Of a stretch of 64,000 nt of DNA, positions 1 to 64,000 are shown in pieces. The first letter of the stretch is position 1; every line of letters begins with the position of its first letter. Source of the DNA: Sedimentisphaerales bacterium (GTDB taxonomy: Bacteria > Planctomycetota > Phycisphaerae > Sedimentisphaerales > Anaerobacaceae); NCBI GenBank assembly GCA_016927855.1, contig JAFGLV010000031.1:1-64000 (forward strand). Direction: 5' to 3'. Under the pieces are notes generated by a model. That model made no database searches. It was not told the origin of the DNA and saw nothing but the letters and a program-made list of their open reading frames with translations. The position numbers and the translations under genes are program-made.

Positions 1-252
1 ATGGTCTAACCGCCTGTTATGGATCGCGCAAGTCTTTTTTGTGAGATTCTCTCAATCTTCTTCAAAAAAACTGTGAACGGTTACGATTTTTCTTCGTGAG
101 TCTACGTTGTGGCTGTCCGATAAAACCATCGCTGGCACGGCGTAACCACCCACGTCTCTTCAAGCGGCCTGGTTTGGAGCGGCGCACGGACCCTGTGACC
201 TTGATTTCGGCTTGCGAATGTGCTATCATGCGCTCACTTGGGGGCAGATGAA

Positions 253-477
253 ATGACGAACCTGATCGACCTTAGACTTGGCGGCACAGCGAACGTGGCA
301 GTGGGAGCCTCATCCTCCCGGCGCTTGCTGCCGGGTGGCGCCTTGGCTGAGGAGCCGATCCGCGTCGATGTGCGTGTTCGCTCGTACGACGAAGCGCCGC
401 TGGCGCCCCGAACGCTCACTCTGGTGCCCAAAGACGGAACCCTCCCTATCGGCACCCTCCTCGACTGCTATCTCTGA
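253..477 (+). CDS. possible small hypothetical protein, 74 aa
   Basis: An open frame beginning at ATG 253, or at GTG 220 in the same frame. The predicted protein starts MTNLIDLRLG, has a run of small residues and ends LLDCYL. It has no recognisable domain, signal peptide or membrane segment. The Shine-Dalgarno candidate (GGGGGCAG) is only moderate. It points toward the operon on the opposite strand, and the minus-strand terminator lies about 70 bases beyond its stop. A weak sigma-28-like -10 box lies upstream at 115-123. It could equally be a chance frame in GC-rich DNA. Confidence 0.2.
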   Translation: MTNLIDLRLGGTANVAVGASSSRRLLPGGALAEEPIRVDVRVRSYDEAPLAPRTLTLVPKDGTLPIGTLLDCYL

Positions 478-547
478 GTTGACGAGAGCATCTCGCCTCA
501 TTATCGGACCGGTGGATGTCGTGTGTTCACTGGCCCCCGGCACCATC

Positions 548-587
548 AAAAAAAACGGGGCCTTTTCGCCGTCCATGGCAGGCCCCG
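548..587 (-). terminator. rho-independent terminator of the fliL-fliM-fliN-flhA-fliA operon
   Basis: Read on the minus strand, CGGGGCC (587-581) pairs with GGCCCCG (562-556) across an 18-base loop and is followed directly by eight T residues (555-548). It lies about 30 bases after the stop of the FlgM-like gene and matches the end of the long minus-strand operon. Confidence 0.8.
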
Positions 588-618
588 CGACTCGAGCGCA
601 AACGTGACTGGATGGTTT

Positions 619-888
619 CTACACGCCGAACTGAAGCATATTCTTCGCAGCCGAATGGATGTTTTCCAGGCTCGTGAGCTCACCTGACAGCAGCAGTTCT
701 TTGGCTTCCGCAACCGCGGCGGCATCCGCGGTGGGCGGTTCCTTGGCCTGGTTGATTAGATCGGCGAAGCTGACGTGAAGCGTGGCATCCGTGTCATCCT
801 GAACACGCCGGTTGGTAGCATCGGGGTTTGACAAGGAGGTCTTCCCCAGAATGTGTCCAACTTGATTTGCGTTGATGTTGTCGATCAT
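619..888 (-). CDS. flgM: FlgM-like anti-sigma-28 factor, 89 aa
   Basis: A small acidic protein whose C-terminal third (VAEAKELLLSGELTS, then a helix ending MLQFGV) has the pattern of the FlgM sigma-binding region, with helices separated by a short loop. The N-terminal half is polar and probably unstructured, as in FlgM. FlgM holds FliA inactive until the hook is finished, when it is exported. The start ATG at 888 has a good AAGGAA ribosome site. It is the last gene before the terminator and sits in the same transcription unit as fliA, which supports the call. Family similarity is modest, so a FlgM-like protein of another subfamily is possible. Confidence 0.65.
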   Translation of the reverse strand: MIDNINANQVGHILGKTSLSNPDATNRRVQDDTDATLHVSFADLINQAKEPPTADAAAVAEAKELLLSGELTSLENIHSAAKNMLQFGV

Positions 889-925
889 GATTCACGTTCC
901 TTCATGCTCTGCGTATCTACCTTTG

Positions 926-952
926 TTTTCGTGTCGATCCGCAAAACCTTTA
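926..952 (-). promoter_or_regulatory. candidate sigma-28 (FliA) promoter for flgM
   Basis: On the minus strand TAAAGGTT (952-945), 11 bases, then CACGAAAA (933-926). This matches 7 of 8 and 5 of 8 positions of the consensus TAAAGTTT-N11-GCCGATAA. The predicted start would lie about 30 bases before the flgM ATG. It would let FliA drive its own inhibitor, a common arrangement. The match is suggestive only. Confidence 0.35.
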
Positions 953-1034
953 GTGCTTTCCGATGAAAAAGAAAGCCTCTCTCAGTACTGCCAGGCCGGA
1001 TTCCTCTGAAAAAGCCTTGGCCTGGCGCGAGCGG

Positions 1035-1730
1035 CTATTTCTTCTTGCGGTCGAGCGTCTCAGCCACCTCGTAGGCAATAAACTTGCCAAACTTCAACGA
1101 GCTGATGACGACAATCTCGTCCTGAAGGGGGCCCGACCCCGAGCGCAGCTCGTTGCGCGCGTAGTCGCGGACGCGCTCGCGGATGCTGGCGTCGCCGCTG
1201 TCCCAGACCTGTTCCAGGCCCCAGAGCAACTGGCCGTCGGTCAGGTCGAGCAATTTCAGCCTGAGTCCGACCGCCATCCGCGGATAGGGCTGATACTCGG
1301 TAACCGTTCCCACCAGCAAACCGTTGCACTTAAGCGCATCGCGCATCGCCAGGAGCTGCTTGAGGGCCTGAAGGGAGTCGAGGTTCTCCTGCAAACCGCG
1401 CCAGGCCGGGTCGTCCTGGCGAACCACCGACAGGCCAAAGAGCTGCTTCTTCTGGAGCGCGACAAACAGCGCTTCGGTCAGATCGGCGGAGATGGTGGGG
1501 TAGCCCGACTTGTTGTCCAACTCGACCAGGGCGACCCGGCCCAGCGTCGTCAGGTCGCGGTGCGGATTGAGATAGTAGGAATTGGCCATCCCGTTGTTGG
1601 CTTGGTCGGACTGGCATCCACCGATCAGAGCGACCAGGATGAGCGCCGAAAGCCAGAGGCCGATCAAGCCAAACAGCCGACCAGAGCATGGTCTGTTCCA
1701 AGTGCGAGGCAGGACGTTGTTACGGCTCAT
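1035..1730 (-). CDS. lipoprotein of the flagellar operon, FlgO/CsgG-like fold, 231 aa
   Basis: The N-terminus has a positively charged stretch, a hydrophobic segment and the lipobox LIGGC, so it should be lipidated and, without an Asp after the Cys, go to the outer membrane. The mature part has alternating strands and helices (GRVALVELDNKSG; LLVGTVTEYQPYP; LRLKLLDLTDGQLLWG) typical of the FlgO, CsgG and GNA1162-like lipoprotein folds. Residues ~185-231 are charged and end DRKKK. ATG 1730 is chosen because AGGTGA lies at the right distance; GTG 1739 is an in-frame alternative. It overlaps the preceding lipoprotein gene by 11 bases. A role at the outer membrane around the L ring is an inference from location. 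Confidence 0.6.
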   Translation of the reverse strand: MSRNNVLPRTWNRPCSGRLFGLIGLWLSALILVALIGGCQSDQANNGMANSYYLNPHRDLTTLGRVALVELDNKSGYPTISADLTEALFVALQKKQLFGLSVVRQDDPAWRGLQENLDSLQALKQLLAMRDALKCNGLLVGTVTEYQPYPRMAVGLRLKLLDLTDGQLLWGLEQVWDSGDASIRERVRDYARNELRSGSGPLQDEIVVISSLKFGKFIAYEVAETLDRKKK

Positions 1731-2325
1731 TGGCTTCACCTGCTACAGACGTGGACTGGCCACCTGGCGGCGGTGTGTCGTATTGTTCGGGGTGGAGCGT
1801 CGCCTCGTGCCGTTGGCTCAACGTGCCGGCTTCCGCCTCGCCGCCCAAGACCTCCAAGACCTTGAGCAGTGCCTCGAGCTGCGCCTTGGCGGCATCCCGC
1901 ATTTCCGCGCGGAAGCCAAGGATGTTGCTCTTCCAGGCGTTCAGTTCCGAGAGCATCTCGATGAGCAGGTCGTTGGCTTCTCCCAGTTCCTTCTGCGTCT
2001 GCTTGAGCTTCGCTTCGAGCGCCGCGATCTGTTGCAGCAACGTCTCGTTATCCGCCGCGAGGCGCTGGTTTTCATCCCGCAAGGCGACCGTCTGGTCGGA
2101 CAGCCGGGCGTATTTCTCCGACAGCTCGATAGCGGATTCCACTGCCGTGCGGCCCTCCAGAGGTGTGTCCTGGAACCGCCTGGCCGTCGAGCCGCTCGAA
2201 GCGGATGCCGTCGCGTCGTTGGCGCCCGCAAGGCCTGGCTGGCCTTGCGGCGCCGTGCACCCGGCGCCCGCGAGCAACAGCAGCAGCAGAAGAAGCCACG
2301 GAATCATTCGTACGGTTTCGATCAT
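1720..2325 (-). CDS. coiled-coil lipoprotein of the flagellar operon, 201 aa
   Basis: A leucine-rich signal peptide ends in the lipobox LLAGAGC. A Ser/Ala/Gly-rich linker is followed by a long coiled coil (residues ~65-130, rich in Leu, Glu, Gln and Lys, such as LRDENQRLAADNETLLQQI). A second helical stretch (~135-165) and a proline-rich tail follow. The start ATG 2325 is preceded by GAGGAG at seven bases; GTG 2340 in frame is less well placed. It is translationally coupled to the next lipoprotein gene by overlap. I do not recognise a named family. Together the pair suggests an outer-membrane accessory of the flagellum. Confidence 0.6.
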   Translation of the reverse strand: MIETVRMIPWLLLLLLLLAGAGCTAPQGQPGLAGANDATASASSGSTARRFQDTPLEGRTAVESAIELSEKYARLSDQTVALRDENQRLAADNETLLQQIAALEAKLKQTQKELGEANDLLIEMLSELNAWKSNILGFRAEMRDAAKAQLEALLKVLEVLGGEAEAGTLSQRHEATLHPEQYDTPPPGGQSTSVAGEANEP

Positions 2326-2351
2326 GTCATATCTCCTCACGTGCCGGTTCC

Positions 2352-2603
2352 TCAGTCCTGGCCGGACCCGGCCGGCACGAGCGATGCGTCGGTGGCGTAC
2401 TCACAGCGCACCAAGGTTACTCGGCCGCACGAGCAGACGACTTCGAGCAATGCGAACTCAGGATGAGTCTCCGCGATACGGACGCGGACGGGTTGGGCCG
2501 CGAGGTGAGGTCCGACGGGAGGGTTTGCGCCGTTCGTGCCTGCGTTCAGTTGAAACGAGCCTGCGAACTCCACTTCGCTGTGCTTCAATACATGTCGTGT
2601 CAT
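2352..2603 (-). CDS. small protein, unknown function, 83 aa
   Basis: The frame is open from 2663, but ATG 2603 (MTRHVLKHSE) is the more credible start. The protein has a beta-rich look and a C-terminal block VRIAETHPEFALLEVVCSCG followed by a CEYA motif. The CxCG element and a third Cys could bind a metal. It has no signal peptide and no membrane segment. It lies between a 70-aa protein behind fliA and the two lipoproteins, in the same direction and with short gaps. No function can be assigned; a small regulator or chaperone acting with FliA is possible. Confidence 0.5.
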   Translation of the reverse strand: MTRHVLKHSEVEFAGSFQLNAGTNGANPPVGPHLAAQPVRVRIAETHPEFALLEVVCSCGRVTLVRCEYATDASLVPAGSGQD

Positions 2604-2653
2604 GGTTGCCACTTTCCCATCTCCCGCCTTTATTCCATTGGCCTCAGGCGGCG

Positions 2654-2866
2654 TCAAGCACAATAATCGATGCAGTGGGGATCGTCGTCGATGGTTCGAG
2701 CCTGCGGCTCGGCGGTCTCGTCGTGTTTCTCTTCCGGCTCCTCGCGGCGTTCGTCCTTCGACTTCTGGCGCCGTTTTCGCTCCTGCTGTCGGGTCATCGG
2801 CGTCAGCCCCTGGATTGTCTGGAGACTCTCCACCGGTTTTATGACGTTGAAGTCGCTATCTGCCAT
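2654..2866 (-). CDS. small charged protein coupled to fliA, 70 aa
   Basis: The start ATG 2866 (MADSDFNVIKPVESLQ) has GGAGG seven bases upstream and overlaps the end of fliA by 11 bases, so the two are probably translated together. The N-terminal ~25 residues (VIKPVESLQTIQGLTPMTRQ) look conserved and structured. The rest is a highly charged Lys/Arg/Glu stretch, probably disordered, ending DDPHCIDYCA. Small proteins with this 'KPVE-LQ--QGLTP' pattern after fliA are familiar to me from other flagellar operons, but without a known role. Confidence 0.6.
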   Translation of the reverse strand: MADSDFNVIKPVESLQTIQGLTPMTRQQERKRRQKSKDERREEPEEKHDETAEPQARTIDDDPHCIDYCA

Positions 2867-3677
2867 CGTTGTAATCCTCCAACTTGGCCGAAAGGCTGAC
2901 AAGGGCGCTGGCATGCAACTGGCTGACCCGGGACTCCGTGATCTCCAGCAGGCCCGCAATCTGTTTCATCGTCAGATGCTTATGATAGTAGAGCACAATA
3001 ATCTGTAATCGTCTCTGGTCGAGCTGCTGCATCGCTTCCGCGAGCTTTTCGAGCATCTCGGCCTTCTCGAGACGGCTGCCGGGTGCGGCGGCGTCGTCGG
3101 CCGCGGCCAGCAGATTGCCGAGAGCAGGTTCTTCCGTACTCGATCCGTCCAGGGAGGCAAAATGCTGGGCCCGGGCGCCCTCGAAGAGCGCATATACTTC
3201 CTCGATCGGGATGCCGAGCCGCTCGGCCAGCTCCTCGTCGGAAGGAGGACTGCCGGTCCGCTGGGTGATCTCCCGGCTCAGTCTCAGGGCTTGGCCGATG
3301 CGCTTGTTGATCCCCGACGGGAGCAGAGACGCTCTGCGCAGCTCATCGAGGATGGCGCCTTTCACTCGGATGTAGGCGTACGTGGTGAACTCCGCCAGGT
3401 GAGAGGCGTCGAAGTCCCGTGCGGCCTTCAGCAGGCCGACCGTTCCCGCCGAGACCAGGTCGTCGAACGACAGCGGGGGTCGAAGATAAGTCACGGCGCG
3501 CCGCGCGATCCGATGCACCATCGGCAGCAACTGGAGAATCTGCTCGTCGCCGATAGGCGGGTGTTTGTGTCCCGAATAGGTGCGTAACGCCACGGCCTTG
3601 AGATGCTCGCAGCCTTCCACCGGTTCGGTCGCCGTGCCATCCATCATTTCAGGCGTGTTTTCAGTTTCTGTCGTCAC
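2856..3677 (-). CDS. fliA: RNA polymerase sigma factor FliA (sigma-28), 273 aa
   Basis: Region 2 is evident from DDLVSAGTVGLLKAARDF and FTTYAYIRVKGAILDELRR (residues ~70-115). Region 3 follows (~120-180), and region 4 carries the helix-turn-helix TMKQIAGLLEITESRVSQLH (~236-255). This is the FliA/WhiG family that reads late flagellar promoters. About 40 extra residues precede the usual start. The GTG start at 3677 has a GGAAGG site and overlaps the upstream small membrane-protein gene by 17 bases. A FlgM-like gene lies downstream in the same operon. The DNA-contacting elements look intact. Confidence 0.93.
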   Translation of the reverse strand: MTTETENTPEMMDGTATEPVEGCEHLKAVALRTYSGHKHPPIGDEQILQLLPMVHRIARRAVTYLRPPLSFDDLVSAGTVGLLKAARDFDASHLAEFTTYAYIRVKGAILDELRRASLLPSGINKRIGQALRLSREITQRTGSPPSDEELAERLGIPIEEVYALFEGARAQHFASLDGSSTEEPALGNLLAAADDAAAPGSRLEKAEMLEKLAEAMQQLDQRRLQIIVLYYHKHLTMKQIAGLLEITESRVSQLHASALVSLSAKLEDYNDGR

Positions 3678-3900
3678 CGACCCCTTCCTTGTCTATCTGA
3701 CTGGCGATCATCGCGCGGGTCAAGATCGCGTCGATGGCCCGCGTGGCGGCCGATGCGACGCTATAGCTGATGACCGCTCCAATCAGCGCACGTTTGGAGC
3801 ACGTGTACGGCGCAAGTCCCTCTATAGCGCCGACGATGCTCACTGCGAAGAACCCCACCACCGCGGCGGTGAACCCGATGGACCGTCGATTCAGCAGCAT
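3661..3900 (-). CDS. small membrane protein between flhA and fliA, 79 aa
   Basis: One clear transmembrane helix near the N-terminus (IGFTAAVVGFFAVSIVGAI) follows the positive start MLLNRRS. A second weakly hydrophobic stretch (ALIGAVISYSVASAA) is next, then a polar tail. In many bacteria flhF and flhG occupy the space between flhA and fliA; here only this small gene is present. It overlaps fliA by 17 bases. I do not recognise the family. It may be a membrane partner of the export gate, inferred from position only. Confidence 0.5.
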   Translation of the reverse strand: MLLNRRSIGFTAAVVGFFAVSIVGAIEGLAPYTCSKRALIGAVISYSVASAATRAIDAILTRAMIASQIDKEGVGDDRN

Positions 3901-3954
3901 TTACAGCACACCTCCATTCGTGTCAGGCTCCAATGTCATGTGTCACGTCTCTCA

Positions 3955-6117
3955 TCAGGCTCGCGCGTAGGCAGCCGCCATCTGGTCTTGATCGTTCGTG
4001 TTCGTTGCTTCATCCTCTACCGCGGTGATGGTCTCGATGGGTTCGACCTCAGTCCCCGAGACGATCTCGTCATAGGCGACGACCGGCAGCATCGGCAGAG
4101 AGCGTGCCAACATCCGGGCCAGCGGACCGCGCAAACGAGCATCGCAGAGCAATATGGCTTTGTCTCTGCCATGGTCCATGGCGGATTTCCAGGCCTCGGC
4201 GGTCTTGCGACTCAGTTCCATCGCTACTTCGGTTGGAAGGTTCAGTGTCAGTTCTCCACCCTCCTGACCCAGAGCGGCGGCCAGTTGATGCTCGAGGGCC
4301 GGATCGAACGCGATGGCGACAATCTTGCCGCCGTCGCCTTTGTGCAGTTCCGTGATGGTCCGGCTCAGCGATTTGCGGACGATCTCCGTGAGGGTCGCAT
4401 GGTTCTTCGTCTTGGAAGCGTTCTCGGCCAGAGCTTCCAAGATAGCGGTCATTTCGCGAATCGGCACGCCGCTCTTGAGCAGGTTCTTGAGCACGCGCTG
4501 GAGCAGGCCTACCGAAACCTCTCCCTCGGTGCCGATGGCCTCGCCGACCAGCGAAGGCTGATTCTTGCGGAGACGGTCGACGAGCAGTTGCACGTCTTCG
4601 CGCGTGAGCAGTTCGTCGGCGTGTCGGCGCAGCGTCTCCGACAAGTGCGTGATGAAGACGGATTCGGGATCGATGACGGTGTAACCTTTCAGTTCCGCCG
4701 CCTCTTTGTTGCCTGCTTTCACCCACAGCGCCGGCAATCCGTACACCGGTTCCGTGGTTCGAATGCCGTCGATCTTGCCGGCGGTCGTGCCGGGGTCCAT
4801 GGCCAGGAACATCTCCGGCTCCAGGAAGCCTTTGGCGATGGGAATCTCGCAGAGCCTGATTTCGTAGGCGTTCGGCTCCAGGTTCATGTCGTCGCGGAGC
4901 CTGACCAACGGGATGACAATGCCCAGTTGCTGGGCGAATTGCCGGCGCAACGCACCGATGCGGTCGAAGATGGTGTTGCTCTTGCGTGGGTCGACCAGCG
5001 TGATGAGGCGAACGCCGACGTGGACGGAAATGCGATCCATGTCCAGCAGATCCTCGACGGGCTCTTTCTCCACTTTCTTGGCGGGTGCCTGGACGGTCTG
5101 AAGCGAGGCTTTCTCTGCTTTGCCGGCCATGCGCCCGACGAGCGCCGCGCCGGCGGCCAGCACCAGGAACTGCACACGCGGCATGCCAGGCACGAGGGCC
5201 ATCGCGCCGATGATGCAGGCAGCGGCCGTCAACGGCTGGCCGGTCTTGAGGAACTGGCGCGACAGGTCCTGGCCCACACTGAAGTTGGAGGAAATCTTCG
5301 TGACGAGGAAGCCCGAGCTGACGGAGATGATCAGCGAGGGGATCTGGCTGACCAGGCCGTCACCGATGGAGAGGATCGAATACGTCTTGATGGCGTTGGC
5401 GATGGTCATGCCGTGCGAATAGCCCATGGCGATGCCGCCGATGACGTTGACGCCGGTGATGATCAGGCCGGCTTTGGCGTCACCTCGGATGAATTTGCTG
5501 GCCCCGTCCATGGCGCCGTAGAATTCGCTCTCCTTGACGATCTTAGCGCGTCGCTCGTTGGCCTGAGTCTCGGTGATGGTGCCGGCGTTGAGATCGGCGT
5601 CGATGGCCATCTGCTTGCCCGGCATGGCGTCGAGGGTGAAGCGCGCCGACACTTCGCTGATACGCTCGGCGCCCTTGGTGATCACGATGAACTGGATGAT
5701 AACGAGGATCAGAAAGATAACGAGACCGACCACGAAACTGCCACCGGCTACGAAACCACCGAACGTCTGGATGATTTTACCGGCGTTGCCTTGGAGCAGG
5801 ATCAGACGGGTCGACGCGACGTTCAGTGACAGTCTGAACAGCGTGACGAACAGCAGCAGGGAAGGAAACGTGGATAGTTCAAGCGGCTCTCGGGACGAGA
5901 GCGTGATGATGAGAACTGCGATGGCCAGAGAGATGCTGCACGCCAGCAGCATATCGAGAATGGCGGTGGGCAGCGGAATGATGAGCGTCGCCAGCACCGC
6001 CACCAGGCCAATCGCCAGGATCGTCGTGCTGTGCGCGGCCAGCGGGACGTTCATCAGGCCGTCGTCTGAGATCGAGCCGGCCGGAGCATGTGATGAATTG
6101 GAGCGATGGGACGCCAT
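3955..6117 (-). CDS. flhA: flagellar export gate protein FlhA, 720 aa
   Basis: The N-terminal half (residues ~30-330) has eight hydrophobic segments and the conserved FHIPEP-type signature region (MDGASKFIRGDAKAGLIIT; GDGLVSQIPSLIISVSSGF). The C-terminal half (~360-710) is the soluble FlhA-C domain that docks chaperone-substrate complexes. Length matches the family (about 690-720). It forms the nonameric ring of the export gate with FliP, FliQ, FliR and FlhB, which are encoded at the other end of the window. It lies 40 bases after fliN in the same operon. The first ~25 residues are a polar extension. Confidence 0.97.
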   Translation of the reverse strand: MASHRSNSSHAPAGSISDDGLMNVPLAAHSTTILAIGLVAVLATLIIPLPTAILDMLLACSISLAIAVLIITLSSREPLELSTFPSLLLFVTLFRLSLNVASTRLILLQGNAGKIIQTFGGFVAGGSFVVGLVIFLILVIIQFIVITKGAERISEVSARFTLDAMPGKQMAIDADLNAGTITETQANERRAKIVKESEFYGAMDGASKFIRGDAKAGLIITGVNVIGGIAMGYSHGMTIANAIKTYSILSIGDGLVSQIPSLIISVSSGFLVTKISSNFSVGQDLSRQFLKTGQPLTAAACIIGAMALVPGMPRVQFLVLAAGAALVGRMAGKAEKASLQTVQAPAKKVEKEPVEDLLDMDRISVHVGVRLITLVDPRKSNTIFDRIGALRRQFAQQLGIVIPLVRLRDDMNLEPNAYEIRLCEIPIAKGFLEPEMFLAMDPGTTAGKIDGIRTTEPVYGLPALWVKAGNKEAAELKGYTVIDPESVFITHLSETLRRHADELLTREDVQLLVDRLRKNQPSLVGEAIGTEGEVSVGLLQRVLKNLLKSGVPIREMTAILEALAENASKTKNHATLTEIVRKSLSRTITELHKGDGGKIVAIAFDPALEHQLAAALGQEGGELTLNLPTEVAMELSRKTAEAWKSAMDHGRDKAILLCDARLRGPLARMLARSLPMLPVVAYDEIVSGTEVEPIETITAVEDEATNTNDQDQMAAAYARA

Positions 6118-6157
6118 AGGGTCTGCTTATTCCTTCACGGTTGCTCTGATCGCTGCC

Positions 6158-6559
6158 TCATCCTTCGGTCGGTTTGCCTGCGATAGCCGCGCCGGTGATT
6201 TGTTTGATGCGCACGGCGAAACGGTCGTCTACGACCACGATGTCCGCCTCCGCGAATTTCGAGTCCTTCAAAAACAGCTCGGCCGGTGCTCCGACGCTCT
6301 TGTCGAGCTTGAGCACAGCACCGGGTCCGAGCTGCAAGAGCCGTCGCACCGGGATCTGGGTCGCGCCCAGCACGACGGTTACCGGCACATCCATATCGAG
6401 GAGGATGTCGAACTGGCCGCCAGAGCCGCTGACCTGACCCTCGCTGGCCTCGGGAAACTCCGCCGCTTGGGCGACCTTGCGCCCGTCTGCCTCCGCCGGG
6501 GCTTCGTTCGGGCCTTGCTCTTGTGCATTCTCGGGTGTGGCTTGGGCCGTTTGAGGCAT
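6158..6559 (-). CDS. fliN: flagellar motor switch protein FliN, 133 aa
   Basis: The C-terminal SpoA domain (residues ~55-130) shows the hallmark pattern DILLDMDVPVTVVLG, then LLQLGPGAVLKLDKSVG and DDRFAVRIKQI. The first ~50 residues are a low-complexity Ala/Gln/Glu linker. FliN forms the bottom of the C ring with FliM and FliG and binds FliH. Start choice: ATG 6559 has a strong GGAAAG site at seven bases. ATG 6586 overlaps the fliM stop (ATGA) and would add nine residues. It follows fliM directly. fliG is not in the window. Confidence 0.93.
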   Translation of the reverse strand: MPQTAQATPENAQEQGPNEAPAEADGRKVAQAAEFPEASEGQVSGSGGQFDILLDMDVPVTVVLGATQIPVRRLLQLGPGAVLKLDKSVGAPAELFLKDSKFAEADIVVVDDRFAVRIKQITGAAIAGKPTEG

Positions 6560-6582
6560 GGCGGTTCTTTCCTTTCCTTCAG

Positions 6583-7578
6583 TCATTTCGCCGCCGGGGA
6601 CCGCGTCGGCTGGGGGGCTGTCCCGGCAGTACATTCCGCGATGAGAGCCGCGTACCGTCCGCCGGACTGAGTGGGCCGAGCGCGGAAGATCGGCTGATCG
6701 TCGATGACCAAATCGAGTGGTTCGTCGATGTGCTTGTCCAGCAGCACGATGTCCCCTTGGCCGAGGTCGAGGACCTCCTCGAAGCTCAGCCACGTCGAGG
6801 AGAGCTTGGCCGTGATGGTCACAGGCATCTCCTGCAGATGTTCCAGCATCACCCGCTTGATCTCTTCCTGGGTCGGCTGGGCTGCTGACTCGGAACGCTT
6901 GCCGACCAGGGGGGCGAGTACCCGACAAGGAAACACGAAACGTATCTGCGAGGCCTCGTTCGCATCGGCTCTCTTGACCTCGAATACGATGATGCAGACT
7001 TCATCCGTCGATTCGAACGACACGGTGGGCATACCCCGCGCCACGTTGGCGCCGTGCGTCAGCTCCAGGTGGGGTCGCAGAGCGCTAATGAAAGCCTCTG
7101 CGATGGCCAGGACAAGGTCGGAGAGCAGCGACTCCTCCAGCGCCGACAAAGTGCGATCCGGATCGTTTTCGGCCTCCGAGTCTCCGAGCAAGAGCGTCAC
7201 CCAACTCAGCGCCGTCTGCGCGTCGACGGTCAGGAAGCCGCACGGGTGTCTGGTGTCCGGTCCGAACGGCAGCCAGAAGCTGTGGCTCAACTCGATGTGG
7301 TCGGCCAAATCGCCCGCGAAGCTCTGCGTGATGGCCACCGGTTCGACATTGGACTCGGTGCCGTAGAAGTGAACGAATTTCTCGCTCAGCAGCGCCGCTC
7401 CCTGGCTCATCACCGCTGCCAGGCGATTGCGTTCGTCTTCGTTGAAGTAATGTGGGTCGCGCCAGTTGTACTCGGCCACTTCCGGCAGCGCTTCTGTCTC
7501 GGCCGAGACGGACCCGACGGCGGTCAGCAGCCGCTGTATCTTCGCCCGACTCAAATTGTGGACGGGTGCATCGGTCAT
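6583..7578 (-). CDS. fliM: flagellar motor switch protein FliM, 331 aa
   Basis: The middle CheC-like domain covers residues ~45-230 and the SpoA domain ~250-320 (LDLGQGDIVLLDKHIDEPLDLV, DDQPIFRARP). The N-terminus (MTDAPVHNLSRAKIQRLL) contains the region that in other FliM proteins binds CheY-P, though the usual LSQxEID motif is not obvious. The ATG 7578 overlaps the fliL stop as ATGA, so fliL and fliM are translationally coupled. The protein links FliG to FliN in the C ring and switches rotation. Length is normal. Confidence 0.94.
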   Translation of the reverse strand: MTDAPVHNLSRAKIQRLLTAVGSVSAETEALPEVAEYNWRDPHYFNEDERNRLAAVMSQGAALLSEKFVHFYGTESNVEPVAITQSFAGDLADHIELSHSFWLPFGPDTRHPCGFLTVDAQTALSWVTLLLGDSEAENDPDRTLSALEESLLSDLVLAIAEAFISALRPHLELTHGANVARGMPTVSFESTDEVCIIVFEVKRADANEASQIRFVFPCRVLAPLVGKRSESAAQPTQEEIKRVMLEHLQEMPVTITAKLSSTWLSFEEVLDLGQGDIVLLDKHIDEPLDLVIDDQPIFRARPTQSGGRYAALIAECTAGTAPQPTRSPAAK

Positions 7579-8150
7579 TGGATCGACAGTTCCTTGAAGA
7601 GAATCCGCTTGATGCGCGGCTTGGCGCCGGGAAACAGGCTCTGATTGAAGGCGTCGGCAATCTGCGTCTGCATCTGACGGAGGTTCTTCTCCCCGCGAAC
7701 GTCGTCGAGCGTCAGGTTGTTCAGGTACAGGGTCAGCCAGTTTTTCAAAAGGGGCTTCCTTTGCTCGAAGAAGGCTGTCCCGTCTTTCTCCGACATGCCG
7801 CCGACCTCGAGCGTCAGGCCGAGTCGCACGTAGCGGACGACACCCGGCTCGTTGAGATTGCCGATGACGGGGTCCACATCGTAGTACCAACTGGCTCCGC
7901 CGTCTGCCGTCTCCGGCGGCATGGGCGACGCGGTCGCCTCGACCGAGGCGGGCGGCTGGGCGGCCGAGACGGTCTGAGTGGCGCCCCGCGTGCCGAACAG
8001 CCGGCCGAGGACGAATCCTGCGCCGGCGCAGACGACAACTGCCAGAACAGGCGCCAACCAGGAGACGATCCGACCGGCCGTGCCGTGCTTGGGCTGGGTG
8101 TCCTGGCTCTTCTCCTGGTCTTCCTTTTCAGAGTTTTCCGGATCGGCCAT
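7575..8150 (-). CDS. fliL: FliL-like flagellar basal body protein, 191 aa
   Basis: A polar, lysine-rich N-terminus (MADPENSEKEDQEKS) is followed by one transmembrane helix (WLAPVLAVVVCAGAGFVLG) and a periplasmic domain. The domain holds the FliL pattern RYVRLGLTLEV and ends RIKRILFKELSIQ. FliL surrounds the stator and supports torque under load. ATG 8150 is preferred because AAGGAA lies nine bases upstream; ATG 8159 is in frame. A Ser/Pro/Ala linker (~60-80) separates helix and domain. It overlaps fliM by four bases. Confidence 0.88.
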   Translation of the reverse strand: MADPENSEKEDQEKSQDTQPKHGTAGRIVSWLAPVLAVVVCAGAGFVLGRLFGTRGATQTVSAAQPPASVEATASPMPPETADGGASWYYDVDPVIGNLNEPGVVRYVRLGLTLEVGGMSEKDGTAFFEQRKPLLKNWLTLYLNNLTLDDVRGEKNLRQMQTQIADAFNQSLFPGAKPRIKRILFKELSIQ

Positions 8151-8210
8151 GCTACGCATTTCCTTTCTTCACGGTTGACTGCCCTCGCGGGACGGAGCGC
8201 CTGGCCCCTT

Positions 8211-9755
8211 TCAGGAGACAGGCTCCAAGGTTTCTTGTTTACGGTACCGACGCATCTTCTCGCGCAACGTCCGGTCGCTGATGCCGAGCACCTTGGCGGC
8301 CTTGGTTTGGTTGCCGGAGGTTTGGCGCAACGTTTCGATAATGGCGTGCCGCTCGAGGTCGGCCAGCGGGATGCCGCCGACGCCGGAAGGCTGATCCTGC
8401 GCCGGCTCGGATGTCACGCCCGCCGTGATGGCTGGCGGCTGATTCGACGCCTGTTGCGGCAAGGGCTGGAGCTCATCGAAAAGCCACGAGACATCGGCCA
8501 GAGACAAGGTTGAGCCCACGCCGAGGATCAGCGAGGTCAGGACAACGTTGCGAAGCTGGCGAATGTTTCCCGGCCACGGATATTCCGCGAAGATGTTCAT
8601 CATGTCCGGATCCAGCCGCGCGATGCGCCGCTGGGCCTCGCGGGCATACAGATTGACGAAATGCCACACCAGCTCGGGCAGGTCCTCCCGGCGCTCGCGC
8701 AGAGACGGAACCACGACCCTCGCGGTGCTGAGCCGGTAGTATAGGTCGGCGCGGAAGCGCCCCGCTTGCACCTCGCCCAGCAGATCGCGATTGCTCGTGC
8801 TGATGACGCGGACGTTGACTTTGATGTTCTCGTTGCCGCCGACTCTCTCGAACTCCTGCTGTTCGAGAATCCGCAGGAGCTTGGCCTGGAATTTGGCGGG
8901 AGTCTCGGTGATCTCGTCGAGCAGGAGCGTTCCGCCGTGGGCCATCTCGAACCGGCCTTTTCGCTGTGTGTACGCTCCGGTGAAGGCGCCCTTCTCGTGT
9001 CCGAAGAGCTCGCTCTCCAGCAAAGTGTCGCTCAGCGCCGCGCAGTTGACGTGTACGAAAGGTCCCATGGCCCGTTTGCTGTGGTGATGGATCAGGAGCG
9101 AGATCAGCTCTTTGCCGGTCCCGCTCTCGCCGCTGATCAAGACCGGGACGGACGTCGGCGCGATCTTCTCCGCCAGCGTGACGGTCTGCACGAGCTTCGG
9201 ACTCTTGCCGACGATCTGGTAAAGGTCGCGATCTCCTTCGCGGGCCGAAGCCACCGTGGCCACCTGACGATTGGGCAACAGCGTCTCCAGCAGACCCTCG
9301 AGGGTCTGGCGTTTCAGGGGCTTGAGAAGAAAGTCGCGGCAGCCGGCCTGCATGGCCCGGACGGCGGCTTGCGTGCCGATATGGAGGAGACTACCGTCGT
9401 GAACTTGCGATGCGTTCGGTGAATCTATGCCACCGGTGGTGTAGGGATGCCCCGCCACCATCACGACCGGCATTTCGGGGGCCTGGGCGCGAATCGCGCC
9501 CAGCAGTTCGAAGCCGTTGGAGTCGTCCTGCGCGGTCCCCAGTTGAGTGCTGATGAAGGTCAGGTTGAATCTGTTCCTGTCCAGCGCGTCGAGTGCGGCC
9601 TTCTTATGAGGCGCCCACTGAGCGCTAATGCCTCTGCGAGCGAAGATCTCGAGCATGAAGCGCGCCGTCGCCGGTTCGTGCTCTACGATCAGCACGCTGA
9701 CGGCGTCGTGTCGCTGCTGGACTCTGTCTTCATCATTGCCGAAGGCGTTGATCAC
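8211..9755 (-). CDS. sigma-54-dependent activator with degenerate receiver domain, 514 aa
   Basis: The order is receiver-like domain (~18-150), AAA+ domain (~180-410) with Walker A GESGTGKE, the sigma-54 contact loop GAFTGA and LLLDEI, then a Fis-type helix-turn-helix at the C-terminus (NQTKAAKVLGISDRTLREK). In the receiver, the acidic pair is VEHEP instead of VDDEP and the phosphoacceptor position reads FIST (Ser instead of Asp); the Lys in FLLKPL is kept. It is therefore probably not controlled by phosphorylation. The GTG start at 9755 has GGGAGG eight bases upstream; ATG 9815 would overlap the preceding stop but lacks such a site. An FlrC/FleQ-like role in flagellar control is inferred from location. 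Confidence 0.88.
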   Translation of the reverse strand: MINAFGNDEDRVQQRHDAVSVLIVEHEPATARFMLEIFARRGISAQWAPHKKAALDALDRNRFNLTFISTQLGTAQDDSNGFELLGAIRAQAPEMPVVMVAGHPYTTGGIDSPNASQVHDGSLLHIGTQAAVRAMQAGCRDFLLKPLKRQTLEGLLETLLPNRQVATVASAREGDRDLYQIVGKSPKLVQTVTLAEKIAPTSVPVLISGESGTGKELISLLIHHHSKRAMGPFVHVNCAALSDTLLESELFGHEKGAFTGAYTQRKGRFEMAHGGTLLLDEITETPAKFQAKLLRILEQQEFERVGGNENIKVNVRVISTSNRDLLGEVQAGRFRADLYYRLSTARVVVPSLRERREDLPELVWHFVNLYAREAQRRIARLDPDMMNIFAEYPWPGNIRQLRNVVLTSLILGVGSTLSLADVSWLFDELQPLPQQASNQPPAITAGVTSEPAQDQPSGVGGIPLADLERHAIIETLRQTSGNQTKAAKVLGISDRTLREKMRRYRKQETLEPVS

Positions 9756-9814
9756 GCTCGGAGCCTCCCATTGCGATCGTCGTGGCAGGTGGCATGGACC
9801 ATTTCGATGCTCCA

Positions 9815-10693
9815 TTATTGAGAAGGGGTCGGCGACACCAATTGCTCGGGTCTCGCGGTGAGGTACCAGGTAATGAGCCGGCCATGGGCTCGCGCCAGTT
9901 CCGTCCAGGGGGACTCCGGATGCTCGGTAATCAGCTTCTGGTACGCCTCTCGCGCCCTGACCATGTCCGTCTCGCGCAGGCAATTGCCCAACTGGAACTG
10001 AATCCAGGCGCGATCGGCACTGGTGGTCGCATCTTTCCGCACCGTTCGGGTCAGGGCCTTCTCATAGAAGGGAACGGCTTCGGTTGGATGGCCACTGAGG
10101 AAGAGAAGCTCTGCGACCTCGAGAGGATCGCGCACGTGTTCGGGGTCCTGCAGGAGCCCATCCAGCGTTTCACGCGTCACCGGTCGTGCCGCGCCGGCGG
10201 GCTCAGCCTGTGACGTCATAGGGCTCGGTATCGGTGGCGCGGGCATCGCTGCCTGATCCTCTGAGATGCTGTGGGCTTGGCCTGGCTGGATGTGGAGCGC
10301 CTTCTCAGCGGGCACAGAGAACGACGGCGTGACTTCGTTGCTCTCGAACTTCAGGGATCGGACCTTCTGGATGAGGCTCTTCAGGTCGTCTCGGGCTTCC
10401 ACGCCCTCATTGGAATCGGGGATCGCGATCCGGCTTTCCCAGAGCCTTCTTGTCAGTTCGGCACTCACCTGGGGGCCTCTGGTTTCGGTGCCGACGCTCA
10501 GCGTAGAGCGTTGCGCCCCGGGGCTGTTCGGATCAGTCTGACCTTGAGTCGTACCGAGAGACACCATGCCGACGAGCAAACACCATCCCAGGCGAACAAA
10601 GCAGGCGCCGCGGATCGGCTCCAGGCGAGAACGCTGCACCGAATGCGCCTCGGCCAACACGGACTTCATATCTCTTCGAGTCTTCGGTGTCAT
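9815..10693 (-). CDS. exported TPR protein, 292 aa
   Basis: A hydrophobic segment (VRLGWCLLVGMVSLGTTQGQ, residues ~33-52) acts as signal peptide or anchor. A low-complexity middle follows, and the C-terminal ~110 residues hold TPR-like helix pairs (EVAELLFLSGHPTEAVPFYE; WIQFQLGNCLRETDMVRA). It ends HGRLITWYLTARPEQL. The ATG 10693 overlaps the stop of the larger TPR gene as ATGA; an in-frame ATG at 10669 is an alternative. It lies in the operon before the activator and fliL. A periplasmic scaffold role around the motor is an inference. Confidence 0.65.
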   Translation of the reverse strand: MTPKTRRDMKSVLAEAHSVQRSRLEPIRGACFVRLGWCLLVGMVSLGTTQGQTDPNSPGAQRSTLSVGTETRGPQVSAELTRRLWESRIAIPDSNEGVEARDDLKSLIQKVRSLKFESNEVTPSFSVPAEKALHIQPGQAHSISEDQAAMPAPPIPSPMTSQAEPAGAARPVTRETLDGLLQDPEHVRDPLEVAELLFLSGHPTEAVPFYEKALTRTVRKDATTSADRAWIQFQLGNCLRETDMVRAREAYQKLITEHPESPWTELARAHGRLITWYLTARPEQLVSPTPSQ

Positions 10694-13233
10694 TGTTGTC
10701 CTGTGGTCTGGGGTGTTTGAAGGGACTCAGCCGCGGCGGGTCCGCCGGCCGGACTGGCGGCCAACGCGGAGATGGCTCGATCGTATTGGCTCTGGGCCCG
10801 GTACGCGGCTGCCAGCCGCGTGGTGATCTGTTCGATTTCCGTTGCGTCGGTGGTGTGCTCGAGCAGTTGCGAGCAGACCGAGATGGCCTGCCCCGCCTGG
10901 CCCACGTGGAGGCAGACACCCGCCAGCTCGCACCCGATCTGTTGCGCCAACGGTCCCGGCTGCACCAAGGCGAAGGCCTCACTCAATATCTGGCGCGCGT
11001 CTTCGTACTGCTGCATGTCACCGTAACACGCCGCCAGTTCCAGCGCGACTCTGCCTTTCAACTCGGGGTTGGGTAAGAACTGGCTCTTCTCTCCCAAGAG
11101 GGCGACCGCCTTGTCCACCAGACCCATGGCGCGCAAGATCTGTGCGCGAAGCAGTAGCAGTTCGATCATTTCCTGTTGAGACAATTGCCAGGCCTGGGTG
11201 CCTTCCAAGACATTGAGCCCCTCGATGTAGAGCCCTTGTTGAATGTAGGTCCGAACCAGCATCGCGGCCGTTTCCACATGCTGCTGGTGCGAGAGCTCGC
11301 CCTTCAATGCCAGTTTCAGGGCCGCGTGGGCCTGCTCCGGCTTCTCCAGAGCGACGTAGGTCTTTCCCAACAGCAGACAAGCCATCTGAAACTCGCGACG
11401 ATTCTGATCCCGCGCCAGCGTGACATACCGGTTGAGCCACTTGGCGGCCTGTTCGTAATCCTGCGTCTCGTAGAGGCAGCGTCCCGCTCCGAACGCCGAC
11501 TCGGTCTGCGTTTCGATGGAAAGGCCGAGGTCGTGGACCTTGCGGTACAGGCCGGCCGCCTCAGCGTACGATCCCGCCTTCATGGTCGTATCGGCCAGAT
11601 ACAGGCAGGCCCGGTCCGTCAACTCAGAATCCGGATAGAGCTCCACCAGTTGCCTAAGATCGTCCTTGGCTCCCACGTAGTCGCGCAGCGTGACTTTGAG
11701 CTTGCCTGAATGAAGCAGGGCGGCCGGAGCGAGGGGGTCTTGGGGAAAGCGGTTGGCCATCAGCTTGTACTCAGCGATAGCGTCGTCGAGCCGGCCCCGC
11801 GCGACGTGGAGCAGACCCAGTGCGAAGTGGCTGTTGGGAATGCGTTTGTCATTGACCGCCGTGAGAAGAAACCGCTGCCACAGAGAGATAGACTCGTCGG
11901 TGAGCAGGTTGGCATGGTCGGCTAGCGACGTGTAAAAGGAGGGGTCTGTGACCTTGACGTTGCCGGTCTCGTCCATGCGCGCGAGCAAGCCGACGCTGCC
12001 AGCCGCGATCGCCATCGCCTGTTGCGCGGTCGCCGAAGCCAGGTAGAGATACACCGGTCGTTTGCGTACCGTCTCTTCGTCAAGCGCCGCCTGGCCACTT
12101 TCGACCCAATGAAGATTGAGCCCGGCGTTGGTCGCAAAACGCGACAGCAACTCTTCGACGGGAGCGCCGTTGCAGATCACGGACCAACGTCCTTCCTCCG
12201 CCGTGGCACGAATCTGGGGACTCAACAGGGCTTCATCGAGCTTCTCGGCGCCTGAAGCCAGAAAGACCTTCAATTGCGGCTCATCGAGATTGACGAAAGG
12301 ATCGACGTCCGGATGTCGGCCCCAGAGCTGGCGCGGCACGTCGGTGTCAGCATCGCGGAGGGAAAGGAGATGACGCGTCAAAGCCTCCGCCACCAGGAAG
12401 TTGCACTGACGCTGAACGGTCTGCGCCCAGGGCTTGTCGTAGTCCACGACTTCAATCAGAGCGATCGTCTGATACGCTTTGGTCACGGCCTCGAGATAGC
12501 GCTGACGTTCCATCAGCGTGGTGCTCTGGTGATAGCGCGCCAGGGCGCGCAGCATAGGCAGCCGGCTGAGGGATACCGTTCGGAACATGGTGTCGGATCG
12601 GGCGATGTCACCGGTGTTCTTGCTGCACAGCGCCATACGCAGCAGCAGAAAGTCTCTCAACGGTTGTTGTGCCTCGGTAGGAGGCAAACGCTGAAAGAGT
12701 CTCTCGTAGGTGGCCAGGGCGCTCTCAAAGTCTCCGGCTAGGTAGAGCTTGTCGGCGATCTGTAGCGACAGCGGTTCCGGGTTGGGCAGACCGATCTCCG
12801 CGCTCTGCGCCGGCGCAGGTGGCGTCGACACGGGTGGCGTCACGGTCGGCATGGTCGCGATGGCTGCCTGCGGTGGCACGTACTGCTCCAAAGGCAAGCC
12901 CGGCGACGCAGGTGGTGCGGCCGGTTGCGATGGTGCGAGCCTGCCGACAAAGGCGTAGGCCAGCGCCGCCGCAACGAAGATGATCCCGGCGAGCAGACCC
13001 ACCTGCATGGCGGAGAACCGGTTGCCCAGGTAGCGAAACGGCTGCGAGCGCAGCATCGGTTCCGGCGGGATGCCCAATTCGTCCTGCAAAGGCTCGGAGC
13101 TAAAACCCGCGAGTGAAACGAAGATGTCGTTGTCCTGCTGCTCGTGCGCGGCAGCCGTGAAGATATCCTCGTCAAACGGAATGTCCGCCTGCACCTTCTT
13201 GCGTCGTTGCGGTGGTTGTCTTCTTATTGCCAT
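10690..13233 (-). CDS. large single-pass membrane protein with TPRs and an STN-like domain, 847 aa
   Basis: A positively charged cytoplasmic N-terminus (~75 residues) precedes one transmembrane helix (VGLLAGIIFVAAALAYAF). A Pro/Ala-rich linker leads to TPR-type helices (LADKLYLAGDFESALATYE and neighbours). An STN/secretin-N0-like domain lies at ~350-425 (NGAPVEELLSRFATNAGLNL; RPVYLYLASATAQQAMAIA). A long TPR superhelix follows to the end (~440-840). It is the first gene after the sigma-54 promoter at 13321-13337. The topology puts the TPR/STN part in the periplasm, like stator-scaffold proteins such as PflA of Campylobacter, but I see no direct homology. Confidence 0.75.
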   Translation of the reverse strand: MAIRRQPPQRRKKVQADIPFDEDIFTAAAHEQQDNDIFVSLAGFSSEPLQDELGIPPEPMLRSQPFRYLGNRFSAMQVGLLAGIIFVAAALAYAFVGRLAPSQPAAPPASPGLPLEQYVPPQAAIATMPTVTPPVSTPPAPAQSAEIGLPNPEPLSLQIADKLYLAGDFESALATYERLFQRLPPTEAQQPLRDFLLLRMALCSKNTGDIARSDTMFRTVSLSRLPMLRALARYHQSTTLMERQRYLEAVTKAYQTIALIEVVDYDKPWAQTVQRQCNFLVAEALTRHLLSLRDADTDVPRQLWGRHPDVDPFVNLDEPQLKVFLASGAEKLDEALLSPQIRATAEEGRWSVICNGAPVEELLSRFATNAGLNLHWVESGQAALDEETVRKRPVYLYLASATAQQAMAIAAGSVGLLARMDETGNVKVTDPSFYTSLADHANLLTDESISLWQRFLLTAVNDKRIPNSHFALGLLHVARGRLDDAIAEYKLMANRFPQDPLAPAALLHSGKLKVTLRDYVGAKDDLRQLVELYPDSELTDRACLYLADTTMKAGSYAEAAGLYRKVHDLGLSIETQTESAFGAGRCLYETQDYEQAAKWLNRYVTLARDQNRREFQMACLLLGKTYVALEKPEQAHAALKLALKGELSHQQHVETAAMLVRTYIQQGLYIEGLNVLEGTQAWQLSQQEMIELLLLRAQILRAMGLVDKAVALLGEKSQFLPNPELKGRVALELAACYGDMQQYEDARQILSEAFALVQPGPLAQQIGCELAGVCLHVGQAGQAISVCSQLLEHTTDATEIEQITTRLAAAYRAQSQYDRAISALAASPAGGPAAAESLQTPQTTGQQ

Positions 13234-13584
13234 CGTGTTTCTCTGCCGTCGGTGTCGTCGCGTACGTCTGGACTTTCCCGGTGTGCCCAGAGTGCGGCCG
13301 ATGCCCTTGCCCCCAGGGACAGCAATGCGCGTGCCAACTACTGAGCCCTTGGCCTGACCGAGCGCGGGATGTACGTAGCAGTCCTGAGAAAGCGTGTGAG
13401 CATAGCGGCTGCTTCAAAGGCTGCTGAGGCGATGTCAGGATTCTATACGAACCGGCAGATTTTCTGACAGGAGCGAGGTCAGGGCGGAAGCAGGTGCATG
13501 CTTCGGAGGCGCTGTGACGTGCGACGCGCGGGCGGTTCGGCGCGCAGAGACCGCGTAGAGGATCGGTGAGAGGCAGGCCGGAAT
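13234..13584. other. intergenic region with sigma-54 promoter and possible activator sites
   Basis: No gene is seen here. The region holds the minus-strand sigma-54 promoter at 13321-13337 and, 100-130 bases upstream of it, an inverted repeat TGTCAG (13433-13438) / CTGACA (13464-13469) that could be an enhancer site. Short open frames on both strands look like noise. Confidence 0.6.
13321..13337 (-). promoter_or_regulatory. sigma-54 promoter of the TPR-fliL-fliM-fliN-flhA-fliA operon
   Basis: Minus-strand TTGGCACGCGCATTGCT, with GG and GC exactly ten bases apart, is a near-perfect -24/-12 element. It lies about 90 bases before the ATG of the 847-aa TPR gene. Confidence 0.88.
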
Positions 13585-15027
13585 TCAACCGACGGCGACG
13601 GGTTCAGGCATGTAAGCCCGCGCGGGAGCGGGATGCTCCTCGTGTCCATGCGGTGTGTGTTTCTGAATGTTGTACTGCTTGACTTTCGCGTAGAGTGTGG
13701 CGCGGGTGATGCCCAGCAACGCCGCGGCCTGTGTCTTCTGCCACCCCGTTTCGTGCAAGGCATGCGCGATCAGCTCCCGTTCCGCTTTCTCCAGAGAGAA
13801 GTCCTTCGCGCGTGCCGGGTGAAGACTTCCGCTGAGATCCTCGCCGTCGGGAGGCTCGATCACAATACTGCCAAGGCCGATCTTGTCCGTTGTCTCCAGC
13901 AGCAGGGCACGTTCGATCACGTTGCGCAGCTCGCGCACATTGCCGGGCCAATCGTGCTTCTGGAGCGCCTCCAGCGCGAGCTTGGTGATCGACACGGTCC
14001 GGCCCTCCGTCGTCGGACGGATCTCGGAGGTCTTCAAAAAGTACTCCGCCAGACAACTGATGTCGTCACGTCGCTCGGGTGACCGCAACGGCGGCAGAGT
14101 GATCGGACAGATGTTCAAGCGGTAGTACAGGTCCTGTCGGAAACGTTTTTCTTGGACTTCCTTCTTCAGATGGCGATTGCTGGAAGCGATGATGGTGGCA
14201 GTGCAGGTGATGTCCTTGAGGCCTCCGACCTTGCGGAACGTACGCTCCTGAAGCACGCGCAGGAGTTTGGCCTGCAACTCAAGCGGCATCTCGCTGATCT
14301 CATCCAGAAAGATAGTCCCGTTGCCGGCGAGTTCGCACAGTCCGGTCTTGTCGCGCTCGGCGCCGGTGAACGCGCCCTTGACGTGTCCGAAGAGCTCGCT
14401 CTCCAGCAGATTGGCGGTCAAGGCGGCGCAGTTGACGGCCACGAACGGCTCGTCGGGATGTCGCAAGGCGTGAATGGCTTTGGCGGCGACCTCTTTACCT
14501 GTTCCTGTCTCCCCGAGGATCAGCACGGGATTGCATCGGCTCTGGGCGACGAGTGTGATCATCTTGAGGACGTGATGGGTGGCTTTGCTCCGACCGACCA
14601 TGGCCACGGAAGCGGCATGATCGTCGACGAAGAAATCGTCGGTGGCAGCGCCGGCGGCAGAGCACTCGGCGCGGTCGCGTAGTTGCAGGGCGATATCCCG
14701 TAGACGCCGGCAGTTTTCTCGGCCCGCCAGATAGTAGGACACACCCGCGCGCGTATAATCCTGCTCATCGAAGGACGTCGGCTCCAACGCGGCAACAATG
14801 GCCGCCTGCGCCGGACTGCCGGTGGGATTGGTCTTATCCAAAAAGGCGCGGATACTCGCCGGGGCATGACTCTCATCGAAGACGGTCAAATCCGGTGTCA
14901 CTGTCTCGACGATGTCGAGCGCCTCGATCAAGTCGTCAGCCACGAACACGTCGTGCGCGACTTCCTGGGCGAGTTCATGGAGCTCGGGGTTCCTACTGAC
15001 GACCGCGATCCTTCGTAGTATGCTCAT
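13585..15027 (-). CDS. sigma-54-dependent activator, NtrC-type, 480 aa
   Basis: The N-terminal ~130 residues resemble a receiver: [10 protein letters not shown] keeps an Asp at the phosphoacceptor place. The acidic pair is missing (AVVSRNPEL) and the Lys region reads YYLAGREN, so phosphorylation is doubtful. The AAA+ domain (~145-380) has Walker [15 protein letters not shown] and [10 protein letters not shown] Fis-type helix-turn-helix follows ([20 protein letters not shown]) and then a His/Pro-rich tail. It stands alone, divergent from the flgD operon and upstream of the fliL operon, both of which have sigma-54 promoters. It is probably one of the master activators of the flagellar regulon. 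Confidence 0.88.
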
Positions 15028-15421
15028 ACCACCTCATCTTCAGCGCGTTGATTCGAGTCAGGTCCTTATTTGGATACCGGACCCATCGACAGCCCATTTC
15101 AGACATCTTTAACTTTTATTGGACGGATACGGGGCGCTCGTTCACGACGCGAAACCGTCGCACCTCTAGCATACCCTTCTTTATGGGACACGTGATCCGC
15201 AGCAGGTCAGGCAAGCCGCAGGCGCGCAGGAAGACAGGAAAATCGCCAGGTTTCTTATGGGACGCGGCTGTGTCACGGTGCGCGACAAGAAAAAAATGTC
15301 GTCCAGGCGAGCCACCTTGAGGTGACAAAGGCAAGATGCTCCGCACCGACGGGAAGATTCGTCTTGATGTCTGACGCATCCCCTGGAACGACGATGTGCG
15401 TCAAAAAAAACATCTGCAATC

Positions 15422-15451
15422 CCTAACCTGCTGTGTTTGCCGTCGGTTAGG
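15422..15451. promoter_or_regulatory. inverted repeat, candidate enhancer site for a sigma-54 activator
   Basis: CCTAACC (15422-15428) and GGTTAGG (15445-15451) form a perfect 7-base dyad, centred about 80 bases upstream of the expected start site of the sigma-54 promoter at 15491-15507. That distance suits an enhancer-binding protein. Function is inferred. Confidence 0.4.
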
Positions 15452-15490
15452 TGGACCGGCGTGAATTTTCCGCGCGGCGCGTCCCGGGTG

Positions 15491-15507
15491 TGGCACGCGG
15501 GTTGCTT
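15491..15507 (+). promoter_or_regulatory. sigma-54 promoter of the flgD-flgE hook operon
   Basis: TGGCACGCGGGTTGCTT has the consensus -24/-12 elements with GG and GC ten bases apart. It lies about 100 bases before the flgD start. Confidence 0.9.
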
Positions 15508-15603
15508 TCCTGTTCTCGCACTGACGCGGCGACGTTTTGAGAATCCGTGTCGGATGAAACGCTGCCTGATGAGGTTTACCACATACTCAAAGGACTGATG
15601 GTC

Positions 15604-15987
15604 ATGAGCGCAGCCGCAAGCATCAACAACGCCAGCGATCTCCAGATGAACTACATGAAGCTGCTGGTTACTCAGCTTCAGAACCAGAATCCCCTCGAAC
15701 CCATGGACAACAAGGACATGTCGGCGCAACTGGCGCAATTCTCCCAGCTCGAGCAATTGGAGAGCATGAATAGCTCTTTTGGCAAAGTGCTGGACTCCGT
15801 TCAGCGTAGCTACGCCAGCGCGCTCATAGGCAAGGAGGTATCCTTCCGGGCCACCGCGGCCGACGGAACTCCGGAGACCCTGACGGGCCAAGTGGAGGAG
15901 GTGGTTATCGGTAGCAGTGGCGATATCTCGCTGGTCGTCGGCGACCGCGTCGTCGACCTAGCAGACGTGTCGGCGGTTCGGAACTAA
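15604..15987 (+). CDS. flgD: short flagellar hook-capping protein FlgD, 127 aa
   Basis: The FlgD N-terminal signature is clear: MNYMKLLVTQLQNQNPLEPM and then FSQLEQLESMN, the region that carries the export signal and assembly contacts. About 50 residues of beta-rich sequence follow (GKEVSFRATAADGTPETLTG). FlgD proteins are usually 140-230 residues, so the tudor/FnIII-like C-terminal part is shortened. The start ATG 15604 has AAAGGA nine bases upstream; the frame is open back to 15547. It is the first gene of the hook operon and precedes flgE by 40 bases. It caps the growing hook so that FlgE can polymerise. Confidence 0.88.
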   Translation: MSAAASINNASDLQMNYMKLLVTQLQNQNPLEPMDNKDMSAQLAQFSQLEQLESMNSSFGKVLDSVQRSYASALIGKEVSFRATAADGTPETLTGQVEEVVIGSSGDISLVVGDRVVDLADVSAVRN

Positions 15988-16027
15988 TGGGCAAAATCGG
16001 CGTTATCAATAGTAGGAGACGGGAATA

Positions 16028-17710
16028 ATGAGTTACGCGCTGTCGTCGGGAGTGACGGGACTTCAGGCTCACCAGAAGATGCTGGATGTGGCGGGCAACA
16101 ACCTGGCCAACGTCAATACGACCGCCTTCAAAACCAGCCGGATCAGTTTCACGGAGCTGCTGGGCGAGACGCTCCAGCAGGCATCGCAGCCCACGGAGAA
16201 GATCGGCGGAACCAACCCCCAGCAGATGGGCAGCGGTGTCGGCGTGTCCGGCGTCACGCCCAATATGGGCCAGGGCAGTATTGTTAACACGGGAAATCCC
16301 CTGGATGTCGCGATCGAAGGCCAAGGGTATTTCGTCGTCAGCGACGGCGAGCGCACTCTGTATACGCGGGCCGGTACCTTCGGCGTAGACGAGGATGGAA
16401 ACCTGGTCGATCCCTCCAGCGGCTACCGGGTCCAGCGTTTGGGGCTCACCGGCGAAGAGGATGGCTTTCAAATCGCCGGCGACACCGGTATCCGCGTGCC
16501 TTACGATGTTGCGCTGCCCGCCAGGCAGACTTCCAGTATTGTTATCACGGGCAACCTCAGCTCCGACGCTACCGGCACCGATCGAGCCCAGGTGCTCACG
16601 TCGAACCTGACCTTCAGCTATGGCGGAACAGACGCGGCCGCCACGGCAGAAGTCGGACAGCTCGACCAGTTCTCCGGAGGATCGGGCACCGACGGGAAGT
16701 TGGGCGCCGCCGAGACGGGAACGATCTCTTTCTCCGGCTATCGCGCCGATGGGACAGCCTTTGTCGGAGCGGACTTCTCCGTTGCTGCAGGTGTTACGCT
16801 GCAAGACCTGGTCGACCACCTCAATACCAACGTTCTACAGAACGCCACCGCTTCGCTGGTCAATGGGCAGATCCGTATCACCGATGATGTGGCCGGCTAC
16901 ACCAAGTCTGATATCACCATGTCCTATGCCGGCGACGGCGAACTGGAATTGCCTGGCTATTTCGAAATGACGACGGTCGGCGGAGACGAGGTCAAGAGCG
17001 TCAATATTGCCATGTACGACTCGCAGGGCGGCAAGCACGTTCTGTCGGCCGCCTTTGTTCGCACGGACCAGACGAACGCCTGGGACCTGGTCCTTACCTC
17101 GGTCGGCGGCGACGTCTACTCGATACTCCCGGAGGATCGTCGCGTCAACAGCATTGCCTTCGATCCTCAAACCGGCGCCCTGGCAGGTATTCCCGAGGGG
17201 CAGGCGGCCGAGTTCACCATGACGTTCGGCCACGACGTGGATCGTTCCCAGACCGTCACCCTGGACTTCGGCACCACCGGGTCGTTCGACGGTGTGACTC
17301 AGTTCGCCGGTAATTCGACCGCCGTCGCGCGCGAGCAAGATGGCTATGAGGCCGGTAGTCTCTCGGCCGTGTCGGTGAACAATGAGGGCGTCTTGATCGG
17401 CGCGTTCTCCAACGGCATCAAGAAGGATATTGCGACCCTCCAGGTGGCGCTGTTCAAAAACCCGGCAGGTCTGTTGAGCGCCGGTCGCGGGTATTATGTT
17501 CCGTCGGCCAACTCCGGCGGTGCCGTCGCCACGCAGGCGATGAACACCGGCGCCGGTTCCATCCACGGCAGCGCCCTGGAAAAATCCAATGCGGACGTGG
17601 CCAGCGAGTTCGTAAGCATGATCGAGGCGCAGAACGGATTCCAGGCAAACGCCCGGACGATTCGCGTGGCTAATGACATCCTTCGAGAACTGACAAACCT
17701 GATACGATAA
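16028..17710 (+). CDS. flgE: flagellar hook protein FlgE, 560 aa
   Basis: The N-terminal rod/hook motif MLDVAGNNLANVNTTAFK and the C-terminal heptad motif (SEFVSMIEAQNGFQANARTI) are intact. The middle (residues ~170-420) is a large variable region with the D1/D2 insertions of long hook proteins. LDVAIEGQGYFVV is the family block near residue 95. The ATG at 16028 has AGGAG seven to eight bases upstream. FlgE polymerises into the hook, and its length is controlled by FliK, which is not in the window. It forms an operon with flgD and the following PilZ-like gene. Confidence 0.96.
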   Translation: MSYALSSGVTGLQAHQKMLDVAGNNLANVNTTAFKTSRISFTELLGETLQQASQPTEKIGGTNPQQMGSGVGVSGVTPNMGQGSIVNTGNPLDVAIEGQGYFVVSDGERTLYTRAGTFGVDEDGNLVDPSSGYRVQRLGLTGEEDGFQIAGDTGIRVPYDVALPARQTSSIVITGNLSSDATGTDRAQVLTSNLTFSYGGTDAAATAEVGQLDQFSGGSGTDGKLGAAETGTISFSGYRADGTAFVGADFSVAAGVTLQDLVDHLNTNVLQNATASLVNGQIRITDDVAGYTKSDITMSYAGDGELELPGYFEMTTVGGDEVKSVNIAMYDSQGGKHVLSAAFVRTDQTNAWDLVLTSVGGDVYSILPEDRRVNSIAFDPQTGALAGIPEGQAAEFTMTFGHDVDRSQTVTLDFGTTGSFDGVTQFAGNSTAVAREQDGYEAGSLSAVSVNNEGVLIGAFSNGIKKDIATLQVALFKNPAGLLSAGRGYYVPSANSGGAVATQAMNTGAGSIHGSALEKSNADVASEFVSMIEAQNGFQANARTIRVANDILRELTNLIR

Positions 17711-17751
17711 TCGAAGCGGCCCTTCATAGTGAGTCTGTGTTAGGATTCCTG

Positions 17752-19050
17752 ATGATCGCCAGTGGGGTGATACGCGGTGTGCTGACCCTGTCAGGGTTGG
17801 CGCTGACGCCCAAGCAGAAATGGGCGGCCGCTCGAGGTCTCAGTAACCCCAACGGCGCCGGCGATACCTCGGATTTCTGGTTCTTCGTCCTGGCGATCAC
17901 CGCTTTGATCATCCTCGTGGCGCTCCTATGGCACGTCAGCAAGAGACGGCGCGTGCCGCGTCGGGGGCTTTCACGCGAGTTGTTCGCGGAGAACGCGATG
18001 CGCCGAGGACTCAGCCCGCGCGAGCGTCAAATCCTTCTGGCGGTCGTCATGAGAAGCGGCCTGGTCCGAAGCCACGACGTCTTCACGACCGTCGACGCGT
18101 TCGACCGAGGTGCGGCCAAGCTCCTGGCAGAGTGCGTGCGGACACGCACGGTCGACGAGATCGATCAACTGCGAATCGAGGTGGCCTCTCTACGCGAGAA
18201 ACTGGGTTTCCAGGTCGCTTCGCGTGCCAGTGGTCCCGTTCCTTCGAGGACCGCCAGCAGTCGCGACATTCCGGTGGATAGCGTCCTTGAACTGACCCGC
18301 CGTCGCGATCGCAACCGGACGACGATCCAGGCCCGAGTGGTCAGGAACGACGACATCGAGTTGGCCGTGGATTTGGAGACGCCGGTGGAAAGTCATACCA
18401 GTGACGCCTGGCGCGTTCGCTACAGCTTCGGCATGTCGGTATGGGAGTTTGACACCAGCTCCGCGGGCGGTGAAGGCAAGCGGCTGATGCTCAATCATAG
18501 CGACCACGTTCGCTTCGTGAACCGGCGCCGCTTCCCACGCGTCGTGGTGAGCGCTCCTGCACTCATTGCCCATTTCCCCTTCGTCCGGCGCGCCGCGTCC
18601 GAGGTCTCAGAGACTCAAATCGAGTCGGATCGCAGGGGTCGGACCGACGGGATGGCCTTGGACGCACCCGCTTTCGTTGAGGGGGTGGTGACGGAACTGG
18701 CCGGGCCGGGACTTCGCATCGAGGCGCCGCTGGAGGTCCGTGCCGGCGACCGGGTCATCGTGGCATGTCACTTGGCGTCGATGGCAGGTGACGGGGGTGC
18801 GGCACCGGCATGGGACGAAAGCGAGTGCATTGTCGAGAGTGTTGCGCAGGTTAGGCACTGGCGCTCCACCAGCCAGGGGGCGTCGATCGCGGTGGAGATG
18901 ATCGGCCTGAGTGAGTTGGATATCGATACGCTGGTGCGTATCACGAACCAACTAGCCGCGCGCGTCAACGCCGTGGGCGCGTTGCAGCCCGCGCCGGCCC
19001 AGACCGTCGGCGCTGCGGCGAGCGGCTCCATCTTGGGCCAGGAGGCATAA
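17752..19050 (+). CDS. membrane-anchored PilZ-like protein between flgE and flgF, 432 aa
   Basis: A hydrophobic segment lies near residues ~44-63 (FWFFVLAITALIILVALLWH) followed by a basic stretch. A YcgR-N-like region spans ~170-260. A PilZ-like domain follows with NRRRFPRVVV, which supplies an RxxxR element. The second PilZ motif (DxSxxG) reads ELAGPG, so Asp and Ser are lost and c-di-GMP binding is uncertain. The C-terminal ~35 residues are Ala/Gly-rich. ATG 17752 is chosen because AGGA lies close upstream; GTG 17737 is in frame. It could be a flagellar brake or a hook/rod assembly factor. This is position-based inference. Confidence 0.6.
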   Translation: MIASGVIRGVLTLSGLALTPKQKWAAARGLSNPNGAGDTSDFWFFVLAITALIILVALLWHVSKRRRVPRRGLSRELFAENAMRRGLSPRERQILLAVVMRSGLVRSHDVFTTVDAFDRGAAKLLAECVRTRTVDEIDQLRIEVASLREKLGFQVASRASGPVPSRTASSRDIPVDSVLELTRRRDRNRTTIQARVVRNDDIELAVDLETPVESHTSDAWRVRYSFGMSVWEFDTSSAGGEGKRLMLNHSDHVRFVNRRRFPRVVVSAPALIAHFPFVRRAASEVSETQIESDRRGRTDGMALDAPAFVEGVVTELAGPGLRIEAPLEVRAGDRVIVACHLASMAGDGGAAPAWDESECIVESVAQVRHWRSTSQGASIAVEMIGLSELDIDTLVRITNQLAARVNAVGALQPAPAQTVGAAASGSILGQEA

Positions 19051-19051
19051 C

Positions 19052-19759
19052 GTGGCGGATGTCGCAGCCCAACTCAACGCGAGTCTCAACGCTCTGACAA
19101 GAGAGTTCGACACGATCGCGCACAACCTGGCCAACGTCAGCACGGCCGGCTACAAGCGACAGTGTAGTTCGTTCACAAAGACACTGGCGACACAATCCGG
19201 CGAGAATCCCGCGCACGGGAGCCTCGATTTCTCGCAAGGACATCTGATTGAGACCCATCGCACGCTGGATGTGGCGCTCTATGGCAAAGGGTTCTTCGTC
19301 ATCGAGACGCCGGAGGGACCGCTGTATACTCGGCACGGTGTTTTCCGGGAAAACCCGAACGGCCAGATTGTCGATGCTGAAGGGCGCGTCGTGGCCGGCG
19401 CCAACGGGCCGCTGAACATCCCGCAAACAACGGACGTCTCACAAATTACCGTCAGCCAGGATGGGCAAATCAGCACCGGCGGTTCCGTGGTAGGGCAATT
19501 CCGGGTCGTCGAGTTCGGGGAGAACGAAGGCCAGCTCGTTCCGGTCGGATTGTGTTGTTTTCAGGCGCCGAAAGATGTCGAGCCCACCGATGCTCAGAAC
19601 GTTGTGGTGCGACAGGGCTGCCAGGAAGCATCCAACGTGAAGATGGCCGAAGAGCTGGTCAGCATGATTCTCGTTACGCGCATGTACGAAGCCAACATGA
19701 AGCTGGTCAACGTCAAGAAAGACACGACGAACAGCATCATCGGCGTCGCCATGGGCTAG
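19052..19759 (+). CDS. flgF: flagellar basal-body rod protein FlgF-like, 235 aa
   Basis: N-terminal LTREFDTIAHNLANVSTAGYKR and C-terminal EELVSMILVTRMYEANMKL are the paired rod-protein helices. The central block LDVALYGKGFFVIETPEGPL matches the FlgE/F/G group. Length fits FlgF. The start is GTG with AGGAGG seven bases upstream, right after the previous stop. FlgF is a proximal rod protein, and its place directly before flgG supports the call. The Cys residues (CSSF, CCF) are unusual for an exported rod protein. Confidence 0.9.
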   Translation: MADVAAQLNASLNALTREFDTIAHNLANVSTAGYKRQCSSFTKTLATQSGENPAHGSLDFSQGHLIETHRTLDVALYGKGFFVIETPEGPLYTRHGVFRENPNGQIVDAEGRVVAGANGPLNIPQTTDVSQITVSQDGQISTGGSVVGQFRVVEFGENEGQLVPVGLCCFQAPKDVEPTDAQNVVVRQGCQEASNVKMAEELVSMILVTRMYEANMKLVNVKKDTTNSIIGVAMG

Positions 19760-19760
19760 G

Positions 19761-19841
19761 AGTCATTGATGATTGATAAGGGATGATTGGTGATTGGACA
19801 GGCATCGGTGCCAATTATCCATGATCGATCATCCATAATCA
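19761..19841. repeat. degenerate TGATTGAT-type intergenic repeat, imperfect dyad
   Basis: The flgF-flgG gap is filled by partial copies of a 7-8 base unit (TGATTGAT, GATGATTGG). After a central spacer these occur as near-inverted copies (CCAATTATCC, GATCATCC). The two halves can pair imperfectly around 19803. It has the look of a dispersed intergenic repeat family rather than an operator. Confidence 0.55.
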
Positions 19842-19854
19842 AGGGAGTGAAGCT

Positions 19855-20640
19855 ATGTTGAGAGCATTTTCCACTGCCTCGACCGGCATGATGGCTCAAC
19901 AGATGTTGGTGGATGTGATCGCCAACAACTTGGCCAACGTCAACACTACCGGTTTCAAGCAGAGCCAGATCGAGTTTCAGGACTTGCTGTACGCGCGGCA
20001 GAAGGAGGCGGGCACCGAAGTGGCGCCGGGCATCAACGCGCCGACCGGCCTGGAAGTCGGCAGCGGCGTGCGTGTGGCGTCTACCTTGAAGATATTCAGC
20101 TTGGGCGAATTCCGCAACACGGGGCGCAACATGGACATTGCCATCCGCGGCGAGGGCTTCCTCCGGGTGCTGATGCCCAACGGAGACATCCGCTACACGC
20201 GTGACGGCTCGTTGCAGGTCAACGCCAACGGGCAGGTGGTCAGCATGACAGGCTATACGATCGAGCCGGCCATTGTGATCCCCACCGATGCGGCGTCGGT
20301 CGATATCGGCGCCGACGGAGGCATCAACGTCACCGACCAGGCCGGTGTGCGTTCCGTGGTCGGACAGATTCAATTGGCGCGCTTTCCCAACCCGTCCGGC
20401 CTGCACAGCCAAGGCGATAATCTGTTCGCGCCGACGGATGCCAGCGGAGAAGAGGTGGTCGGCATCCCGGCCCAGGACGGATTTGGCGCGATCCAGTCGG
20501 GCTTCCTGGAGAAGTCCAACGTCCAGATGGTCAATGAGCTGGTAAACCTGATCACCGCTCAGAGGGCCTACGAGATCAACTCGCGTGCCATCCGCGCCGG
20601 CGACGAGATGCTCCGAGAGACCAACAACATATCCCGATAG
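19855..20640 (+). CDS. flgG: flagellar distal rod protein FlgG, 261 aa
   Basis: Length and motifs are those of FlgG. These are MLVDVIANNLANVNTTGFKQ at the N-terminus, NMDIAIRGEGFLRVL in the middle and ELVNLITAQRAYEINSRAI at the C-terminus. It also has the FlgG-type insertion (residues ~45-60, LYARQKEAGTEVAPG) after the first helix. A strong AAGGGAG site precedes the ATG. It forms the distal rod that crosses the P and L rings, whose genes follow. Confidence is high. Confidence 0.97.
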   Translation: MLRAFSTASTGMMAQQMLVDVIANNLANVNTTGFKQSQIEFQDLLYARQKEAGTEVAPGINAPTGLEVGSGVRVASTLKIFSLGEFRNTGRNMDIAIRGEGFLRVLMPNGDIRYTRDGSLQVNANGQVVSMTGYTIEPAIVIPTDAASVDIGADGGINVTDQAGVRSVVGQIQLARFPNPSGLHSQGDNLFAPTDASGEEVVGIPAQDGFGAIQSGFLEKSNVQMVNELVNLITAQRAYEINSRAIRAGDEMLRETNNISR

Positions 20641-20649
20641 GACTCAACC

Positions 20650-21651
20650 ATGACCGGTAGAGGCTTAAGTGTGATCTGGCTTGTCGCGTGCGTGCTGATC
20701 GTCGGCGCCTCGGCCCAGACGGGCAGCGCGCCTGCGGATCGCTCCGACGATGACATCCTGCTGCACGTTCATCTGCCGCGAGAGATAACCGTTCGAGACA
20801 GCTTCCTTTATCTCGGGCAGGTCAGTGTGGTTCGCGGCACCGGGCCTGCCGTCGCGCAGGCGCGAGAGATCGGGATGGGCCGGTTCTCGGCGCCGGGCCA
20901 GAAAGTCGTACTCGACCGTTCCACGATTCTCAGCCGGCTTGCCTCGCTGGGGATCCCGGCGGAGAAGATCCGGTTGACCGGCGCCGTCGCCGTGACGGTC
21001 CGGCGTCAGCAGGAGATCATCGAAAGCGAGGACTTCGTGGAGGCCGGCCGGCAGTTTGTCAGCCAGTATACCGCGGCCTTCGCCGTCGCTGAGATCATCC
21101 CGCTGTGCCAGCCCAAGAACCTCGTCCTGGGCGGGCAGCCCGACGACGTTCAGTTGAAGCCTCGATTCGTACGTGGCACGGCGCGGGGGCTGGTCACCGT
21201 CCAGATCCGCGTGATGGCCGACGGAAAGGACGTCGGCGCCAGAGACGTCCCCTTTAGGCTCAAATACGAGAGCCGCCAGGCGGTGACGACAACCGATATT
21301 GCCGAGGGCGCGACGCTGACTCCTGAGAACGTGAAGATCGAGAAGAGAATCTCAGATCAGCCTGAGCCTGCCGGTTGGAAGCCACCGTACGGTCTGGTAA
21401 CCACCCGCGCTCTGCGGGCGAATATGGACGTCGGCGCCGAGATGATCGGCCTGGCCCAATCGAGCGTGCTGGTGCGGCGCAACGAGACGGTTGTCATCCG
21501 CCTCGAGCGGCCCGGCCTGACGGTCACGGCGGTGGGAACGGCTTTGCAGGACGCGCGGACTGGTGAAACGATCAAGGTGCGGAACGACGACTCTCGCCGC
21601 GTCATCGTGTGCAAAGTCAATCCCGATGGTACGGTCGAGCCCGTCCTCTAG
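20650..21651 (+). CDS. flgA: FlgA, P-ring assembly chaperone, 333 aa
   Basis: A signal peptide (VIWLVACVLIVGASAQ) is followed by a region of ~170 residues and then the SAF/ChapFlgA domain at ~215-330 (AVTTTDIAEGATLTPENVKI; VRRNETVVIRLERPGLTV). FlgA is a periplasmic chaperone for FlgI. At 333 residues it is longer than the E. coli protein (219) because of an N-terminal domain, as in several other phyla. It lies ten bases after flgG and shortly before flgH and flgI, as expected. Confidence 0.92.
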   Translation: MTGRGLSVIWLVACVLIVGASAQTGSAPADRSDDDILLHVHLPREITVRDSFLYLGQVSVVRGTGPAVAQAREIGMGRFSAPGQKVVLDRSTILSRLASLGIPAEKIRLTGAVAVTVRRQQEIIESEDFVEAGRQFVSQYTAAFAVAEIIPLCQPKNLVLGGQPDDVQLKPRFVRGTARGLVTVQIRVMADGKDVGARDVPFRLKYESRQAVTTTDIAEGATLTPENVKIEKRISDQPEPAGWKPPYGLVTTRALRANMDVGAEMIGLAQSSVLVRRNETVVIRLERPGLTVTAVGTALQDARTGETIKVRNDDSRRVIVCKVNPDGTVEPVL

Positions 21652-21713
21652 AAGAGGCCGGCTCGGAATGACCCTTACATCACAACATCGTGTGATTTGG
21701 CGAAGGAGAACGC

Positions 21714-22328
21714 ATGAACAGGAAAACAACAGTGGTGTGTGCCCTAGCCGTTCTGCTGGGCATCGGTCCTGTCTTACAGGCCGGGTCCATCTGGGCAAAG
21801 CGTGACAGCAATATGAAGACGCTGTATGCCGATGATGTCGCGCGCAACATCGGGGACATTCTGACCATCATGGTCACCGAAGACAGCAAGGTAGACAACA
21901 AAGCCAAGCGCGACCTCCAGAAAGAGACCGCACGCTCGAGCGATTTCAACGGCAGGTTGAACATCGACGATCTGGTCCCAAGCATGCCGGGCTTCACCAT
22001 GGACGCTTCATCCACCAACGAGATGAAGGCCAAGGCGGACTACAAGGACGAGCGCAGCTTCGTGGACCGCGTCACCGTCGTGGTGGTGGACATTCTGCCC
22101 AATGGCAATCTCGTAGTGGTCGGCACGCGCGACCGGAATATCGCGGGCGATGCGCAGAAGATCGAAATCAGCGGCATCGTTCGTCCCAGTGACATCGCCT
22201 TTGACAACGCCGTCAAGAGCGAGCAAGTGGCGAACTTTCAGATTGTGACCAAGAACACCGGCGTCGCGGCGCCCTACACCCGAACCGGGTGGCTCGGCCG
22301 AGCGTTCGACATCATCTGGCCGTGGTGA
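21714..22328 (+). CDS. flgH: flagellar L-ring protein FlgH, 204 aa
   Basis: The family blocks are present: GSIWAKRDSNMKTLYADDVA, NIGDILTIMVTEDSK and LPNGNLVVVGTRDRNI, and VANFQIVTKNTG near the end. In Proteobacteria FlgH is a lipoprotein. Here the signal peptide (LLGIGPVLQAGS) has no Cys, so it is probably cleaved by signal peptidase I and not lipidated. The ATG has AAGGAG at the correct spacing. FlgH forms the outer-membrane bushing, which supports a diderm host. Confidence 0.94.
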   Translation: MNRKTTVVCALAVLLGIGPVLQAGSIWAKRDSNMKTLYADDVARNIGDILTIMVTEDSKVDNKAKRDLQKETARSSDFNGRLNIDDLVPSMPGFTMDASSTNEMKAKADYKDERSFVDRVTVVVVDILPNGNLVVVGTRDRNIAGDAQKIEISGIVRPSDIAFDNAVKSEQVANFQIVTKNTGVAAPYTRTGWLGRAFDIIWPW

Positions 22329-22374
22329 TGGAGCCGAGCGAAGGACCTTCCCGCCTCTTTGGAGATAGGTGACG

Positions 22375-23517
22375 ATGGAGCCTAACGAGCTACCGGCGTC
22401 GAGCAAAGGACATCGACTCAGGTTGGTCGCTGTCGTCGTGTTGATTCTGGCGGCGTGTGGACCGGGTCGCGCCGAGCGCATCAAGGACATCGTGGATGTG
22501 CTGGGAGTGCGCAGCAACCCGCTCACCGGCGTGGGATTGGTGACGGGCCTGGCCGGCTCCGGCGACACCGGCCTGCTCTCGCGGCAAATGCTGACCAACA
22601 TTCTGAGGGACTCGGGGCTGGTCCTCTCGCCCACCGACCTGACGAGCGGCAGCATTGCGGTGGTCATGGTCAGTGCCGAGCTCGGACCGTTCGACCGCGA
22701 AGGGGCGCGTCTGGACGTAGACGTGGCCTCCTTGGGCGATGCCAAGAGTCTCCAGGGTGCCATGCTTCTGCCCACCCCTCTGAAAGGTCTCGACGGCCAG
22801 GTCTATGCCGTGGCGCAAGGCGGTGTGTCGATCGGTGGCTGGTCCGTCGCCGGCAAGCAGGCCACCTTGTCGAAGAACCACCAGACGGTTGGACGAATTC
22901 CCGACGGAGCCGTTGTCGAAAAATCGGAATTGGCTGATTTTGTCGACCAGGTGGCCGGCCAACGCTTCATCACGCTGAGTCTGCGGAACAATGATTTCAC
23001 CACCGCTCAGCGTATCAGCACTGCTATCAACGAAGCCTACGCCGACAGTGCCGTGGTTCTGGATGCGGCCAGCGTCAGGATCACGGTCCCATCCAGCGTC
23101 TCCCTGAAAGGTCTTGTGGCCTTTCTCGACGACATCACCCAGAAGGAGGTGACGGTGGACATGCCGGCGGTCGTGGTCATCAACGAGCGGACCGGGACGA
23201 TCGTCGTGGGCGAGAACGTGGGTATCTCTGCGGTTGCCATCTCTCAGGGCAGCCTGGTGGTCAAGGTCAAGGAAACGGCCCAGGTCTCACAGCCGACGGC
23301 GCCGTTCTCGGAGGCCGGTTCCACCGAAGTCATCCCCGAGACGCTGGTTGGGGTCGAGGAGCAGAACGCGTATCTGATTCCCGTGAACCGAGCGGTAACC
23401 GTTTCCGAATTGGCCAAGACCTTGAACGCCATCGGAGCGTCACCGCGAGACCTGATCGCAATTTTCAACGCGCTCAAGAAAGCCGGCGCCCTTCAGGCTA
23501 GGTTAGAGATCATGTAA
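22375..23517 (+). CDS. flgI: flagellar P-ring protein FlgI, 380 aa
   Basis: After a signal peptide ending near PGRA, the mature protein begins ERIKDIVDVLGVRSNPLTG with GVGLVTGLAGSGD, the FlgI hallmark. It ends with the usual SELAKTLNAIGASPRDLIAI block. Length matches the family (~365-380). ATG 22375 is chosen over GTG 22369. A Cys in the signal (LAACG) looks like a lipobox but lies before the typical cleavage region; dual processing cannot be excluded. FlgI assembles around the rod in the peptidoglycan layer with FlgA help. Confidence 0.95.
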   Translation: MEPNELPASSKGHRLRLVAVVVLILAACGPGRAERIKDIVDVLGVRSNPLTGVGLVTGLAGSGDTGLLSRQMLTNILRDSGLVLSPTDLTSGSIAVVMVSAELGPFDREGARLDVDVASLGDAKSLQGAMLLPTPLKGLDGQVYAVAQGGVSIGGWSVAGKQATLSKNHQTVGRIPDGAVVEKSELADFVDQVAGQRFITLSLRNNDFTTAQRISTAINEAYADSAVVLDAASVRITVPSSVSLKGLVAFLDDITQKEVTVDMPAVVVINERTGTIVVGENVGISAVAISQGSLVVKVKETAQVSQPTAPFSEAGSTEVIPETLVGVEEQNAYLIPVNRAVTVSELAKTLNAIGASPRDLIAIFNALKKAGALQARLEIM

Positions 23518-23527
23518 GGACGAACCC

Positions 23528-23917
23528 ATGGACGGCATTGAATCGATCGGCGCTCTGTCGGCCCCGGTGTCGGCATCGGCCTTGGATCACATGGAACGCA
23601 TTTCGCTGCGCCAGCGCACGGCTGACGTCACGACGGAGGAGGTCGCGCGCAGCTCCGACGAGAAGAAGAAGCAGTTGGCCAAAGACTTCGAGTCGGTGCT
23701 CCTGACCAAGCTCTTCGACCAGGTGAAGGACTCGATCGCCGACTCCGGCTTCGATGACGACGTGGCGTCCGATCAGGTTCACAGCTTGTTCTGGTCCTAT
23801 CTGGCCCAGGATGTTGCCGACAAGGGAGGGTTCGGGCTCTGGCAGGATATTTACCAGCATTTCAAGGCCCTGGAAGGACAGCAACCCGCCGGTGAATTGG
23901 TGAACAAGGAACTATGA
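23528..23917 (+). CDS. flgJ: rod-binding protein (FlgJ N-terminal domain only), 129 aa
   Basis: The rod-binding motif is seen in KQLAKDFESVLLTKLFDQVK and in the C-terminal helix around LFWSYLAQDVADKGGFGLW. The glucosaminidase domain of enteric FlgJ is missing, as in many non-enteric bacteria where a separate enzyme clears the peptidoglycan. It acts as the rod cap or scaffold. It follows flgI by ten bases and overlaps flgN by four (ATGA). Confidence 0.88.
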   Translation: MDGIESIGALSAPVSASALDHMERISLRQRTADVTTEEVARSSDEKKKQLAKDFESVLLTKLFDQVKDSIADSGFDDDVASDQVHSLFWSYLAQDVADKGGFGLWQDIYQHFKALEGQQPAGELVNKEL

Positions 23918-24435
23918 GCATGGCATCGATTCCAACCCCTGCCAAGGTCGAGGCGTTGTTGGCGGCGCTCGACGAGGACATTAGGCACGCGAAAGCCAGC
24001 CTGGTGCTACTGGACACCCTCAGGAGCCTGCTCATCAAACGTGATGAGACGGCCTTGGAAGCGCTCTTGCAGGACCTGCGGCGGGAGGGCGAGGTCCATG
24101 CCGAAAACGAGCGGCGGCGCGAAGGCATCAGACGCCAACTCGCCGAGGAACTGCACTGCGGCGTCGGGCAAGTCACTCTCTCAGCGCTGAAGGACAAGCT
24201 GAGCGGCGAGCGGCAAATGGCGGTACTGGAGCGACAGAGGCGACTCAAGTCGCTGACGGCGGATCTGAAGCGCGAGTTCACGCTTACCGCCGTGCTCGTA
24301 GCCGACTGCGCGCGGTTCAATCGGTCGCTGATGCGCGTGATCTTCGGCTTGGAAGCCAAAGGCAACATGACGTATGGCGCCAACGGTGCCGCCAGACGCC
24401 AGGCCGCTGCCGCGCTGGTCAACGTGCACTACTAG
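23914..24435 (+). CDS. flgN: FlgN-like export chaperone, 173 aa
   Basis: An all-helical protein with long amphipathic helices (VEALLAALDEDIRHAKASLV; ERQRRLKSLTADLKREF), of the size and position of FlgN, the chaperone for FlgK and FlgL. The ATG overlaps the rod-binding gene as ATGA, and flgK follows 68 bases later. Sequence similarity within the FlgN family is always low, so the call depends largely on order and predicted helicity. The C-terminus (TYGANGAARRQAAAALVN) matches a substrate-binding tail. Confidence 0.75.
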   Translation: MSMASIPTPAKVEALLAALDEDIRHAKASLVLLDTLRSLLIKRDETALEALLQDLRREGEVHAENERRREGIRRQLAEELHCGVGQVTLSALKDKLSGERQMAVLERQRRLKSLTADLKREFTLTAVLVADCARFNRSLMRVIFGLEAKGNMTYGANGAARRQAAAALVNVHY

Positions 24436-24503
24436 ACAAAGGCAACGGTGAGCGTCCGGCTCAGACCGGGCGTCACTGAGGACGACACCTACAGGGTCAG
24501 ACA

Positions 24504-26474
24504 ATGTCGAACTTCTCGATCGGATTGAGCGGTCTCAATGCAGCGTACACGGCGCTGGACGTGGTCGGCAACAATATCGCCAACGCTGCGACCGAAGGCT
24601 ACCATCGCCAGCGCGTCGAACTAGTCCCGGCCTCAGTCAGTCAGAGCAACATCGTGGCATCCGGAGGCGGCGTAGAGGTTGCGGAGATTACGCGCATGAT
24701 CGACGGGCTCTTAGAGCACGAGATAGCTCGGCAACAATCGTCTCATGGGGAGATCTCCCAGCAACTTGCGACGATGAGTACCGTGGAGACGATGTTCGGC
24801 GAGTTTTCCGAGAGCGGCGGGCTGAACACGACGATCGATGCGTTCTTCGACGCGTTGCGCGGCTTGGCGGCCCACCCGCTGGAAAATGTCTGGCGCAACG
24901 AGACGATCAGTGCCGCCAATGTGCTCGCCACGGAGTTTCGACGGCTGGGTGACTCCTTGTCAAGCCTGGGAGAGCAGGTCGTGGTTGAGGCTCAGAATGC
25001 GGCTGATGCCGCTAACTCGCTGATTGCACAGATCGCCGAGTTGAATGGCAAGATACAAATGATAGAGATCAATGGAGGGAATGCCAACAACTTGCGCGAC
25101 CACCGCGACCAGTTGATCGTTGATTTGGGCAAACTCGCGGGCGTTGAGACCCAAGTGCGCGACTATGGCGTCGTTGACGTTTCCATTGCAGGGCTCCCCG
25201 TCGTAACCGGTTCGATCCCCGTCCAAGTTTCTGTCAATCTCAAGAGTGACCAAGCCTTAGGGCTCTTCGCTGCCGGGAGGGCTGACGGCAGCCTGCAGGT
25301 CCAAGGGGGACGCCTGGGCGGCTTGCTTTCCCTGAAGAACGAACTGCTGCCGGGTGTCCAGGATGAGCTTGACACACTGGCGCGAGCGATCATCACTCAG
25401 ATCAACCAGGTCCACGTACAGGGTCTAGGAACAGAAGGGGCTTTCACCGAATTGAGCGGATGGACACTGAACAGCGAGGCTCTCGGTGACAGCCAAGTGC
25501 CTATTACGGACGGCAGTTTCTACCTTAGGTTGACCAATACCGGCACGGGGGAGGTGGGGCGGCATCGCATTGATGTTGATGTTTCGAGTGCGACGCCGGA
25601 CACCCTGGCATCGATTGCAGGCAAGATCGCTGCCATCAGCGGGCTGAGCGCCTCGCTGGATGCGGGACGGCTGCACATCGTGACCGACCTCGGGTACAAG
25701 TTCGACTTCATACCGGCCGTGCTGCCCGAGCCGACGACGAGCAATCTGACGGCCACCGCGCCGCCCACGATCTTGGTCTCAGGGGCCTACACGGGCGAGA
25801 CGAACCGGAGTCTCACCTTCACCGTGGCAGGCACCGGGACCGTGGGGAACGGCAGTCTGCGCCTGGATGTAACGGACGAGGACGGCGAGATCGTTAGCAC
25901 CCTCAATATCGGCGCCGGTTATGCTGCCGGCGACATAATCGAAATGAGCAACGGCATCAAGATCGCCGTCGGGACCGGCGGTGTGAATGACTCCGACAGC
26001 TTCGAGGTGCAAGCCTTGGCGACGACGGATAGCTCGGGCTTCCTAGCGGCTGCCGGCCTGAACGCCTTCTTCTCGGGGGCCAGCGCGTCTGAAATGCGCG
26101 TATGTGACGATGTCTTCAACACGCCGGATCGCATCTCCACCGCCCTCACTGCGGACTTGACGGACAACCTTGCCGCTCTTCGTCTGTCGGACGTGCGCGA
26201 TCAGGCGGTCGACAGCCTGGGCGGCTTGACGCCCAGCGAGTACTACCATCGGATTACCGCAAACTTAGGGCAGACCGTGGCATTGAAGCGATCGCGGCAG
26301 GAGAATATTGAGGCCGTAATCCAGAACTTGACACAGCATCAGAGTGAAATTAGTGGTGTCAATATCAACGATGAAGCGGCACAATTGCTCATCTTCGAGA
26401 AGATGTTTCAGGCTGTCGCCAAGTATATCAACAGCCTGCAGACCGCGTTGAATACCCTGATGGACACTATATGA
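24504..26474 (+). CDS. flgK: hook-associated protein 1, FlgK, 656 aa
   Basis: The N-terminus (FSIGLSGLNAAYTALDVVGNN, ANAATEGYHRQRVEL) and the C-terminus (VNINDEAAQLLIFEKMFQAV, YINSLQTALNTLMDTI) are the standard FlgK coiled-coil ends. The middle carries a long variable region (~330-520). Length is in the upper range of the family. FlgK is the first junction protein between hook and filament. It precedes flgL by 84 bases. Confidence 0.95.
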   Translation: MSNFSIGLSGLNAAYTALDVVGNNIANAATEGYHRQRVELVPASVSQSNIVASGGGVEVAEITRMIDGLLEHEIARQQSSHGEISQQLATMSTVETMFGEFSESGGLNTTIDAFFDALRGLAAHPLENVWRNETISAANVLATEFRRLGDSLSSLGEQVVVEAQNAADAANSLIAQIAELNGKIQMIEINGGNANNLRDHRDQLIVDLGKLAGVETQVRDYGVVDVSIAGLPVVTGSIPVQVSVNLKSDQALGLFAAGRADGSLQVQGGRLGGLLSLKNELLPGVQDELDTLARAIITQINQVHVQGLGTEGAFTELSGWTLNSEALGDSQVPITDGSFYLRLTNTGTGEVGRHRIDVDVSSATPDTLASIAGKIAAISGLSASLDAGRLHIVTDLGYKFDFIPAVLPEPTTSNLTATAPPTILVSGAYTGETNRSLTFTVAGTGTVGNGSLRLDVTDEDGEIVSTLNIGAGYAAGDIIEMSNGIKIAVGTGGVNDSDSFEVQALATTDSSGFLAAAGLNAFFSGASASEMRVCDDVFNTPDRISTALTADLTDNLAALRLSDVRDQAVDSLGGLTPSEYYHRITANLGQTVALKRSRQENIEAVIQNLTQHQSEISGVNINDEAAQLLIFEKMFQAVAKYINSLQTALNTLMDTI

Positions 26475-26558
26475 TTTGTGAGCGATGGCCTGACGCGACC
26501 ATTCAGCCGATCCGGAGAGGCAGGGTGACGTGACACTTCAAACAAACATGAGGTGGTT

Positions 26559-27746
26559 ATGAGTGGCTCTCTGACGAGCATCTATGACAGTGTGAGTTAC
26601 GCTCTCAATCTACACGCCAAGGCGATCACCTTGCTCCAGGAGCAAACCGCTAGCGGAAACCGGGTCAATCGCGGCTCGGACAGCCCCTCCGAAGCGTATC
26701 GCATTCTCGGGTTGAACACGCAGGACCGTTCACTAGAAGCTTACCAAGAAAGCATCACGGAACTGATCGGCACGCTTCAGATTTCCTCTACCGTTATTGA
26801 GGGCATGGCATCCGACTTGGCGGACACACGGACCCTTCTGACCCAAGTTGTGAGCGGCATACAAGGCGCCGAAGGCCAGAAGCGCAGCGCCGAGAAGATC
26901 AACAGTACGTTGGAGCAGGTGGTGTCGCTGGCCAACACGAAGCACGCCAACCAGTATCTGTTTGGCGGCAGTGATACCGCAACAGCGCCGTACGTAGTTG
27001 AGCGCGAGGACGGATATATCACAAATGTCATCTACCAAGGGTCCGACGAAGCGCGGCTTATTGATGTGGCGTCTTCGGTGAGCATCGAGGGTTGTCACGT
27101 GGGCGATGACATCTTTCGGACCCGTGACCGGCAGGCCCCGGAGTTCGCCGGGATCACCGGCGCCCAGGCCGGTACCGGGACCTCAAATGTTCGAGGTGAC
27201 GTGTGGCTCACCGTCGAGCACGACGGTACGAATTACCATATCTCCATCGACGATGGCGCTACGTTCGTTACGGTTCCGGACGGAGGGGAACCGAATCAGG
27301 CCGTGACCGATTCTCGCACGGGAAGGGTGCTGTACATGGATACGACTGGCATCAACCGCGCGGGGCAGGAAATGGTCCGTGTGCCCGGTACGTACGACCT
27401 GTTCAGCACGCTGATCAGCATCCGGGACACCTTGCTCAACGAGCGCAGCCTGTCCCATCAGGAACTGCTCGATACAGTGGACCGGGCCGTGGCCGGCGTC
27501 GAGGAGGTACGAAGCTTGCTAACACAGGCGGATGTCGCGACCGGGTCCAAGCTGGGGTTCCTGAACAAACTGAAAGACAATCTCGGAGACATGCAGTTCG
27601 ACACGCAGGACGAGGTCACCCGCTTGCAGGAAGCGGACATCTCCCAGATTGCCATCGATTTGTCTCGGCGCGAAGTCCTCTACCAGATGTCCTTGAGCGT
27701 CGTTGGCAAGCTGATGAGCACGTCATTATTGGACTTCATCGCTTGA
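26559..27746 (+). CDS. flgL: hook-associated protein 3, FlgL, 395 aa
   Basis: Flagellin-like N-terminus with LLQEQTASGNRVNRGSDSPS and the QYLFGG block (~130). The C-terminus has RLQEADISQIAIDLSRREVL and ends MSTSLLDFIA. The central insert (~170-290) is beta-rich. The order flgK-flgL and the length separate it from flagellin. ATG 26559 with GAGGTGG just upstream is preferred over the GTG at 26553. It is the last gene before a terminator, so the hook operon ends here. Confidence 0.93.
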   Translation: MSGSLTSIYDSVSYALNLHAKAITLLQEQTASGNRVNRGSDSPSEAYRILGLNTQDRSLEAYQESITELIGTLQISSTVIEGMASDLADTRTLLTQVVSGIQGAEGQKRSAEKINSTLEQVVSLANTKHANQYLFGGSDTATAPYVVEREDGYITNVIYQGSDEARLIDVASSVSIEGCHVGDDIFRTRDRQAPEFAGITGAQAGTGTSNVRGDVWLTVEHDGTNYHISIDDGATFVTVPDGGEPNQAVTDSRTGRVLYMDTTGINRAGQEMVRVPGTYDLFSTLISIRDTLLNERSLSHQELLDTVDRAVAGVEEVRSLLTQADVATGSKLGFLNKLKDNLGDMQFDTQDEVTRLQEADISQIAIDLSRREVLYQMSLSVVGKLMSTSLLDFIA

Positions 27747-27782
27747 CCACGCTACCTGACCGGGGGGTACCGTGGCTGTTTT
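27747..27782 (+). terminator. terminator after flgL
   Basis: CCACGCTACC (27747-27756) pairs with GGTACCGTGG (27766-27775) with one mismatch and is followed by CTGTTTT. It separates the hook operon from the glycan island. Confidence 0.65.
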
Positions 27783-27860
27783 GCAGACGCGCCTGTCTGA
27801 TTTCTATGCAGTCGGCGCCCCCAGGACAGCCTCACGGGGATTTGACCGCACTTCCGTCTG

Positions 27861-27877
27861 TCGGCACGCCATTTGCA
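27861..27877 (+). promoter_or_regulatory. sigma-54 promoter of the glycan island
   Basis: TCGGCACGCCATTTGCA keeps GG and GC ten bases apart and matches the -24/-12 consensus except for C in place of T before GG. It lies about 60 bases before the first glycan gene and resembles the two flagellar sigma-54 promoters in this window. Confidence 0.8.
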
Positions 27878-27934
27878 GATACGCAGGAGGATGATTCTCT
27901 TGACAGGATGCCTGGTCAGAAGGGAGCCAAGAAG

Positions 27935-29443
27935 ATGATGGCACAGACGAGTTCAAACTTGTACGAGCGGAGCCTGAAGCTGGCCGAAGCAGGCCAGCAC
28001 CAGGAGGCTCTCAACTGCATGCGGGAGCACCTGCGAACCAGGCCTGATGATGCGCAGGCCCTTAACGACGCCGGCGCCATCCTGCATTGTCTGGGACGGT
28101 CCAGGGATGCGATCAGCTACCTGACGAAGGCCCGCGTCCTTCGGCCGGACAGTGCTGAGATCGTCTGGAATCTCGTCGAGACCTATCTGGGTGACGGCCG
28201 GCCCAGCGAGGCGGCTTCACTCCTCGACGACATGGAGCGGATGGACACGCTCAATGTCGATATCCTGAACCGTACGGCCGCCGCTCTGCTCGATCAGAAC
28301 AGGAAAGGACAGGCGATCGACGTGCTGCTTCGGTCGCAGCGCATGTGGTCGGAACAGCAGGTGATTGCTCCCATGCTGGAAGTTATTCGCGGCAAGCGGC
28401 CCAAGGTGGCCCTCTTCCGTAGCGGCAGGGGAGAGGATGGGACACTGGCAGAGGCTTGGGCCTCGGTCGAACAACGCTTCCAGACGGAGTTTTGCGAGGC
28501 GCGCACACTTGACGAGGCGGCGCCAGTGTTGCAGTGGTGTGACATCGCGTGGTTTGACGGTGGCGGCGAGATCGTCGCAGAGGCCTCCAGGACCGCACGG
28601 AACGGCAAGACCATCGTCAGCTTACGGCGGTCGGATGTCCGTGACGACTGGGCCAGGGAGGTCCGCTGGGAGAACGTGGACATTCTGATGCAGCTCGGCA
28701 GTGCGGCGGTGGAAGACGTGCTGCTCGAACACGTCCCCGATATTCGCAACCGCACCCGCCTGGTGGTCATCCCGCATGGGATCAACCTGGGGCGCTATGC
28801 CTTTCAGCAGCGCGCGCGAGGCAAGCACCTTGCCTGCATGGGATGTCTGTCCTTGGAGACGAACCCGGCCTTTCTCCTCCAATGCATGCAGAAACTCCAC
28901 TATCTGGACCACGAGTACAAGCTATCCGTCGCGGGTCCGTTCGAGAGTCCCGCTCTGGAACGCTACGTGCGACACATGGTCCAGACGCTCGGCCTGACAG
29001 GTGCGGTCTCCTTCACGCCTTTCCCCGGCGATCTGAACGTCTGGCTGGCCGACAAGCACTTCATCGTCTCGGCCGGCATGGGCGAAGGTCAGGTCGAGGC
29101 CCTTCTGGCCGGCATGGCCCGCGGCCTCAAGCCGATCGTCCACAACTTCCCCAGCGCCGAGACGCTGCTTCCGCGGGAATGCCTGTTCAACATCTCCGAG
29201 CAGTTCTGCGAGCAGGTCATCAGCCAGGAATACGATTCGACCAAGTACCGTCGCTTCGTGGAGCAGCGCTACCCGATGGCCGAACCGCTCAAGCAGGTCA
29301 ACAGCATTCTGGCTCAGCTTGAGACTGAAATCGATCTGCGACAGCTCTGCGAGAACAGTCGTGGACCTGCTGCGGTCTTCAGCGCGCCGCCGGCACCCGG
29401 CCATGAGCGGCACACGCCGGCAGACTTCGTCAACGTACGGTGA
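27935..29443 (+). CDS. TPR-glycosyltransferase (GT-B, GT4-like), 502 aa
   Basis: The N-terminal ~120 residues are TPR repeats (LYERSLKLAEAGQHQEALNC; DAQALNDAGAILHCLGRSRD). Residues ~150-450 look like a two-lobed GT-B transferase, with VVIPHGINLGRYAFQQ, a middle CMGCLSLETNPAFLLQCM and a donor-site region KHFIVSAGMGEGQVEALLAG. The frame is open far upstream; ATG 27935 is chosen because AGAAGGGAG lies eight bases before it. TPR-transferase fusions are frequent in protein O-glycosylation systems, where the TPR may bind the acceptor. It is the first gene of the island. Confidence 0.75.
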   Translation: MMAQTSSNLYERSLKLAEAGQHQEALNCMREHLRTRPDDAQALNDAGAILHCLGRSRDAISYLTKARVLRPDSAEIVWNLVETYLGDGRPSEAASLLDDMERMDTLNVDILNRTAAALLDQNRKGQAIDVLLRSQRMWSEQQVIAPMLEVIRGKRPKVALFRSGRGEDGTLAEAWASVEQRFQTEFCEARTLDEAAPVLQWCDIAWFDGGGEIVAEASRTARNGKTIVSLRRSDVRDDWAREVRWENVDILMQLGSAAVEDVLLEHVPDIRNRTRLVVIPHGINLGRYAFQQRARGKHLACMGCLSLETNPAFLLQCMQKLHYLDHEYKLSVAGPFESPALERYVRHMVQTLGLTGAVSFTPFPGDLNVWLADKHFIVSAGMGEGQVEALLAGMARGLKPIVHNFPSAETLLPRECLFNISEQFCEQVISQEYDSTKYRRFVEQRYPMAEPLKQVNSILAQLETEIDLRQLCENSRGPAAVFSAPPAPGHERHTPADFVNVR

Positions 29444-29458
29444 CAGGCCCGACCCGTG

Positions 29459-31132
29459 ATGCCAGGTTCTTACCAGAGGGATGACGTCACTCGCAGGCCA
29501 AGCGCCGGGCCTTTCGTCGCCGGCGACGGGAAGCGACGAGGACCGCTCGTGACTGTGCTGCTGCCTACTTACAACCGGCGTCTCTACCTGCCGGCGGCAC
29601 TGAGCAGTATCGTGCGCCAGACGTATCGCAATCTGGAGATCTTCGTCATCAACGACGGCGGCCCAGACGTTGCCGACATCGTCCGCTCCTTCCACGAGCC
29701 CCGACTGACCTTCATCGACCGGCGCGAGAACCGGGGCAAACCCTACAGCCTCAATGAAGCCCTCAGCCGAGCGCAGGGCAAGTACGTTGCCTATCTCGAT
29801 GACGACGATGTGTTCTATCCTCACCACGTCGCGAGCCTGGTGGAGGTGCTGGAGGGGCAAACCGATTGCCAGGTGGCGTACAGCGACCTGTACCGCGCCC
29901 ACTGCAAGGTGCTTCCGGATGGAAGTCGCCAGGTCCTGAGCAAGCAAGTGGACGTCTGCCGGGATTTCGACCGGTTCATGATGCTGTACTTCAATCACGT
30001 GCTCCACGTCTCTCTCATGCACCGCCGGGACCTGCTCGACCGGACCGGATTGTACAACGAGAATCTGAATATCCTGATTGATTGGGACATAACCCGGCGC
30101 CTGGCGTTCTTCACGGATTTTTGCCATACTCCGACCATAACCGGGGAGTTCTACAGTCCCGTGGGCGAGTGCGATCGCATCTCGGTCCAGCAGCGCAAGC
30201 GACCTGAAGAGTATCTCAGAAACGTCCTGACCATCCGCACCACCCGACCCCGCAAACCTTGGTCCCGATTGGGCGATCTGTCCATCATCTTCCTGTGCGA
30301 ACGCTGGGACACGACGGTGGCAGAGGTCCTCGGTCGCATCTGGCGGTACACCTTCTATCCGTACCGAATTCTCATTCCCTTGCCGGCGCCGGCTATTCCA
30401 CGCGGGGACGTTGGGATGCCGAACGTCGGATTCGTGCCGGTGGACCCCCTGAGCTCCCAAGACGAACGCGTCGACGTCGCGCTGCGGGAAGCTCACAGTG
30501 AATACGTCGCTGTCATGCCGCAGGCGCTTCACATCCGAGACATGTGGCTGGAGAACCCTCTCTACGCTCTCATCCATACCGCTCGGCACGCCGAGGGATT
30601 CCTGCTTGAAGGGGCGACGGATCAGATATGGGGCGCCGTGCTGAAACGTGCTGACTTGGAGCGAGCCCGCAGGGCCCATCCGCACCTGTCGGTGGAGGCG
30701 TCGCTGACGGCCTGCCACATCAGGGTGCGTCAAGCGACCGGTGAGGAGCTTCCGTTTCAGTTCGATGAACTCATCCGACAGGCAAGGCTGGCTGAGGCGG
30801 ACGGCAATTGGACCACGGCGGCGCGCTTGTTCGAATACGCGGCGACGCATCATCGCAACGAGTTGTGGATGAAGGCAATGGCAGCGAAAGCCTATTTTGA
30901 GGCAGGCGACCAGACCCGGGCCGGCCAACTCAGCGCGGAAGTCAATCGGACACGGCCGACGATCGACACGCTCTTCATGGAGGCCAGGATACACCGGCAA
31001 AGAGAGGACTTCGCGACGGCCATTGAGCTCCTGAGCCGGGCCGAGCACTGGCTGGCCGGCCAAGCCACCGCTTCCGTGCCATCGACAAGCAATCTAGTCT
31101 CATCACAAACAGGACGCGTGGGAGTGCTTTAG
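29459..31132 (+). CDS. GT2 glycosyltransferase with C-terminal TPR, 557 aa
   Basis: Residues ~30-250 form a GT-A/GT2 domain, with VTVLLPTYNRRLYLPAALSS, VINDGGPD and the metal-binding DDDD in YLDDDDVFYP. The section ~290-420 is less clear and may be a second, degenerate transferase-like part. The C-terminal ~110 residues have TPR helices (WTTAARLFEYAATHHRNELW). ATG 29459 is used; no strong ribosome site is visible. It would add a sugar to a glycan chain or to protein. Membrane segments are absent, so it is cytoplasmic. Confidence 0.75.
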   Translation: MPGSYQRDDVTRRPSAGPFVAGDGKRRGPLVTVLLPTYNRRLYLPAALSSIVRQTYRNLEIFVINDGGPDVADIVRSFHEPRLTFIDRRENRGKPYSLNEALSRAQGKYVAYLDDDDVFYPHHVASLVEVLEGQTDCQVAYSDLYRAHCKVLPDGSRQVLSKQVDVCRDFDRFMMLYFNHVLHVSLMHRRDLLDRTGLYNENLNILIDWDITRRLAFFTDFCHTPTITGEFYSPVGECDRISVQQRKRPEEYLRNVLTIRTTRPRKPWSRLGDLSIIFLCERWDTTVAEVLGRIWRYTFYPYRILIPLPAPAIPRGDVGMPNVGFVPVDPLSSQDERVDVALREAHSEYVAVMPQALHIRDMWLENPLYALIHTARHAEGFLLEGATDQIWGAVLKRADLERARRAHPHLSVEASLTACHIRVRQATGEELPFQFDELIRQARLAEADGNWTTAARLFEYAATHHRNELWMKAMAAKAYFEAGDQTRAGQLSAEVNRTRPTIDTLFMEARIHRQREDFATAIELLSRAEHWLAGQATASVPSTSNLVSSQTGRVGVL

Positions 31133-31145
31133 GATCGACACCGAT

Positions 31146-31775
31146 ATGGATATGGCGCAGGCAAACGACGTTGACAAGCACGACCGGACTCAGCACTACG
31201 AAGTGTTGCGGGAGCTGGGGGACTGCTATACCTCGGTAGGCAACTACAGCCAGGCGCAGCGCTGCTACGAGAAAGCGGCCTCGCTCGGGCCGGATGAACC
31301 CGGCCCGTACATCGGACTGGGAGCGGCTTCCCTCCAGACGGACAAACTCGAGGACGCCGAAATCGCGTTCCGCGTGGCGTGCCGGCTCGATCCGAAGTGT
31401 GCCAAGGCCTACGCCGGTCTGGGAATGGTCGCTCAGCAGCGACGAGACTTCCCCGAGGCGTTCGATTTCTACATGAAATCGCTGGAGTTGGACACCGACA
31501 ACATCACCGCGCTGCTCGGGCTGTTCCAGGTCTCATGCGAGATGCGTTCTTTCGCCAAGGTGATCTACTACCTGGAGGTCTACCTTCAGATGCACCCCGG
31601 CGACACGTCGGTTATGTACGCGCTGGCGGTGCTTTACCTGAAGGACGAGCGGCCTCAGCAGGCGAAAAACACACTGCTGGATCTGCTGTCACTGGAACCG
31701 AACCATGGCGATGCCGCCAACCTCTTGGAAGAAGTCGAGCACAGTCTGGCCGGAGCCAGGCAGGGGGCCCTATGA
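31146..31775 (+). CDS. TPR protein, 209 aa
   Basis: Almost entirely TPR repeats: DCYTSVGNYSQAQRCYEKAA, PYIGLGAASLQTDKLEDAEI, AYAGLGMVAQQRRDFPEAFD and so on, about five copies. It has no signal peptide. TPR proteins in such islands usually act as adaptors for protein substrates or for transferases. It lies 13 bases after the GT2 gene and overlaps the next gene by four bases (ATGA), so it belongs to the same transcript. Confidence 0.75.
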   Translation: MDMAQANDVDKHDRTQHYEVLRELGDCYTSVGNYSQAQRCYEKAASLGPDEPGPYIGLGAASLQTDKLEDAEIAFRVACRLDPKCAKAYAGLGMVAQQRRDFPEAFDFYMKSLELDTDNITALLGLFQVSCEMRSFAKVIYYLEVYLQMHPGDTSVMYALAVLYLKDERPQQAKNTLLDLLSLEPNHGDAANLLEEVEHSLAGARQGAL

Positions 31776-32107
31776 TTGTTGACAGGCGAGATACTCCTGA
31801 GACCCAAATGACCGAGTCGTTTGCGGCATTGTGCGATCTCGTCTCAGCCCAAATCACCTGCGCGCGCGAAGGCAACCTTGCCCAAGTCGAGCAACTGTGT
31901 GCCCGCGCCAACATCGTGGTGGCGCGGATGCAGGAGACCGGTGTCCACCGTTCCATCACGCCATCCCAGCGGAGACGTTTGGAGCACTTGTATGAAGAGC
32001 TCACGATGACGCTGGAAGCCGACCGCGCCGACGTCGAGGTTCGGCTCAGGCAACTGCGGCAGGTCAAGCGAGCGGTGGGTGCCTATGGGGGGACATCACG
32101 ACTATGA
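31772..32107 (+). CDS. small helical protein, FliT/FlgN-like chaperone candidate, 111 aa
   Basis: It begins ATGATTGTTGAC overlapping the TPR stop (ATGA). The sequence is almost all alpha-helical, with two or three long amphipathic helices (FAALCDLVSAQITCAREGN; RRRLEHLYEELTMTLEADR). Size and helix pattern resemble FliT or FlgN-type export chaperones. I see no diagnostic motif, so this is only a structural guess. A chaperone inside the glycan operon would fit delivery of a filament or cap protein to the transferases. Confidence 0.45.
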   Translation: MIVDRRDTPETQMTESFAALCDLVSAQITCAREGNLAQVEQLCARANIVVARMQETGVHRSITPSQRRRLEHLYEELTMTLEADRADVEVRLRQLRQVKRAVGAYGGTSRL

Positions 32108-32216
32108 TGCCAGGGACGCCACGACATCGCACCTTCGGAATCGTCCGCCAACGACCCTTCCCGACGCAGGGCGGGATGGAACGACGCATAGGGTTATCGA
32201 GAAAGGAGTGTGTCCG

Positions 32217-33641
32217 ATGAACATCGCCTCGATCGGACTGGGCAAGCTTGGTTTGTGCTCGGCCGTCTGTTTCGCGAGCAAAGGCCATCGTGTAATCGGC
32301 GTCGATTCCAACGCGTCCCACATCGATGCTTTGAATGATGGTCAGTGTCTCGTTGACGAGCCGGGGCTGGCAGCCCTTCTCGCTGAAAGCCGCCGGTGCA
32401 TGGAATTCACCGACGACGGCACCTACGCCGTGCTCAACAGCGACATTACGTTGATTACCGTCCCGACGCCCAGCAATCCCGACGGGAGGTTTTCCAACGC
32501 GTACGTCGAGACGGTGTTGGACCGCGTCGGCCCGGCGCTGAAGGCCAAGAAGACCTTTCACGTCGTCGGCGTCGTCTCGACCGTGATGCCGGGAACCTGC
32601 GAGCACGTGCTCAAGCCGACGCTGGAAAAGCTGACCGGCAAGGTCTGCGGTCGGGATTTCGGCCTGATCTACAACCCGGAGTTCGTCGCTCTCGGCTCGG
32701 TCATCCGCGACTTCCTGCACCCGGACATGGTGCTCATCGGTGCCTCCGACGACCGTTCCGCGCGACTCGCCAGGCAATTGTACGCATCTGTCGTGGAGAG
32801 CCATCCTCACTGCGCGATGATGAACCTGACCAATGCTGAAATCACGAAGCTGAGCCTCAATTGCTACGTAACCATGAAGATCAGTTTCGCCAATGAGTTG
32901 GCCGCGGTGTGCGAACGGATTCCCGGCGCCGACATCGACGTCGTGACTGGGGCCATCGGAGCCGACTCACGCGTGGGACGCAAGTACCTCAAGGGTGGTC
33001 TTGGTTTCGGCGGTCCCTGCTTCCCACGCGACAACCTCGCATTCCAGCGTTGCGCCGAGGACGCCGGTGTGCAGGTCCACTTGAGTCCGAATGTCGTGAA
33101 GGTCAACGGTGCCGTTGTGGAGCGCCTGCTGGACATGATCGGCGAACGTGTTGGTCCGGGCTCGACCGTTGCCTTGCTGGGCCTGTCGTACAAGCCGGGA
33201 ACGCACGTGGTCGAGGAGTCTCAACCGGTGGTATTGGCCGAGAGGCTTCTGGAGGACGGCTATGTGGTTCGGATGCACGATCCCAAGGCGGCGCCAGGCG
33301 TCTCCGAGGCTCTGCAAGGGCGCGGGATTCTCTGCGACGATCCTTACGAGGCGGCCACGGGTGCCTCCGTGGTGGTTATGCTCACGAACTGGCCCGAATA
33401 CGAGCAGCTCAATATCAGCCGGCTGGAGGAAAGGACCGGTTCGATGCCGCTGCTGGTCGACTGTTGGCGCGCCTACAAGGGTACCGCATTCAAGAAGTTC
33501 GCGTACCGGCCCTTCGGGACCTGGACGCGACCCACTGGGGGAACAGGACATGACGGGCGTCCAGACATTGCCTACCAAGACAATCGACGACGTGCGCCGG
33601 TACTGGAACGCACGACCCTGCAACATTCGGCACTCACCTGA
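32217..33641 (+). CDS. UDP-glucose/GDP-mannose 6-dehydrogenase family, 474 aa
   Basis: An N-terminal Rossmann fold (IASIGLGKLGLCSAVCFASKG), the central dimerisation region (TNAEITKLSLNCYVTMKISF) and the catalytic Cys 268 in GGLGFGGPCFPRDN are all present. The C-terminal UDP-binding domain (~310-440) follows. It oxidises C6 of a nucleotide sugar to the uronic acid using NAD. ATG 32217 has AAAGGAG nine bases upstream. The last ~30 residues are an unusual extension encoded in the 92 bases that overlap the next gene. The sugar specificity cannot be read from sequence. Confidence 0.9.
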   Translation: MNIASIGLGKLGLCSAVCFASKGHRVIGVDSNASHIDALNDGQCLVDEPGLAALLAESRRCMEFTDDGTYAVLNSDITLITVPTPSNPDGRFSNAYVETVLDRVGPALKAKKTFHVVGVVSTVMPGTCEHVLKPTLEKLTGKVCGRDFGLIYNPEFVALGSVIRDFLHPDMVLIGASDDRSARLARQLYASVVESHPHCAMMNLTNAEITKLSLNCYVTMKISFANELAAVCERIPGADIDVVTGAIGADSRVGRKYLKGGLGFGGPCFPRDNLAFQRCAEDAGVQVHLSPNVVKVNGAVVERLLDMIGERVGPGSTVALLGLSYKPGTHVVEESQPVVLAERLLEDGYVVRMHDPKAAPGVSEALQGRGILCDDPYEAATGASVVVMLTNWPEYEQLNISRLEERTGSMPLLVDCWRAYKGTAFKKFAYRPFGTWTRPTGGTGHDGRPDIAYQDNRRRAPVLERTTLQHSALT

Positions 33642-34392
33642 GCAAGTCGGGACCCGCGCGTACTTCGACCAGGTCGAAGCGCGAAAGTACCTCGTGGAAC
33701 CCCACATCCCTCAGTTTGCCGAGTTCGCTCGATGGCAGGACAAGAAGGTCCTGGAGATCGGCTGCGGGATCGGTACGGATACGATCAACTTCGCCCGAGC
33801 CGGCGCTCACGTCACGGCGGTGGATCTCTCGGAAGCATCCCTCGCGGTGGCCCAGCGGCGCGCAAGCGTCTTCGGACTGCAAGATCGCATCACGTTCCAT
33901 CAGGCTGACGCCGAGCGGCTGTCCGAGACGGTGCCGGTCGAAACGTACGATCTGGTCTACTCGTTTGGCGTGATTCACCACACCCCTCAGCCCCACAAAG
34001 CTCTCGACGAAGTCCGCAAGTATATGGGGCCCGACAGCGTGCTCAAGCTGATGGTGTACCATCGCCATTCCTGGAAAGTCCTCTGGATACTCGTCAAGTA
34101 CGGAAGGTTGGCGTTCTGGAAACTGGACGAACTGATCGCGCGTTACTCGGAGGCGCAGACGGGCTGCCCTGTCACCTACAGCTACTCCCCCCGGACCGCG
34201 CGGGACCTGCTGCAAGGATTCACGGTGCGCCGCGCGACGGTCGATCACATCTTTCCCTATCGCATTCCCGAGTACAAGCGCTATGAGTATCGAAAGGTCT
34301 GGTACTTCGAGATGTTGCCCAAGGGACTCTTTCGGCGGCTGGAGAAGAGGCTCGGCTGGCATTTGTGTATGGAGGCGACGCTGAATGCCTGA
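33550..34392 (+). CDS. class I SAM-dependent methyltransferase, 280 aa
   Basis: Motif I is VLEIGCGIGTDTINFARAG (~65-83) and the post-motif VYSFGVIHHTPQP is typical of small-molecule methyltransferases. The N-terminal ~50 residues (RRYWNARPCNIRHS) match enzymes found in sugar clusters. The start ATG 33550 lies inside the end of the dehydrogenase gene (92-base overlap) and has GGGGGA at eight bases. A second half (~170-280) with many aromatic residues could bind the sugar or another substrate. Probable O- or N-methylation of the glycan. Confidence 0.8.
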   Translation: MTGVQTLPTKTIDDVRRYWNARPCNIRHSPEQVGTRAYFDQVEARKYLVEPHIPQFAEFARWQDKKVLEIGCGIGTDTINFARAGAHVTAVDLSEASLAVAQRRASVFGLQDRITFHQADAERLSETVPVETYDLVYSFGVIHHTPQPHKALDEVRKYMGPDSVLKLMVYHRHSWKVLWILVKYGRLAFWKLDELIARYSEAQTGCPVTYSYSPRTARDLLQGFTVRRATVDHIFPYRIPEYKRYEYRKVWYFEMLPKGLFRRLEKRLGWHLCMEATLNA

Positions 34393-35125
34393 CGCGACGC
34401 GGGACAACTCGCTACACCCTGCTGAGGCGATGATCTTGGTTGGCGGCAAGGGGACGCGGCTGCGCAGCGCCGTGAGTGACCGGCCCAAGCCTATGGCTGA
34501 GGTAGCCGGCCGGCCCTTCGTCGCATGGCTGTTGGCGATGCTGCACGACCAGGGTATCCGGCGCGCTGTGCTGTGCACCGGGTATCTGGGCGATCTTGTC
34601 GAGGCTCACTTCGGTGATGGTCGTCGCTGGGACATGGACCTGCGCTACTCGCGCGATCCGTTTCCACTTGGGACCGGCGGGGCGGTGCGTTACGCGCTCG
34701 ACCGAATCGAAGGCGACCGCTTCCTGGTCCTTAACGGCGACTCCTACTGCCGGTGTGACATCGCGTTACTGGCAAGCGTTCACACTCGCCATCATGCCAG
34801 GGCGACGCTCTGGCTGGTTGGAAGCGAGGACTGCCGGCGTTACGGATCGGTGCTGGTTGGCCCGGACGGGGCGGTGCAGTCCTTTGCCGAGAAGCCATCG
34901 GCCCCTGAATCCGGGCTCGTCAACGCCGGTGTCTATCTCATCGAGCGTGCGGCCGCAGAAACGATCCCTGCCGGTCGTTGCGTGTCCCTGGAGCGGGAGT
35001 TCTTTCCTGGGTTGGTCGGGCATGGGCTCTTCGCGGTAGCGAGCCAGGATGCGTTCATCGACATCGGAACGCCAGAATCATACGCCGGCGCGGAACAGTT
35101 CATCACGCAAGAGGCAAACGCATGA
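34385..35125 (+). CDS. hddC: sugar-1-phosphate nucleotidyltransferase, HddC-like, 246 aa
   Basis: The nucleotide-binding motif AMILVGGKGTRLRSAVSDRP is followed by KPMAEVAGRPFVAW and VLNGDSYCRCD. The family transfers NTP to a sugar-1-phosphate. The length and the motif order fit D-glycero-D-manno-heptose-1-phosphate guanylyltransferase (HddC), and an HddA-like kinase lies downstream in the same island. The nucleotide (GTP or other) cannot be read from sequence. It overlaps its neighbours by eight and four bases. Confidence 0.75.
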   Translation: MPDATRDNSLHPAEAMILVGGKGTRLRSAVSDRPKPMAEVAGRPFVAWLLAMLHDQGIRRAVLCTGYLGDLVEAHFGDGRRWDMDLRYSRDPFPLGTGGAVRYALDRIEGDRFLVLNGDSYCRCDIALLASVHTRHHARATLWLVGSEDCRRYGSVLVGPDGAVQSFAEKPSAPESGLVNAGVYLIERAAAETIPAGRCVSLEREFFPGLVGHGLFAVASQDAFIDIGTPESYAGAEQFITQEANA

Positions 35126-36150
35126 CGGATCACCGAACGACGCGAGCGCTGATTACCGGGATTACCGGCATGGTCGGTTCGCACTTGGCCGACTACCTGC
35201 TGGAGAACACCGACTGGGATATCTACGGCATGTGCCGCTGGCGCAGCCCGCTGGACAACGTCCAGCACCTGCTGGACCGGGCCAACCGCCGCGACCGCCT
35301 GTACTTCATCCACGGCGACCTGTGCGACTCGATATCGCTGCAGGGAGCGATCGAGCAAAGCCTGCCCGACTACGTGTTTCACCTGGCCGCCCAGAGCTAT
35401 CCCACGACCAGTTTCACGTCGCCGATTGCCACGCTGGACACCAACATCCTGGGCACAGCCCGTCTGCTCGAAGCGATTCGCCACTGCCGGGACATCGATC
35501 CGGTGATTCATGTTTGTGCGTCGTCGGAGGCGTTCGGCCGGGTCAGCCGCGATAAGCTGCCTATCGGCGAAGAATGTGCCTTCCATCCGGCATCGCCCTA
35601 TGCGATCTCCAAGGCAGGCACCGATCTCGTCGGTCGTTTCTACGCCGAAGCCTACCAGATGAAAGTGATGACCACGCGTATGTTCACGCACACCGGACCT
35701 CGTCGGGGCGACGTCTTTGCCGAATCGTCCTTTGCCAAGCAAATCGCCATGATCGAAGAGGGGCTCCTGCCGCCGGTGGTCAAGACCGGCAACCTCGATT
35801 CCCTGAGGACCTGGTCGGACGTGCGCGACGCCGTGAGGGCCTACTACCTGCTGGTGACGGTCGATCCCATCCCCGGCGCCTATTACAACATTGGCGGCGC
35901 CTTCCACTGCACCGTCGGTGACATGCTCAGGCACCTGATCTCCCTTTCCTCGCGTGCCGACGACATCCACGTGGAAATGGAAGTCGCACGGCTGCGACCG
36001 CTCGATGCCGATCTTCAAGTGCCCGATACGACCAAGTTCCGCGAACACACCGGCTGGGAACCCGAGATCCCGTTCGAGAAGACCATGCAGGATCTACTAG
36101 AGTACTGGCGCGAACGACTGAGCGAGGGCTGCAGATGTCTGTCTCGATGA
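35122..36150 (+). CDS. GDP-sugar 4,6-dehydratase family (Gmd/DmhA-like), 342 aa
   Basis: NAD-binding LITGITGMVGSHLADYL at the N-terminus, the SSEAFG active-site element and YAISKAG for the Tyr/Lys pair are intact. A LDSLRTWSDVRDAVRAYY block follows, typical of GDP-mannose 4,6-dehydratase and its GDP-heptose relatives. It would form a 4-keto-6-deoxy sugar. With the HddC-like and HddA-like genes it suggests GDP-6-deoxy-heptose rather than GDP-mannose use, but both are possible. The reductase type (Rmd) is a further alternative. ATG overlaps the previous stop (ATGA). Confidence 0.82.
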   Translation: MTDHRTTRALITGITGMVGSHLADYLLENTDWDIYGMCRWRSPLDNVQHLLDRANRRDRLYFIHGDLCDSISLQGAIEQSLPDYVFHLAAQSYPTTSFTSPIATLDTNILGTARLLEAIRHCRDIDPVIHVCASSEAFGRVSRDKLPIGEECAFHPASPYAISKAGTDLVGRFYAEAYQMKVMTTRMFTHTGPRRGDVFAESSFAKQIAMIEEGLLPPVVKTGNLDSLRTWSDVRDAVRAYYLLVTVDPIPGAYYNIGGAFHCTVGDMLRHLISLSSRADDIHVEMEVARLRPLDADLQVPDTTKFREHTGWEPEIPFEKTMQDLLEYWRERLSEGCRCLSR

Positions 36151-36905
36151 AGACTAATCAATACGATGCCATCGTCCTCTCCAGCGCGAGCGAGAAAGAT
36201 GCGCAGGCGATGCTAGTGGAACGATTGCAGTCGAACCCGTTGCCTAACGACGAACTGCTGGCCAATCTCGGGCTGTTCCTGACGTCCAAGAACCTCTCCC
36301 GGCTGCTGTTCTTCTACGAGATCTACCGGAAGATCGTCCACACGCACGGCATCATCGTCGAGTTCGGCGTCCGCTGGGGTCAGACGCTCTCACTCATGGC
36401 GGCTCTGCGCGGCATTCTGGAGCCATTCAATCGTCATCGGAAGATCGTTGGCTTCGACACGTTCACCGGCTTCGTGGGATTGAGCGCAAAGGACGGCGAC
36501 AAGTGCCGCTGCTGTGACGGTTCCTTCGCAGTTACCGACGACTACGAAGACTACCTGGCGCAGATTCTCGCCCTCCAGGAGCAGCTCAACCCGATGAATC
36601 ACATCCGGCGGTTCGAGCTGGTCAAAGGCGACGCGATTGTGACCGTGCCGCAGTACTTCGACCGCCATCCCGAGACCATCGTGTCGCTGGCGATCTTCGA
36701 CTTCGACATCTATGCGCCGACGAAGGCCGCCCTGGAGGCTTTGAAACCGCACTTGTCCAAGGGCAGCATTCTGGTGTTCGACGAATTGTGCGATGACATC
36801 TTCCCCGGCGAGACCGTTGCAGTTCGCGAAGTCTTCGGTCTGGGCGCATTGCGTTTCGAGCGCTTCCCCATGACGTCGCGGGTCTCCTATGCCGTCATCG
36901 AGTGA
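36135..36905 (+). CDS. TylF/CmcI-like SAM methyltransferase, 256 aa
   Basis: The SAM motif IVEFGVRWGQTLSLMAALRG and the region RKIVGFDTFTGFVGLS are those of macrocin O-methyltransferase-type enzymes. Later blocks IFDFDIYAPTKAALEALKPH and ILVFDELCDDIFPGE match the metal-dependent group. A close paralog lies at 39857-40618 and a more distant one at 40666-41388. The probable role is O-methylation of a sugar. The 16-base overlap with the dehydratase gene indicates operon membership. Confidence 0.8.
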   Translation: MSVSMKTNQYDAIVLSSASEKDAQAMLVERLQSNPLPNDELLANLGLFLTSKNLSRLLFFYEIYRKIVHTHGIIVEFGVRWGQTLSLMAALRGILEPFNRHRKIVGFDTFTGFVGLSAKDGDKCRCCDGSFAVTDDYEDYLAQILALQEQLNPMNHIRRFELVKGDAIVTVPQYFDRHPETIVSLAIFDFDIYAPTKAALEALKPHLSKGSILVFDELCDDIFPGETVAVREVFGLGALRFERFPMTSRVSYAVIE

Positions 36906-36935
36906 ACCGGACCGGACAGGAAAGAAAGATCAACC

Positions 36936-37748
36936 ATGAACATAGGACAGTTGGAAACGATTGCCAGGCAGACCCGCCTGAGGGCCTTGGAGATGGCGCT
37001 TCATGCCGGTGCGGGACATCTGGGGGGCTCGTTCTCCTGCACCGACGTTTTGGTCGCGCTGTACTACGGCGGCTTCTTGCGGCACGATCCCGCCAACCCG
37101 GACTGGGACGATCGCGATCGCCTGATCCTGAGCAAGGGACATGCCAACGGCACCCTGTACGTGATTTTGGCCGACCGCGGGTATTTCCGCGAGGCGGAAC
37201 TCGACAACTTCGGCCGGCAGGGCAGTTGCCTGGGCAATCATTGCGACAAGACGGTTCCGGGCGTCGAGATCACCTCGGGCTCTCTCGGTCATGGCCTGGG
37301 GGTCGCCTCGGGTCTGGCCTGGAGCGCCCTACTGTCCGGCCGTGACTATCGGGTCTTCTGCATCGTGGGGGACGGGGAATGCCAGGAAGGGTCGATCTGG
37401 GAAGCCGCCATGTTTGCCAGCCAGCGCCGGCTCGGGAACCTGGTGGCGATCCTCGACCGCAACCGGCTGGGGTCGGAGGACTTCACCGAGGATTCAGCGG
37501 GCCTGGACCCGGTGGAGGACAAATGGACCGTTTTCGGTTGGGAGGTCAGGTCCATCGACGGTCACGACTTCGCCCAGATACTGCCGGCGCTGGAAGACTG
37601 TCACACCCGCGCGTCGCACCAGCCGCTGATGATCGTGGCCAACACGGTCAAAGGCAAGGGGATGCCTACGCTGGAGAATACCCCGCGCTCTCACCACACC
37701 TTGCCCAAGGGCGAAGAGATCGATATCGCAAGGAGGGCACTGGCATGA
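36936..37748 (+). CDS. transketolase-like N-terminal subunit, 270 aa
   Basis: The thiamine diphosphate-binding signature is GDGECQEGSIWEAAMFASQ...NLVAILDRN. Residues ~20-120 have LHAGAGHLGGSFSCTDVLV and LILSKGHANG. Only the N-terminal third of a transketolase is present; the partner subunit follows with a four-base overlap. Split transketolases occur in many sugar islands. It may move a two-carbon unit onto a sugar acceptor or form sedoheptulose phosphate for heptose synthesis. The exact reaction is unknown. Confidence 0.88.
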   Translation: MNIGQLETIARQTRLRALEMALHAGAGHLGGSFSCTDVLVALYYGGFLRHDPANPDWDDRDRLILSKGHANGTLYVILADRGYFREAELDNFGRQGSCLGNHCDKTVPGVEITSGSLGHGLGVASGLAWSALLSGRDYRVFCIVGDGECQEGSIWEAAMFASQRRLGNLVAILDRNRLGSEDFTEDSAGLDPVEDKWTVFGWEVRSIDGHDFAQILPALEDCHTRASHQPLMIVANTVKGKGMPTLENTPRSHHTLPKGEEIDIARRALA

Positions 37749-38770
37749 CCCGAGTCTATACCGAAGCCCGAGACGCCTGTTTTGAGGAATTGTTCGACAT
37801 CGCGTCGCGCGACAGAGACGTGATTCTGTTGACCGCTGACACCGGCGCCTTCGCCTTCAAGCGCTTCCGGAAGGAGCTGCCTGGTCAATTCTTCAACGTA
37901 GGCATAGCGGAGCAGAACGCGATGAGCGTCGCGGCCGGGCTCGTCCTCGGAGGCAAGAGAGTCTTCGTATTCGGCATTTCCAACTTCGTGACGCTGCGCT
38001 GTTTCGAACAGCTCAAGCTCGACATCTGTTGCATGGACCTGCCGGTGACCGTGATCGGCATGGGGACCGGTTACGTCTATCCCAAGGACGGTCCGACGCA
38101 TCACATGACCGATGTTCTGTCGCTGGTTCGGACTCTGCCTGGGCTGGAAATCTGGTCTCCCTCCGACTACTCCATCATCGCGGCCGCGGTGCGATCGGCC
38201 TATCGCAGCACCGGTCCCACTTACATCTACATGGACAAAGGGCCCTTCGACTCCATGTACGCTCCGGACGCCGATTTCTCCGAGGGTCTGGCGCTCCTCA
38301 GAGCCGGCCGGGACGTAACGCTCGTTGCCACCGGCATCATGGTTCCCCAAGCCATGCGCGTGGCGGAACAGCTATCAGAAGGAGGGATCGACGCGGCGGT
38401 GGTCGATCTCTATCGCCTCAAACCGCTCAATGTACCCCGGCTGCGGGGGCTGTTGGCCGCCAGCCGCCGGGTGGTGACGATGGAAGAGAACACCATCATC
38501 GGCGGGCTCGGAAGTCTCGTCTGCGAGGTGGTGGCGGAAGAGGGCCTTCTAACCCGGGTCAAACGCATCGGCATGCGCGATACCTACCACTGCGAAATCG
38601 GCGATCGCGAGAGCATGCGGGCCTTGGATGGGATCGATCTGAACAGCGCTACCGAGACGATTTGTCAGTGGCTCGGCACGGACGTGCCCACTTGTGCAAC
38701 GGCGCCGGTCGTGCCTGTCAAGTCTTGCTCATGCGACCGACAATGGACATCCAGCGAGGCTTCCAGATGA
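37745..38770 (+). CDS. transketolase-like C-terminal subunit, 341 aa
   Basis: The pyrimidine-binding domain has NVGIAEQNAMSVAAGLVLGG with the catalytic Glu, then KDGPTHHMTDVL, and the C-terminal transketolase domain (~190-310) is complete (VTLVATGIMVPQAMRVAEQL). The last ~25 residues are a Cys/Ser-rich tail (CATAPVVPVKSCSCDRQ) not typical of the family. ATG overlaps the N-subunit stop and the gene overlaps the aldo-keto reductase by four bases. The pair should act as one enzyme. Confidence 0.88.
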   Translation: MTRVYTEARDACFEELFDIASRDRDVILLTADTGAFAFKRFRKELPGQFFNVGIAEQNAMSVAAGLVLGGKRVFVFGISNFVTLRCFEQLKLDICCMDLPVTVIGMGTGYVYPKDGPTHHMTDVLSLVRTLPGLEIWSPSDYSIIAAAVRSAYRSTGPTYIYMDKGPFDSMYAPDADFSEGLALLRAGRDVTLVATGIMVPQAMRVAEQLSEGGIDAAVVDLYRLKPLNVPRLRGLLAASRRVVTMEENTIIGGLGSLVCEVVAEEGLLTRVKRIGMRDTYHCEIGDRESMRALDGIDLNSATETICQWLGTDVPTCATAPVVPVKSCSCDRQWTSSEASR

Positions 38771-39843
38771 ACCAGATCCGATTGGGAAAAGACGGTCCAT
38801 TCGTCTCCGCGATCGGCCAGGGCACCTGGGGCCTCGGGGGGCGTTTCACCGCCGAGACCAGCGAGGATGCCAGCGCCATCGAGGCCATCAGGATGGGGCT
38901 CGATCTGGGACTGACCTTCATCGATACGGCCGAAGCCTATGGGGCCGGTCACACCGAGACTCTGGTCGGCCAGGCCGTCCGAGGCCGGCGTTCCGAAGCC
39001 TTCATTGCCACCAAGGTTTCGCCGGAGAATCTGCGCGCGTATGACGTCGCGCAGGCAGCCGAAGGAAGCCTCAAGCGCTTGAAGACCGACTACATCGACC
39101 TCTATCAGATCCATTGGCCCAATCCGTCGATTCCTGTCGAAGAGACTCTGACGGCGCTGGAGAGGCTCGTCGAGCAAGGAAAAGTCAGGTTCATCGGCTT
39201 GAGCAACTTCAGTTGCAGGGGACTCGACGACGCATTCACCTGTGCAGTTCGCGCTCCGGTCGCCTTACAGGTCGAGTACAACCTTTTCGACAGGACCGTG
39301 GAACGTGACCTCTTGCCATCGTGCCGAAGAAACGGTGTGACGCTGATCGCCTACAGTCCGCTGGACCAGGGTAAGTCGCTCCGGCGTCGCGAACCGGATG
39401 ACGTGCTGACCGCTATCGCCGAGAAACACGGACGAACGGCGGCCCAGGTCATTCTCAACTGGCTCGCCCTCGTCCAAGGCGTGTTGCCGATTCCCAAGGC
39501 GGGCAACACGGCCCACCTCAAAGAGAACGCGGCGGCGCTGACGTTCTCTCTGGACGAGACCGATCTGGCCGCGATCGACGGTGCGTTTACACCCGAACCG
39601 CAAGCCATCCCCGCAGCGCAGATTCACGCCGATAGAAACGGCTTGGATTGTTTCGTGCCCGGTCCGGCAGAACTGGCCCGGCAGATTGTGGGTGGAGAGA
39701 CGATCAAACCTGTTCGTGTCGTTGCTTCTGCAGAAGACCCAAGCCGATTCGATCTGGTCGAAGGCAAGCTCCGCTACTGGGCCTGGATCGAAGCTTTCGG
39801 CGCCGAGAATCCGGTCCCAGCCCTTATCAGGCAGCCGGCGTGA
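38767..39843 (+). CDS. aldo/keto reductase fused to a ParB-like domain, 358 aa
   Basis: Residues 1-275 are an aldo/keto reductase: the tetrad is seen as Asp and Tyr in FIDTAEAYGAGHTE, Lys in FIATKVSPE and His in LYQIHWP. The C-terminal ~80 residues differ. IPAAQIHADRNG, IVGGETIKPVRVV and FDLVEGKLRYWAWIEAFG follow the ParB/sulfiredoxin-fold pattern, with a GxxRxxA-like element. It could be a sugar ketone reductase with an added NTP or CTP-binding domain. ATG 38767 overlaps the previous stop. Confidence 0.8.
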   Translation: MNQIRLGKDGPFVSAIGQGTWGLGGRFTAETSEDASAIEAIRMGLDLGLTFIDTAEAYGAGHTETLVGQAVRGRRSEAFIATKVSPENLRAYDVAQAAEGSLKRLKTDYIDLYQIHWPNPSIPVEETLTALERLVEQGKVRFIGLSNFSCRGLDDAFTCAVRAPVALQVEYNLFDRTVERDLLPSCRRNGVTLIAYSPLDQGKSLRRREPDDVLTAIAEKHGRTAAQVILNWLALVQGVLPIPKAGNTAHLKENAAALTFSLDETDLAAIDGAFTPEPQAIPAAQIHADRNGLDCFVPGPAELARQIVGGETIKPVRVVASAEDPSRFDLVEGKLRYWAWIEAFGAENPVPALIRQPA

Positions 39844-39856
39844 CAAGGAGATAGTC

Positions 39857-40618
39857 ATGTTAGATCAAATCGACCAGCAAGAACTCTACGCCAGCGCCGA
39901 AGAGACGGACCTCCGTGCGGCCTTCGCGCGTCATTTTCGCGACTGTCCCATCCCCGACGCGGACATCCTCAACAACCTCGGCCTGTTTCTGAACTCCAAG
40001 AACCTCTCCCGCATCCTCTGCATGGACCATCTCTACCAGCAGATCGTGGATGTCATGGGTGTCGTGATGGAGCTCGGCACGCGCTGGGGCCAGAACGCGT
40101 CTTTGTTTGCCGCCTTGCGGGGAATCTACGAACCCTTCAATCGCCACCGCAAGATCGTTGCGTTCGACACCTTCACTGGTTTCCCCTCCGTGCACGAGAA
40201 GGACAATCTCGGCTGTGATGTAATTCGAGCGGGTGGGCTAGCGACGACCGACGGTTATGACAAGTACCTTGAACGCGTGATGCAGTTTCAGGAGGCCGAC
40301 AATCCGCTGTCGCATATCTGCAAGTTCGAGATCCGCAAAGGCGACGCGACGACGGAGATCGAACGCTATCTGGACGAGCGCCCCGAGACGATCGTCGCGC
40401 TGGCCTATTTCGACTTCGACATCTACGAACCGACGCGCAAGTGCCTGCAGGCGATTCGGGGTCGGCTTGTTAAAGGCAGCGTTCTGGCGTTCGATGAACT
40501 GAACGACCCCGATTCACCGGGAGAGACCGCAGCTCTGATGGAGGTCTTCGGCCTGCCAAACGTCCGACTCAAACGCTATCGCTACGCCTCGCGCGTATCG
40601 TACTTCGTCGTGGAGTAG
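39857..40618 (+). CDS. TylF/CmcI-like methyltransferase, paralog of the 36135 gene, 253 aa
   Basis: Clearly homologous to the protein at 36135-36905. It shares LLNNLGLFLxSKNLSRxL, an ELGTRWGQNASLFAALRG SAM motif, EPFNRHRKIVAFDTFTGF and YFDFDIYEPT. The blocks diverge at the loop around residues 110-130. A good AAGGAG site precedes the ATG. The two genes look like a tandem duplication that has been separated by the transketolase and reductase genes. They may methylate different positions. Confidence 0.8.
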   Translation: MLDQIDQQELYASAEETDLRAAFARHFRDCPIPDADILNNLGLFLNSKNLSRILCMDHLYQQIVDVMGVVMELGTRWGQNASLFAALRGIYEPFNRHRKIVAFDTFTGFPSVHEKDNLGCDVIRAGGLATTDGYDKYLERVMQFQEADNPLSHICKFEIRKGDATTEIERYLDERPETIVALAYFDFDIYEPTRKCLQAIRGRLVKGSVLAFDELNDPDSPGETAALMEVFGLPNVRLKRYRYASRVSYFVVE

Positions 40619-40665
40619 GCGTATTCACGCCGCTAGCGCCGTTTCAAGGGAATGAACCGACAAGC

Positions 40666-41388
40666 ATGAACGATCAGATGCGCATCACGGATGAGAATGG
40701 CGTGGAAAGGGACTTCTTCTTCGAGGTCTCCAAGTACTCCGGCTATCTCTGGCGCTCTCACATCGAGAGGCACCTGGCCATCTATGAACTGTACCGCAAG
40801 ACGTGCGAGCTGCCGGGCAGCATCGTGGAGTTTGGTGTCTTCAACGGTTCGACGTATTTCTTCCTGGCGCGGCTCCTGGAGATCTTCAACCGTCCGAGTT
40901 TTGAGAAGTACGGCAGTTGTGCTCATCATCTCTACGGCTTTGACACGTTCGAGGGTATCGTCGAACTGGACCAACGCGACGAGACCGTACTGGGCGCTTC
41001 CCAGCGGAAGGTCGGAGGATTCGCGCAGGACCCGGCCCGTTTCCTCAGCGATCTCGAACGCTTCAAGCAGGCCAATGCCGCGTTGCGCGAGCGCCTGCAC
41101 GTCGTCAAGGGAGACGTCTGCGACACCTTCCCGGCGTTTCTCACAGACAACCCGGGGGTGCGGTTTCGCTTCGTGCTTCTGGACATGGACATCTTCAAGC
41201 CCACCGACGTCGTGCTGCAAGCGATTTACGACTACATGGTGCCCGGTGGGATCATTGGCTTCGATGAATACGGCTTTCCCGAGTGGCCCGGTGAGACCGC
41301 TGCCGTCGATCGATTCCTCAAGAAGCACAACCTGAAACCTCAGTCGATTCCGTGGGCATTTGCGCCGTCGGCTTATTGCATCGTGTAA
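40666..41388 (+). CDS. TylF-like methyltransferase, 240 aa
   Basis: The motif IVEFGVFNGSTYFFLARLLE, the block HHLYGFDTFEGIVELDQRD and the LLDMDIFKPTDVVLQAI / GIIGFDEYGFPEWPGETAAV blocks place it in the TylF/CmcI group. It is more distant from the other two than they are from each other. The N-terminal ~35 residues differ (ENGVERDFFFEVSKYSGYLW). An O-methyltransferase for a sugar is the best guess. Confidence 0.75.
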   Translation: MNDQMRITDENGVERDFFFEVSKYSGYLWRSHIERHLAIYELYRKTCELPGSIVEFGVFNGSTYFFLARLLEIFNRPSFEKYGSCAHHLYGFDTFEGIVELDQRDETVLGASQRKVGGFAQDPARFLSDLERFKQANAALRERLHVVKGDVCDTFPAFLTDNPGVRFRFVLLDMDIFKPTDVVLQAIYDYMVPGGIIGFDEYGFPEWPGETAAVDRFLKKHNLKPQSIPWAFAPSAYCIV

Positions 41389-41411
41389 CCCTTGGGCATG
41401 GAGGTCTCAGA

Positions 41412-42407
41412 GTGATCGACCAGGAAATACTACGACAATTCAACGGGCGTCGCGCTCTTGTCACGGGCGGCACCGGACTGATCGGACGTCAGGTGGTGAA
41501 GATGCTCTGCGATGCCGGCGCAGAGGTGAGCATCGTGTCGCTGGATCGCGTGAGGGTCAGCGACCGGGCCGAGCACATCTTCGGTGACCTGACCAACTTC
41601 GAGTTCTGCAAGGACGTCACGTATGGGATGGACTGCGTCTGCCATCTGGCCGGCATCAAAGGGTCGGCAGCCGTATCGACCAGCATGGTCGCAAGCCACT
41701 TTGTCCCGACGCTGATGATGAACACCAACGTGCTCGAGGCCTGCCTGGTCAACGACATCCCGAAAGTCGTTTACACCAGTTCGATCGGCGCCTATGCCAG
41801 CACTGACATTTTCCGGGAAGCGGACTACCGTCTGGACAGCCTGCCGATGGATTTCGCCGGCTGGGCCAAGCGCGTCGCAGAACTGCAGATCCAGGCCTAC
41901 CACACCCAGTACGGGCGCCGCAGCTTCGCCATCGTCAGACCTAGCAACGTCTACGGCCCAGGCGACAATTTCGACCCGCAGAACGCGATGGTCATTCCTT
42001 CCCTGATGTACCGCATCCGGCGGGGCGAGGACCCGCTGCGCGTATGGGGCGACGGTTCGGCAGTCCGCGATTTCGTGTTCAGCCGCGACGTGGCCGAAGG
42101 CGTACTACTGGCTCTCCATCACGGCACCGAAGGGGGATTCGTCAATCTCGGCAGCGGACGGGAATGCACCATTCGCCAGCTCGTCGAGACCCTGAATCAG
42201 TTCCTGGATTTCCGCTACGAGTTCGACGCGAGCAAGCCTTCTGGCTACCCCAAGCGCCTGATGGACATCGAAAGGGCTCGAGAACTGATCGGATACGACC
42301 CGTCCACGAGCCTGCTGGACGGCCTCCAAGAGACCTGGGCCTGGTACCTGGAACACGAAGGTGAACATGAGTGCAAGAAGAACTATTTTGCCGAGGCGGT
42401 GAAATGA
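41412..42407 (+). CDS. NAD-dependent epimerase/dehydratase family, 331 aa
   Basis: The Rossmann motif ALVTGGTGLIGRQVV is intact and YTSSIGAYAS supplies the Ser region. The YxxxK element is altered: AGWAKRVAELQ has Ala at the Tyr position while Lys remains. FVFSRDVAEGVLLALHHGTE and LGSGRECTIRQLVETL are normal family blocks. GTG 41412 is chosen because GGAGG lies seven bases upstream. The enzyme may use another acid/base residue or may be a reductase/epimerase of the GDP-fucose-synthase type. It overlaps the next gene by four bases. Confidence 0.75.
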   Translation: MIDQEILRQFNGRRALVTGGTGLIGRQVVKMLCDAGAEVSIVSLDRVRVSDRAEHIFGDLTNFEFCKDVTYGMDCVCHLAGIKGSAAVSTSMVASHFVPTLMMNTNVLEACLVNDIPKVVYTSSIGAYASTDIFREADYRLDSLPMDFAGWAKRVAELQIQAYHTQYGRRSFAIVRPSNVYGPGDNFDPQNAMVIPSLMYRIRRGEDPLRVWGDGSAVRDFVFSRDVAEGVLLALHHGTEGGFVNLGSGRECTIRQLVETLNQFLDFRYEFDASKPSGYPKRLMDIERARELIGYDPSTSLLDGLQETWAWYLEHEGEHECKKNYFAEAVK

Positions 42408-42946
42408 GCAACTCCCGTCCGACCATGGAAGTCACGCAGACCGATCTGCCGGGCGTTCTGCTCATCCGGCCTCCGACGATCTTCGAGGATTTCCGCGGCA
42501 CCTATGTGGAGACCTACAACGAGCGGTTGTACCGCGACAACGGCATCGACGTGACCTTCGTTCAGGACGACATATCGGTTTCGAGCCGGCACGTGCTGCG
42601 TGGCCTCCACGGCGACGCCGAGACCTGGAAGCTTGTCTCGTGCCTGCAGGGCACGTTCTATCTGGTCGTTCTGAACGCTGCCCAAGAGTCGAACGTGTAC
42701 GGCCGCTGGCAGGGCTTTACCCTCTCGGAGCACAACCGGCTCCAGGTCTTGATCCCGCCCAGACATGGCAATGGGCACGTGGTCATGAGCGAGCGCGCCA
42801 TCTTTCACTACAAGCAATCGACGTACTACAACCCGAAAGGCCAATTCACCATCGTCTGGAACGACCCGAAATTCAATCTCTGGTGGCCGGTGAAGCAGCC
42901 CATCGTCTCACGCAGGGACGAAGTCGGCCATTTCATGCAGACGTAG
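42404..42946 (+). CDS. RmlC-like nucleotide-sugar epimerase (cupin), 180 aa
   Basis: A small cupin with the family signature HVLRGLHGD and the beta strands LVSCLQGTFYLVVLN, FTLSEHNRLQVLIPPRHGNG. RmlC epimerises C3 and C5 of 4-keto-6-deoxy sugars. It lies between two short-chain dehydrogenase-type enzymes, so it may act on the keto product of the dehydratase, as the epimerases of heptose pathways in Campylobacter do. The substrate nucleotide (GDP or dTDP) is not visible. ATG 42404 overlaps the previous stop. Confidence 0.8.
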   Translation: MSNSRPTMEVTQTDLPGVLLIRPPTIFEDFRGTYVETYNERLYRDNGIDVTFVQDDISVSSRHVLRGLHGDAETWKLVSCLQGTFYLVVLNAAQESNVYGRWQGFTLSEHNRLQVLIPPRHGNGHVVMSERAIFHYKQSTYYNPKGQFTIVWNDPKFNLWWPVKQPIVSRRDEVGHFMQT

Positions 42947-42958
42947 AGACGACGACAC

Positions 42959-44509
42959 ATGAAGGTCCTGTTTGTCATCAAAGAAATCGATTTTGCCGAC
43001 CACATCGCGGTCCCGTACCTGTCAGCCGTGGCCAAGGAATTGGGGTGGGAGACGAACCTCTGTATTCTGGACCAGACGGACCTGATGCGGGCGGTTCATC
43101 GCGAGCGGCCCGACGTCGTGGCTTATTCGGCCAACGTGATGAGCTTCGAGGCGCTGACGGCGGCGCACCGAGAAGCACAGAGTGAATTCGCGTTCATCTC
43201 GATCATGGGCGGACCCCATCCGACGTTCAGCCCTGAGACATTTGCGTCGGCCGGCGTCGATGCGTTCTGCGCGGGAGAAGGGGAGTTGGTCTTCCGCGAT
43301 TTCCTACGGCGCATCGAGCAGGGGCGATCCTTTGACGATGTGCCGAATCTGATCACCGCCAAGGGTCGCAACGAGGTGCGTCCGTTGGTTGACTGTCTGG
43401 ATGAGTTGCCGTTTCCCGATCGTGACATTACCCTCGCCGACACCTTCTTAAAGGACACGCCCAAGAAGACGTTCTACGCTACGCGAGGATGCCCCTTCAG
43501 TTGCAGCTACTGCTGCAACAACTACTACAAGAAGCTCTATCGAGGCAAGGGGCGCATCGCCAGACGTTTCTCGGTCGAACGCGTGATTCGAGAGATCGAA
43601 TTCGTGCGCGACCGCTATCGCATGGATTTCGTCAAGTTCGGCGACGATCTTTTCGCCATGAAGGCGGACGATTGGTTGGAAGAGTTCGCACGGGAGTATG
43701 CTGGTCGCATTGGCATACCTTTCAACTGCTACCTGCGTTTGGATCGAGTGGACGCCGATTTGCTGCGCCTGCTGAAACAGGCGGGCTGCTATTCCGTTCA
43801 CCTCTCCGTGGACAGCACCTCCGAAGTCGTCAGAGAGAAGGTGCTGGGCCGACGCATGCGCCAGATCGACATCGTCGAAACGTTGCGCCTGATCCACAGT
43901 TTCGGCATCAATACATGGGTCAACTACATGCTCGCGGCCCCCGGATCCACGCTGGCGGACGACCTGGGTACGATCGCTTTGAACAAGAAGGCCCACGTGA
44001 CTTATCCGGCCTACAGCACCACGGTTCCGGTGAAAGGCACCGCGCTGTATGACTACAGCCTGCAGCGAGGTCTGATCGATCCGGACGGCCCCATCAACGG
44101 CCTGGCTGGTTGCAGTCAAATCTCTACGCTCCGCGGATGGTCCCTGCGCGAGAGACAGATCCGATACAACATCTTCCTTGTCGGAGCCGTTATCGCCAAG
44201 CTGCCTTTTCCCCTGGATTGGCTGGCGACGCAGATGATCAAGGTGGTGCCTCCCAACCGCGTGTTCGTTAAATTGCGTCAAGTCTACTACCGCTATTCCA
44301 TCGAGAACCGAATCTTCAATCTGTACCGCTACGGACGGCCAGCGCTCGTCAAGGTCAAGGCGGCTGTCTGTGATCGGAGAGAAGACCCACCGTCAGCGCG
44401 GCAACCGCTTGCGTGCCGGCAAGGAATCATGCCACTGCCTGGTCGGGAATCGTCACACGGCCGCACAGTCGAGAGAGTGTTATGTTCCAAGGAAAACGAG
44501 TGCTTGTGA
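42959..44509 (+). CDS. B12-binding-type radical SAM enzyme, 516 aa
   Basis: The N-terminal ~130 residues form a Rossmann-like domain of the cobalamin-binding class (SIMGGPHPTFSPETFA; the usual DxHxxG cobalamin His motif is not obvious). The radical SAM motif CPFSCSYC has Cys 178, 182 and 185. A C-terminal helical region extends to ~450, and the last ~40 residues are disordered. Such enzymes methylate unactivated carbons or rearrange sugars. The gene overlaps the next one by 28 bases. A C-methylated or otherwise unusual sugar is plausible. Confidence 0.8.
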   Translation: MKVLFVIKEIDFADHIAVPYLSAVAKELGWETNLCILDQTDLMRAVHRERPDVVAYSANVMSFEALTAAHREAQSEFAFISIMGGPHPTFSPETFASAGVDAFCAGEGELVFRDFLRRIEQGRSFDDVPNLITAKGRNEVRPLVDCLDELPFPDRDITLADTFLKDTPKKTFYATRGCPFSCSYCCNNYYKKLYRGKGRIARRFSVERVIREIEFVRDRYRMDFVKFGDDLFAMKADDWLEEFAREYAGRIGIPFNCYLRLDRVDADLLRLLKQAGCYSVHLSVDSTSEVVREKVLGRRMRQIDIVETLRLIHSFGINTWVNYMLAAPGSTLADDLGTIALNKKAHVTYPAYSTTVPVKGTALYDYSLQRGLIDPDGPINGLAGCSQISTLRGWSLRERQIRYNIFLVGAVIAKLPFPLDWLATQMIKVVPPNRVFVKLRQVYYRYSIENRIFNLYRYGRPALVKVKAAVCDRREDPPSARQPLACRQGIMPLPGRESSHGRTVERVLCSKENECL

Positions 44510-45432
44510 CCGGCGGTGCCGGCTTCGTGGGAGCGAATCTGGTCCGGCGCCTGTCGGATCTGGGCGCCGACGTTCGCGCCACACTTCACGTCAAGGACGC
44601 GGTGATCGCAGACGAACGGGTTGACTATGTCCGATGCGATCTGACCAGGGCCGAGGATTGCGCCAGCGTGTGCCAGGGCGTGGACTACGTGTTTCTGTGT
44701 GCGGCCGTGACCGCCGGAGCAGGCATGATGGAGAGCAAGCCCCTTTTCTTGCTGACGCCGAACGTCATGATGAGCATGCTCATGCTCGAAGCCGCCTACG
44801 AGGCTAAGGTCAAGAAGGTGCTCTTCATCAGCAGCAACACCGTATACCCCGTGACGGACCATCCGGTCAAGGAAGACGAAGTGACCGGTGAGTTCTTCGA
44901 GAAGTACTTCATCGCCGGCTGGCTCAAGCGCTTCTGCGAAGCCACCTGCGAGATGTACGCCACGAAGATCAAGGACCCGATGAAGGTGGTGGTGGTCCGG
45001 CCGGCCAATATCTACGGTCCTTACGATGATTTCGAATGGGCCACCAGTCACGTCCTGCCGGCGCTGATCCGGCGCGTGGTGGAACGCCACGACCCGATTC
45101 AGGTCTGGGGAGACGGACAAGACATCAAGGACTTCATCTACGTGGAAGACTTTGTCGCAGGTATGCTGCTGGCCATGGAGAAGATCGATACCTTCGAACA
45201 CATCAACCTGGCCAGCGGCAGAGAGCATCGTCTCTGTGACATGCTGGAGTTGATCCTCGAGCTTGACGGGTACACCGATGCGCGCATCGAGTACGACGTG
45301 ACCAAGCCGACCATGATTCCGAAACGCCTGATCGATCCGGCCAAGGCGCAACGCTTGTTGGGTTTCCAGGCCACCACACCTATCGAGACCGGCATGCAGA
45401 AAACCCTCGACTGGTACAGGAGCACCTTATGA
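44482..45432 (+). CDS. NAD-dependent epimerase/dehydratase family, 316 aa
   Basis: VLVTGGAGFVGANLVRRL at the N-terminus and FISSNTVYPVTDHPVKEDEV give the nucleotide and Ser motifs. The YxxxK segment reads AGWLKRFCEATCEMY, again with Ala where Tyr is usual, as in the protein at 41412. VVVVRPANIYGPYDDFEWAT and KDFIYVEDFVAGMLLAME are the usual blocks. Both proteins may form a heteromeric or sequential pair. It begins inside the radical SAM gene and overlaps the kinase gene by four bases. Confidence 0.75.
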   Translation: MFQGKRVLVTGGAGFVGANLVRRLSDLGADVRATLHVKDAVIADERVDYVRCDLTRAEDCASVCQGVDYVFLCAAVTAGAGMMESKPLFLLTPNVMMSMLMLEAAYEAKVKKVLFISSNTVYPVTDHPVKEDEVTGEFFEKYFIAGWLKRFCEATCEMYATKIKDPMKVVVVRPANIYGPYDDFEWATSHVLPALIRRVVERHDPIQVWGDGQDIKDFIYVEDFVAGMLLAMEKIDTFEHINLASGREHRLCDMLELILELDGYTDARIEYDVTKPTMIPKRLIDPAKAQRLLGFQATTPIETGMQKTLDWYRSTL

Positions 45433-46562
45433 TCGTCACCCATACCTCCTCGAAAACCTCGTTGTGTGATCTCGACGCGGACCGCCAACTCGGCGCTGAG
45501 ACCGGTCTGGCGGAGCTGCGCAGCGAAAGCGGGGACGCGATCGAGAGCCGCCGCATCGTGGCGGGTCACCCGATGATTATCACCCGAACGCCTTTTCGGA
45601 TTTCCTTCTTTGGCGGTGGGTCGGACTATCCGGTCTACTATCGAGAGCACGGTGGTCAGGTACTGAACACGACGATCAACCAATACTGCTATATCACCTG
45701 CCGCTACCTGCCTCCGTTCTTCGACTACAAGTACCGCATCCGCTACTCCAAGAGCGAGCTGACCAACACCATCGACGAGATCGAACATCCCTCGGTTCGG
45801 GAGTGTTTGCGTTTCAGCGGCATCGAGCACGGCGTCGAGATTGTTCATACCAGCGATATCCCCGCCATGTCCGGCATCGGGTCCAGCTCGTCCTTCACCG
45901 TGGGTTTGTTGCAGGCGCTTTATGCCCTCAAGGGAGAGATGGTCACCAAGCGACGACTGGCTCTGGATGCGATCAACATCGAGCAGAACATCATCGGTGA
46001 GAACGTCGGCTCTCAGGATCAGACGGCCGCGGCCTTCGGCGGTTTCAATCACATCGAGTTCGGAGGAAGGAACGACGGCATTTTTGTCCAGCCGGTGGTC
46101 CTGCCGCCAGAGAAACTGGGTTACCTTCAGGACAATCTGCTGTTCTATTTCACCGGGTTCAGCCGGTATTCCTCCGAGATTGCCACGGAACAAATCCGCA
46201 ACACACCCAAGAAGATACCGGAGCTCACGCGCATGCGGGACATGGTGCCCGAGGCGCTGGATATCCTGAAAGGGCCGGTCGAAGGTTATCATCAATTTGG
46301 GCGGCTCTTGCAGGAGTCGTGGGTGCTCAAGAGGCAGTTGACGGCACTCGTCTCCAACCCCACCATCGATGCCATTTACGATACGGCGGTCCGAGCCGGC
46401 GCGCTGGGGGGCAAGCTCTGCGGCGCCGGCGGTGGGGGGTTCTTTCTCTTCTTCGTTCCGCCGGAGAAGCAGCGCCAGGTCAAACACGCTCTGCGACGCC
46501 TCCTGCTGGTGCCGATGAGGTTCGAGAACCTGGCGTCGCATATCGTCTTCTATGTCAACTGA
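45429..46562 (+). CDS. hddA: GHMP kinase, HddA-like (heptose-7-phosphate kinase type), 377 aa
   Basis: The substrate motif RTPFRISFFGGGSDYPVYYR is that of D-glycero-D-manno-heptose 7-phosphate kinases. The ATP loop is IPAMSGIGSSSSFTVGLLQA and the C-terminal GGKLCGAGGGGFFLFF is motif 3. ATG 45429 overlaps the previous stop; the conserved core begins at 45573, so the first 48 residues are an extension or a wrong start. It would make a sugar-1-phosphate for the HddC-like enzyme upstream. Heptose is the likely substrate, fucose/arabinose-type sugars a possibility. Confidence 0.78.
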   Translation: MIVTHTSSKTSLCDLDADRQLGAETGLAELRSESGDAIESRRIVAGHPMIITRTPFRISFFGGGSDYPVYYREHGGQVLNTTINQYCYITCRYLPPFFDYKYRIRYSKSELTNTIDEIEHPSVRECLRFSGIEHGVEIVHTSDIPAMSGIGSSSSFTVGLLQALYALKGEMVTKRRLALDAINIEQNIIGENVGSQDQTAAAFGGFNHIEFGGRNDGIFVQPVVLPPEKLGYLQDNLLFYFTGFSRYSSEIATEQIRNTPKKIPELTRMRDMVPEALDILKGPVEGYHQFGRLLQESWVLKRQLTALVSNPTIDAIYDTAVRAGALGGKLCGAGGGGFFLFFVPPEKQRQVKHALRRLLLVPMRFENLASHIVFYVN

Positions 46563-46615
46563 CGCTCAGGTTGAGGACAGCTTTCGAGTCAACACTTATG
46601 CGGGGTAATGAAGCC

Positions 46616-49600
46616 ATGCCAACGAAGCCAAGGACGCCGCTGTTTTCCGTTTACTCGGTTATCAAGAACGTTGCGAACCGCGAACGGATGTTCCGGCGAT
46701 CCATCGAAAGCGTCCTCGGTCAGACGTTCACCGATTTCGAGTACGTGATCCAGGACGGTGGATCCACGGACCAGACGGCTCAGATCATCGCCGAATACGC
46801 CGATCCGCGCATTCAGTTCCTTTCCGTTCCCGATTCCTGCGGGGAAGAAGGGTTCTTCCGCGTCCTGAAGCGCTGTCGAGGCAAGTACATCGGCTCATGC
46901 CTGTCCGATGAAGAGCTGTTCCCGGACGCGCTGGAGAGCGCACGCCGGGCCTTTGAAGATCACCCGAACATCGCCGCCTTCTACGGCAATGTCAGCTATG
47001 TCAACGAGGATGGACAGAAGTGGGGACCCCGCGTGCCGCCGCATCCGTTCTCTCTCGAAGCGTATGTGTGCCAGGACCTGGTTCCGCCTTTCTGCTCGTC
47101 GTTCTTTCGGCGCCAGGCTATCGAGAAGGCGGGATTGCACGACCACCACTGGCGTTATGGCATAGGAGAGTTCGAGTTTTGGATTCGAATTGCTGGCGTG
47201 GGTGAGATCATCTACCTGCCATTGGACGTCACCTACTACGGCCGGCATGCGCAGTCCAATACACGCAGCGTGGGAATCTACGATCAGTTGACGGTCGAGC
47301 GCGAGCGCGTCATGCCCGACTTGTTTCGCGAGAACAGAGTTCTGCGCGAGTGCCATGTCACTGTCGAGCAAGCGATTGCCGCCAACTACGTCTGGGCTGC
47401 CCGGGGAGTATTCAATCTTGAAGGCGGGTCGGCGAAGTGCAAGTATTTCATGCAACAGGCCGCGCGGCATGACCCGGACAGTCCTCAGTTAGCGCGGTTG
47501 AAGACCCAGTTACGCGGAAAGAACTCCACGCCGTCGGCGAACGAGGTTCCTTCGTCCGTCGTCCGCACGACACCTTCGACGGCTCCGACGCAGGAATTCG
47601 CACGTTGGCTCAAAGTCCTGTCTGCCATGGACAACCGGCTGTACTACCGCGATCAGTCCCCTCAGACCTTGGCGGCGTTGTGGTCTCTAGCTCGCGATTT
47701 CGATCCGACCGTGATTGTCGAGCTGGGCACGCTCGGAGGGCTGTCCCTGCGCACCTGGCTGGCGGCCACCGAACGGGCCAGAGTTGTAGCCATCGATCTG
47801 AGTTTCACCAAGCTTGCGCAGACGCGTCGCCTTCTGCCTGCGGATCTGTCCCGTGTCACCCTTCTGGAGCAGGATATCCTGAAGACCGACTTCGCGTCCC
47901 GATGGACCGCCCAGGATCGGGTGGTGCTCTTTGTGGATGCGCACGATCTGCCCCACGTGCCGATCATGGAGCATGTGCTTGCTCACGCTCTGCCGGCGCT
48001 GCCCGACGGCAGCTTGGTCATTGTGGACGACCTGTGGTTCAGCGAGCAAAGACTGACGCACGATAGTGCGAGAGCCTTTCTGGAGAGCCGCGTCGTCGGG
48101 GAGATCGACGAACTCCAGTGCTTCAACGGGCACTACGCGCCTTACCACGAACGCGGGTCATTCATGGGCTTTGCCGAGGTGATCCCGCTGCTGGATTTCG
48201 TCAACCGATATGGCGTCACGCTTGTCTACGAGCAGAGGGGTAAACACGCACACTTCACCTGGAGCCGAGACTACCTTTCACGGAACCGGGCAGATCTTCG
48301 GGAGAGCCCGGCCGAACGTAACGGATGGCGCGGCGCCGTCTTGTACAATCCGCTGGAATCCGTACCTGTGTCTGGCCCGCTACGCGAGACGATGCGTTGC
48401 CTCGCGGCGACCTACTCGCAGGGCAAGACCAAACAAGTGGCCGAGCACCTCCAGCAGCTTCTCTCGCAACACCCACACGACCAAGGGGTGGGGTTTGCCT
48501 TTGCTGTCTGTCTGGCCAAACTGGGCTTGCTTTCGCAGGCGAGAGACGTTCTTGCCGCCGGTGCGATGGAGCCCAACCCTCCGCGGTACCAGCGGCTCCT
48601 TGATGACCTCACCGCGCGGGTCGAACCACCCGCTTCACCCCAGCCGGAGGACGAGGACGGCCTGACCATCTTTGCTCTGCCCAAACCCTTTGACGGCGAC
48701 ATTGGCACCATTCAGAAAAATGCGATTCGGAGCTGGGCGCGACTCAGGCCCAGGCCTGAGATCATTCTCTTCGGCGACGAGGCCGGGACCCGACAAATGG
48801 CGGAAGAGGTCGGCGCGCAGCATATTCGCGGGATCGAACGCAATGAGTTCGGCACACCGCTGGTCGACAAGCTGTTTCAGGCGGCCCAGGACCACGCTTC
48901 ACACAGTGTCGTTGCCTATGTGAACGCCGACATGATCCTCTTCCAGGACTTTGTCGAAGCCGCACGAAGAGTGCGAGCCGAGCTGTCGGACTTCCTGCTG
49001 ATCGGTCAACGCTGGGACCTTCCGCTTCTTGATGAAATCGATTTCGACCGATCCGACTGGCAGGCAGCGCTCCAGAGGCAGATGCAGGAGCATGCCATGA
49101 TTCACCCCGAGTCGGGCCTGGACTATTTTGTCTTTCGCAAGGGACTGTGGCCCACGATTCCGCCATTTGCGCTGGGACGGACCGTCTGGGACAACTGGCT
49201 GGTCATGGACCCCAATCAGCGCGGCATTCCCGTCGTCGACGGCACGGAGTATGTCACGGCGGTGCACCAGGATCACGACTATGCACACATGACCGGCGGG
49301 CGAGAGGAGGCCTGGAAAGGCACCGAAGCGACGCGAAACCGCGCGCTGGCCGGCAAGACGGACCGTTCCGGGCGAACGTCCGGCGCCACGTGGATCCTCA
49401 AGAGCGACGGGAAACTGGTAAAGGCCGAGCCGCGGGGATCCTGGTGCGACACCGTGGTGTACAAAGACCAGAGGAGCGTTTGGCTGCTGGAGCACGCCAA
49501 CAGGCTGCTGGCCCTTGACAAGCACGCACTGGCAGCCAGCAAGTGCGAAGAAGCGCTGGTGCTGATGCATGCCCTGCTTCGTCGCGCCCGGCGCACGCGC

Positions 49601-52600
49601 CGTCCGGACAATGACCAGGATCATACGCTTCTCGCGCAGCGATACGTGAGCTGCCACATGCTGCTGGCCCAGTGCTGTCTGAAGATGGGACGCTACGATC
49701 GAGTCACCGCAGTCTATACGCAGCTCTTGGAGAATTCCCTGGTCCACATCCCGCAGTCCATGCGCGATGATGTTACGCGACTGCGCGATCGGTTCCTCCG
49801 CCTGTCGTCGTTGCAACCGTCGGTGCCTCCGCCCGTCGCAGAGCGCGAAACCGAGACACGTCCCCAGCACCGTCACGACGGTACTCCTGCAGGCGATGCA
49901 TCGATTCGCTGCCACTCATCCTCGGGCGGCGCGCGCCACGTGGCCCCGAAGGTGTCGGTCATTCTGGCCTGTCACGATGCGCAGGAGTTCCTTCCGGAGT
50001 GTCTCGACAGCATCCTCGCGCAAACCATGTCGGACTGGGAATTGCACGTTCTCGACGACGGCAGCGCCGACGGGACGCGGCGCATCATTGCGGACTATGC
50101 CGGTCGCGATGAGCGGATCATCCCTTACTACTTCGATGACAACGCTGGCCCGTACGTCCGACGCAACCGTGCCATCGAGCGCGCCGGCGCGCCCTTTATC
50201 GTGATCCAGGACGCCGATGACCTCATGTGCCCGAACAAGCTCGAGCGATTGCATCGAGCCATCACGCAGGATGAACGTCTCGGGGTCGTTGGCTCGTTCT
50301 ACCGGATGTTCCTCGACCGGTACCAGGGGCCGGATCACACCGAGGACGTGATACTTACGACCACGCACGAACAGATTCTCGAGGACTATCGCAACGGCGG
50401 GATATGCGACTATGCCTGGCACGGTTCCGCCATCATCCGCAAGCGTCTGTTCGAAGACATTGGTCCCTATGACGAGAATCCTTTCAGTTCGGATTCGTTC
50501 TGGTTGGCCAAGGTGGCCGAGTACGCCAGCCGCAGCGACGAGCTTCGGTTGAAGAACATCCCTGAATTTCTCACGTTGCGGCGCATGCGTGCCGACTCGC
50601 AAACCGGCAGTTTACCTTCATTCGATCCTCGCGGTCGCCGGGCTAGATTCAGGGAGTATCGCAGGAGCAGACTGTCGGAGGTGATACAGAAGCTCGATGC
50701 CGATCCGACGGTTGATGTCAAAGCAGAATTGCGCAAAAGCGTCTGCGGCGACTTCATCCAGAGGCACGAGCATCTCTTCAAGGACTGGGAGAGCCAGCCG
50801 CTGACCGCGCGCATCGTGGGCCAGTTCATGGCCAGAATCTACTCGCAGTTCGGCACGGGACAACTCGTCCGCTGCATCAATACGTGCGGCATCGTCGAAC
50901 GCCTGGCGTCAGGAATCGCGCAGACGGTGCGGGCCTACGATCTCGTGAGGGGCCTGGCCTATTTCGCCTTGGGGCTGCCGGACAAGAGCCGACTCTACTT
51001 GGAGCGTGAGGCTCAGACACACGGTACGGAAGTGGCGCGCGCGTTCTGCGTGCGCCACCTGGATCGATACGATCCTCAATGGACCCGCGCGGACCGTATC
51101 GCCATGGTGCGAGACGCGCTGTTCGGCGCCGAACCGTTCGGGCGGTCGGCCGGGGCCGAGTCTGCCATGCTCAGGTGCGTCGCTGACCGCCGCTCTCGTC
51201 ACGCGACGCCTCTGTCCATTGTTGTGCCGTGCGGGGTCGTGCCGTCGGGGTGGAGCCAACAGGTAGCGGCGCTGAACGCTCAGACCGATAAGGGTTTCGA
51301 GGTGATCGTACTGGGACGCGACCCCGACTCCAGCGATGTTTCAAGCCTGCTCCAGGACGCGGATTTCGACTACGTCGTACTCGAGGCCGGAGAGGAACTC
51401 AGCCCGTGGCGCCAGAGAAATGCCGCGGTCGCGCATGCCAGAGGTTCGCATGTCGCGTTTCTGGGGGAATGGGTGGTTCCCGAGCCGGAATTCGTGCAGC
51501 GAGTCGTCCGGCGTTTTGAGGCCGAGGACATTAACGGGTTGCGCGGCCGGATTCTCTCGGACGGCGCGATGCCGGTATGCTTCGACCTCGGGTCGGAGAC
51601 CTTGTGCGCCGCGTGCGATGCCGACGAAATGTGCGTCTTCCCCAAGGACGTCTTCACTTTGCTGGGCGGATTTGCCGAGACGCCGTTCATGCGGGGGGCG
51701 TTCCAACTGTCGTACCGGATCTACACCGGCGCAGAAATACCCGCTCGGCCGATTCTCTATTGTCCCGAGGTCGTCGCCCGATACATCGGTCCGCGACAGG
51801 AGCGCGAACGCCTGGTCGACCGCTCTTCCCTGGAGAATCACTTCTGCATCGACTACCTCAAGCGGGCCGGCCTCCTCCAGAATGGCGACATCTACCTCAC
51901 TATGACTTTCTTCGGGTTTGTTTCGGGCCTCTATTGCCTCTCGGACCAAGCCGATGAGCGACACTTCGAGCATTTGTTGGACAACTGCCTGTTCTTCGGC
52001 AGGCGCTTTCCGCGGGTGGCGGTGGAGCGCGCCGAGGCGGCGCTGGCGTACCGGCCGGATTCCCTGGTCGCCCGGCATATCGCGGCATCGCTGTATGCCA
52101 GGCTCGATCAGCCCGGGCACGCGTGCAGGCTGCTTGAAGAAGCCCTATCGCCGCTGGAGGGACTCCTCGCATTGGGGCGGATCGATCGTGCCAGGTCGGA
52201 GTTCACCAACTACACCGACGTCTGTGAATGCTACGTGGGCGGTTGCACGCTTTTGGCTCAATGCTATCTGAAGGTGGGGCGTCACGACAAAGTCGTCGCG
52301 GTCTATACGCGTCTTTTGGAGAACCCGCACGTCCAAGTCTCCGAGAGCCAGAGAAAGGACATGGAGCGCGTGCGCGACCGACTGCTGGGTATGTTGGACG
52401 CGACGCTGCCGGTGCCTCGGTCTGTCGCACCTCGAGACGCGATGAACCGCAGCGCCACGTGCGAGCCGCCGACGGAAACCATATCGCGCCGACCGGACGA
52501 GGTCCCCACCGCATCGCCGCCCGACCGAGCAGAGCCGCTTGCTGTTTCCGAAGCCGCAGATGTGCATGCAGAGGCAGTGGCGAAGCTCGAGGCCAGGTAC

Positions 52601-55063
52601 GCGTCCATGGCTGGCAACGCACCAGCCAAGCATGTCACGGCGGTTCGGCTGTCCGAGATCTGTCGTAGAGCAGGCAGGACTGACAAGGCGAGCACGTTTG
52701 CCCTCCACGCGCGAAAGATCAAGAACCTTGAGGCGTTCACACGGGCCAGGCAACACAAGCCACACGAGTGCGTCCACAAACCGATGATTGTGGAATTCAA
52801 CGTCATCGGGCGGTGCACCGCCGGCTGCATCATGTGCAACTACGGACCTCACGGGGACGTCCTGGACTTGAACCGTTTCAAGTATCTTGCCGACGACCTG
52901 CTTCCTGCGGCGCAGAAAGTCCTGTTGATAGGAGGAGAGGTGTTGCTTCACCCCGATTTCTACCAGATGTCGGAGTATGCCAGCCGCTTCGGCGTTCATC
53001 TGGAGATGACGACCAATTTGTGTTCTCTTGCAGGCGATCGAGCCGAAGCGGTGGAACGCTTCTTTGGTTCTGTCAAAGTCTCCCTTGATGCGGCGACCAA
53101 ACAGACGTACGAATCGATACGAACGCACCTGAGTTTTGACCGTCTTCAAGAGAACCTCGAGCGACTGGCCCAGATCAAACGGCGTCGTGATGGCCTGAGA
53201 CTCCAATTGGCGTTTGTCGCCATGGAGCGCAATGTCGCCGAGCTGCCGGATACGATCGAGATGGTGGCGCGATTCGGTTTCGACAGCGTGGCCGTCAGCT
53301 TCGTACACGTCGATGGCCGGCTGACGCTCGACGATTCCCTGCTCTTCCACCGGGAACTGGCCAATCGCTGCTTCGATCAGGCTCGACGCAAGGCGCAGGC
53401 GTTGGGAGTGCGACTGGAGATTCCCAACAACTTCGATGTGAGCAGGAAGCCATATATCACTCCTGAGAGGCCGACCGAGGGACACAGACAGTGCCTCAGA
53501 CCCTGGCAGAGGATCAGGGTACTTCTCAACGGTGACATCGTACCTTGCTGTCGCCTTTACCGCCTGCGCATGGGCAATGCGTTAACGGAGCCGTTCGAGC
53601 AGACGTGGAACGGCTCGAAGTACCAAGACCTCAGAGAGGCGATAGCCACCGGCAGCGAGCGCATGCCTGCGGAATGTAAACACTGCGAGCTGATAACAGG
53701 GCCCACTGACTCCAATGATGCACTGCTGCACATCAATCTGAGACATCTGGCGGATCTCAGGCAACGCCTCGCCGCGGCGGCCATTGTGCCGCGAACCCAT
53801 GTCGCTGTCGGTACACCAGGCGTCGGCGGCGCCCCGAAGGTCACAGTGGTCACCGCCTGTCACAACTGCGAGTGTTTTCTGGTGGAGTCCCTCGAGAGTG
53901 TTCGCCGGCAGAGCCTGCAAGACTGGGAGTTGTACCTGCTCGATGATGCCAGCACCGACGGTACGCGACCGATCATTGAGGAATACGTGCGGCGCGATGC
54001 TCGGATCAAGCCATTCTATTTCGATACGAACGCCGGACCCTACGTCCGCCGGAACTTCGCCATCGAGCGCGCCGGCTCCGACTTCATCGTCATCCATGAT
54101 TCCGACGACCTCATGGAGGCGACGAAGCTGGAGCGCCTATATGACGAGATCAGCAAGGATAGCCGTCTGGCGATGGTCGGATCCTTCTACCGTACTTTCT
54201 TCGAGGAGTTCAAGGGCATTCAGTATACCGATCCCATCGAGCTGCCGGTCGAACACGAGCAAATCGCCAAGCAGGCGGCTTCGTGGCGGCACGGGATCAG
54301 CCACATCTCTGCGATCATTCGCAAGTCGATGTTCGAGCGCATCGGAGGCTACGACGAGAATCCCTTTGCGTCCGACGCCTTCTGGTCGGCCAAACTCGCC
54401 GAGCTGTCCCGGCACGATCCGAGCGTGCGTTTCAAGAACATCGCCGAGTTCCTGACCCTATACCGCGTCCACAGCGTCAGTCAGACGCAGGTTCTCTCCA
54501 CCTTCGACCCGCGTAACCGCCGGATTCGTTACCGCAGCTACGGTGACTGCAAGCTGGAGCGAATTCGCGAGGAGATGCGCACCGTCCCAGGGACGGACAT
54601 CGAGCGGGAACTGCGCGCGTGCAATTGCTCCGACTTTCTGACGCGCTTCAAGGCCCACATCATCAAGTGGGAAAACGAACCGCTGGACCCGCGCGTGCTC
54701 GAGAGCCTGCTGCAACACGCCGTCGGCGCGTTCAACGCCGGCGGCTATGTCAGTTGCGTCAACATCCTCAACGGCGTTGAGATGATGGAGCCGGCGCTGT
54801 CGAAGCGTATCGTCGGCTTCGACCTGCTTCGAGGTATGGCCTTCTACGCCCTGGACGTCAGAGAGCGGTCGCTGGCGTCTCTGGAGCGAGAGATCGACCA
54901 TCATGACAGCCCGGCCGCACGGCAGTTCAAGGCCGATGCGTTCGAGCACCAGGGCAACCTCGATGTGCTGGCGTGGTGTGACGAGAATGCCGGTCGGTAC
55001 AATCTGGAACTGAATGCTGCCGAGGAGGCGGCACCCCTCTGCGTGGGAGCCGCTCGAAAATAG
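46616..55063 (+). CDS. giant multidomain glycosyltransferase/methyltransferase/radical SAM protein, 2,815 aa
   Basis: A single uninterrupted frame. Domains in order: GT2 (~8-230, DGGSTDQT at 47); class I methyltransferase-like (~325-560, VIVELGTLGG from 366); TPR (~595-650); GT-A-like transferase (~680-885, NADM around 770-773); TPR (~960-1050); GT2 (~1110-1330, DADD at 1199-1202); helical module (~1337-1500); degenerate GT2 (~1529-1758); TPR (~1789-1909); radical SAM (Cys 2067, 2071, 2074) with SPASM-like Cys (2293, 2311, 2312, 2354, 2357); GT2 (~2408-2622, DSDD at 2495-2498); a second helical module (~2625-2800). No signal peptide or membrane segment. ATG 46616 is chosen over 46598. It lies between the kinase and fliD. 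It probably assembles or attaches a complex glycan. Confidence 0.85.
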   Translation: MPTKPRTPLFSVYSVIKNVANRERMFRRSIESVLGQTFTDFEYVIQDGGSTDQTAQIIAEYADPRIQFLSVPDSCGEEGFFRVLKRCRGKYIGSCLSDEELFPDALESARRAFEDHPNIAAFYGNVSYVNEDGQKWGPRVPPHPFSLEAYVCQDLVPPFCSSFFRRQAIEKAGLHDHHWRYGIGEFEFWIRIAGVGEIIYLPLDVTYYGRHAQSNTRSVGIYDQLTVERERVMPDLFRENRVLRECHVTVEQAIAANYVWAARGVFNLEGGSAKCKYFMQQAARHDPDSPQLARLKTQLRGKNSTPSANEVPSSVVRTTPSTAPTQEFARWLKVLSAMDNRLYYRDQSPQTLAALWSLARDFDPTVIVELGTLGGLSLRTWLAATERARVVAIDLSFTKLAQTRRLLPADLSRVTLLEQDILKTDFASRWTAQDRVVLFVDAHDLPHVPIMEHVLAHALPALPDGSLVIVDDLWFSEQRLTHDSARAFLESRVVGEIDELQCFNGHYAPYHERGSFMGFAEVIPLLDFVNRYGVTLVYEQRGKHAHFTWSRDYLSRNRADLRESPAERNGWRGAVLYNPLESVPVSGPLRETMRCLAATYSQGKTKQVAEHLQQLLSQHPHDQGVGFAFAVCLAKLGLLSQARDVLAAGAMEPNPPRYQRLLDDLTARVEPPASPQPEDEDGLTIFALPKPFDGDIGTIQKNAIRSWARLRPRPEIILFGDEAGTRQMAEEVGAQHIRGIERNEFGTPLVDKLFQAAQDHASHSVVAYVNADMILFQDFVEAARRVRAELSDFLLIGQRWDLPLLDEIDFDRSDWQAALQRQMQEHAMIHPESGLDYFVFRKGLWPTIPPFALGRTVWDNWLVMDPNQRGIPVVDGTEYVTAVHQDHDYAHMTGGREEAWKGTEATRNRALAGKTDRSGRTSGATWILKSDGKLVKAEPRGSWCDTVVYKDQRSVWLLEHANRLLALDKHALAASKCEEALVLMHALLRRARRTRRPDNDQDHTLLAQRYVSCHMLLAQCCLKMGRYDRVTAVYTQLLENSLVHIPQSMRDDVTRLRDRFLRLSSLQPSVPPPVAERETETRPQHRHDGTPAGDASIRCHSSSGGARHVAPKVSVILACHDAQEFLPECLDSILAQTMSDWELHVLDDGSADGTRRIIADYAGRDERIIPYYFDDNAGPYVRRNRAIERAGAPFIVIQDADDLMCPNKLERLHRAITQDERLGVVGSFYRMFLDRYQGPDHTEDVILTTTHEQILEDYRNGGICDYAWHGSAIIRKRLFEDIGPYDENPFSSDSFWLAKVAEYASRSDELRLKNIPEFLTLRRMRADSQTGSLPSFDPRGRRARFREYRRSRLSEVIQKLDADPTVDVKAELRKSVCGDFIQRHEHLFKDWESQPLTARIVGQFMARIYSQFGTGQLVRCINTCGIVERLASGIAQTVRAYDLVRGLAYFALGLPDKSRLYLEREAQTHGTEVARAFCVRHLDRYDPQWTRADRIAMVRDALFGAEPFGRSAGAESAMLRCVADRRSRHATPLSIVVPCGVVPSGWSQQVAALNAQTDKGFEVIVLGRDPDSSDVSSLLQDADFDYVVLEAGEELSPWRQRNAAVAHARGSHVAFLGEWVVPEPEFVQRVVRRFEAEDINGLRGRILSDGAMPVCFDLGSETLCAACDADEMCVFPKDVFTLLGGFAETPFMRGAFQLSYRIYTGAEIPARPILYCPEVVARYIGPRQERERLVDRSSLENHFCIDYLKRAGLLQNGDIYLTMTFFGFVSGLYCLSDQADERHFEHLLDNCLFFGRRFPRVAVERAEAALAYRPDSLVARHIAASLYARLDQPGHACRLLEEALSPLEGLLALGRIDRARSEFTNYTDVCECYVGGCTLLAQCYLKVGRHDKVVAVYTRLLENPHVQVSESQRKDMERVRDRLLGMLDATLPVPRSVAPRDAMNRSATCEPPTETISRRPDEVPTASPPDRAEPLAVSEAADVHAEAVAKLEARYASMAGNAPAKHVTAVRLSEICRRAGRTDKASTFALHARKIKNLEAFTRARQHKPHECVHKPMIVEFNVIGRCTAGCIMCNYGPHGDVLDLNRFKYLADDLLPAAQKVLLIGGEVLLHPDFYQMSEYASRFGVHLEMTTNLCSLAGDRAEAVERFFGSVKVSLDAATKQTYESIRTHLSFDRLQENLERLAQIKRRRDGLRLQLAFVAMERNVAELPDTIEMVARFGFDSVAVSFVHVDGRLTLDDSLLFHRELANRCFDQARRKAQALGVRLEIPNNFDVSRKPYITPERPTEGHRQCLRPWQRIRVLLNGDIVPCCRLYRLRMGNALTEPFEQTWNGSKYQDLREAIATGSERMPAECKHCELITGPTDSNDALLHINLRHLADLRQRLAAAAIVPRTHVAVGTPGVGGAPKVTVVTACHNCECFLVESLESVRRQSLQDWELYLLDDASTDGTRPIIEEYVRRDARIKPFYFDTNAGPYVRRNFAIERAGSDFIVIHDSDDLMEATKLERLYDEISKDSRLAMVGSFYRTFFEEFKGIQYTDPIELPVEHEQIAKQAASWRHGISHISAIIRKSMFERIGGYDENPFASDAFWSAKLAELSRHDPSVRFKNIAEFLTLYRVHSVSQTQVLSTFDPRNRRIRYRSYGDCKLERIREEMRTVPGTDIERELRACNCSDFLTRFKAHIIKWENEPLDPRVLESLLQHAVGAFNAGGYVSCVNILNGVEMMEPALSKRIVGFDLLRGMAFYALDVRERSLASLEREIDHHDSPAARQFKADAFEHQGNLDVLAWCDENAGRYNLELNAAEEAAPLCVGAARK

Positions 55064-55180
55064 AGTTTGACGCCTTTAGAAGCAAGGCGGTTTGAACGAT
55101 AACCATGAAGGGGCTGTGCGATAGAACGACCCCCGATGGAACTGGCTCGGTCTTCCCGAGGCACTTAAAGGCCAACAAGA

Positions 55181-57205
55181 ATGGGTGAATTGCGGCTTCC
55201 AGGACTGGCAACAGGCATCGACACCGCCAAGCTGATCAGCCAGCTCATGGCGATCGAGCGGCGCACCCTCAACAAGTATATGGCGCGCCAGGACACGTGG
55301 AACGAGCGTAAGAATGCCCTGAGCAGCCTGAAAACGAAGCTGGAGACACTGAAAAGCACGGCCGCAGCGCTGTCCGACGCTCGCCAGCTTCGCGCCTATG
55401 CGACGACCTCGAGCGATACCGACATCCTGACAGCGGAATCGTCCAATAATGCTTTTGAGGGCAACCATACTGTTGTCATCGATCAATTGGCCAATGCGGA
55501 CCGCTGGGTCCACACCGTCGGCGCCAAATACGCTGAGGACTACGTCGGGGAAGGCACGTTCATTTACACGTACAATCACCAGGAGGTGGTCATCACGACG
55601 ACGGCCGACACCACCCTGGAAGAATTCGTGGGGTTGATCAACAACGACGCCAACAATCCCGGTCTGACGGCCAACTTGCTCTACTATAACGATGCCTACC
55701 ATCTCGTTCTCAACGGCAACGATGCCGGTTCCGACTACGAGATTGGCGTCAACGCCAGCAACACGGAAGTCTGGCAGACGGCGTCGCCTTTTACGGCCGG
55801 CGGCGCGAATGCGCCCCTCGCGACGAAGATCATGGACCTGGACGAGTTCGACGGGACGTTCGCCGGCGACGAGACCATCACGATCAGCGGCCAGCAGCAC
55901 GACGGCACGGCGGTCAATCAGGTCTTCGCGGTCAACGCGAACACCAAGCTCGATCACCTCATCGAAGAGATCAACGATGCCTTCGGCGGCACCGCGACCG
56001 CCACGCTCGTGCACGGGCAGATCCGCCTGACCGACCACACCAGCGGCGCCAGTTCGATGCAATTGAGCCTGACCTACAACCCCGGCTCCGGCTCCACGAC
56101 GTTCGACGTCCCGGCGATCAGCCAATCCACCCAGGGCGGTAGCGTCACGGCCACCCTGGCCGCCTACGCGGAGGCGGACTTTACCGAGACGCAGGCGGCT
56201 CAGGATTCACGCATCAAGGTCGACGGCTTTCCCGCCGGCGCCGAAGAGTGGATCTCGCGCAGCTCCAACACGATCGACAACGTGCTTTCCGGCGTGACGC
56301 TGCACCTGCACGACACCGGGACCGTCCAGGTGAACCTGACGCGCGACATCGAATCGGTTAAACAAAAGCTCAACTCGATGGTCGATGCCTACAATGTGGT
56401 GCTGGCCTTCATCAACGAGAATACCGGCTACGAGGAAGAGACCCAGACCGCCGGCACGCTGATGGGCGACGCCACCGTCAGGAGCATCAACAATGAAGTC
56501 CGCATGCCGCTGCTGCGACAGACGAGCGGCTTCGTCGTCGACGTCGACAGCTTTCTCATGCCCGGCGAGATCGGCCTGGAGCTCGACGGTGAAGGCATGC
56601 TGAGTTTGGACAACAGTGCCTTCGACGAGGCGATTGCCGAAGACTACATGGGCGTGCTCGCTATCATCGGTGCGGACAAGACCGGCAGCTCCACCAGCAA
56701 CACCGTACAGCTCTACGGCGCTTCCAGCAAGTACACAACGGCCGGGACGTACGATGTGGAAGTGACTGTCTCCGGCGGCGCCATCACCGGCGCGCGCATG
56801 AAATTGGCGACCGAATCGACCTATCGCGATGCGACCTTCAGCGGCAACATCGTTACCGGAGACAGCAGTTTCACCAGCGGTGGCGACGCGGTGTATGCCG
56901 AGAACGGTCTCCAGCTCAGCGTCGACCTCAGCCAGGACGGGACGTTCACAGCGACCGTTCGAGTCAAGCAGGGCTTTGCCGGCGCGATGGAAGACGCGCT
57001 CGACCGTTTCCTGAAGGCCACGAGCGGTTGGCTTACCCTGGACCAGGAATCCGTCAAGACGCAGATCAAGAACCTGGACGACCGGATCGCGGTCGAGGAA
57101 GACCGCCTGGCGCAGAAGGAGGAGCGGTTGGTGGCGAGATACGCGCGGTTGGAGAAGACGCTGGCGCTGCTCCAGAGCCAAATGGCTGCACTGGGCATGT
57201 TGTAG
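55181..57205 (+). CDS. fliD: flagellar filament cap protein FliD, 674 aa
   Basis: The FliD N-terminus is MGELRLPGLATGIDTAKLIS with the coiled-coil helix to ~65. The C-terminus has the partner helices (KTQIKNLDDRIAVEEDRLAQ; LEKTLALLQSQMAALGML). FVVDVDSFLMPGEIGLELD is the distal domain block. The length is above the usual 450-480 because of central beta-rich insertions (~140-330). FliD caps the filament and controls flagellin addition. It follows the giant glycan gene with a gap of 117 bases; a CGCCTT/AAGGCG hairpin at 55071-55089 and a CGATAA string near 55098 are the only signals there. Confidence 0.93.
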   Translation: MGELRLPGLATGIDTAKLISQLMAIERRTLNKYMARQDTWNERKNALSSLKTKLETLKSTAAALSDARQLRAYATTSSDTDILTAESSNNAFEGNHTVVIDQLANADRWVHTVGAKYAEDYVGEGTFIYTYNHQEVVITTTADTTLEEFVGLINNDANNPGLTANLLYYNDAYHLVLNGNDAGSDYEIGVNASNTEVWQTASPFTAGGANAPLATKIMDLDEFDGTFAGDETITISGQQHDGTAVNQVFAVNANTKLDHLIEEINDAFGGTATATLVHGQIRLTDHTSGASSMQLSLTYNPGSGSTTFDVPAISQSTQGGSVTATLAAYAEADFTETQAAQDSRIKVDGFPAGAEEWISRSSNTIDNVLSGVTLHLHDTGTVQVNLTRDIESVKQKLNSMVDAYNVVLAFINENTGYEEETQTAGTLMGDATVRSINNEVRMPLLRQTSGFVVDVDSFLMPGEIGLELDGEGMLSLDNSAFDEAIAEDYMGVLAIIGADKTGSSTSNTVQLYGASSKYTTAGTYDVEVTVSGGAITGARMKLATESTYRDATFSGNIVTGDSSFTSGGDAVYAENGLQLSVDLSQDGTFTATVRVKQGFAGAMEDALDRFLKATSGWLTLDQESVKTQIKNLDDRIAVEEDRLAQKEERLVARYARLEKTLALLQSQMAALGML

Positions 57206-57247
57206 CGTGAGCGTCCGCTTGGGACGACGCACGACCGACAACACCGA

Positions 57248-58327
57248 TTACCGCTGAGTCGCTCGCTTCTTCTGGCGCAGGCGGTAGAGCATCGCGAGCA
57301 CCTCGGCGACCGCGACATAGAAGGCCTCCGGGATGGTCTGGCCGGGCCGGACCGAAGCGTAGATCGCGCGGGCCACCTCCGGACGTCTGACGATGGGGAT
57401 ACCGTAGGACTGCCCGATCTTGATGATCTTCTGCGCCAGGTGGTCGGCGCCTTTGGCCACCAGAATTGGGGCGTCCATCATCTTGGCGTCGTATCGCAGA
57501 GCCACAGCGACGTGAGTCGGGTTCACCAGGATGACGTTGGCCTTCGGCACTTCGCGGCTCAGACGCTTCATCGACATCTGGATCTGGATGCGTCGAATCC
57601 TGGACTTGACCTCCGGGGAGCCCTCGCTGTCCTTGTGCTCTTCCTTGACCTCCTGGCGTGTCATCTTGAGATCTTCGATGTGCTGCCATTTCTGGTAGAA
57701 GGCGTCGGCGATACCGAGGGCCAAGATCGCGATGCATACCCGGATTCCGAGACCGGAGACGATTCGAGCGATGGCGGTGATGATATCCGTCGACCAGGCC
57801 CAGCGGAGGGTAGCCAGCGCGTCCAGTTTGTCCCGGAGATAAATCCAGACGATCAGGCCGACGAAGAGCAGCTTGGCGATGGAACTGACCAAACGAACCG
57901 CCGCACGCTTGCTGAACATGTTTTGCATCACCGTGGCCGGGTTGATAGCGTTCCACTTGAACTGGACGGCGCCGGGAGCGTACGTCACACCGCCGACGAC
58001 GTAGCTCGTGACTATACCGGCGGCGCTGATCGCGGCCAGAAGCGGCAGCATGACCACGATGCTTTCGGTGACCCTGGCGTTCAGGTAAGCCATGAAGGTC
58101 TGAGCGTTGGCAAAGGTATCCGCCGGCGTCGACATACCCGACTCAATCTTGGACCTGGACCATTGGAAGAAACCGGGCGCCACGAGCATCAGGGTCAGCA
58201 GCAGCGCGAGCAGCGTGATCGCCGACGACAGGTCCTGGCTCTGAGGCGCTTGGCCCTTCTCGCGGGCCTTTGACAGCCTGCGCGGGGTCGGTTGTTCGGT
58301 TCTTTCAGCAGCCGGCTTCTCGGCCAT
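57248..58327 (-). CDS. flhB: flagellar export switch protein FlhB, 359 aa
   Basis: Four hydrophobic segments precede a C-terminal cytoplasmic domain with the autocleavage motif NPTH at residues 269-272, the same position as in Salmonella. KVKEEHKD-type linker residues and the start MAEKPAAERTEQPTPRRL are typical. FlhB switches export from rod/hook to filament substrates. It is convergent with fliD, 42 bases apart, and the last gene of the minus-strand operon. A repeat-filled gap (58333-58405) separates it from fliR. Confidence 0.96.
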   Translation of the reverse strand: MAEKPAAERTEQPTPRRLSKAREKGQAPQSQDLSSAITLLALLLTLMLVAPGFFQWSRSKIESGMSTPADTFANAQTFMAYLNARVTESIVVMLPLLAAISAAGIVTSYVVGGVTYAPGAVQFKWNAINPATVMQNMFSKRAAVRLVSSIAKLLFVGLIVWIYLRDKLDALATLRWAWSTDIITAIARIVSGLGIRVCIAILALGIADAFYQKWQHIEDLKMTRQEVKEEHKDSEGSPEVKSRIRRIQIQMSMKRLSREVPKANVILVNPTHVAVALRYDAKMMDAPILVAKGADHLAQKIIKIGQSYGIPIVRRPEVARAIYASVRPGQTIPEAFYVAVAEVLAMLYRLRQKKRATQR

Positions 58328-58332
58328 GGTCT

Positions 58333-58404
58333 AAGTTTCAAGGGTGAAGTTTCAAGTTTGAAGCCGTGCCACTTTACACTTGCCACTTCAAACTTAGCAC
58401 TTCG
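58333..58404. repeat. degenerate AAGTTTCA-type intergenic repeat with dyad
   Basis: The fliR-flhB gap is filled by copies of a 7-8 base unit related to AAGTTTCA and CACTT. A perfect 10-base inverted repeat AAGTTTGAAG (58354-58363) / CTTCAAACTT (58386-58395) is included. It resembles the flgF-flgG gap repeat in style but not in unit sequence. Confidence 0.6.
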
Positions 58405-58405
58405 G

Positions 58406-59149
58406 TTAGAGCGGTAGCAGTTTCGCCATCCATTCGGCCATCTCGGTGATGAATCCGTTCACGAATGGCAGAAACATGGACGTCATGATCAATCCCATCG
58501 CCATGCGCACAGGCATGCTGATGAAGAGGATGTTCATCTCGGGGACCAGGCGCGCCAGCAGCGCGAGGGTCACCATGAGCACCAGGAACGCCGCGAGGAT
58601 CGGAGCCGCCAGGCGCAAGCTCGCCACCAGCATAGCGGAACCGGCGCCGATGACTCCGTCGGTCAGCACGTCGATGCTGGGCACGACCCCCACCGGAAAC
58701 GCCGCGTAGCTCTTTGAGATAATCAGGAGGAACAAGTGGTGTCCGTTGGCGCTGAAGAACAGCAGGATAAAGAGCATTTCGACCAGACTGCCCAACGGTT
58801 TGCCTTCCTCGTTCGTGAGCGGGTCGAGAACGTTGGCCAGGTTGAGCCCCATCTGGCGCTCCACGAAGTGGGCGCTGAGTTTCACGACGGAAAAGAGCAG
58901 GACGACGATCAGGCCAAGGGCCAGACCGTACGTGGCCTCCCCAGCGAGCAGCAAGACGGCGCTCAGCGTCGAGACGCCGGCAGGATCGATTCCGACCGGC
59001 GCGACGATCGCAAAGAAGACGGACAGCAACACCGCCAGCGCCGCCTTGATCTGCACGGGAATCGCCTGCCACCCGAAGACCGGCAAGACCAGGAAGAAGG
59101 CCGAAATTCGTGTCAGCACCAAAGCGAAGCTGAGCAGGGTCTCCAGCAT
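58406..59149 (-). CDS. fliR: flagellar export gate protein FliR, 247 aa
   Basis: A hydrophobic protein with about six transmembrane segments and the FliR family blocks (FFLVLPVFGWQAIPVQIKAA near the start; LRLAAPILAAFLVLMVTLAL; MPVRMAMGLIMTSMFLPF). Length is normal. FliR joins FliP and FliQ in the export gate core. It lies 13 bases after fliQ and is followed by the repeat-containing gap before flhB. Confidence 0.94.
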   Translation of the reverse strand: MLETLLSFALVLTRISAFFLVLPVFGWQAIPVQIKAALAVLLSVFFAIVAPVGIDPAGVSTLSAVLLLAGEATYGLALGLIVVLLFSVVKLSAHFVERQMGLNLANVLDPLTNEEGKPLGSLVEMLFILLFFSANGHHLFLLIISKSYAAFPVGVVPSIDVLTDGVIGAGSAMLVASLRLAAPILAAFLVLMVTLALLARLVPEMNILFISMPVRMAMGLIMTSMFLPFVNGFITEMAEWMAKLLPL

Positions 59150-59162
59150 CTCGGCACCAGGA

Positions 59163-59432
59163 TCAGTAACCGGCGTTCTGAATCTGCGCGAAGATCTCAG
59201 CAGTGAACCGCAAGCTCACCTGCAACATCCAACTGCCGAACAGCAGCGTCACGGCGCCGACCGCCAGGAGTTTGGGGACGATCGTCAACGTCATGTCGCG
59301 GATTGACGTGACCGCCTGGAGCAACGTCACCAGAATGCCGACGACCATGCAGGTAATCAGGATCGGCGCCGCCAGCAGCAGCGCGGTCTCCAGTGTGTGT
59401 CTGCCCAGGTAGAGCACGAAGTTGCTATCCAT
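59163..59432 (-). CDS. fliQ: flagellar export gate protein FliQ, 89 aa
   Basis: Two transmembrane helices with VLYLGRHTLETALLLAAPIL and VGILVTLLQAVTSIRDMTLT as in the family; the latter contains the QAxTxIxxxTLxxxPK-type pattern (here TIVPKLLAVG). Length (89) is exactly typical. It lies between fliP and fliR in the same direction. Confidence 0.95.
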   Translation of the reverse strand: MDSNFVLYLGRHTLETALLLAAPILITCMVVGILVTLLQAVTSIRDMTLTIVPKLLAVGAVTLLFGSWMLQVSLRFTAEIFAQIQNAGY

Positions 59433-59525
59433 AGGTCACTCGTCTTTCGTCTGGCGGTTGCGCGGCTCGTTTCGGTTGCGTGCGCCGTCACGCATGACGC
59501 TCGGCGCAGCCGCAGTCGTTCCGCA

Positions 59526-60368
59526 TTATCGAAATCCCAGACTGAGGCTTTTGGCCAGCAGTCCCCATCCGTCCACCAGAATGAACAGTATCAGCTTGAA
59601 GGGCAGTGAAATCATCATCGGAGGCAGCATCATCATGCCGGCGCTGAGCAGCACGCTGGCGATGACCATGTCGATCAGCAGGAATGGAATGAACAAGAGA
59701 CAGCCGATCTCGAAAGCGGTGCGGAACTCACTGACGATGAAGGCGGGAATGACGATGTGCATCGGGACGTCCATCGGCGTCGCGGGAGCGGCGACCTTGG
59801 CCATCTGCACGAACAAGGCCAGGTCCGCCTTGCGGCTCTGTCGCAGCATGAACTCTTTGATGCAGTTGCCGGCTTTGTCGGCCGCGGCGCCGAACACGAT
59901 CTCGTCCGCCAGGTAGGGTTGAATCGCTTCCGCATTCACTTTGGAGTATGTCGGCGCCATCGTGAAGAGAGTCAGGAATAAGGCCAGCCCTATCACCGCA
60001 ATCGTCGGCGGGATACTCTGGGTGCTCAGCGCCCGGCGGGCAAACGACAGCACGATCACGATGCGTGTGAACGAGGTCATCATCACCAGAAGGCTGGGCA
60101 GGAGGGCCAATCCGGTGAAGATGATGGCCAGCTTGACCGGCGTAGACCACTCGCGCGTCTGACCGTCGTTGGCGGTGGCTTTCTCCAGCACCGTCATCAG
60201 TTCGCCGATGCTCGGGACGTTGTCCTGGGTGGGAACGGGGGTACTGTCCGCCTCGATTTGCGGCAAGCTCGGCGTGGGTATCGGTGTCTCGATCTGCCCC
60301 AGGCAGAGCGTTCCGCCGGAGAGCGCGACCAGACCGAGGATCAGCGCATAACTACGCATTTGGCACAT
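59526..60368 (-). CDS. fliP: flagellar export gate protein FliP, 280 aa
   Basis: A cleavable signal peptide (YALILGLVALSGGTLCLGQ) and a ~35-residue spacer precede four transmembrane helices. SFTRIVIVLSFARRAL, MDVPMHIVIPAFIVSEFRTA and FEIGCLLFIPFLLIDMVIAS are classical FliP blocks. The ATG 60368 abuts the fliO stop (TAGATG); ATG 60359 is an alternative. FliP forms the pentameric core of the export gate. Ninety-three bases separate it from fliQ. Confidence 0.95.
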   Translation of the reverse strand: MCQMRSYALILGLVALSGGTLCLGQIETPIPTPSLPQIEADSTPVPTQDNVPSIGELMTVLEKATANDGQTREWSTPVKLAIIFTGLALLPSLLVMMTSFTRIVIVLSFARRALSTQSIPPTIAVIGLALFLTLFTMAPTYSKVNAEAIQPYLADEIVFGAAADKAGNCIKEFMLRQSRKADLALFVQMAKVAAPATPMDVPMHIVIPAFIVSEFRTAFEIGCLLFIPFLLIDMVIASVLLSAGMMMLPPMMISLPFKLILFILVDGWGLLAKSLSLGFR

Positions 60369-60845
60369 CTACAGATTCACCGCACTATTGACTTCTTGTT
60401 TGGACAGATCGAACCATGCCTCGTCCAGATGAGCGAGGGTCGCGATCGTCTCGTTGGTGCTGCCGACCAGCAGCTTCTGGTTGCCCACCTGCACCAGATG
60501 AAGCGTCTTGCGCGGCCCGAGGTAGGCGGTCTCGACGATGCGGATCTCTTTGCCTGGCGCGTTCGTTACCCTGGGCAGCACTTTCTTGGACAGGTAGAAG
60601 GCCGCCACTGCCAGGACGGCAACCAGCGCCACCGAGAACATCATTTTGAAGAACAGCTCTCGGCTGCCGAGGCTTGCACCTGACGAGTCTGAGATCTCCA
60701 GATCGCGGAGAAAGGAGGCCTCCGATTCCGAGGCCGGGGTGTCGGCCTTCTCCCTGCCCCCCGTGCGGGCGCCCAGGCCTACCAGTCCACCGCCGATCAC
60801 CAGCACCACAAACAAAGCGATGACCTTCTTCCTCTGACCGTTCAC
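60369..60845 (-). CDS. fliO: flagellar biosynthesis protein FliO, 158 aa
   Basis: Two hydrophobic segments: one at the N-terminus (VIALFVVLVIGGGLVGLGA) and one at ~70-88 (MMFSVALVAVLAVAAFYLSK). A cytoplasmic tail follows with IRIVETAYLGPRKTLHLVQV and QKLLVGSTNE, the FliO pattern. FliO stabilises the FliP ring. The start is GTG with GAGAGG five bases upstream and overlaps the end of a short upstream frame (60842-61066) by four bases. Confidence 0.88.
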   Translation of the reverse strand: MNGQRKKVIALFVVLVIGGGLVGLGARTGGREKADTPASESEASFLRDLEISDSSGASLGSRELFFKMMFSVALVAVLAVAAFYLSKKVLPRVTNAPGKEIRIVETAYLGPRKTLHLVQVGNQKLLVGSTNETIATLAHLDEAWFDLSKQEVNSAVNL

Positions 60846-61066
60846 AAGAACCTCTCACTCTCGAGGGCATCGAGCGCCGAGACGCGGTTCTCGCGTCTGC
60901 TCTGCACGATGCGTACCAGATCATCCGGACAAGCGCCGGGAGCGAGAGACAGATATGCAAATCTTGTGCCGAGCCGGCCAACGGGCCTGTCGCGGACTTT
61001 GAGCGTGATCCGCTCAGACCCGGCGACTGAAGAATGGTCAGGGTGTCGAGAAATTTGACAGACGGC
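60842..61066 (-). other. open frame of 74 codons between the MotB-like gene and fliO, no standard start
   Basis: Directly after the MotB-like stop the same frame stays open for 74 codons and ends in a TGA that overlaps the fliO GTG (GTGA). The predicted peptide has a basic, strand-rich middle (SERITLKVRDRPVGRLGTRF) and a helical end (VRIVQSRRENRVSALDALES). No ATG, GTG or TTG lies in its first 50 codons. It is either chance, a remnant, or a small protein using a rare start. The gap is otherwise unexplained. Confidence 0.25.
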
Positions 61067-61825
61067 TCAACCGGCCCACTTCAGGACAGCGATCAGGATC
61101 TGGGACGTCCTGGGATCGGGGCGGTCCTGGCCGGCCCAATGGCCCCCCGGTCCCGCGCCCCACCACAGGACGCGCCAAGGCGGAGCGCGGTCGGCTAGCC
61201 GGCCTGACACATCCTGGGCCAGCCGGTCCTGCAGGAACCTTGCCACGGCTTCGGCCCGCTGGGCCGAGAGCATCCATTGCTCGGCTTCGGTGGTCTCCTC
61301 ACCCGCCAAACCCAAAACGTACAACGTGCTGGTTTGCGGGTCGAGACTTTGTTGAAGATCGAGGCAATATCGCGACAGAAACCGCTGAGCGGCCTCGTCC
61401 AGTACCGCCTGCCCGGAGGTGAACCTGACATCCGTCACAGAGAAATCGAGCCTCTGGCCTACGATCTGCGCCGGTAGCGTCGTCATGGACGCCTCAATGC
61501 GCTCGAAGATGCGCCGCAGTTGCTCTCGGTATTCGTCGAGCGTCCGGTCAACCGACGAATCAGGCTCCGTCGTGGGGTGCTTGACGGTGGGGGAGCCCAG
61601 ATCGACGGACATGTCCGTGCCTAACAGGGCGCCGAGCCCGTGCAGGCGGATGGACTCCCAGAAGGAGTCGCGTCCTCGGTTAAACAACTCGGGGTCCTGC
61701 ACTTCCGCCAAAGTCAACAGCAGGACGAAGAACGTCAGCAGCAGCGTGACCATGTCGGAGAAGGTGACGATATAGGCCGGGACCTTCGCCTTATCGTCCA
61801 GGAGTGCACGTCTGGCAGGTTTCAC
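61067..61825 (-). CDS. motB: MotB-like stator protein A, 252 aa
   Basis: The N-terminal transmembrane helix carries the proton-path Asp in YIVTFSDMVTLLLTFFVLLL. A periplasmic OmpA/MotB-like domain (~120-250) ends with SQILIAVLKWAG. The peptidoglycan-binding NxxLSxxRA-like pattern appears as EQWMLSAQRAEAVARFL. It follows the second MotB-like gene with an ATGA overlap. One MotA gene and two MotB-like genes are adjacent, so a heteromeric B-type pair is possible. Confidence 0.85.
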   Translation of the reverse strand: MKPARRALLDDKAKVPAYIVTFSDMVTLLLTFFVLLLTLAEVQDPELFNRGRDSFWESIRLHGLGALLGTDMSVDLGSPTVKHPTTEPDSSVDRTLDEYREQLRRIFERIEASMTTLPAQIVGQRLDFSVTDVRFTSGQAVLDEAAQRFLSRYCLDLQQSLDPQTSTLYVLGLAGEETTEAEQWMLSAQRAEAVARFLQDRLAQDVSGRLADRAPPWRVLWWGAGPGGHWAGQDRPDPRTSQILIAVLKWAG

Positions 61826-62523
61826 CTGTACGTGCTCCTTTCCAGGATGACGATCTCCAGGACTCGTTCGGTCCGGGGATTCGTGACGAACAGACCACTG
61901 TCGCGCAGGCGGCCTTCCGTCATGGTGGTGGCAGACGAGATGCTGAAACGCGTCTTGTCGAGACCGGCCTGTCCGGCCACAAACCGGATCGTCTCCCAGG
62001 CCCGTTTCAGTCCCGTGTCGTCCGCTTCCCGGCCCGCCTCCACGCTATGTTCGCTAACCACGACGCGGTTCGGCACCGCCTTCAGCAGCGCTGCTACGTC
62101 GGCGAGCATCTGACGGCCGTGCGCGGACATCCGCAGGCCCATGCCCAGGAAGACCTTGTCAGACGGCACGAGAAACACTCTTTGATTCTGGAAATCGAGG
62201 AAGTCCAGGCTCTCGTTCGGATTGGACTCGTAGTGACCCTCGACCGTCGGTTTCTCGCTGCCGGCGATCGGTTCCTGGTTGAACATGATCCGCGGCGTGA
62301 TATCCAGTGCGTCATGCTCCTTCGCCGGCGTCAGGCCCAGCGAGGCCAGGCCTTCCGCGAAGGCCGATTCCATCCTCGTAAATACCTTGTCGTCAAACGA
62401 AGAGAAGCTCAGCAACAGCACGAAGAACGTTAGCAGCAGGGTCATGCAGTCGCTGTAGGTGACCATCCATTCCGGGGCGCCGAAATCGTCGTCCGACGCG
62501 GTTTGTTTGAGTCCGGTAGCCAT
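61822..62523 (-). CDS. MotB-like stator protein B, 233 aa
   Basis: The transmembrane helix EWMVTYSDCMTLLLTFFVLL has the essential Asp. The periplasmic part (~120-230) keeps the OmpA-like fold (VFLVPSDKVFLGMGLRMSAH; LKRAWETIRFVAGQAGL) but is more divergent than protein A. A Cys follows the Asp. The start overlaps the motA stop (TGATG). It is the MotB closest to motA, so it may be the primary partner, and protein A an accessory or a second stator subunit. Confidence 0.85.
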   Translation of the reverse strand: MATGLKQTASDDDFGAPEWMVTYSDCMTLLLTFFVLLLSFSSFDDKVFTRMESAFAEGLASLGLTPAKEHDALDITPRIMFNQEPIAGSEKPTVEGHYESNPNESLDFLDFQNQRVFLVPSDKVFLGMGLRMSAHGRQMLADVAALLKAVPNRVVVSEHSVEAGREADDTGLKRAWETIRFVAGQAGLDKTRFSISSATTMTEGRLRDSGLFVTNPRTERVLEIVILERSTYR

Positions 62524-63293
62524 CAGACGGTTGCCTTTACCTCTCGACGTCGCCCGTGCGAGACGAACGCCTGCATCCTCTCGCGGACCAACGTCGGGTT
62601 GTCCCCCTGGGCGATGGCGCAGATGCCCTCCAGGATCATCTCCATGGCGATCGATTCTTCTTTGGAGTAGATGCCGAGTTTTCCCGCCAGCGGGATGAAG
62701 ATCAGATTGGCGACGAAGGCTCCGTAGAACGTGGTCAACAAGGCCACCGCCATGCCCTGGCCGATCTGGTCGGGCGAGCTGAGGTTTCGCAGCATCTGAA
62801 CCAGGCCGATCAGGGTCCCTATCATGCCGAAGGCGGGCGCGGCCGCGCCCATGAACTCCAGGATTTTCTTGCCTCGAGAGTGACGGTCCTGAAGGTACTG
62901 AATCTCCGGCTCCAGGAGATCGCGAATCGACTCGGAATCCTGGCCGTCCACCAGCAATTGCAGGCCCTTGGCAAAGAAGGGATCGCTCAGCCGGCTGATC
63001 TCCGGCTCCAGCGCGAGTGTACCGTCGCGACGGTTAATGGCCGCGAAGTTGACCATCTTCTGGATGAGTTCGGTTTGGGACGGAATCTTCGCGATGATCG
63101 TCTTCTTGATGATTGAGAAAATGGCCAGGAACTGAGGCAGGGAGAAGTGAATCATCGTCGCGCAAAGCATCCCGCCGACCGTGATGCACAGCGAGGGGAT
63201 GTGGAAGAACATGGCCGCGCCACCCCCCATGATGATCGCGCCGATGACGACGACGAAGCCCAGCAACGTTCCTACGATGGTCGCGATGTCCAT
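62523..63293 (-). CDS. motA: flagellar motor stator protein MotA, 256 aa
   Basis: Four transmembrane segments with the MotA/PomA order. FGMIGTLIGLVQMLRNLSSP and GQGMAVALLTTFYGAFVANL are the helix 3-4 blocks that line the ion path. The cytoplasmic loop between helices 2 and 3 is long (~55-145) with the charged residues that meet FliG. It has an AGGAGG site, with the MotE-like gene stop five bases before the ATG. MotA with MotB makes the ion-driven stator. Confidence 0.94.
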   Translation of the reverse strand: MDIATIVGTLLGFVVVIGAIIMGGGAAMFFHIPSLCITVGGMLCATMIHFSLPQFLAIFSIIKKTIIAKIPSQTELIQKMVNFAAINRRDGTLALEPEISRLSDPFFAKGLQLLVDGQDSESIRDLLEPEIQYLQDRHSRGKKILEFMGAAAPAFGMIGTLIGLVQMLRNLSSPDQIGQGMAVALLTTFYGAFVANLIFIPLAGKLGIYSKEESIAMEMILEGICAIAQGDNPTLVRERMQAFVSHGRRREVKATV

Positions 63294-63297
63294 GGAC

Positions 63298-64000
63298 TCA
63301 ATTGCCTCCTGTGACCACCTTCAACTTCTGACACAACAACGCGGCCAGCGCCGGCTCGGTCGTGACCATTTCGGCCAGGACCTTGGCCTTGGTGCGCTCC
63401 TGCATGTAGTAGAGAATCTTGACGGCATCGTCCATATTGGCGCCGCGCGTGGCGCCGCCGTTCTGCGATTGACCTGCGGTCATGCTGACGAGAAGCTCGC
63501 TGGCGCGGGCCGCGTCCATCTTGTCGTAAGCGGCCGCGATAGCGACCAGGTTGGCTCTCTCGGTCTGGTCGATCTCCACCCTGGCCTTCAGCAGCATGTC
63601 CCGCTCCTTCTTCAGGCTGGCCACGCTGGTGTCGAGGTCCACGCGCAGGTTGTTGAGCGTCTCGATGTCGTTCTTAAGCGTCTGTTGAGCGATGCGCAAC
63701 CGTTCCTTTTCCTTCTCCAGAGCCCCCAGCTTGGCATTGTACTCCTGGATCTTCTCACGCACCTCGAAGATCAACTCCTTGAGCTGCTCCTCCGTCAAGG
63801 CCAGCGCATTGCTGCCGCCGTCTGGCGAGCCGAGCGACGGCGTCAGGAGTTCAGGCGCGGTCGCGGCCGGCGATGAGACTTGTCCGCCGGGCCCGCCTGG
63901 GGACGCCGGAGAACCCATTACGGCGGCCGGCTTGGAGAGCCATCCGGTGGCGAACGCTGCCGCAAAGCTGAGCAGCCCGGCAGCGGCGGTGATGAGGACG
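63298..64000 (-). CDS. motE: MotE-like coiled-coil membrane protein, 5' end beyond window
   Basis: The frame is open to the window edge. Upstream of the first internal ATG (63918) it encodes a transmembrane helix (LITAAAGLLSFAAAFATGWL), so the real start lies outside. Then come a Pro/Gly-rich linker, a coiled coil (~60-140, LRIAQQTLKNDIETLNNLR) and a C-terminal MgtE-N/FliG-like helical domain (AAYDKMDAARASELLVSM; DDAVKILYYMQERTKAKVLA). That layout matches MotE, a periplasmic chaperone for MotC/MotB-type proteins. It sits directly before motA in the same operon. Confidence 0.7.
   Translation of the reverse strand, partial: VLITAAAGLLSFAAAFATGWLSKPAAVMGSPASPGGPGGQVSSPAATAPELLTPSLGSPDGGSNALALTEEQLKELIFEVREKIQEYNAKLGALEKEKERLRIAQQTLKNDIETLNNLRVDLDTSVASLKKERDMLLKARVEIDQTERANLVAIAAAYDKMDAARASELLVSMTAGQSQNGGATRGANMDDAVKILYYMQERTKAKVLAEMVTTEPALAALLCQKLKVVTGGN

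Follow-up and report, generated by a model that had tools for sequence, protein, structure and literature searches.

The available part of one study describes flagellin glycosylation as a stepwise cytoplasmic process that is independent of an oligosaccharyltransferase (PMC7591256). Its subject, Caulobacter FlmG, is like the protein described here in being a modular cytoplasmic flagellin O-glycosyltransferase (FlmG has an N-terminal flagellin-binding domain); unlike it, FlmG uses pseudaminic acid and is not an array in the part of that text available (PMC7591256). The C. difficile type B flagellin glycosyltransferase GT2, which carries PF00535 and PF08241, has been proposed both to add and to methylate rhamnose on flagellin, so that, like the present protein, it joins a PF00535 glycosyltransferase to a methylating activity in one polypeptide; in contrast, the accessible part of that paper mentions one glycosyltransferase and one methyltransferase domain and neither TPRs nor a radical SAM domain (PMC5207246). 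In P. aeruginosa FgtA (PA1091) a GT2 domain that serves flagellin is fused to a second glycan-building activity, a phosphotransferase, but the portion of its description at hand mentions no array of several glycosyltransferases and does not contain the term "radical" (PMC11833859). Flagellin glycosylation islands with fused glycosyltransferases, including glycosyltransferase-methyltransferase fusions, are a kind of locus that is already known. What looks new in the gene analyzed here is its scale and its built-in radical SAM domain. In the open-licence literature no paper was found that treats flagellin (glycosylation), radical SAM and glycosyltransferases jointly, and, as far as titles and the openings of abstracts go, that literature describes neither the size, nor the glycosyltransferase array, nor the fused radical SAM domain.

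The window (the whole 64,000-nucleotide stretch that was analyzed, positions 1–64000 of contig C75) belongs to a draft genome, apparently that of a planctomycete, of 5.34 Mb in 180 contigs that is estimated to be 87% complete. The giant gene occupies positions 46616–55063 (+), from an ATG at 46616 to a stop at 55063, and encodes 2,815 amino acids (318.6 kDa) with no internal stop, so the uninterrupted frame of 2,815 residues claimed in the sequence-only reading of this DNA is borne out. The GC content at each codon position stays fairly uniform over the length of the gene. A longer mechanical ORF of 2,914 amino acids begins at a GTG at 46319; we prefer the ATG at 46616 because the longer frame runs into the kinase gene at 45429–46562, while an in-frame ATG 21 bases upstream of 46616 is a start that we do not exclude. 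A hydropathy scan in 19-residue windows reached a maximum of 1.55, with none above 1.6, and this lack of any membrane-like segment fits a soluble protein.

Pfam was scored on the whole giant protein and again on separate segments. The whole protein gives Glycos_transf_2 at residues 16–167, 1114–1282, 1548–1639 and 2410–2576, Radical_SAM and SPASM above cut-off, and TPRs between the modules, as had been read from the translation. The first glycosyltransferase domain, GTa (residues 1–250; 46616–47365, +), scores 64.2 bits with PF00535 when residues 1–320 are taken as the segment. GTc (residues 1106–1528; 49931–51199, +) and GTe (residues 2402–2815; 53819–55060, +) both have helical tails and score 107.3 and 106.5 bits, respectively; they are internal duplicates with 46% identity over 371 residues. 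All three combine a PF00535 score above cut-off with a DxD-type metal motif that is kept in the family alignment, although that of GTa (D98) reads SDE rather than DxD. The DADD and DSDD metal sites of the earlier reading are indeed present, within residues 1106–1400 of GTc and 2402–2664 of GTe. The third Pfam match, GTd (residues 1528–1770; 51197–51925, +), is a divergent GT2 domain that exceeds its cut-off by only 0.7 bits (24.0 against 23.3) and lacks the DxD, no metal motif being present in any of five aligned copies. The earlier count of four GT2-like domains thus holds as four Pfam matches, the third of which is barely above cut-off and has no metal motif. The helical linkers include TPR helices at residues 590–675 (48383–48640, +; TPR_19), TPR-like helices at residues 936–1090 (49421–49885, +), and TPR helices at residues 1771–1940 (51926–52435, +; TPR_14, 27.9 bits with a cut-off of 23.5). 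Residues 967–1077 and 1830–1940 are a second pair of internal duplicates, with 42% identity over 111 residues.

Two further modules are less easily recognized. MT (residues 326–590; 47591–48385, +) is O-methyltransferase-like; Methyltransf_24 gives 25.0 bits within the whole protein and 27.9 bits when the segment is scored alone, on either side of the 26.3-bit cut-off, and there is a weak RMNT_CmcI match. The next, GTx (residues 672–935; 48629–49420, +), has no match in Pfam or among PDB sequences, but a strand in it is followed by an NxD motif, and all 16 copies aligned keep both the N and the D of this motif. Foldseek with an AlphaFold2 model of residues 326–1090 (13 sequences, pLDDT 76.6) listed many O-methyltransferases, including MycF, as well as the GT-A enzymes SunS and chondroitin polymerase K4CP. 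Because the TM-scores are low, the model is multi-domain and the query ranges are not given, the division of these matches between MT and GTx is our inference. The methyltransferase fold proposed earlier finds O-methyltransferases in this list on its side, together with a profile score at the edge of its cut-off. Comparing the profile of GTx with that of the GT2 domains from the same protein family gave no significant match (probability 1.4%, E 0.037), even though the NAD of GTx was aligned to the DAD of those domains; this does not make GTx a GT2 relative, nor does GTx qualify as a member of PF00535. Weighing the Foldseek GT-A matches and the NxD against this result, we regard GTx as probably a fifth, GT-A-like domain. 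Chondroitin polymerase K4CP, the described enzyme among these matches that also has several GT-A domains per chain, differs in that it polymerizes a free polysaccharide, and polymerases of this type are not known to have a methyltransferase or radical SAM domain.

Residues 2049–2372 (52760–53731, +) form a radical SAM/SPASM domain, with scores above cut-off for PF04055 (41.2 bits) and PF13186 (50.3 bits) when residues 1985–2372 are scored as a segment. Its CxxxCxxC lies at residues 2067–2074 and its SPASM cysteines are residues 2293, 2311, 2312, 2354 and 2357, in agreement with the core and extra C-terminal cysteines noted earlier; all of these are invariant across four aligned sequences. The nearest PDB sequences are the radical SAM enzymes BlsE, DesII and BtrN, stand-alone antibiotic or deoxysugar enzymes that act on sugars or aminocyclitols. 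These matches (E 1e-4 to 1e-2) are too weak for a reaction to be transferred from them, and we treat the similarity as a lead to the possible radical chemistry. The predicted structure of the GTd-TPR-radical SAM portion (pLDDT 50.5) is too poor for use.

Related genomes of the family contain the same architecture. G002 and G004 have homologous single frames of 3,559 and 4,014 amino acids, respectively, with the modules of the window's protein in the same order and with extra modules too, and in G003 the modules lie in two contig-end fragments; the union of modules in one polypeptide is therefore real. The additions are a second GTc copy before GTe, in G004 also an extra glycosyltransferase-like stretch, and in both G002 and G004 an insert of about 290 residues after GTa. 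This last module, seen as residues 375–665 of the L042 giant (the L024 protein) and as the matching L045 insert, has a GGVWCGGTA...H...D pattern and by eye only is transglutaminase-like; Pfam gives no match to its L024 copy.

The radical SAM profile falls within a giant frame in four of 89 family genomes (G000, G002, G003 and G004, in two genera); G079 and G000 also have weaker matches, which stand alone. At E ≤ 1e-40 it finds a giant frame in the same four of 161 genomes of the order (two genera), and in a sample of 392 genomes from the phylum the window's own genome is the only one with the giant form. Three other phylum genomes match the profile, with E values from 1e-41 to 1e-43, in frames of 401, 403 and 767 amino acids; the longest of these (763 amino acids by a second count; G428, locus L055, outside the family) is not another glycosyltransferase fusion, as Pfam gives only Radical_SAM and SPASM. 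The union of domains that the sequence-only reading considered new is thus new within the genomes searched. Arrays in G001, G006 and five genomes of genus g40 (G072, G073, G075, G076 and G080) have GTx and MT, and GTe as well except in the G075 frame, and no radical SAM match was found in these genomes. Some relatives have the modules divided over neighbouring genes: those of G019 (L036, L064), G032 (L039), G034 (L040) and G036 (L066) are distributed among two to four adjoining genes that end at fliD, and these gene sets amount to a naturally occurring divided form of the giant. Searching named genomes with the giant protein alone found no relative; a three-sequence alignment, with two peptide patterns that both come from outside the radical SAM domain, found relatives in 11 records, of which 10 are planctomycete (mostly labelled Phycisphaerae or Phycisphaerales, one Sedimentisphaerales) and one is Desulfovibrio. 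In the latter (Desulfovibrio sp. UBA6079, L051) two adjacent multi-domain glycosyltransferase frames of 1,800 and 2,421 amino acids contain GTx, MT and GT2 segments that resemble those of the window, and separate radical SAM genes lie nearby, whose domains are distant from the window's (22–23% identity, E about 1e-5). No single known giant family was found to cover the giant protein, an outcome that had been named as one that would overturn the earlier reading: no one Pfam model spans it above cut-off, those that match being domain-sized (19 listed), and none of the best 25 of 49 NCBIfam matches exceeds its own cut-off.

Codon comparison of the window with G002 and G004, in which GTa is 74% and 71% identical, respectively, to that of the window, shows more change at third than at first and second positions in all ten segments, with a small excess in residues 936–1090. 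In these comparisons synonymous change is saturated or nearly so, and for the radical SAM domain no value could be computed; residues 936–1090 are weakly constrained, with dN/dS of 0.59 and 0.35. Within genus g2 dN/dS is 0.09–0.45. These values indicate that the giant gene is under purifying selection.

The giant gene is the last gene of a sugar-nucleotide island (32079–45432, +, followed by the kinase gene) that lies between a flgL-like gene (Flagellin_N; 26553–27746, +), which is the island's upstream edge, and fliD (filament cap, PF07195 and PF02465; 55181–57205, +). Glycosyltransferases and a TPR protein are encoded between the flgL-like gene and the nucleotide-sugar dehydrogenase. The island itself encodes that dehydrogenase, methyltransferases, a guanylyltransferase-like NTP-transferase, a GDP-mannose-dehydratase-like protein, a split transketolase, an aldo-keto reductase, an SDR epimerase-like protein, an RmlC-like protein, a B12-binding radical SAM protein and a GDP-fucose-synthase-like protein. 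The immediate upstream neighbour of the giant gene encodes an HddA-like GHMP sugar kinase (45429–46562, +), whose homologue is directly 5' of the giant in G002, in G003 and, within a longer frame, in G004; that frame (L045:6842–9946) has 1,035 amino acids, of which the first approximately 780 have no Pfam match. Strong homologues of the B12-binding radical SAM protein (42959–44509) are neighbours of the giant in both G002 and G003, and the transketolase, which is encoded as two genes here (36936–38770), is split in those two genomes as well. The dehydrogenase passes its subfamily cut-off (342.5 against 189.8). A GDP-6-deoxy-heptose pathway (HddA, HddC, dehydratase, MlghB/C type) does not reach the equivalog cut-offs; because HddA (141.9 of 600 bits), HddC (141.3 of 300) and the dehydratase gmd (167.2 of 415) all score far below them, this pathway is a lead and not an identification of the island. 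RmlC, at 149.2 of 155.75 bits, is also below its cut-off. GTx homologues occur as open frames of 273–464 amino acids in other Phycisphaerae-level relatives (L085–L094). A nucleotide-sugar dehydrogenase gene is near GTx in the window and in L036, L040, L065, L074 (G001), L085, L086, L087 and L089, and none is within view in L088 and L090–L094; we take this tie as a lead.

The fliD gene starts 117 bases 3' of the giant gene, and flhB and fliR lie beyond it on the opposite strand (convergent); upstream of the island are flgE/F/G-like genes, flgA, flgI, flgK and the flgL-like gene. The genetic link to flagellar genes that is looked for in a flagellin glycosyltransferase is therefore present. The order kinase-giant-fliD-flhB recurs in G002 and G004. 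Among the 23 family genomes that match the giant protein at E ≤ 1e-40 (fliD was not a criterion in choosing them), the array protein adjoins fliD in 19, which represent ten genera; measured between open frames and read by hand, 17 of the distances are less than 200 bases and the other two are 674 and 1,216 bases. Adjacency was not seen in G003, G045, G035 and G071. In G003 and G045 a contig end falls within the matching frame or right next to it (the fliD side is out of view in G003), the remaining 2.7 kb in G035 has no fliD match, and in G071 one contig ends while on the other (C246) the gene after that of a GTa-like protein is an SDR gene instead of fliD. In G019, G032, G034 and G036 the neighbour of fliD is another array gene, not the one for the GTx protein. 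An array that runs into a fliD match also occurs in a different family of this order (G499, L089). Apart from the flgL-like gene, the genome has one flagellin-like gene (269 amino acids, 19 kb downstream, at C75:73980–74789). The Maf glycosyltransferase model PF01973 has no match in the genome; this model is labelled MptE-like and its controls matched in four archaea only, so it may miss bacterial Maf proteins.

We propose, with a probability of roughly 60%, that the giant protein is a soluble cytoplasmic O-glycan assembly line for flagellin or for another filament protein, for example FliD. Its TPR helices would hold the acceptor; the flagellin-binding domain of FlmG is a TPR domain. The glycosyltransferase domains would then attach sugars sequentially from nucleotide sugars supplied by the neighbouring genes, the MT domain would O-methylate one sugar, and the radical SAM/SPASM domain would make a radical edit of a chain sugar, for example a dehydrogenation, epimerization, dehydration or decarboxylation. 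Covalent tethering might channel the intermediates, and the finished filament subunit would be exported after completion of the glycan. The absence of a metal motif from GTd and the status of GTx as no more than a probable glycosyltransferase count against this reading. A radical SAM step would not be general, because that domain is present in only three of the 19 fliD-adjacent cases (G000, G002 and G004) and absent from the other 16. The earlier idea of a machine that builds and modifies a glycan on a filament protein is favored by fliD next to the giant gene, by the sugar island before it and by the 19 of 23 genomes; its description as self-contained is not supported, since sugar-making enzymes, further glycosyltransferases and methyltransferases are encoded by neighbouring genes, one GT2 domain lacks its metal motif, and relatives have the modules in separate genes.

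The chance that the giant gene is an artefact of assembly or of a frameshift that fused separate genes is vanishingly small. The genome is a draft in 180 contigs and some relatives do carry the modules as separate genes, but the fused order is identical in the independent assemblies of G002 and G004 and selection has acted along the entire gene; since separate genomes share the fused order, the G003 contig-end fragments included, we reject an accident of assembly. It is rather unlikely, although by no means negligible, that the giant protein builds a non-flagellar polysaccharide (LPS, capsule or S-layer glycan) and that its position beside fliD reflects operon history. The island could feed LPS or another surface polysaccharide; moreover, the top NCBIfam matches are the polysaccharide glycosyltransferases TuaG and EpsE (below cut-off, best 25 of 49), no flagellar genes were recognized in L085, L086 and L087, where standalone GTx homologues have a nucleotide-sugar dehydrogenase as their neighbour, and the Desulfovibrio relatives in L051 have no fliD match. 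Adjacency to fliD across ten genera and the lack of a membrane-like segment both argue for the flagellar alternative.

Two other readings accept the flagellar setting and differ on what the domains do. The radical SAM domain might modify the flagellin peptide itself by an amino-acid change while the remaining domains glycosylate it, which we consider doubtful: many SPASM proteins are peptide-modifying enzymes, and mycofactocin-type and putative metalloenzyme maturase models score here, albeit below cut-off (NCBIfam, best 25 of 49), but the domain is flanked by modules for glycan building, and BlsE, DesII and BtrN are what it weakly matches in the PDB. We think it quite improbable that the protein is a flagellar glycosyltransferase some of whose domains do not work, fusion having left GTd, and perhaps the radical SAM domain too, as relics with a structural or regulatory role. 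GTd, with no metal motif, is the least conserved of the glycosyltransferase, methyltransferase and radical SAM modules (44% and 41% identity to G002 and G004, respectively), and most relatives have no radical SAM domain; against a relic, however, the cluster cysteines of that domain are all kept, its identity across genera (62%) is above that of GTd or GTe, and within genus g2 it is 93–94% identical with dN/dS of 0.11–0.14.

In the described examples compared here, flagellin glycans are made by separate enzymes or small fusions, whereas the giant protein joins many steps covalently and includes a domain for radical chemistry. It is conceivable, though we put it forward only tentatively and at somewhat less than even odds, that one polypeptide both assembles a protein-bound glycan and afterwards edits it with its radical SAM domain, and that among the relatives the modules have been shuffled, duplicated and split to alter the flagellar glycan. 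Such a tethered assembly line would have a logic comparable to that of modular synthases, and if the preferred reading, of a glycan assembly line for a filament protein, is true, it includes a radical SAM enzyme whose substrate is a protein-linked glycan. A tethered array of this sort would offer a modular scaffold for protein glycosylation, and with the split, extended and duplicated versions in the relatives one could test whether it is tethering that determines a glycan's order on a protein.
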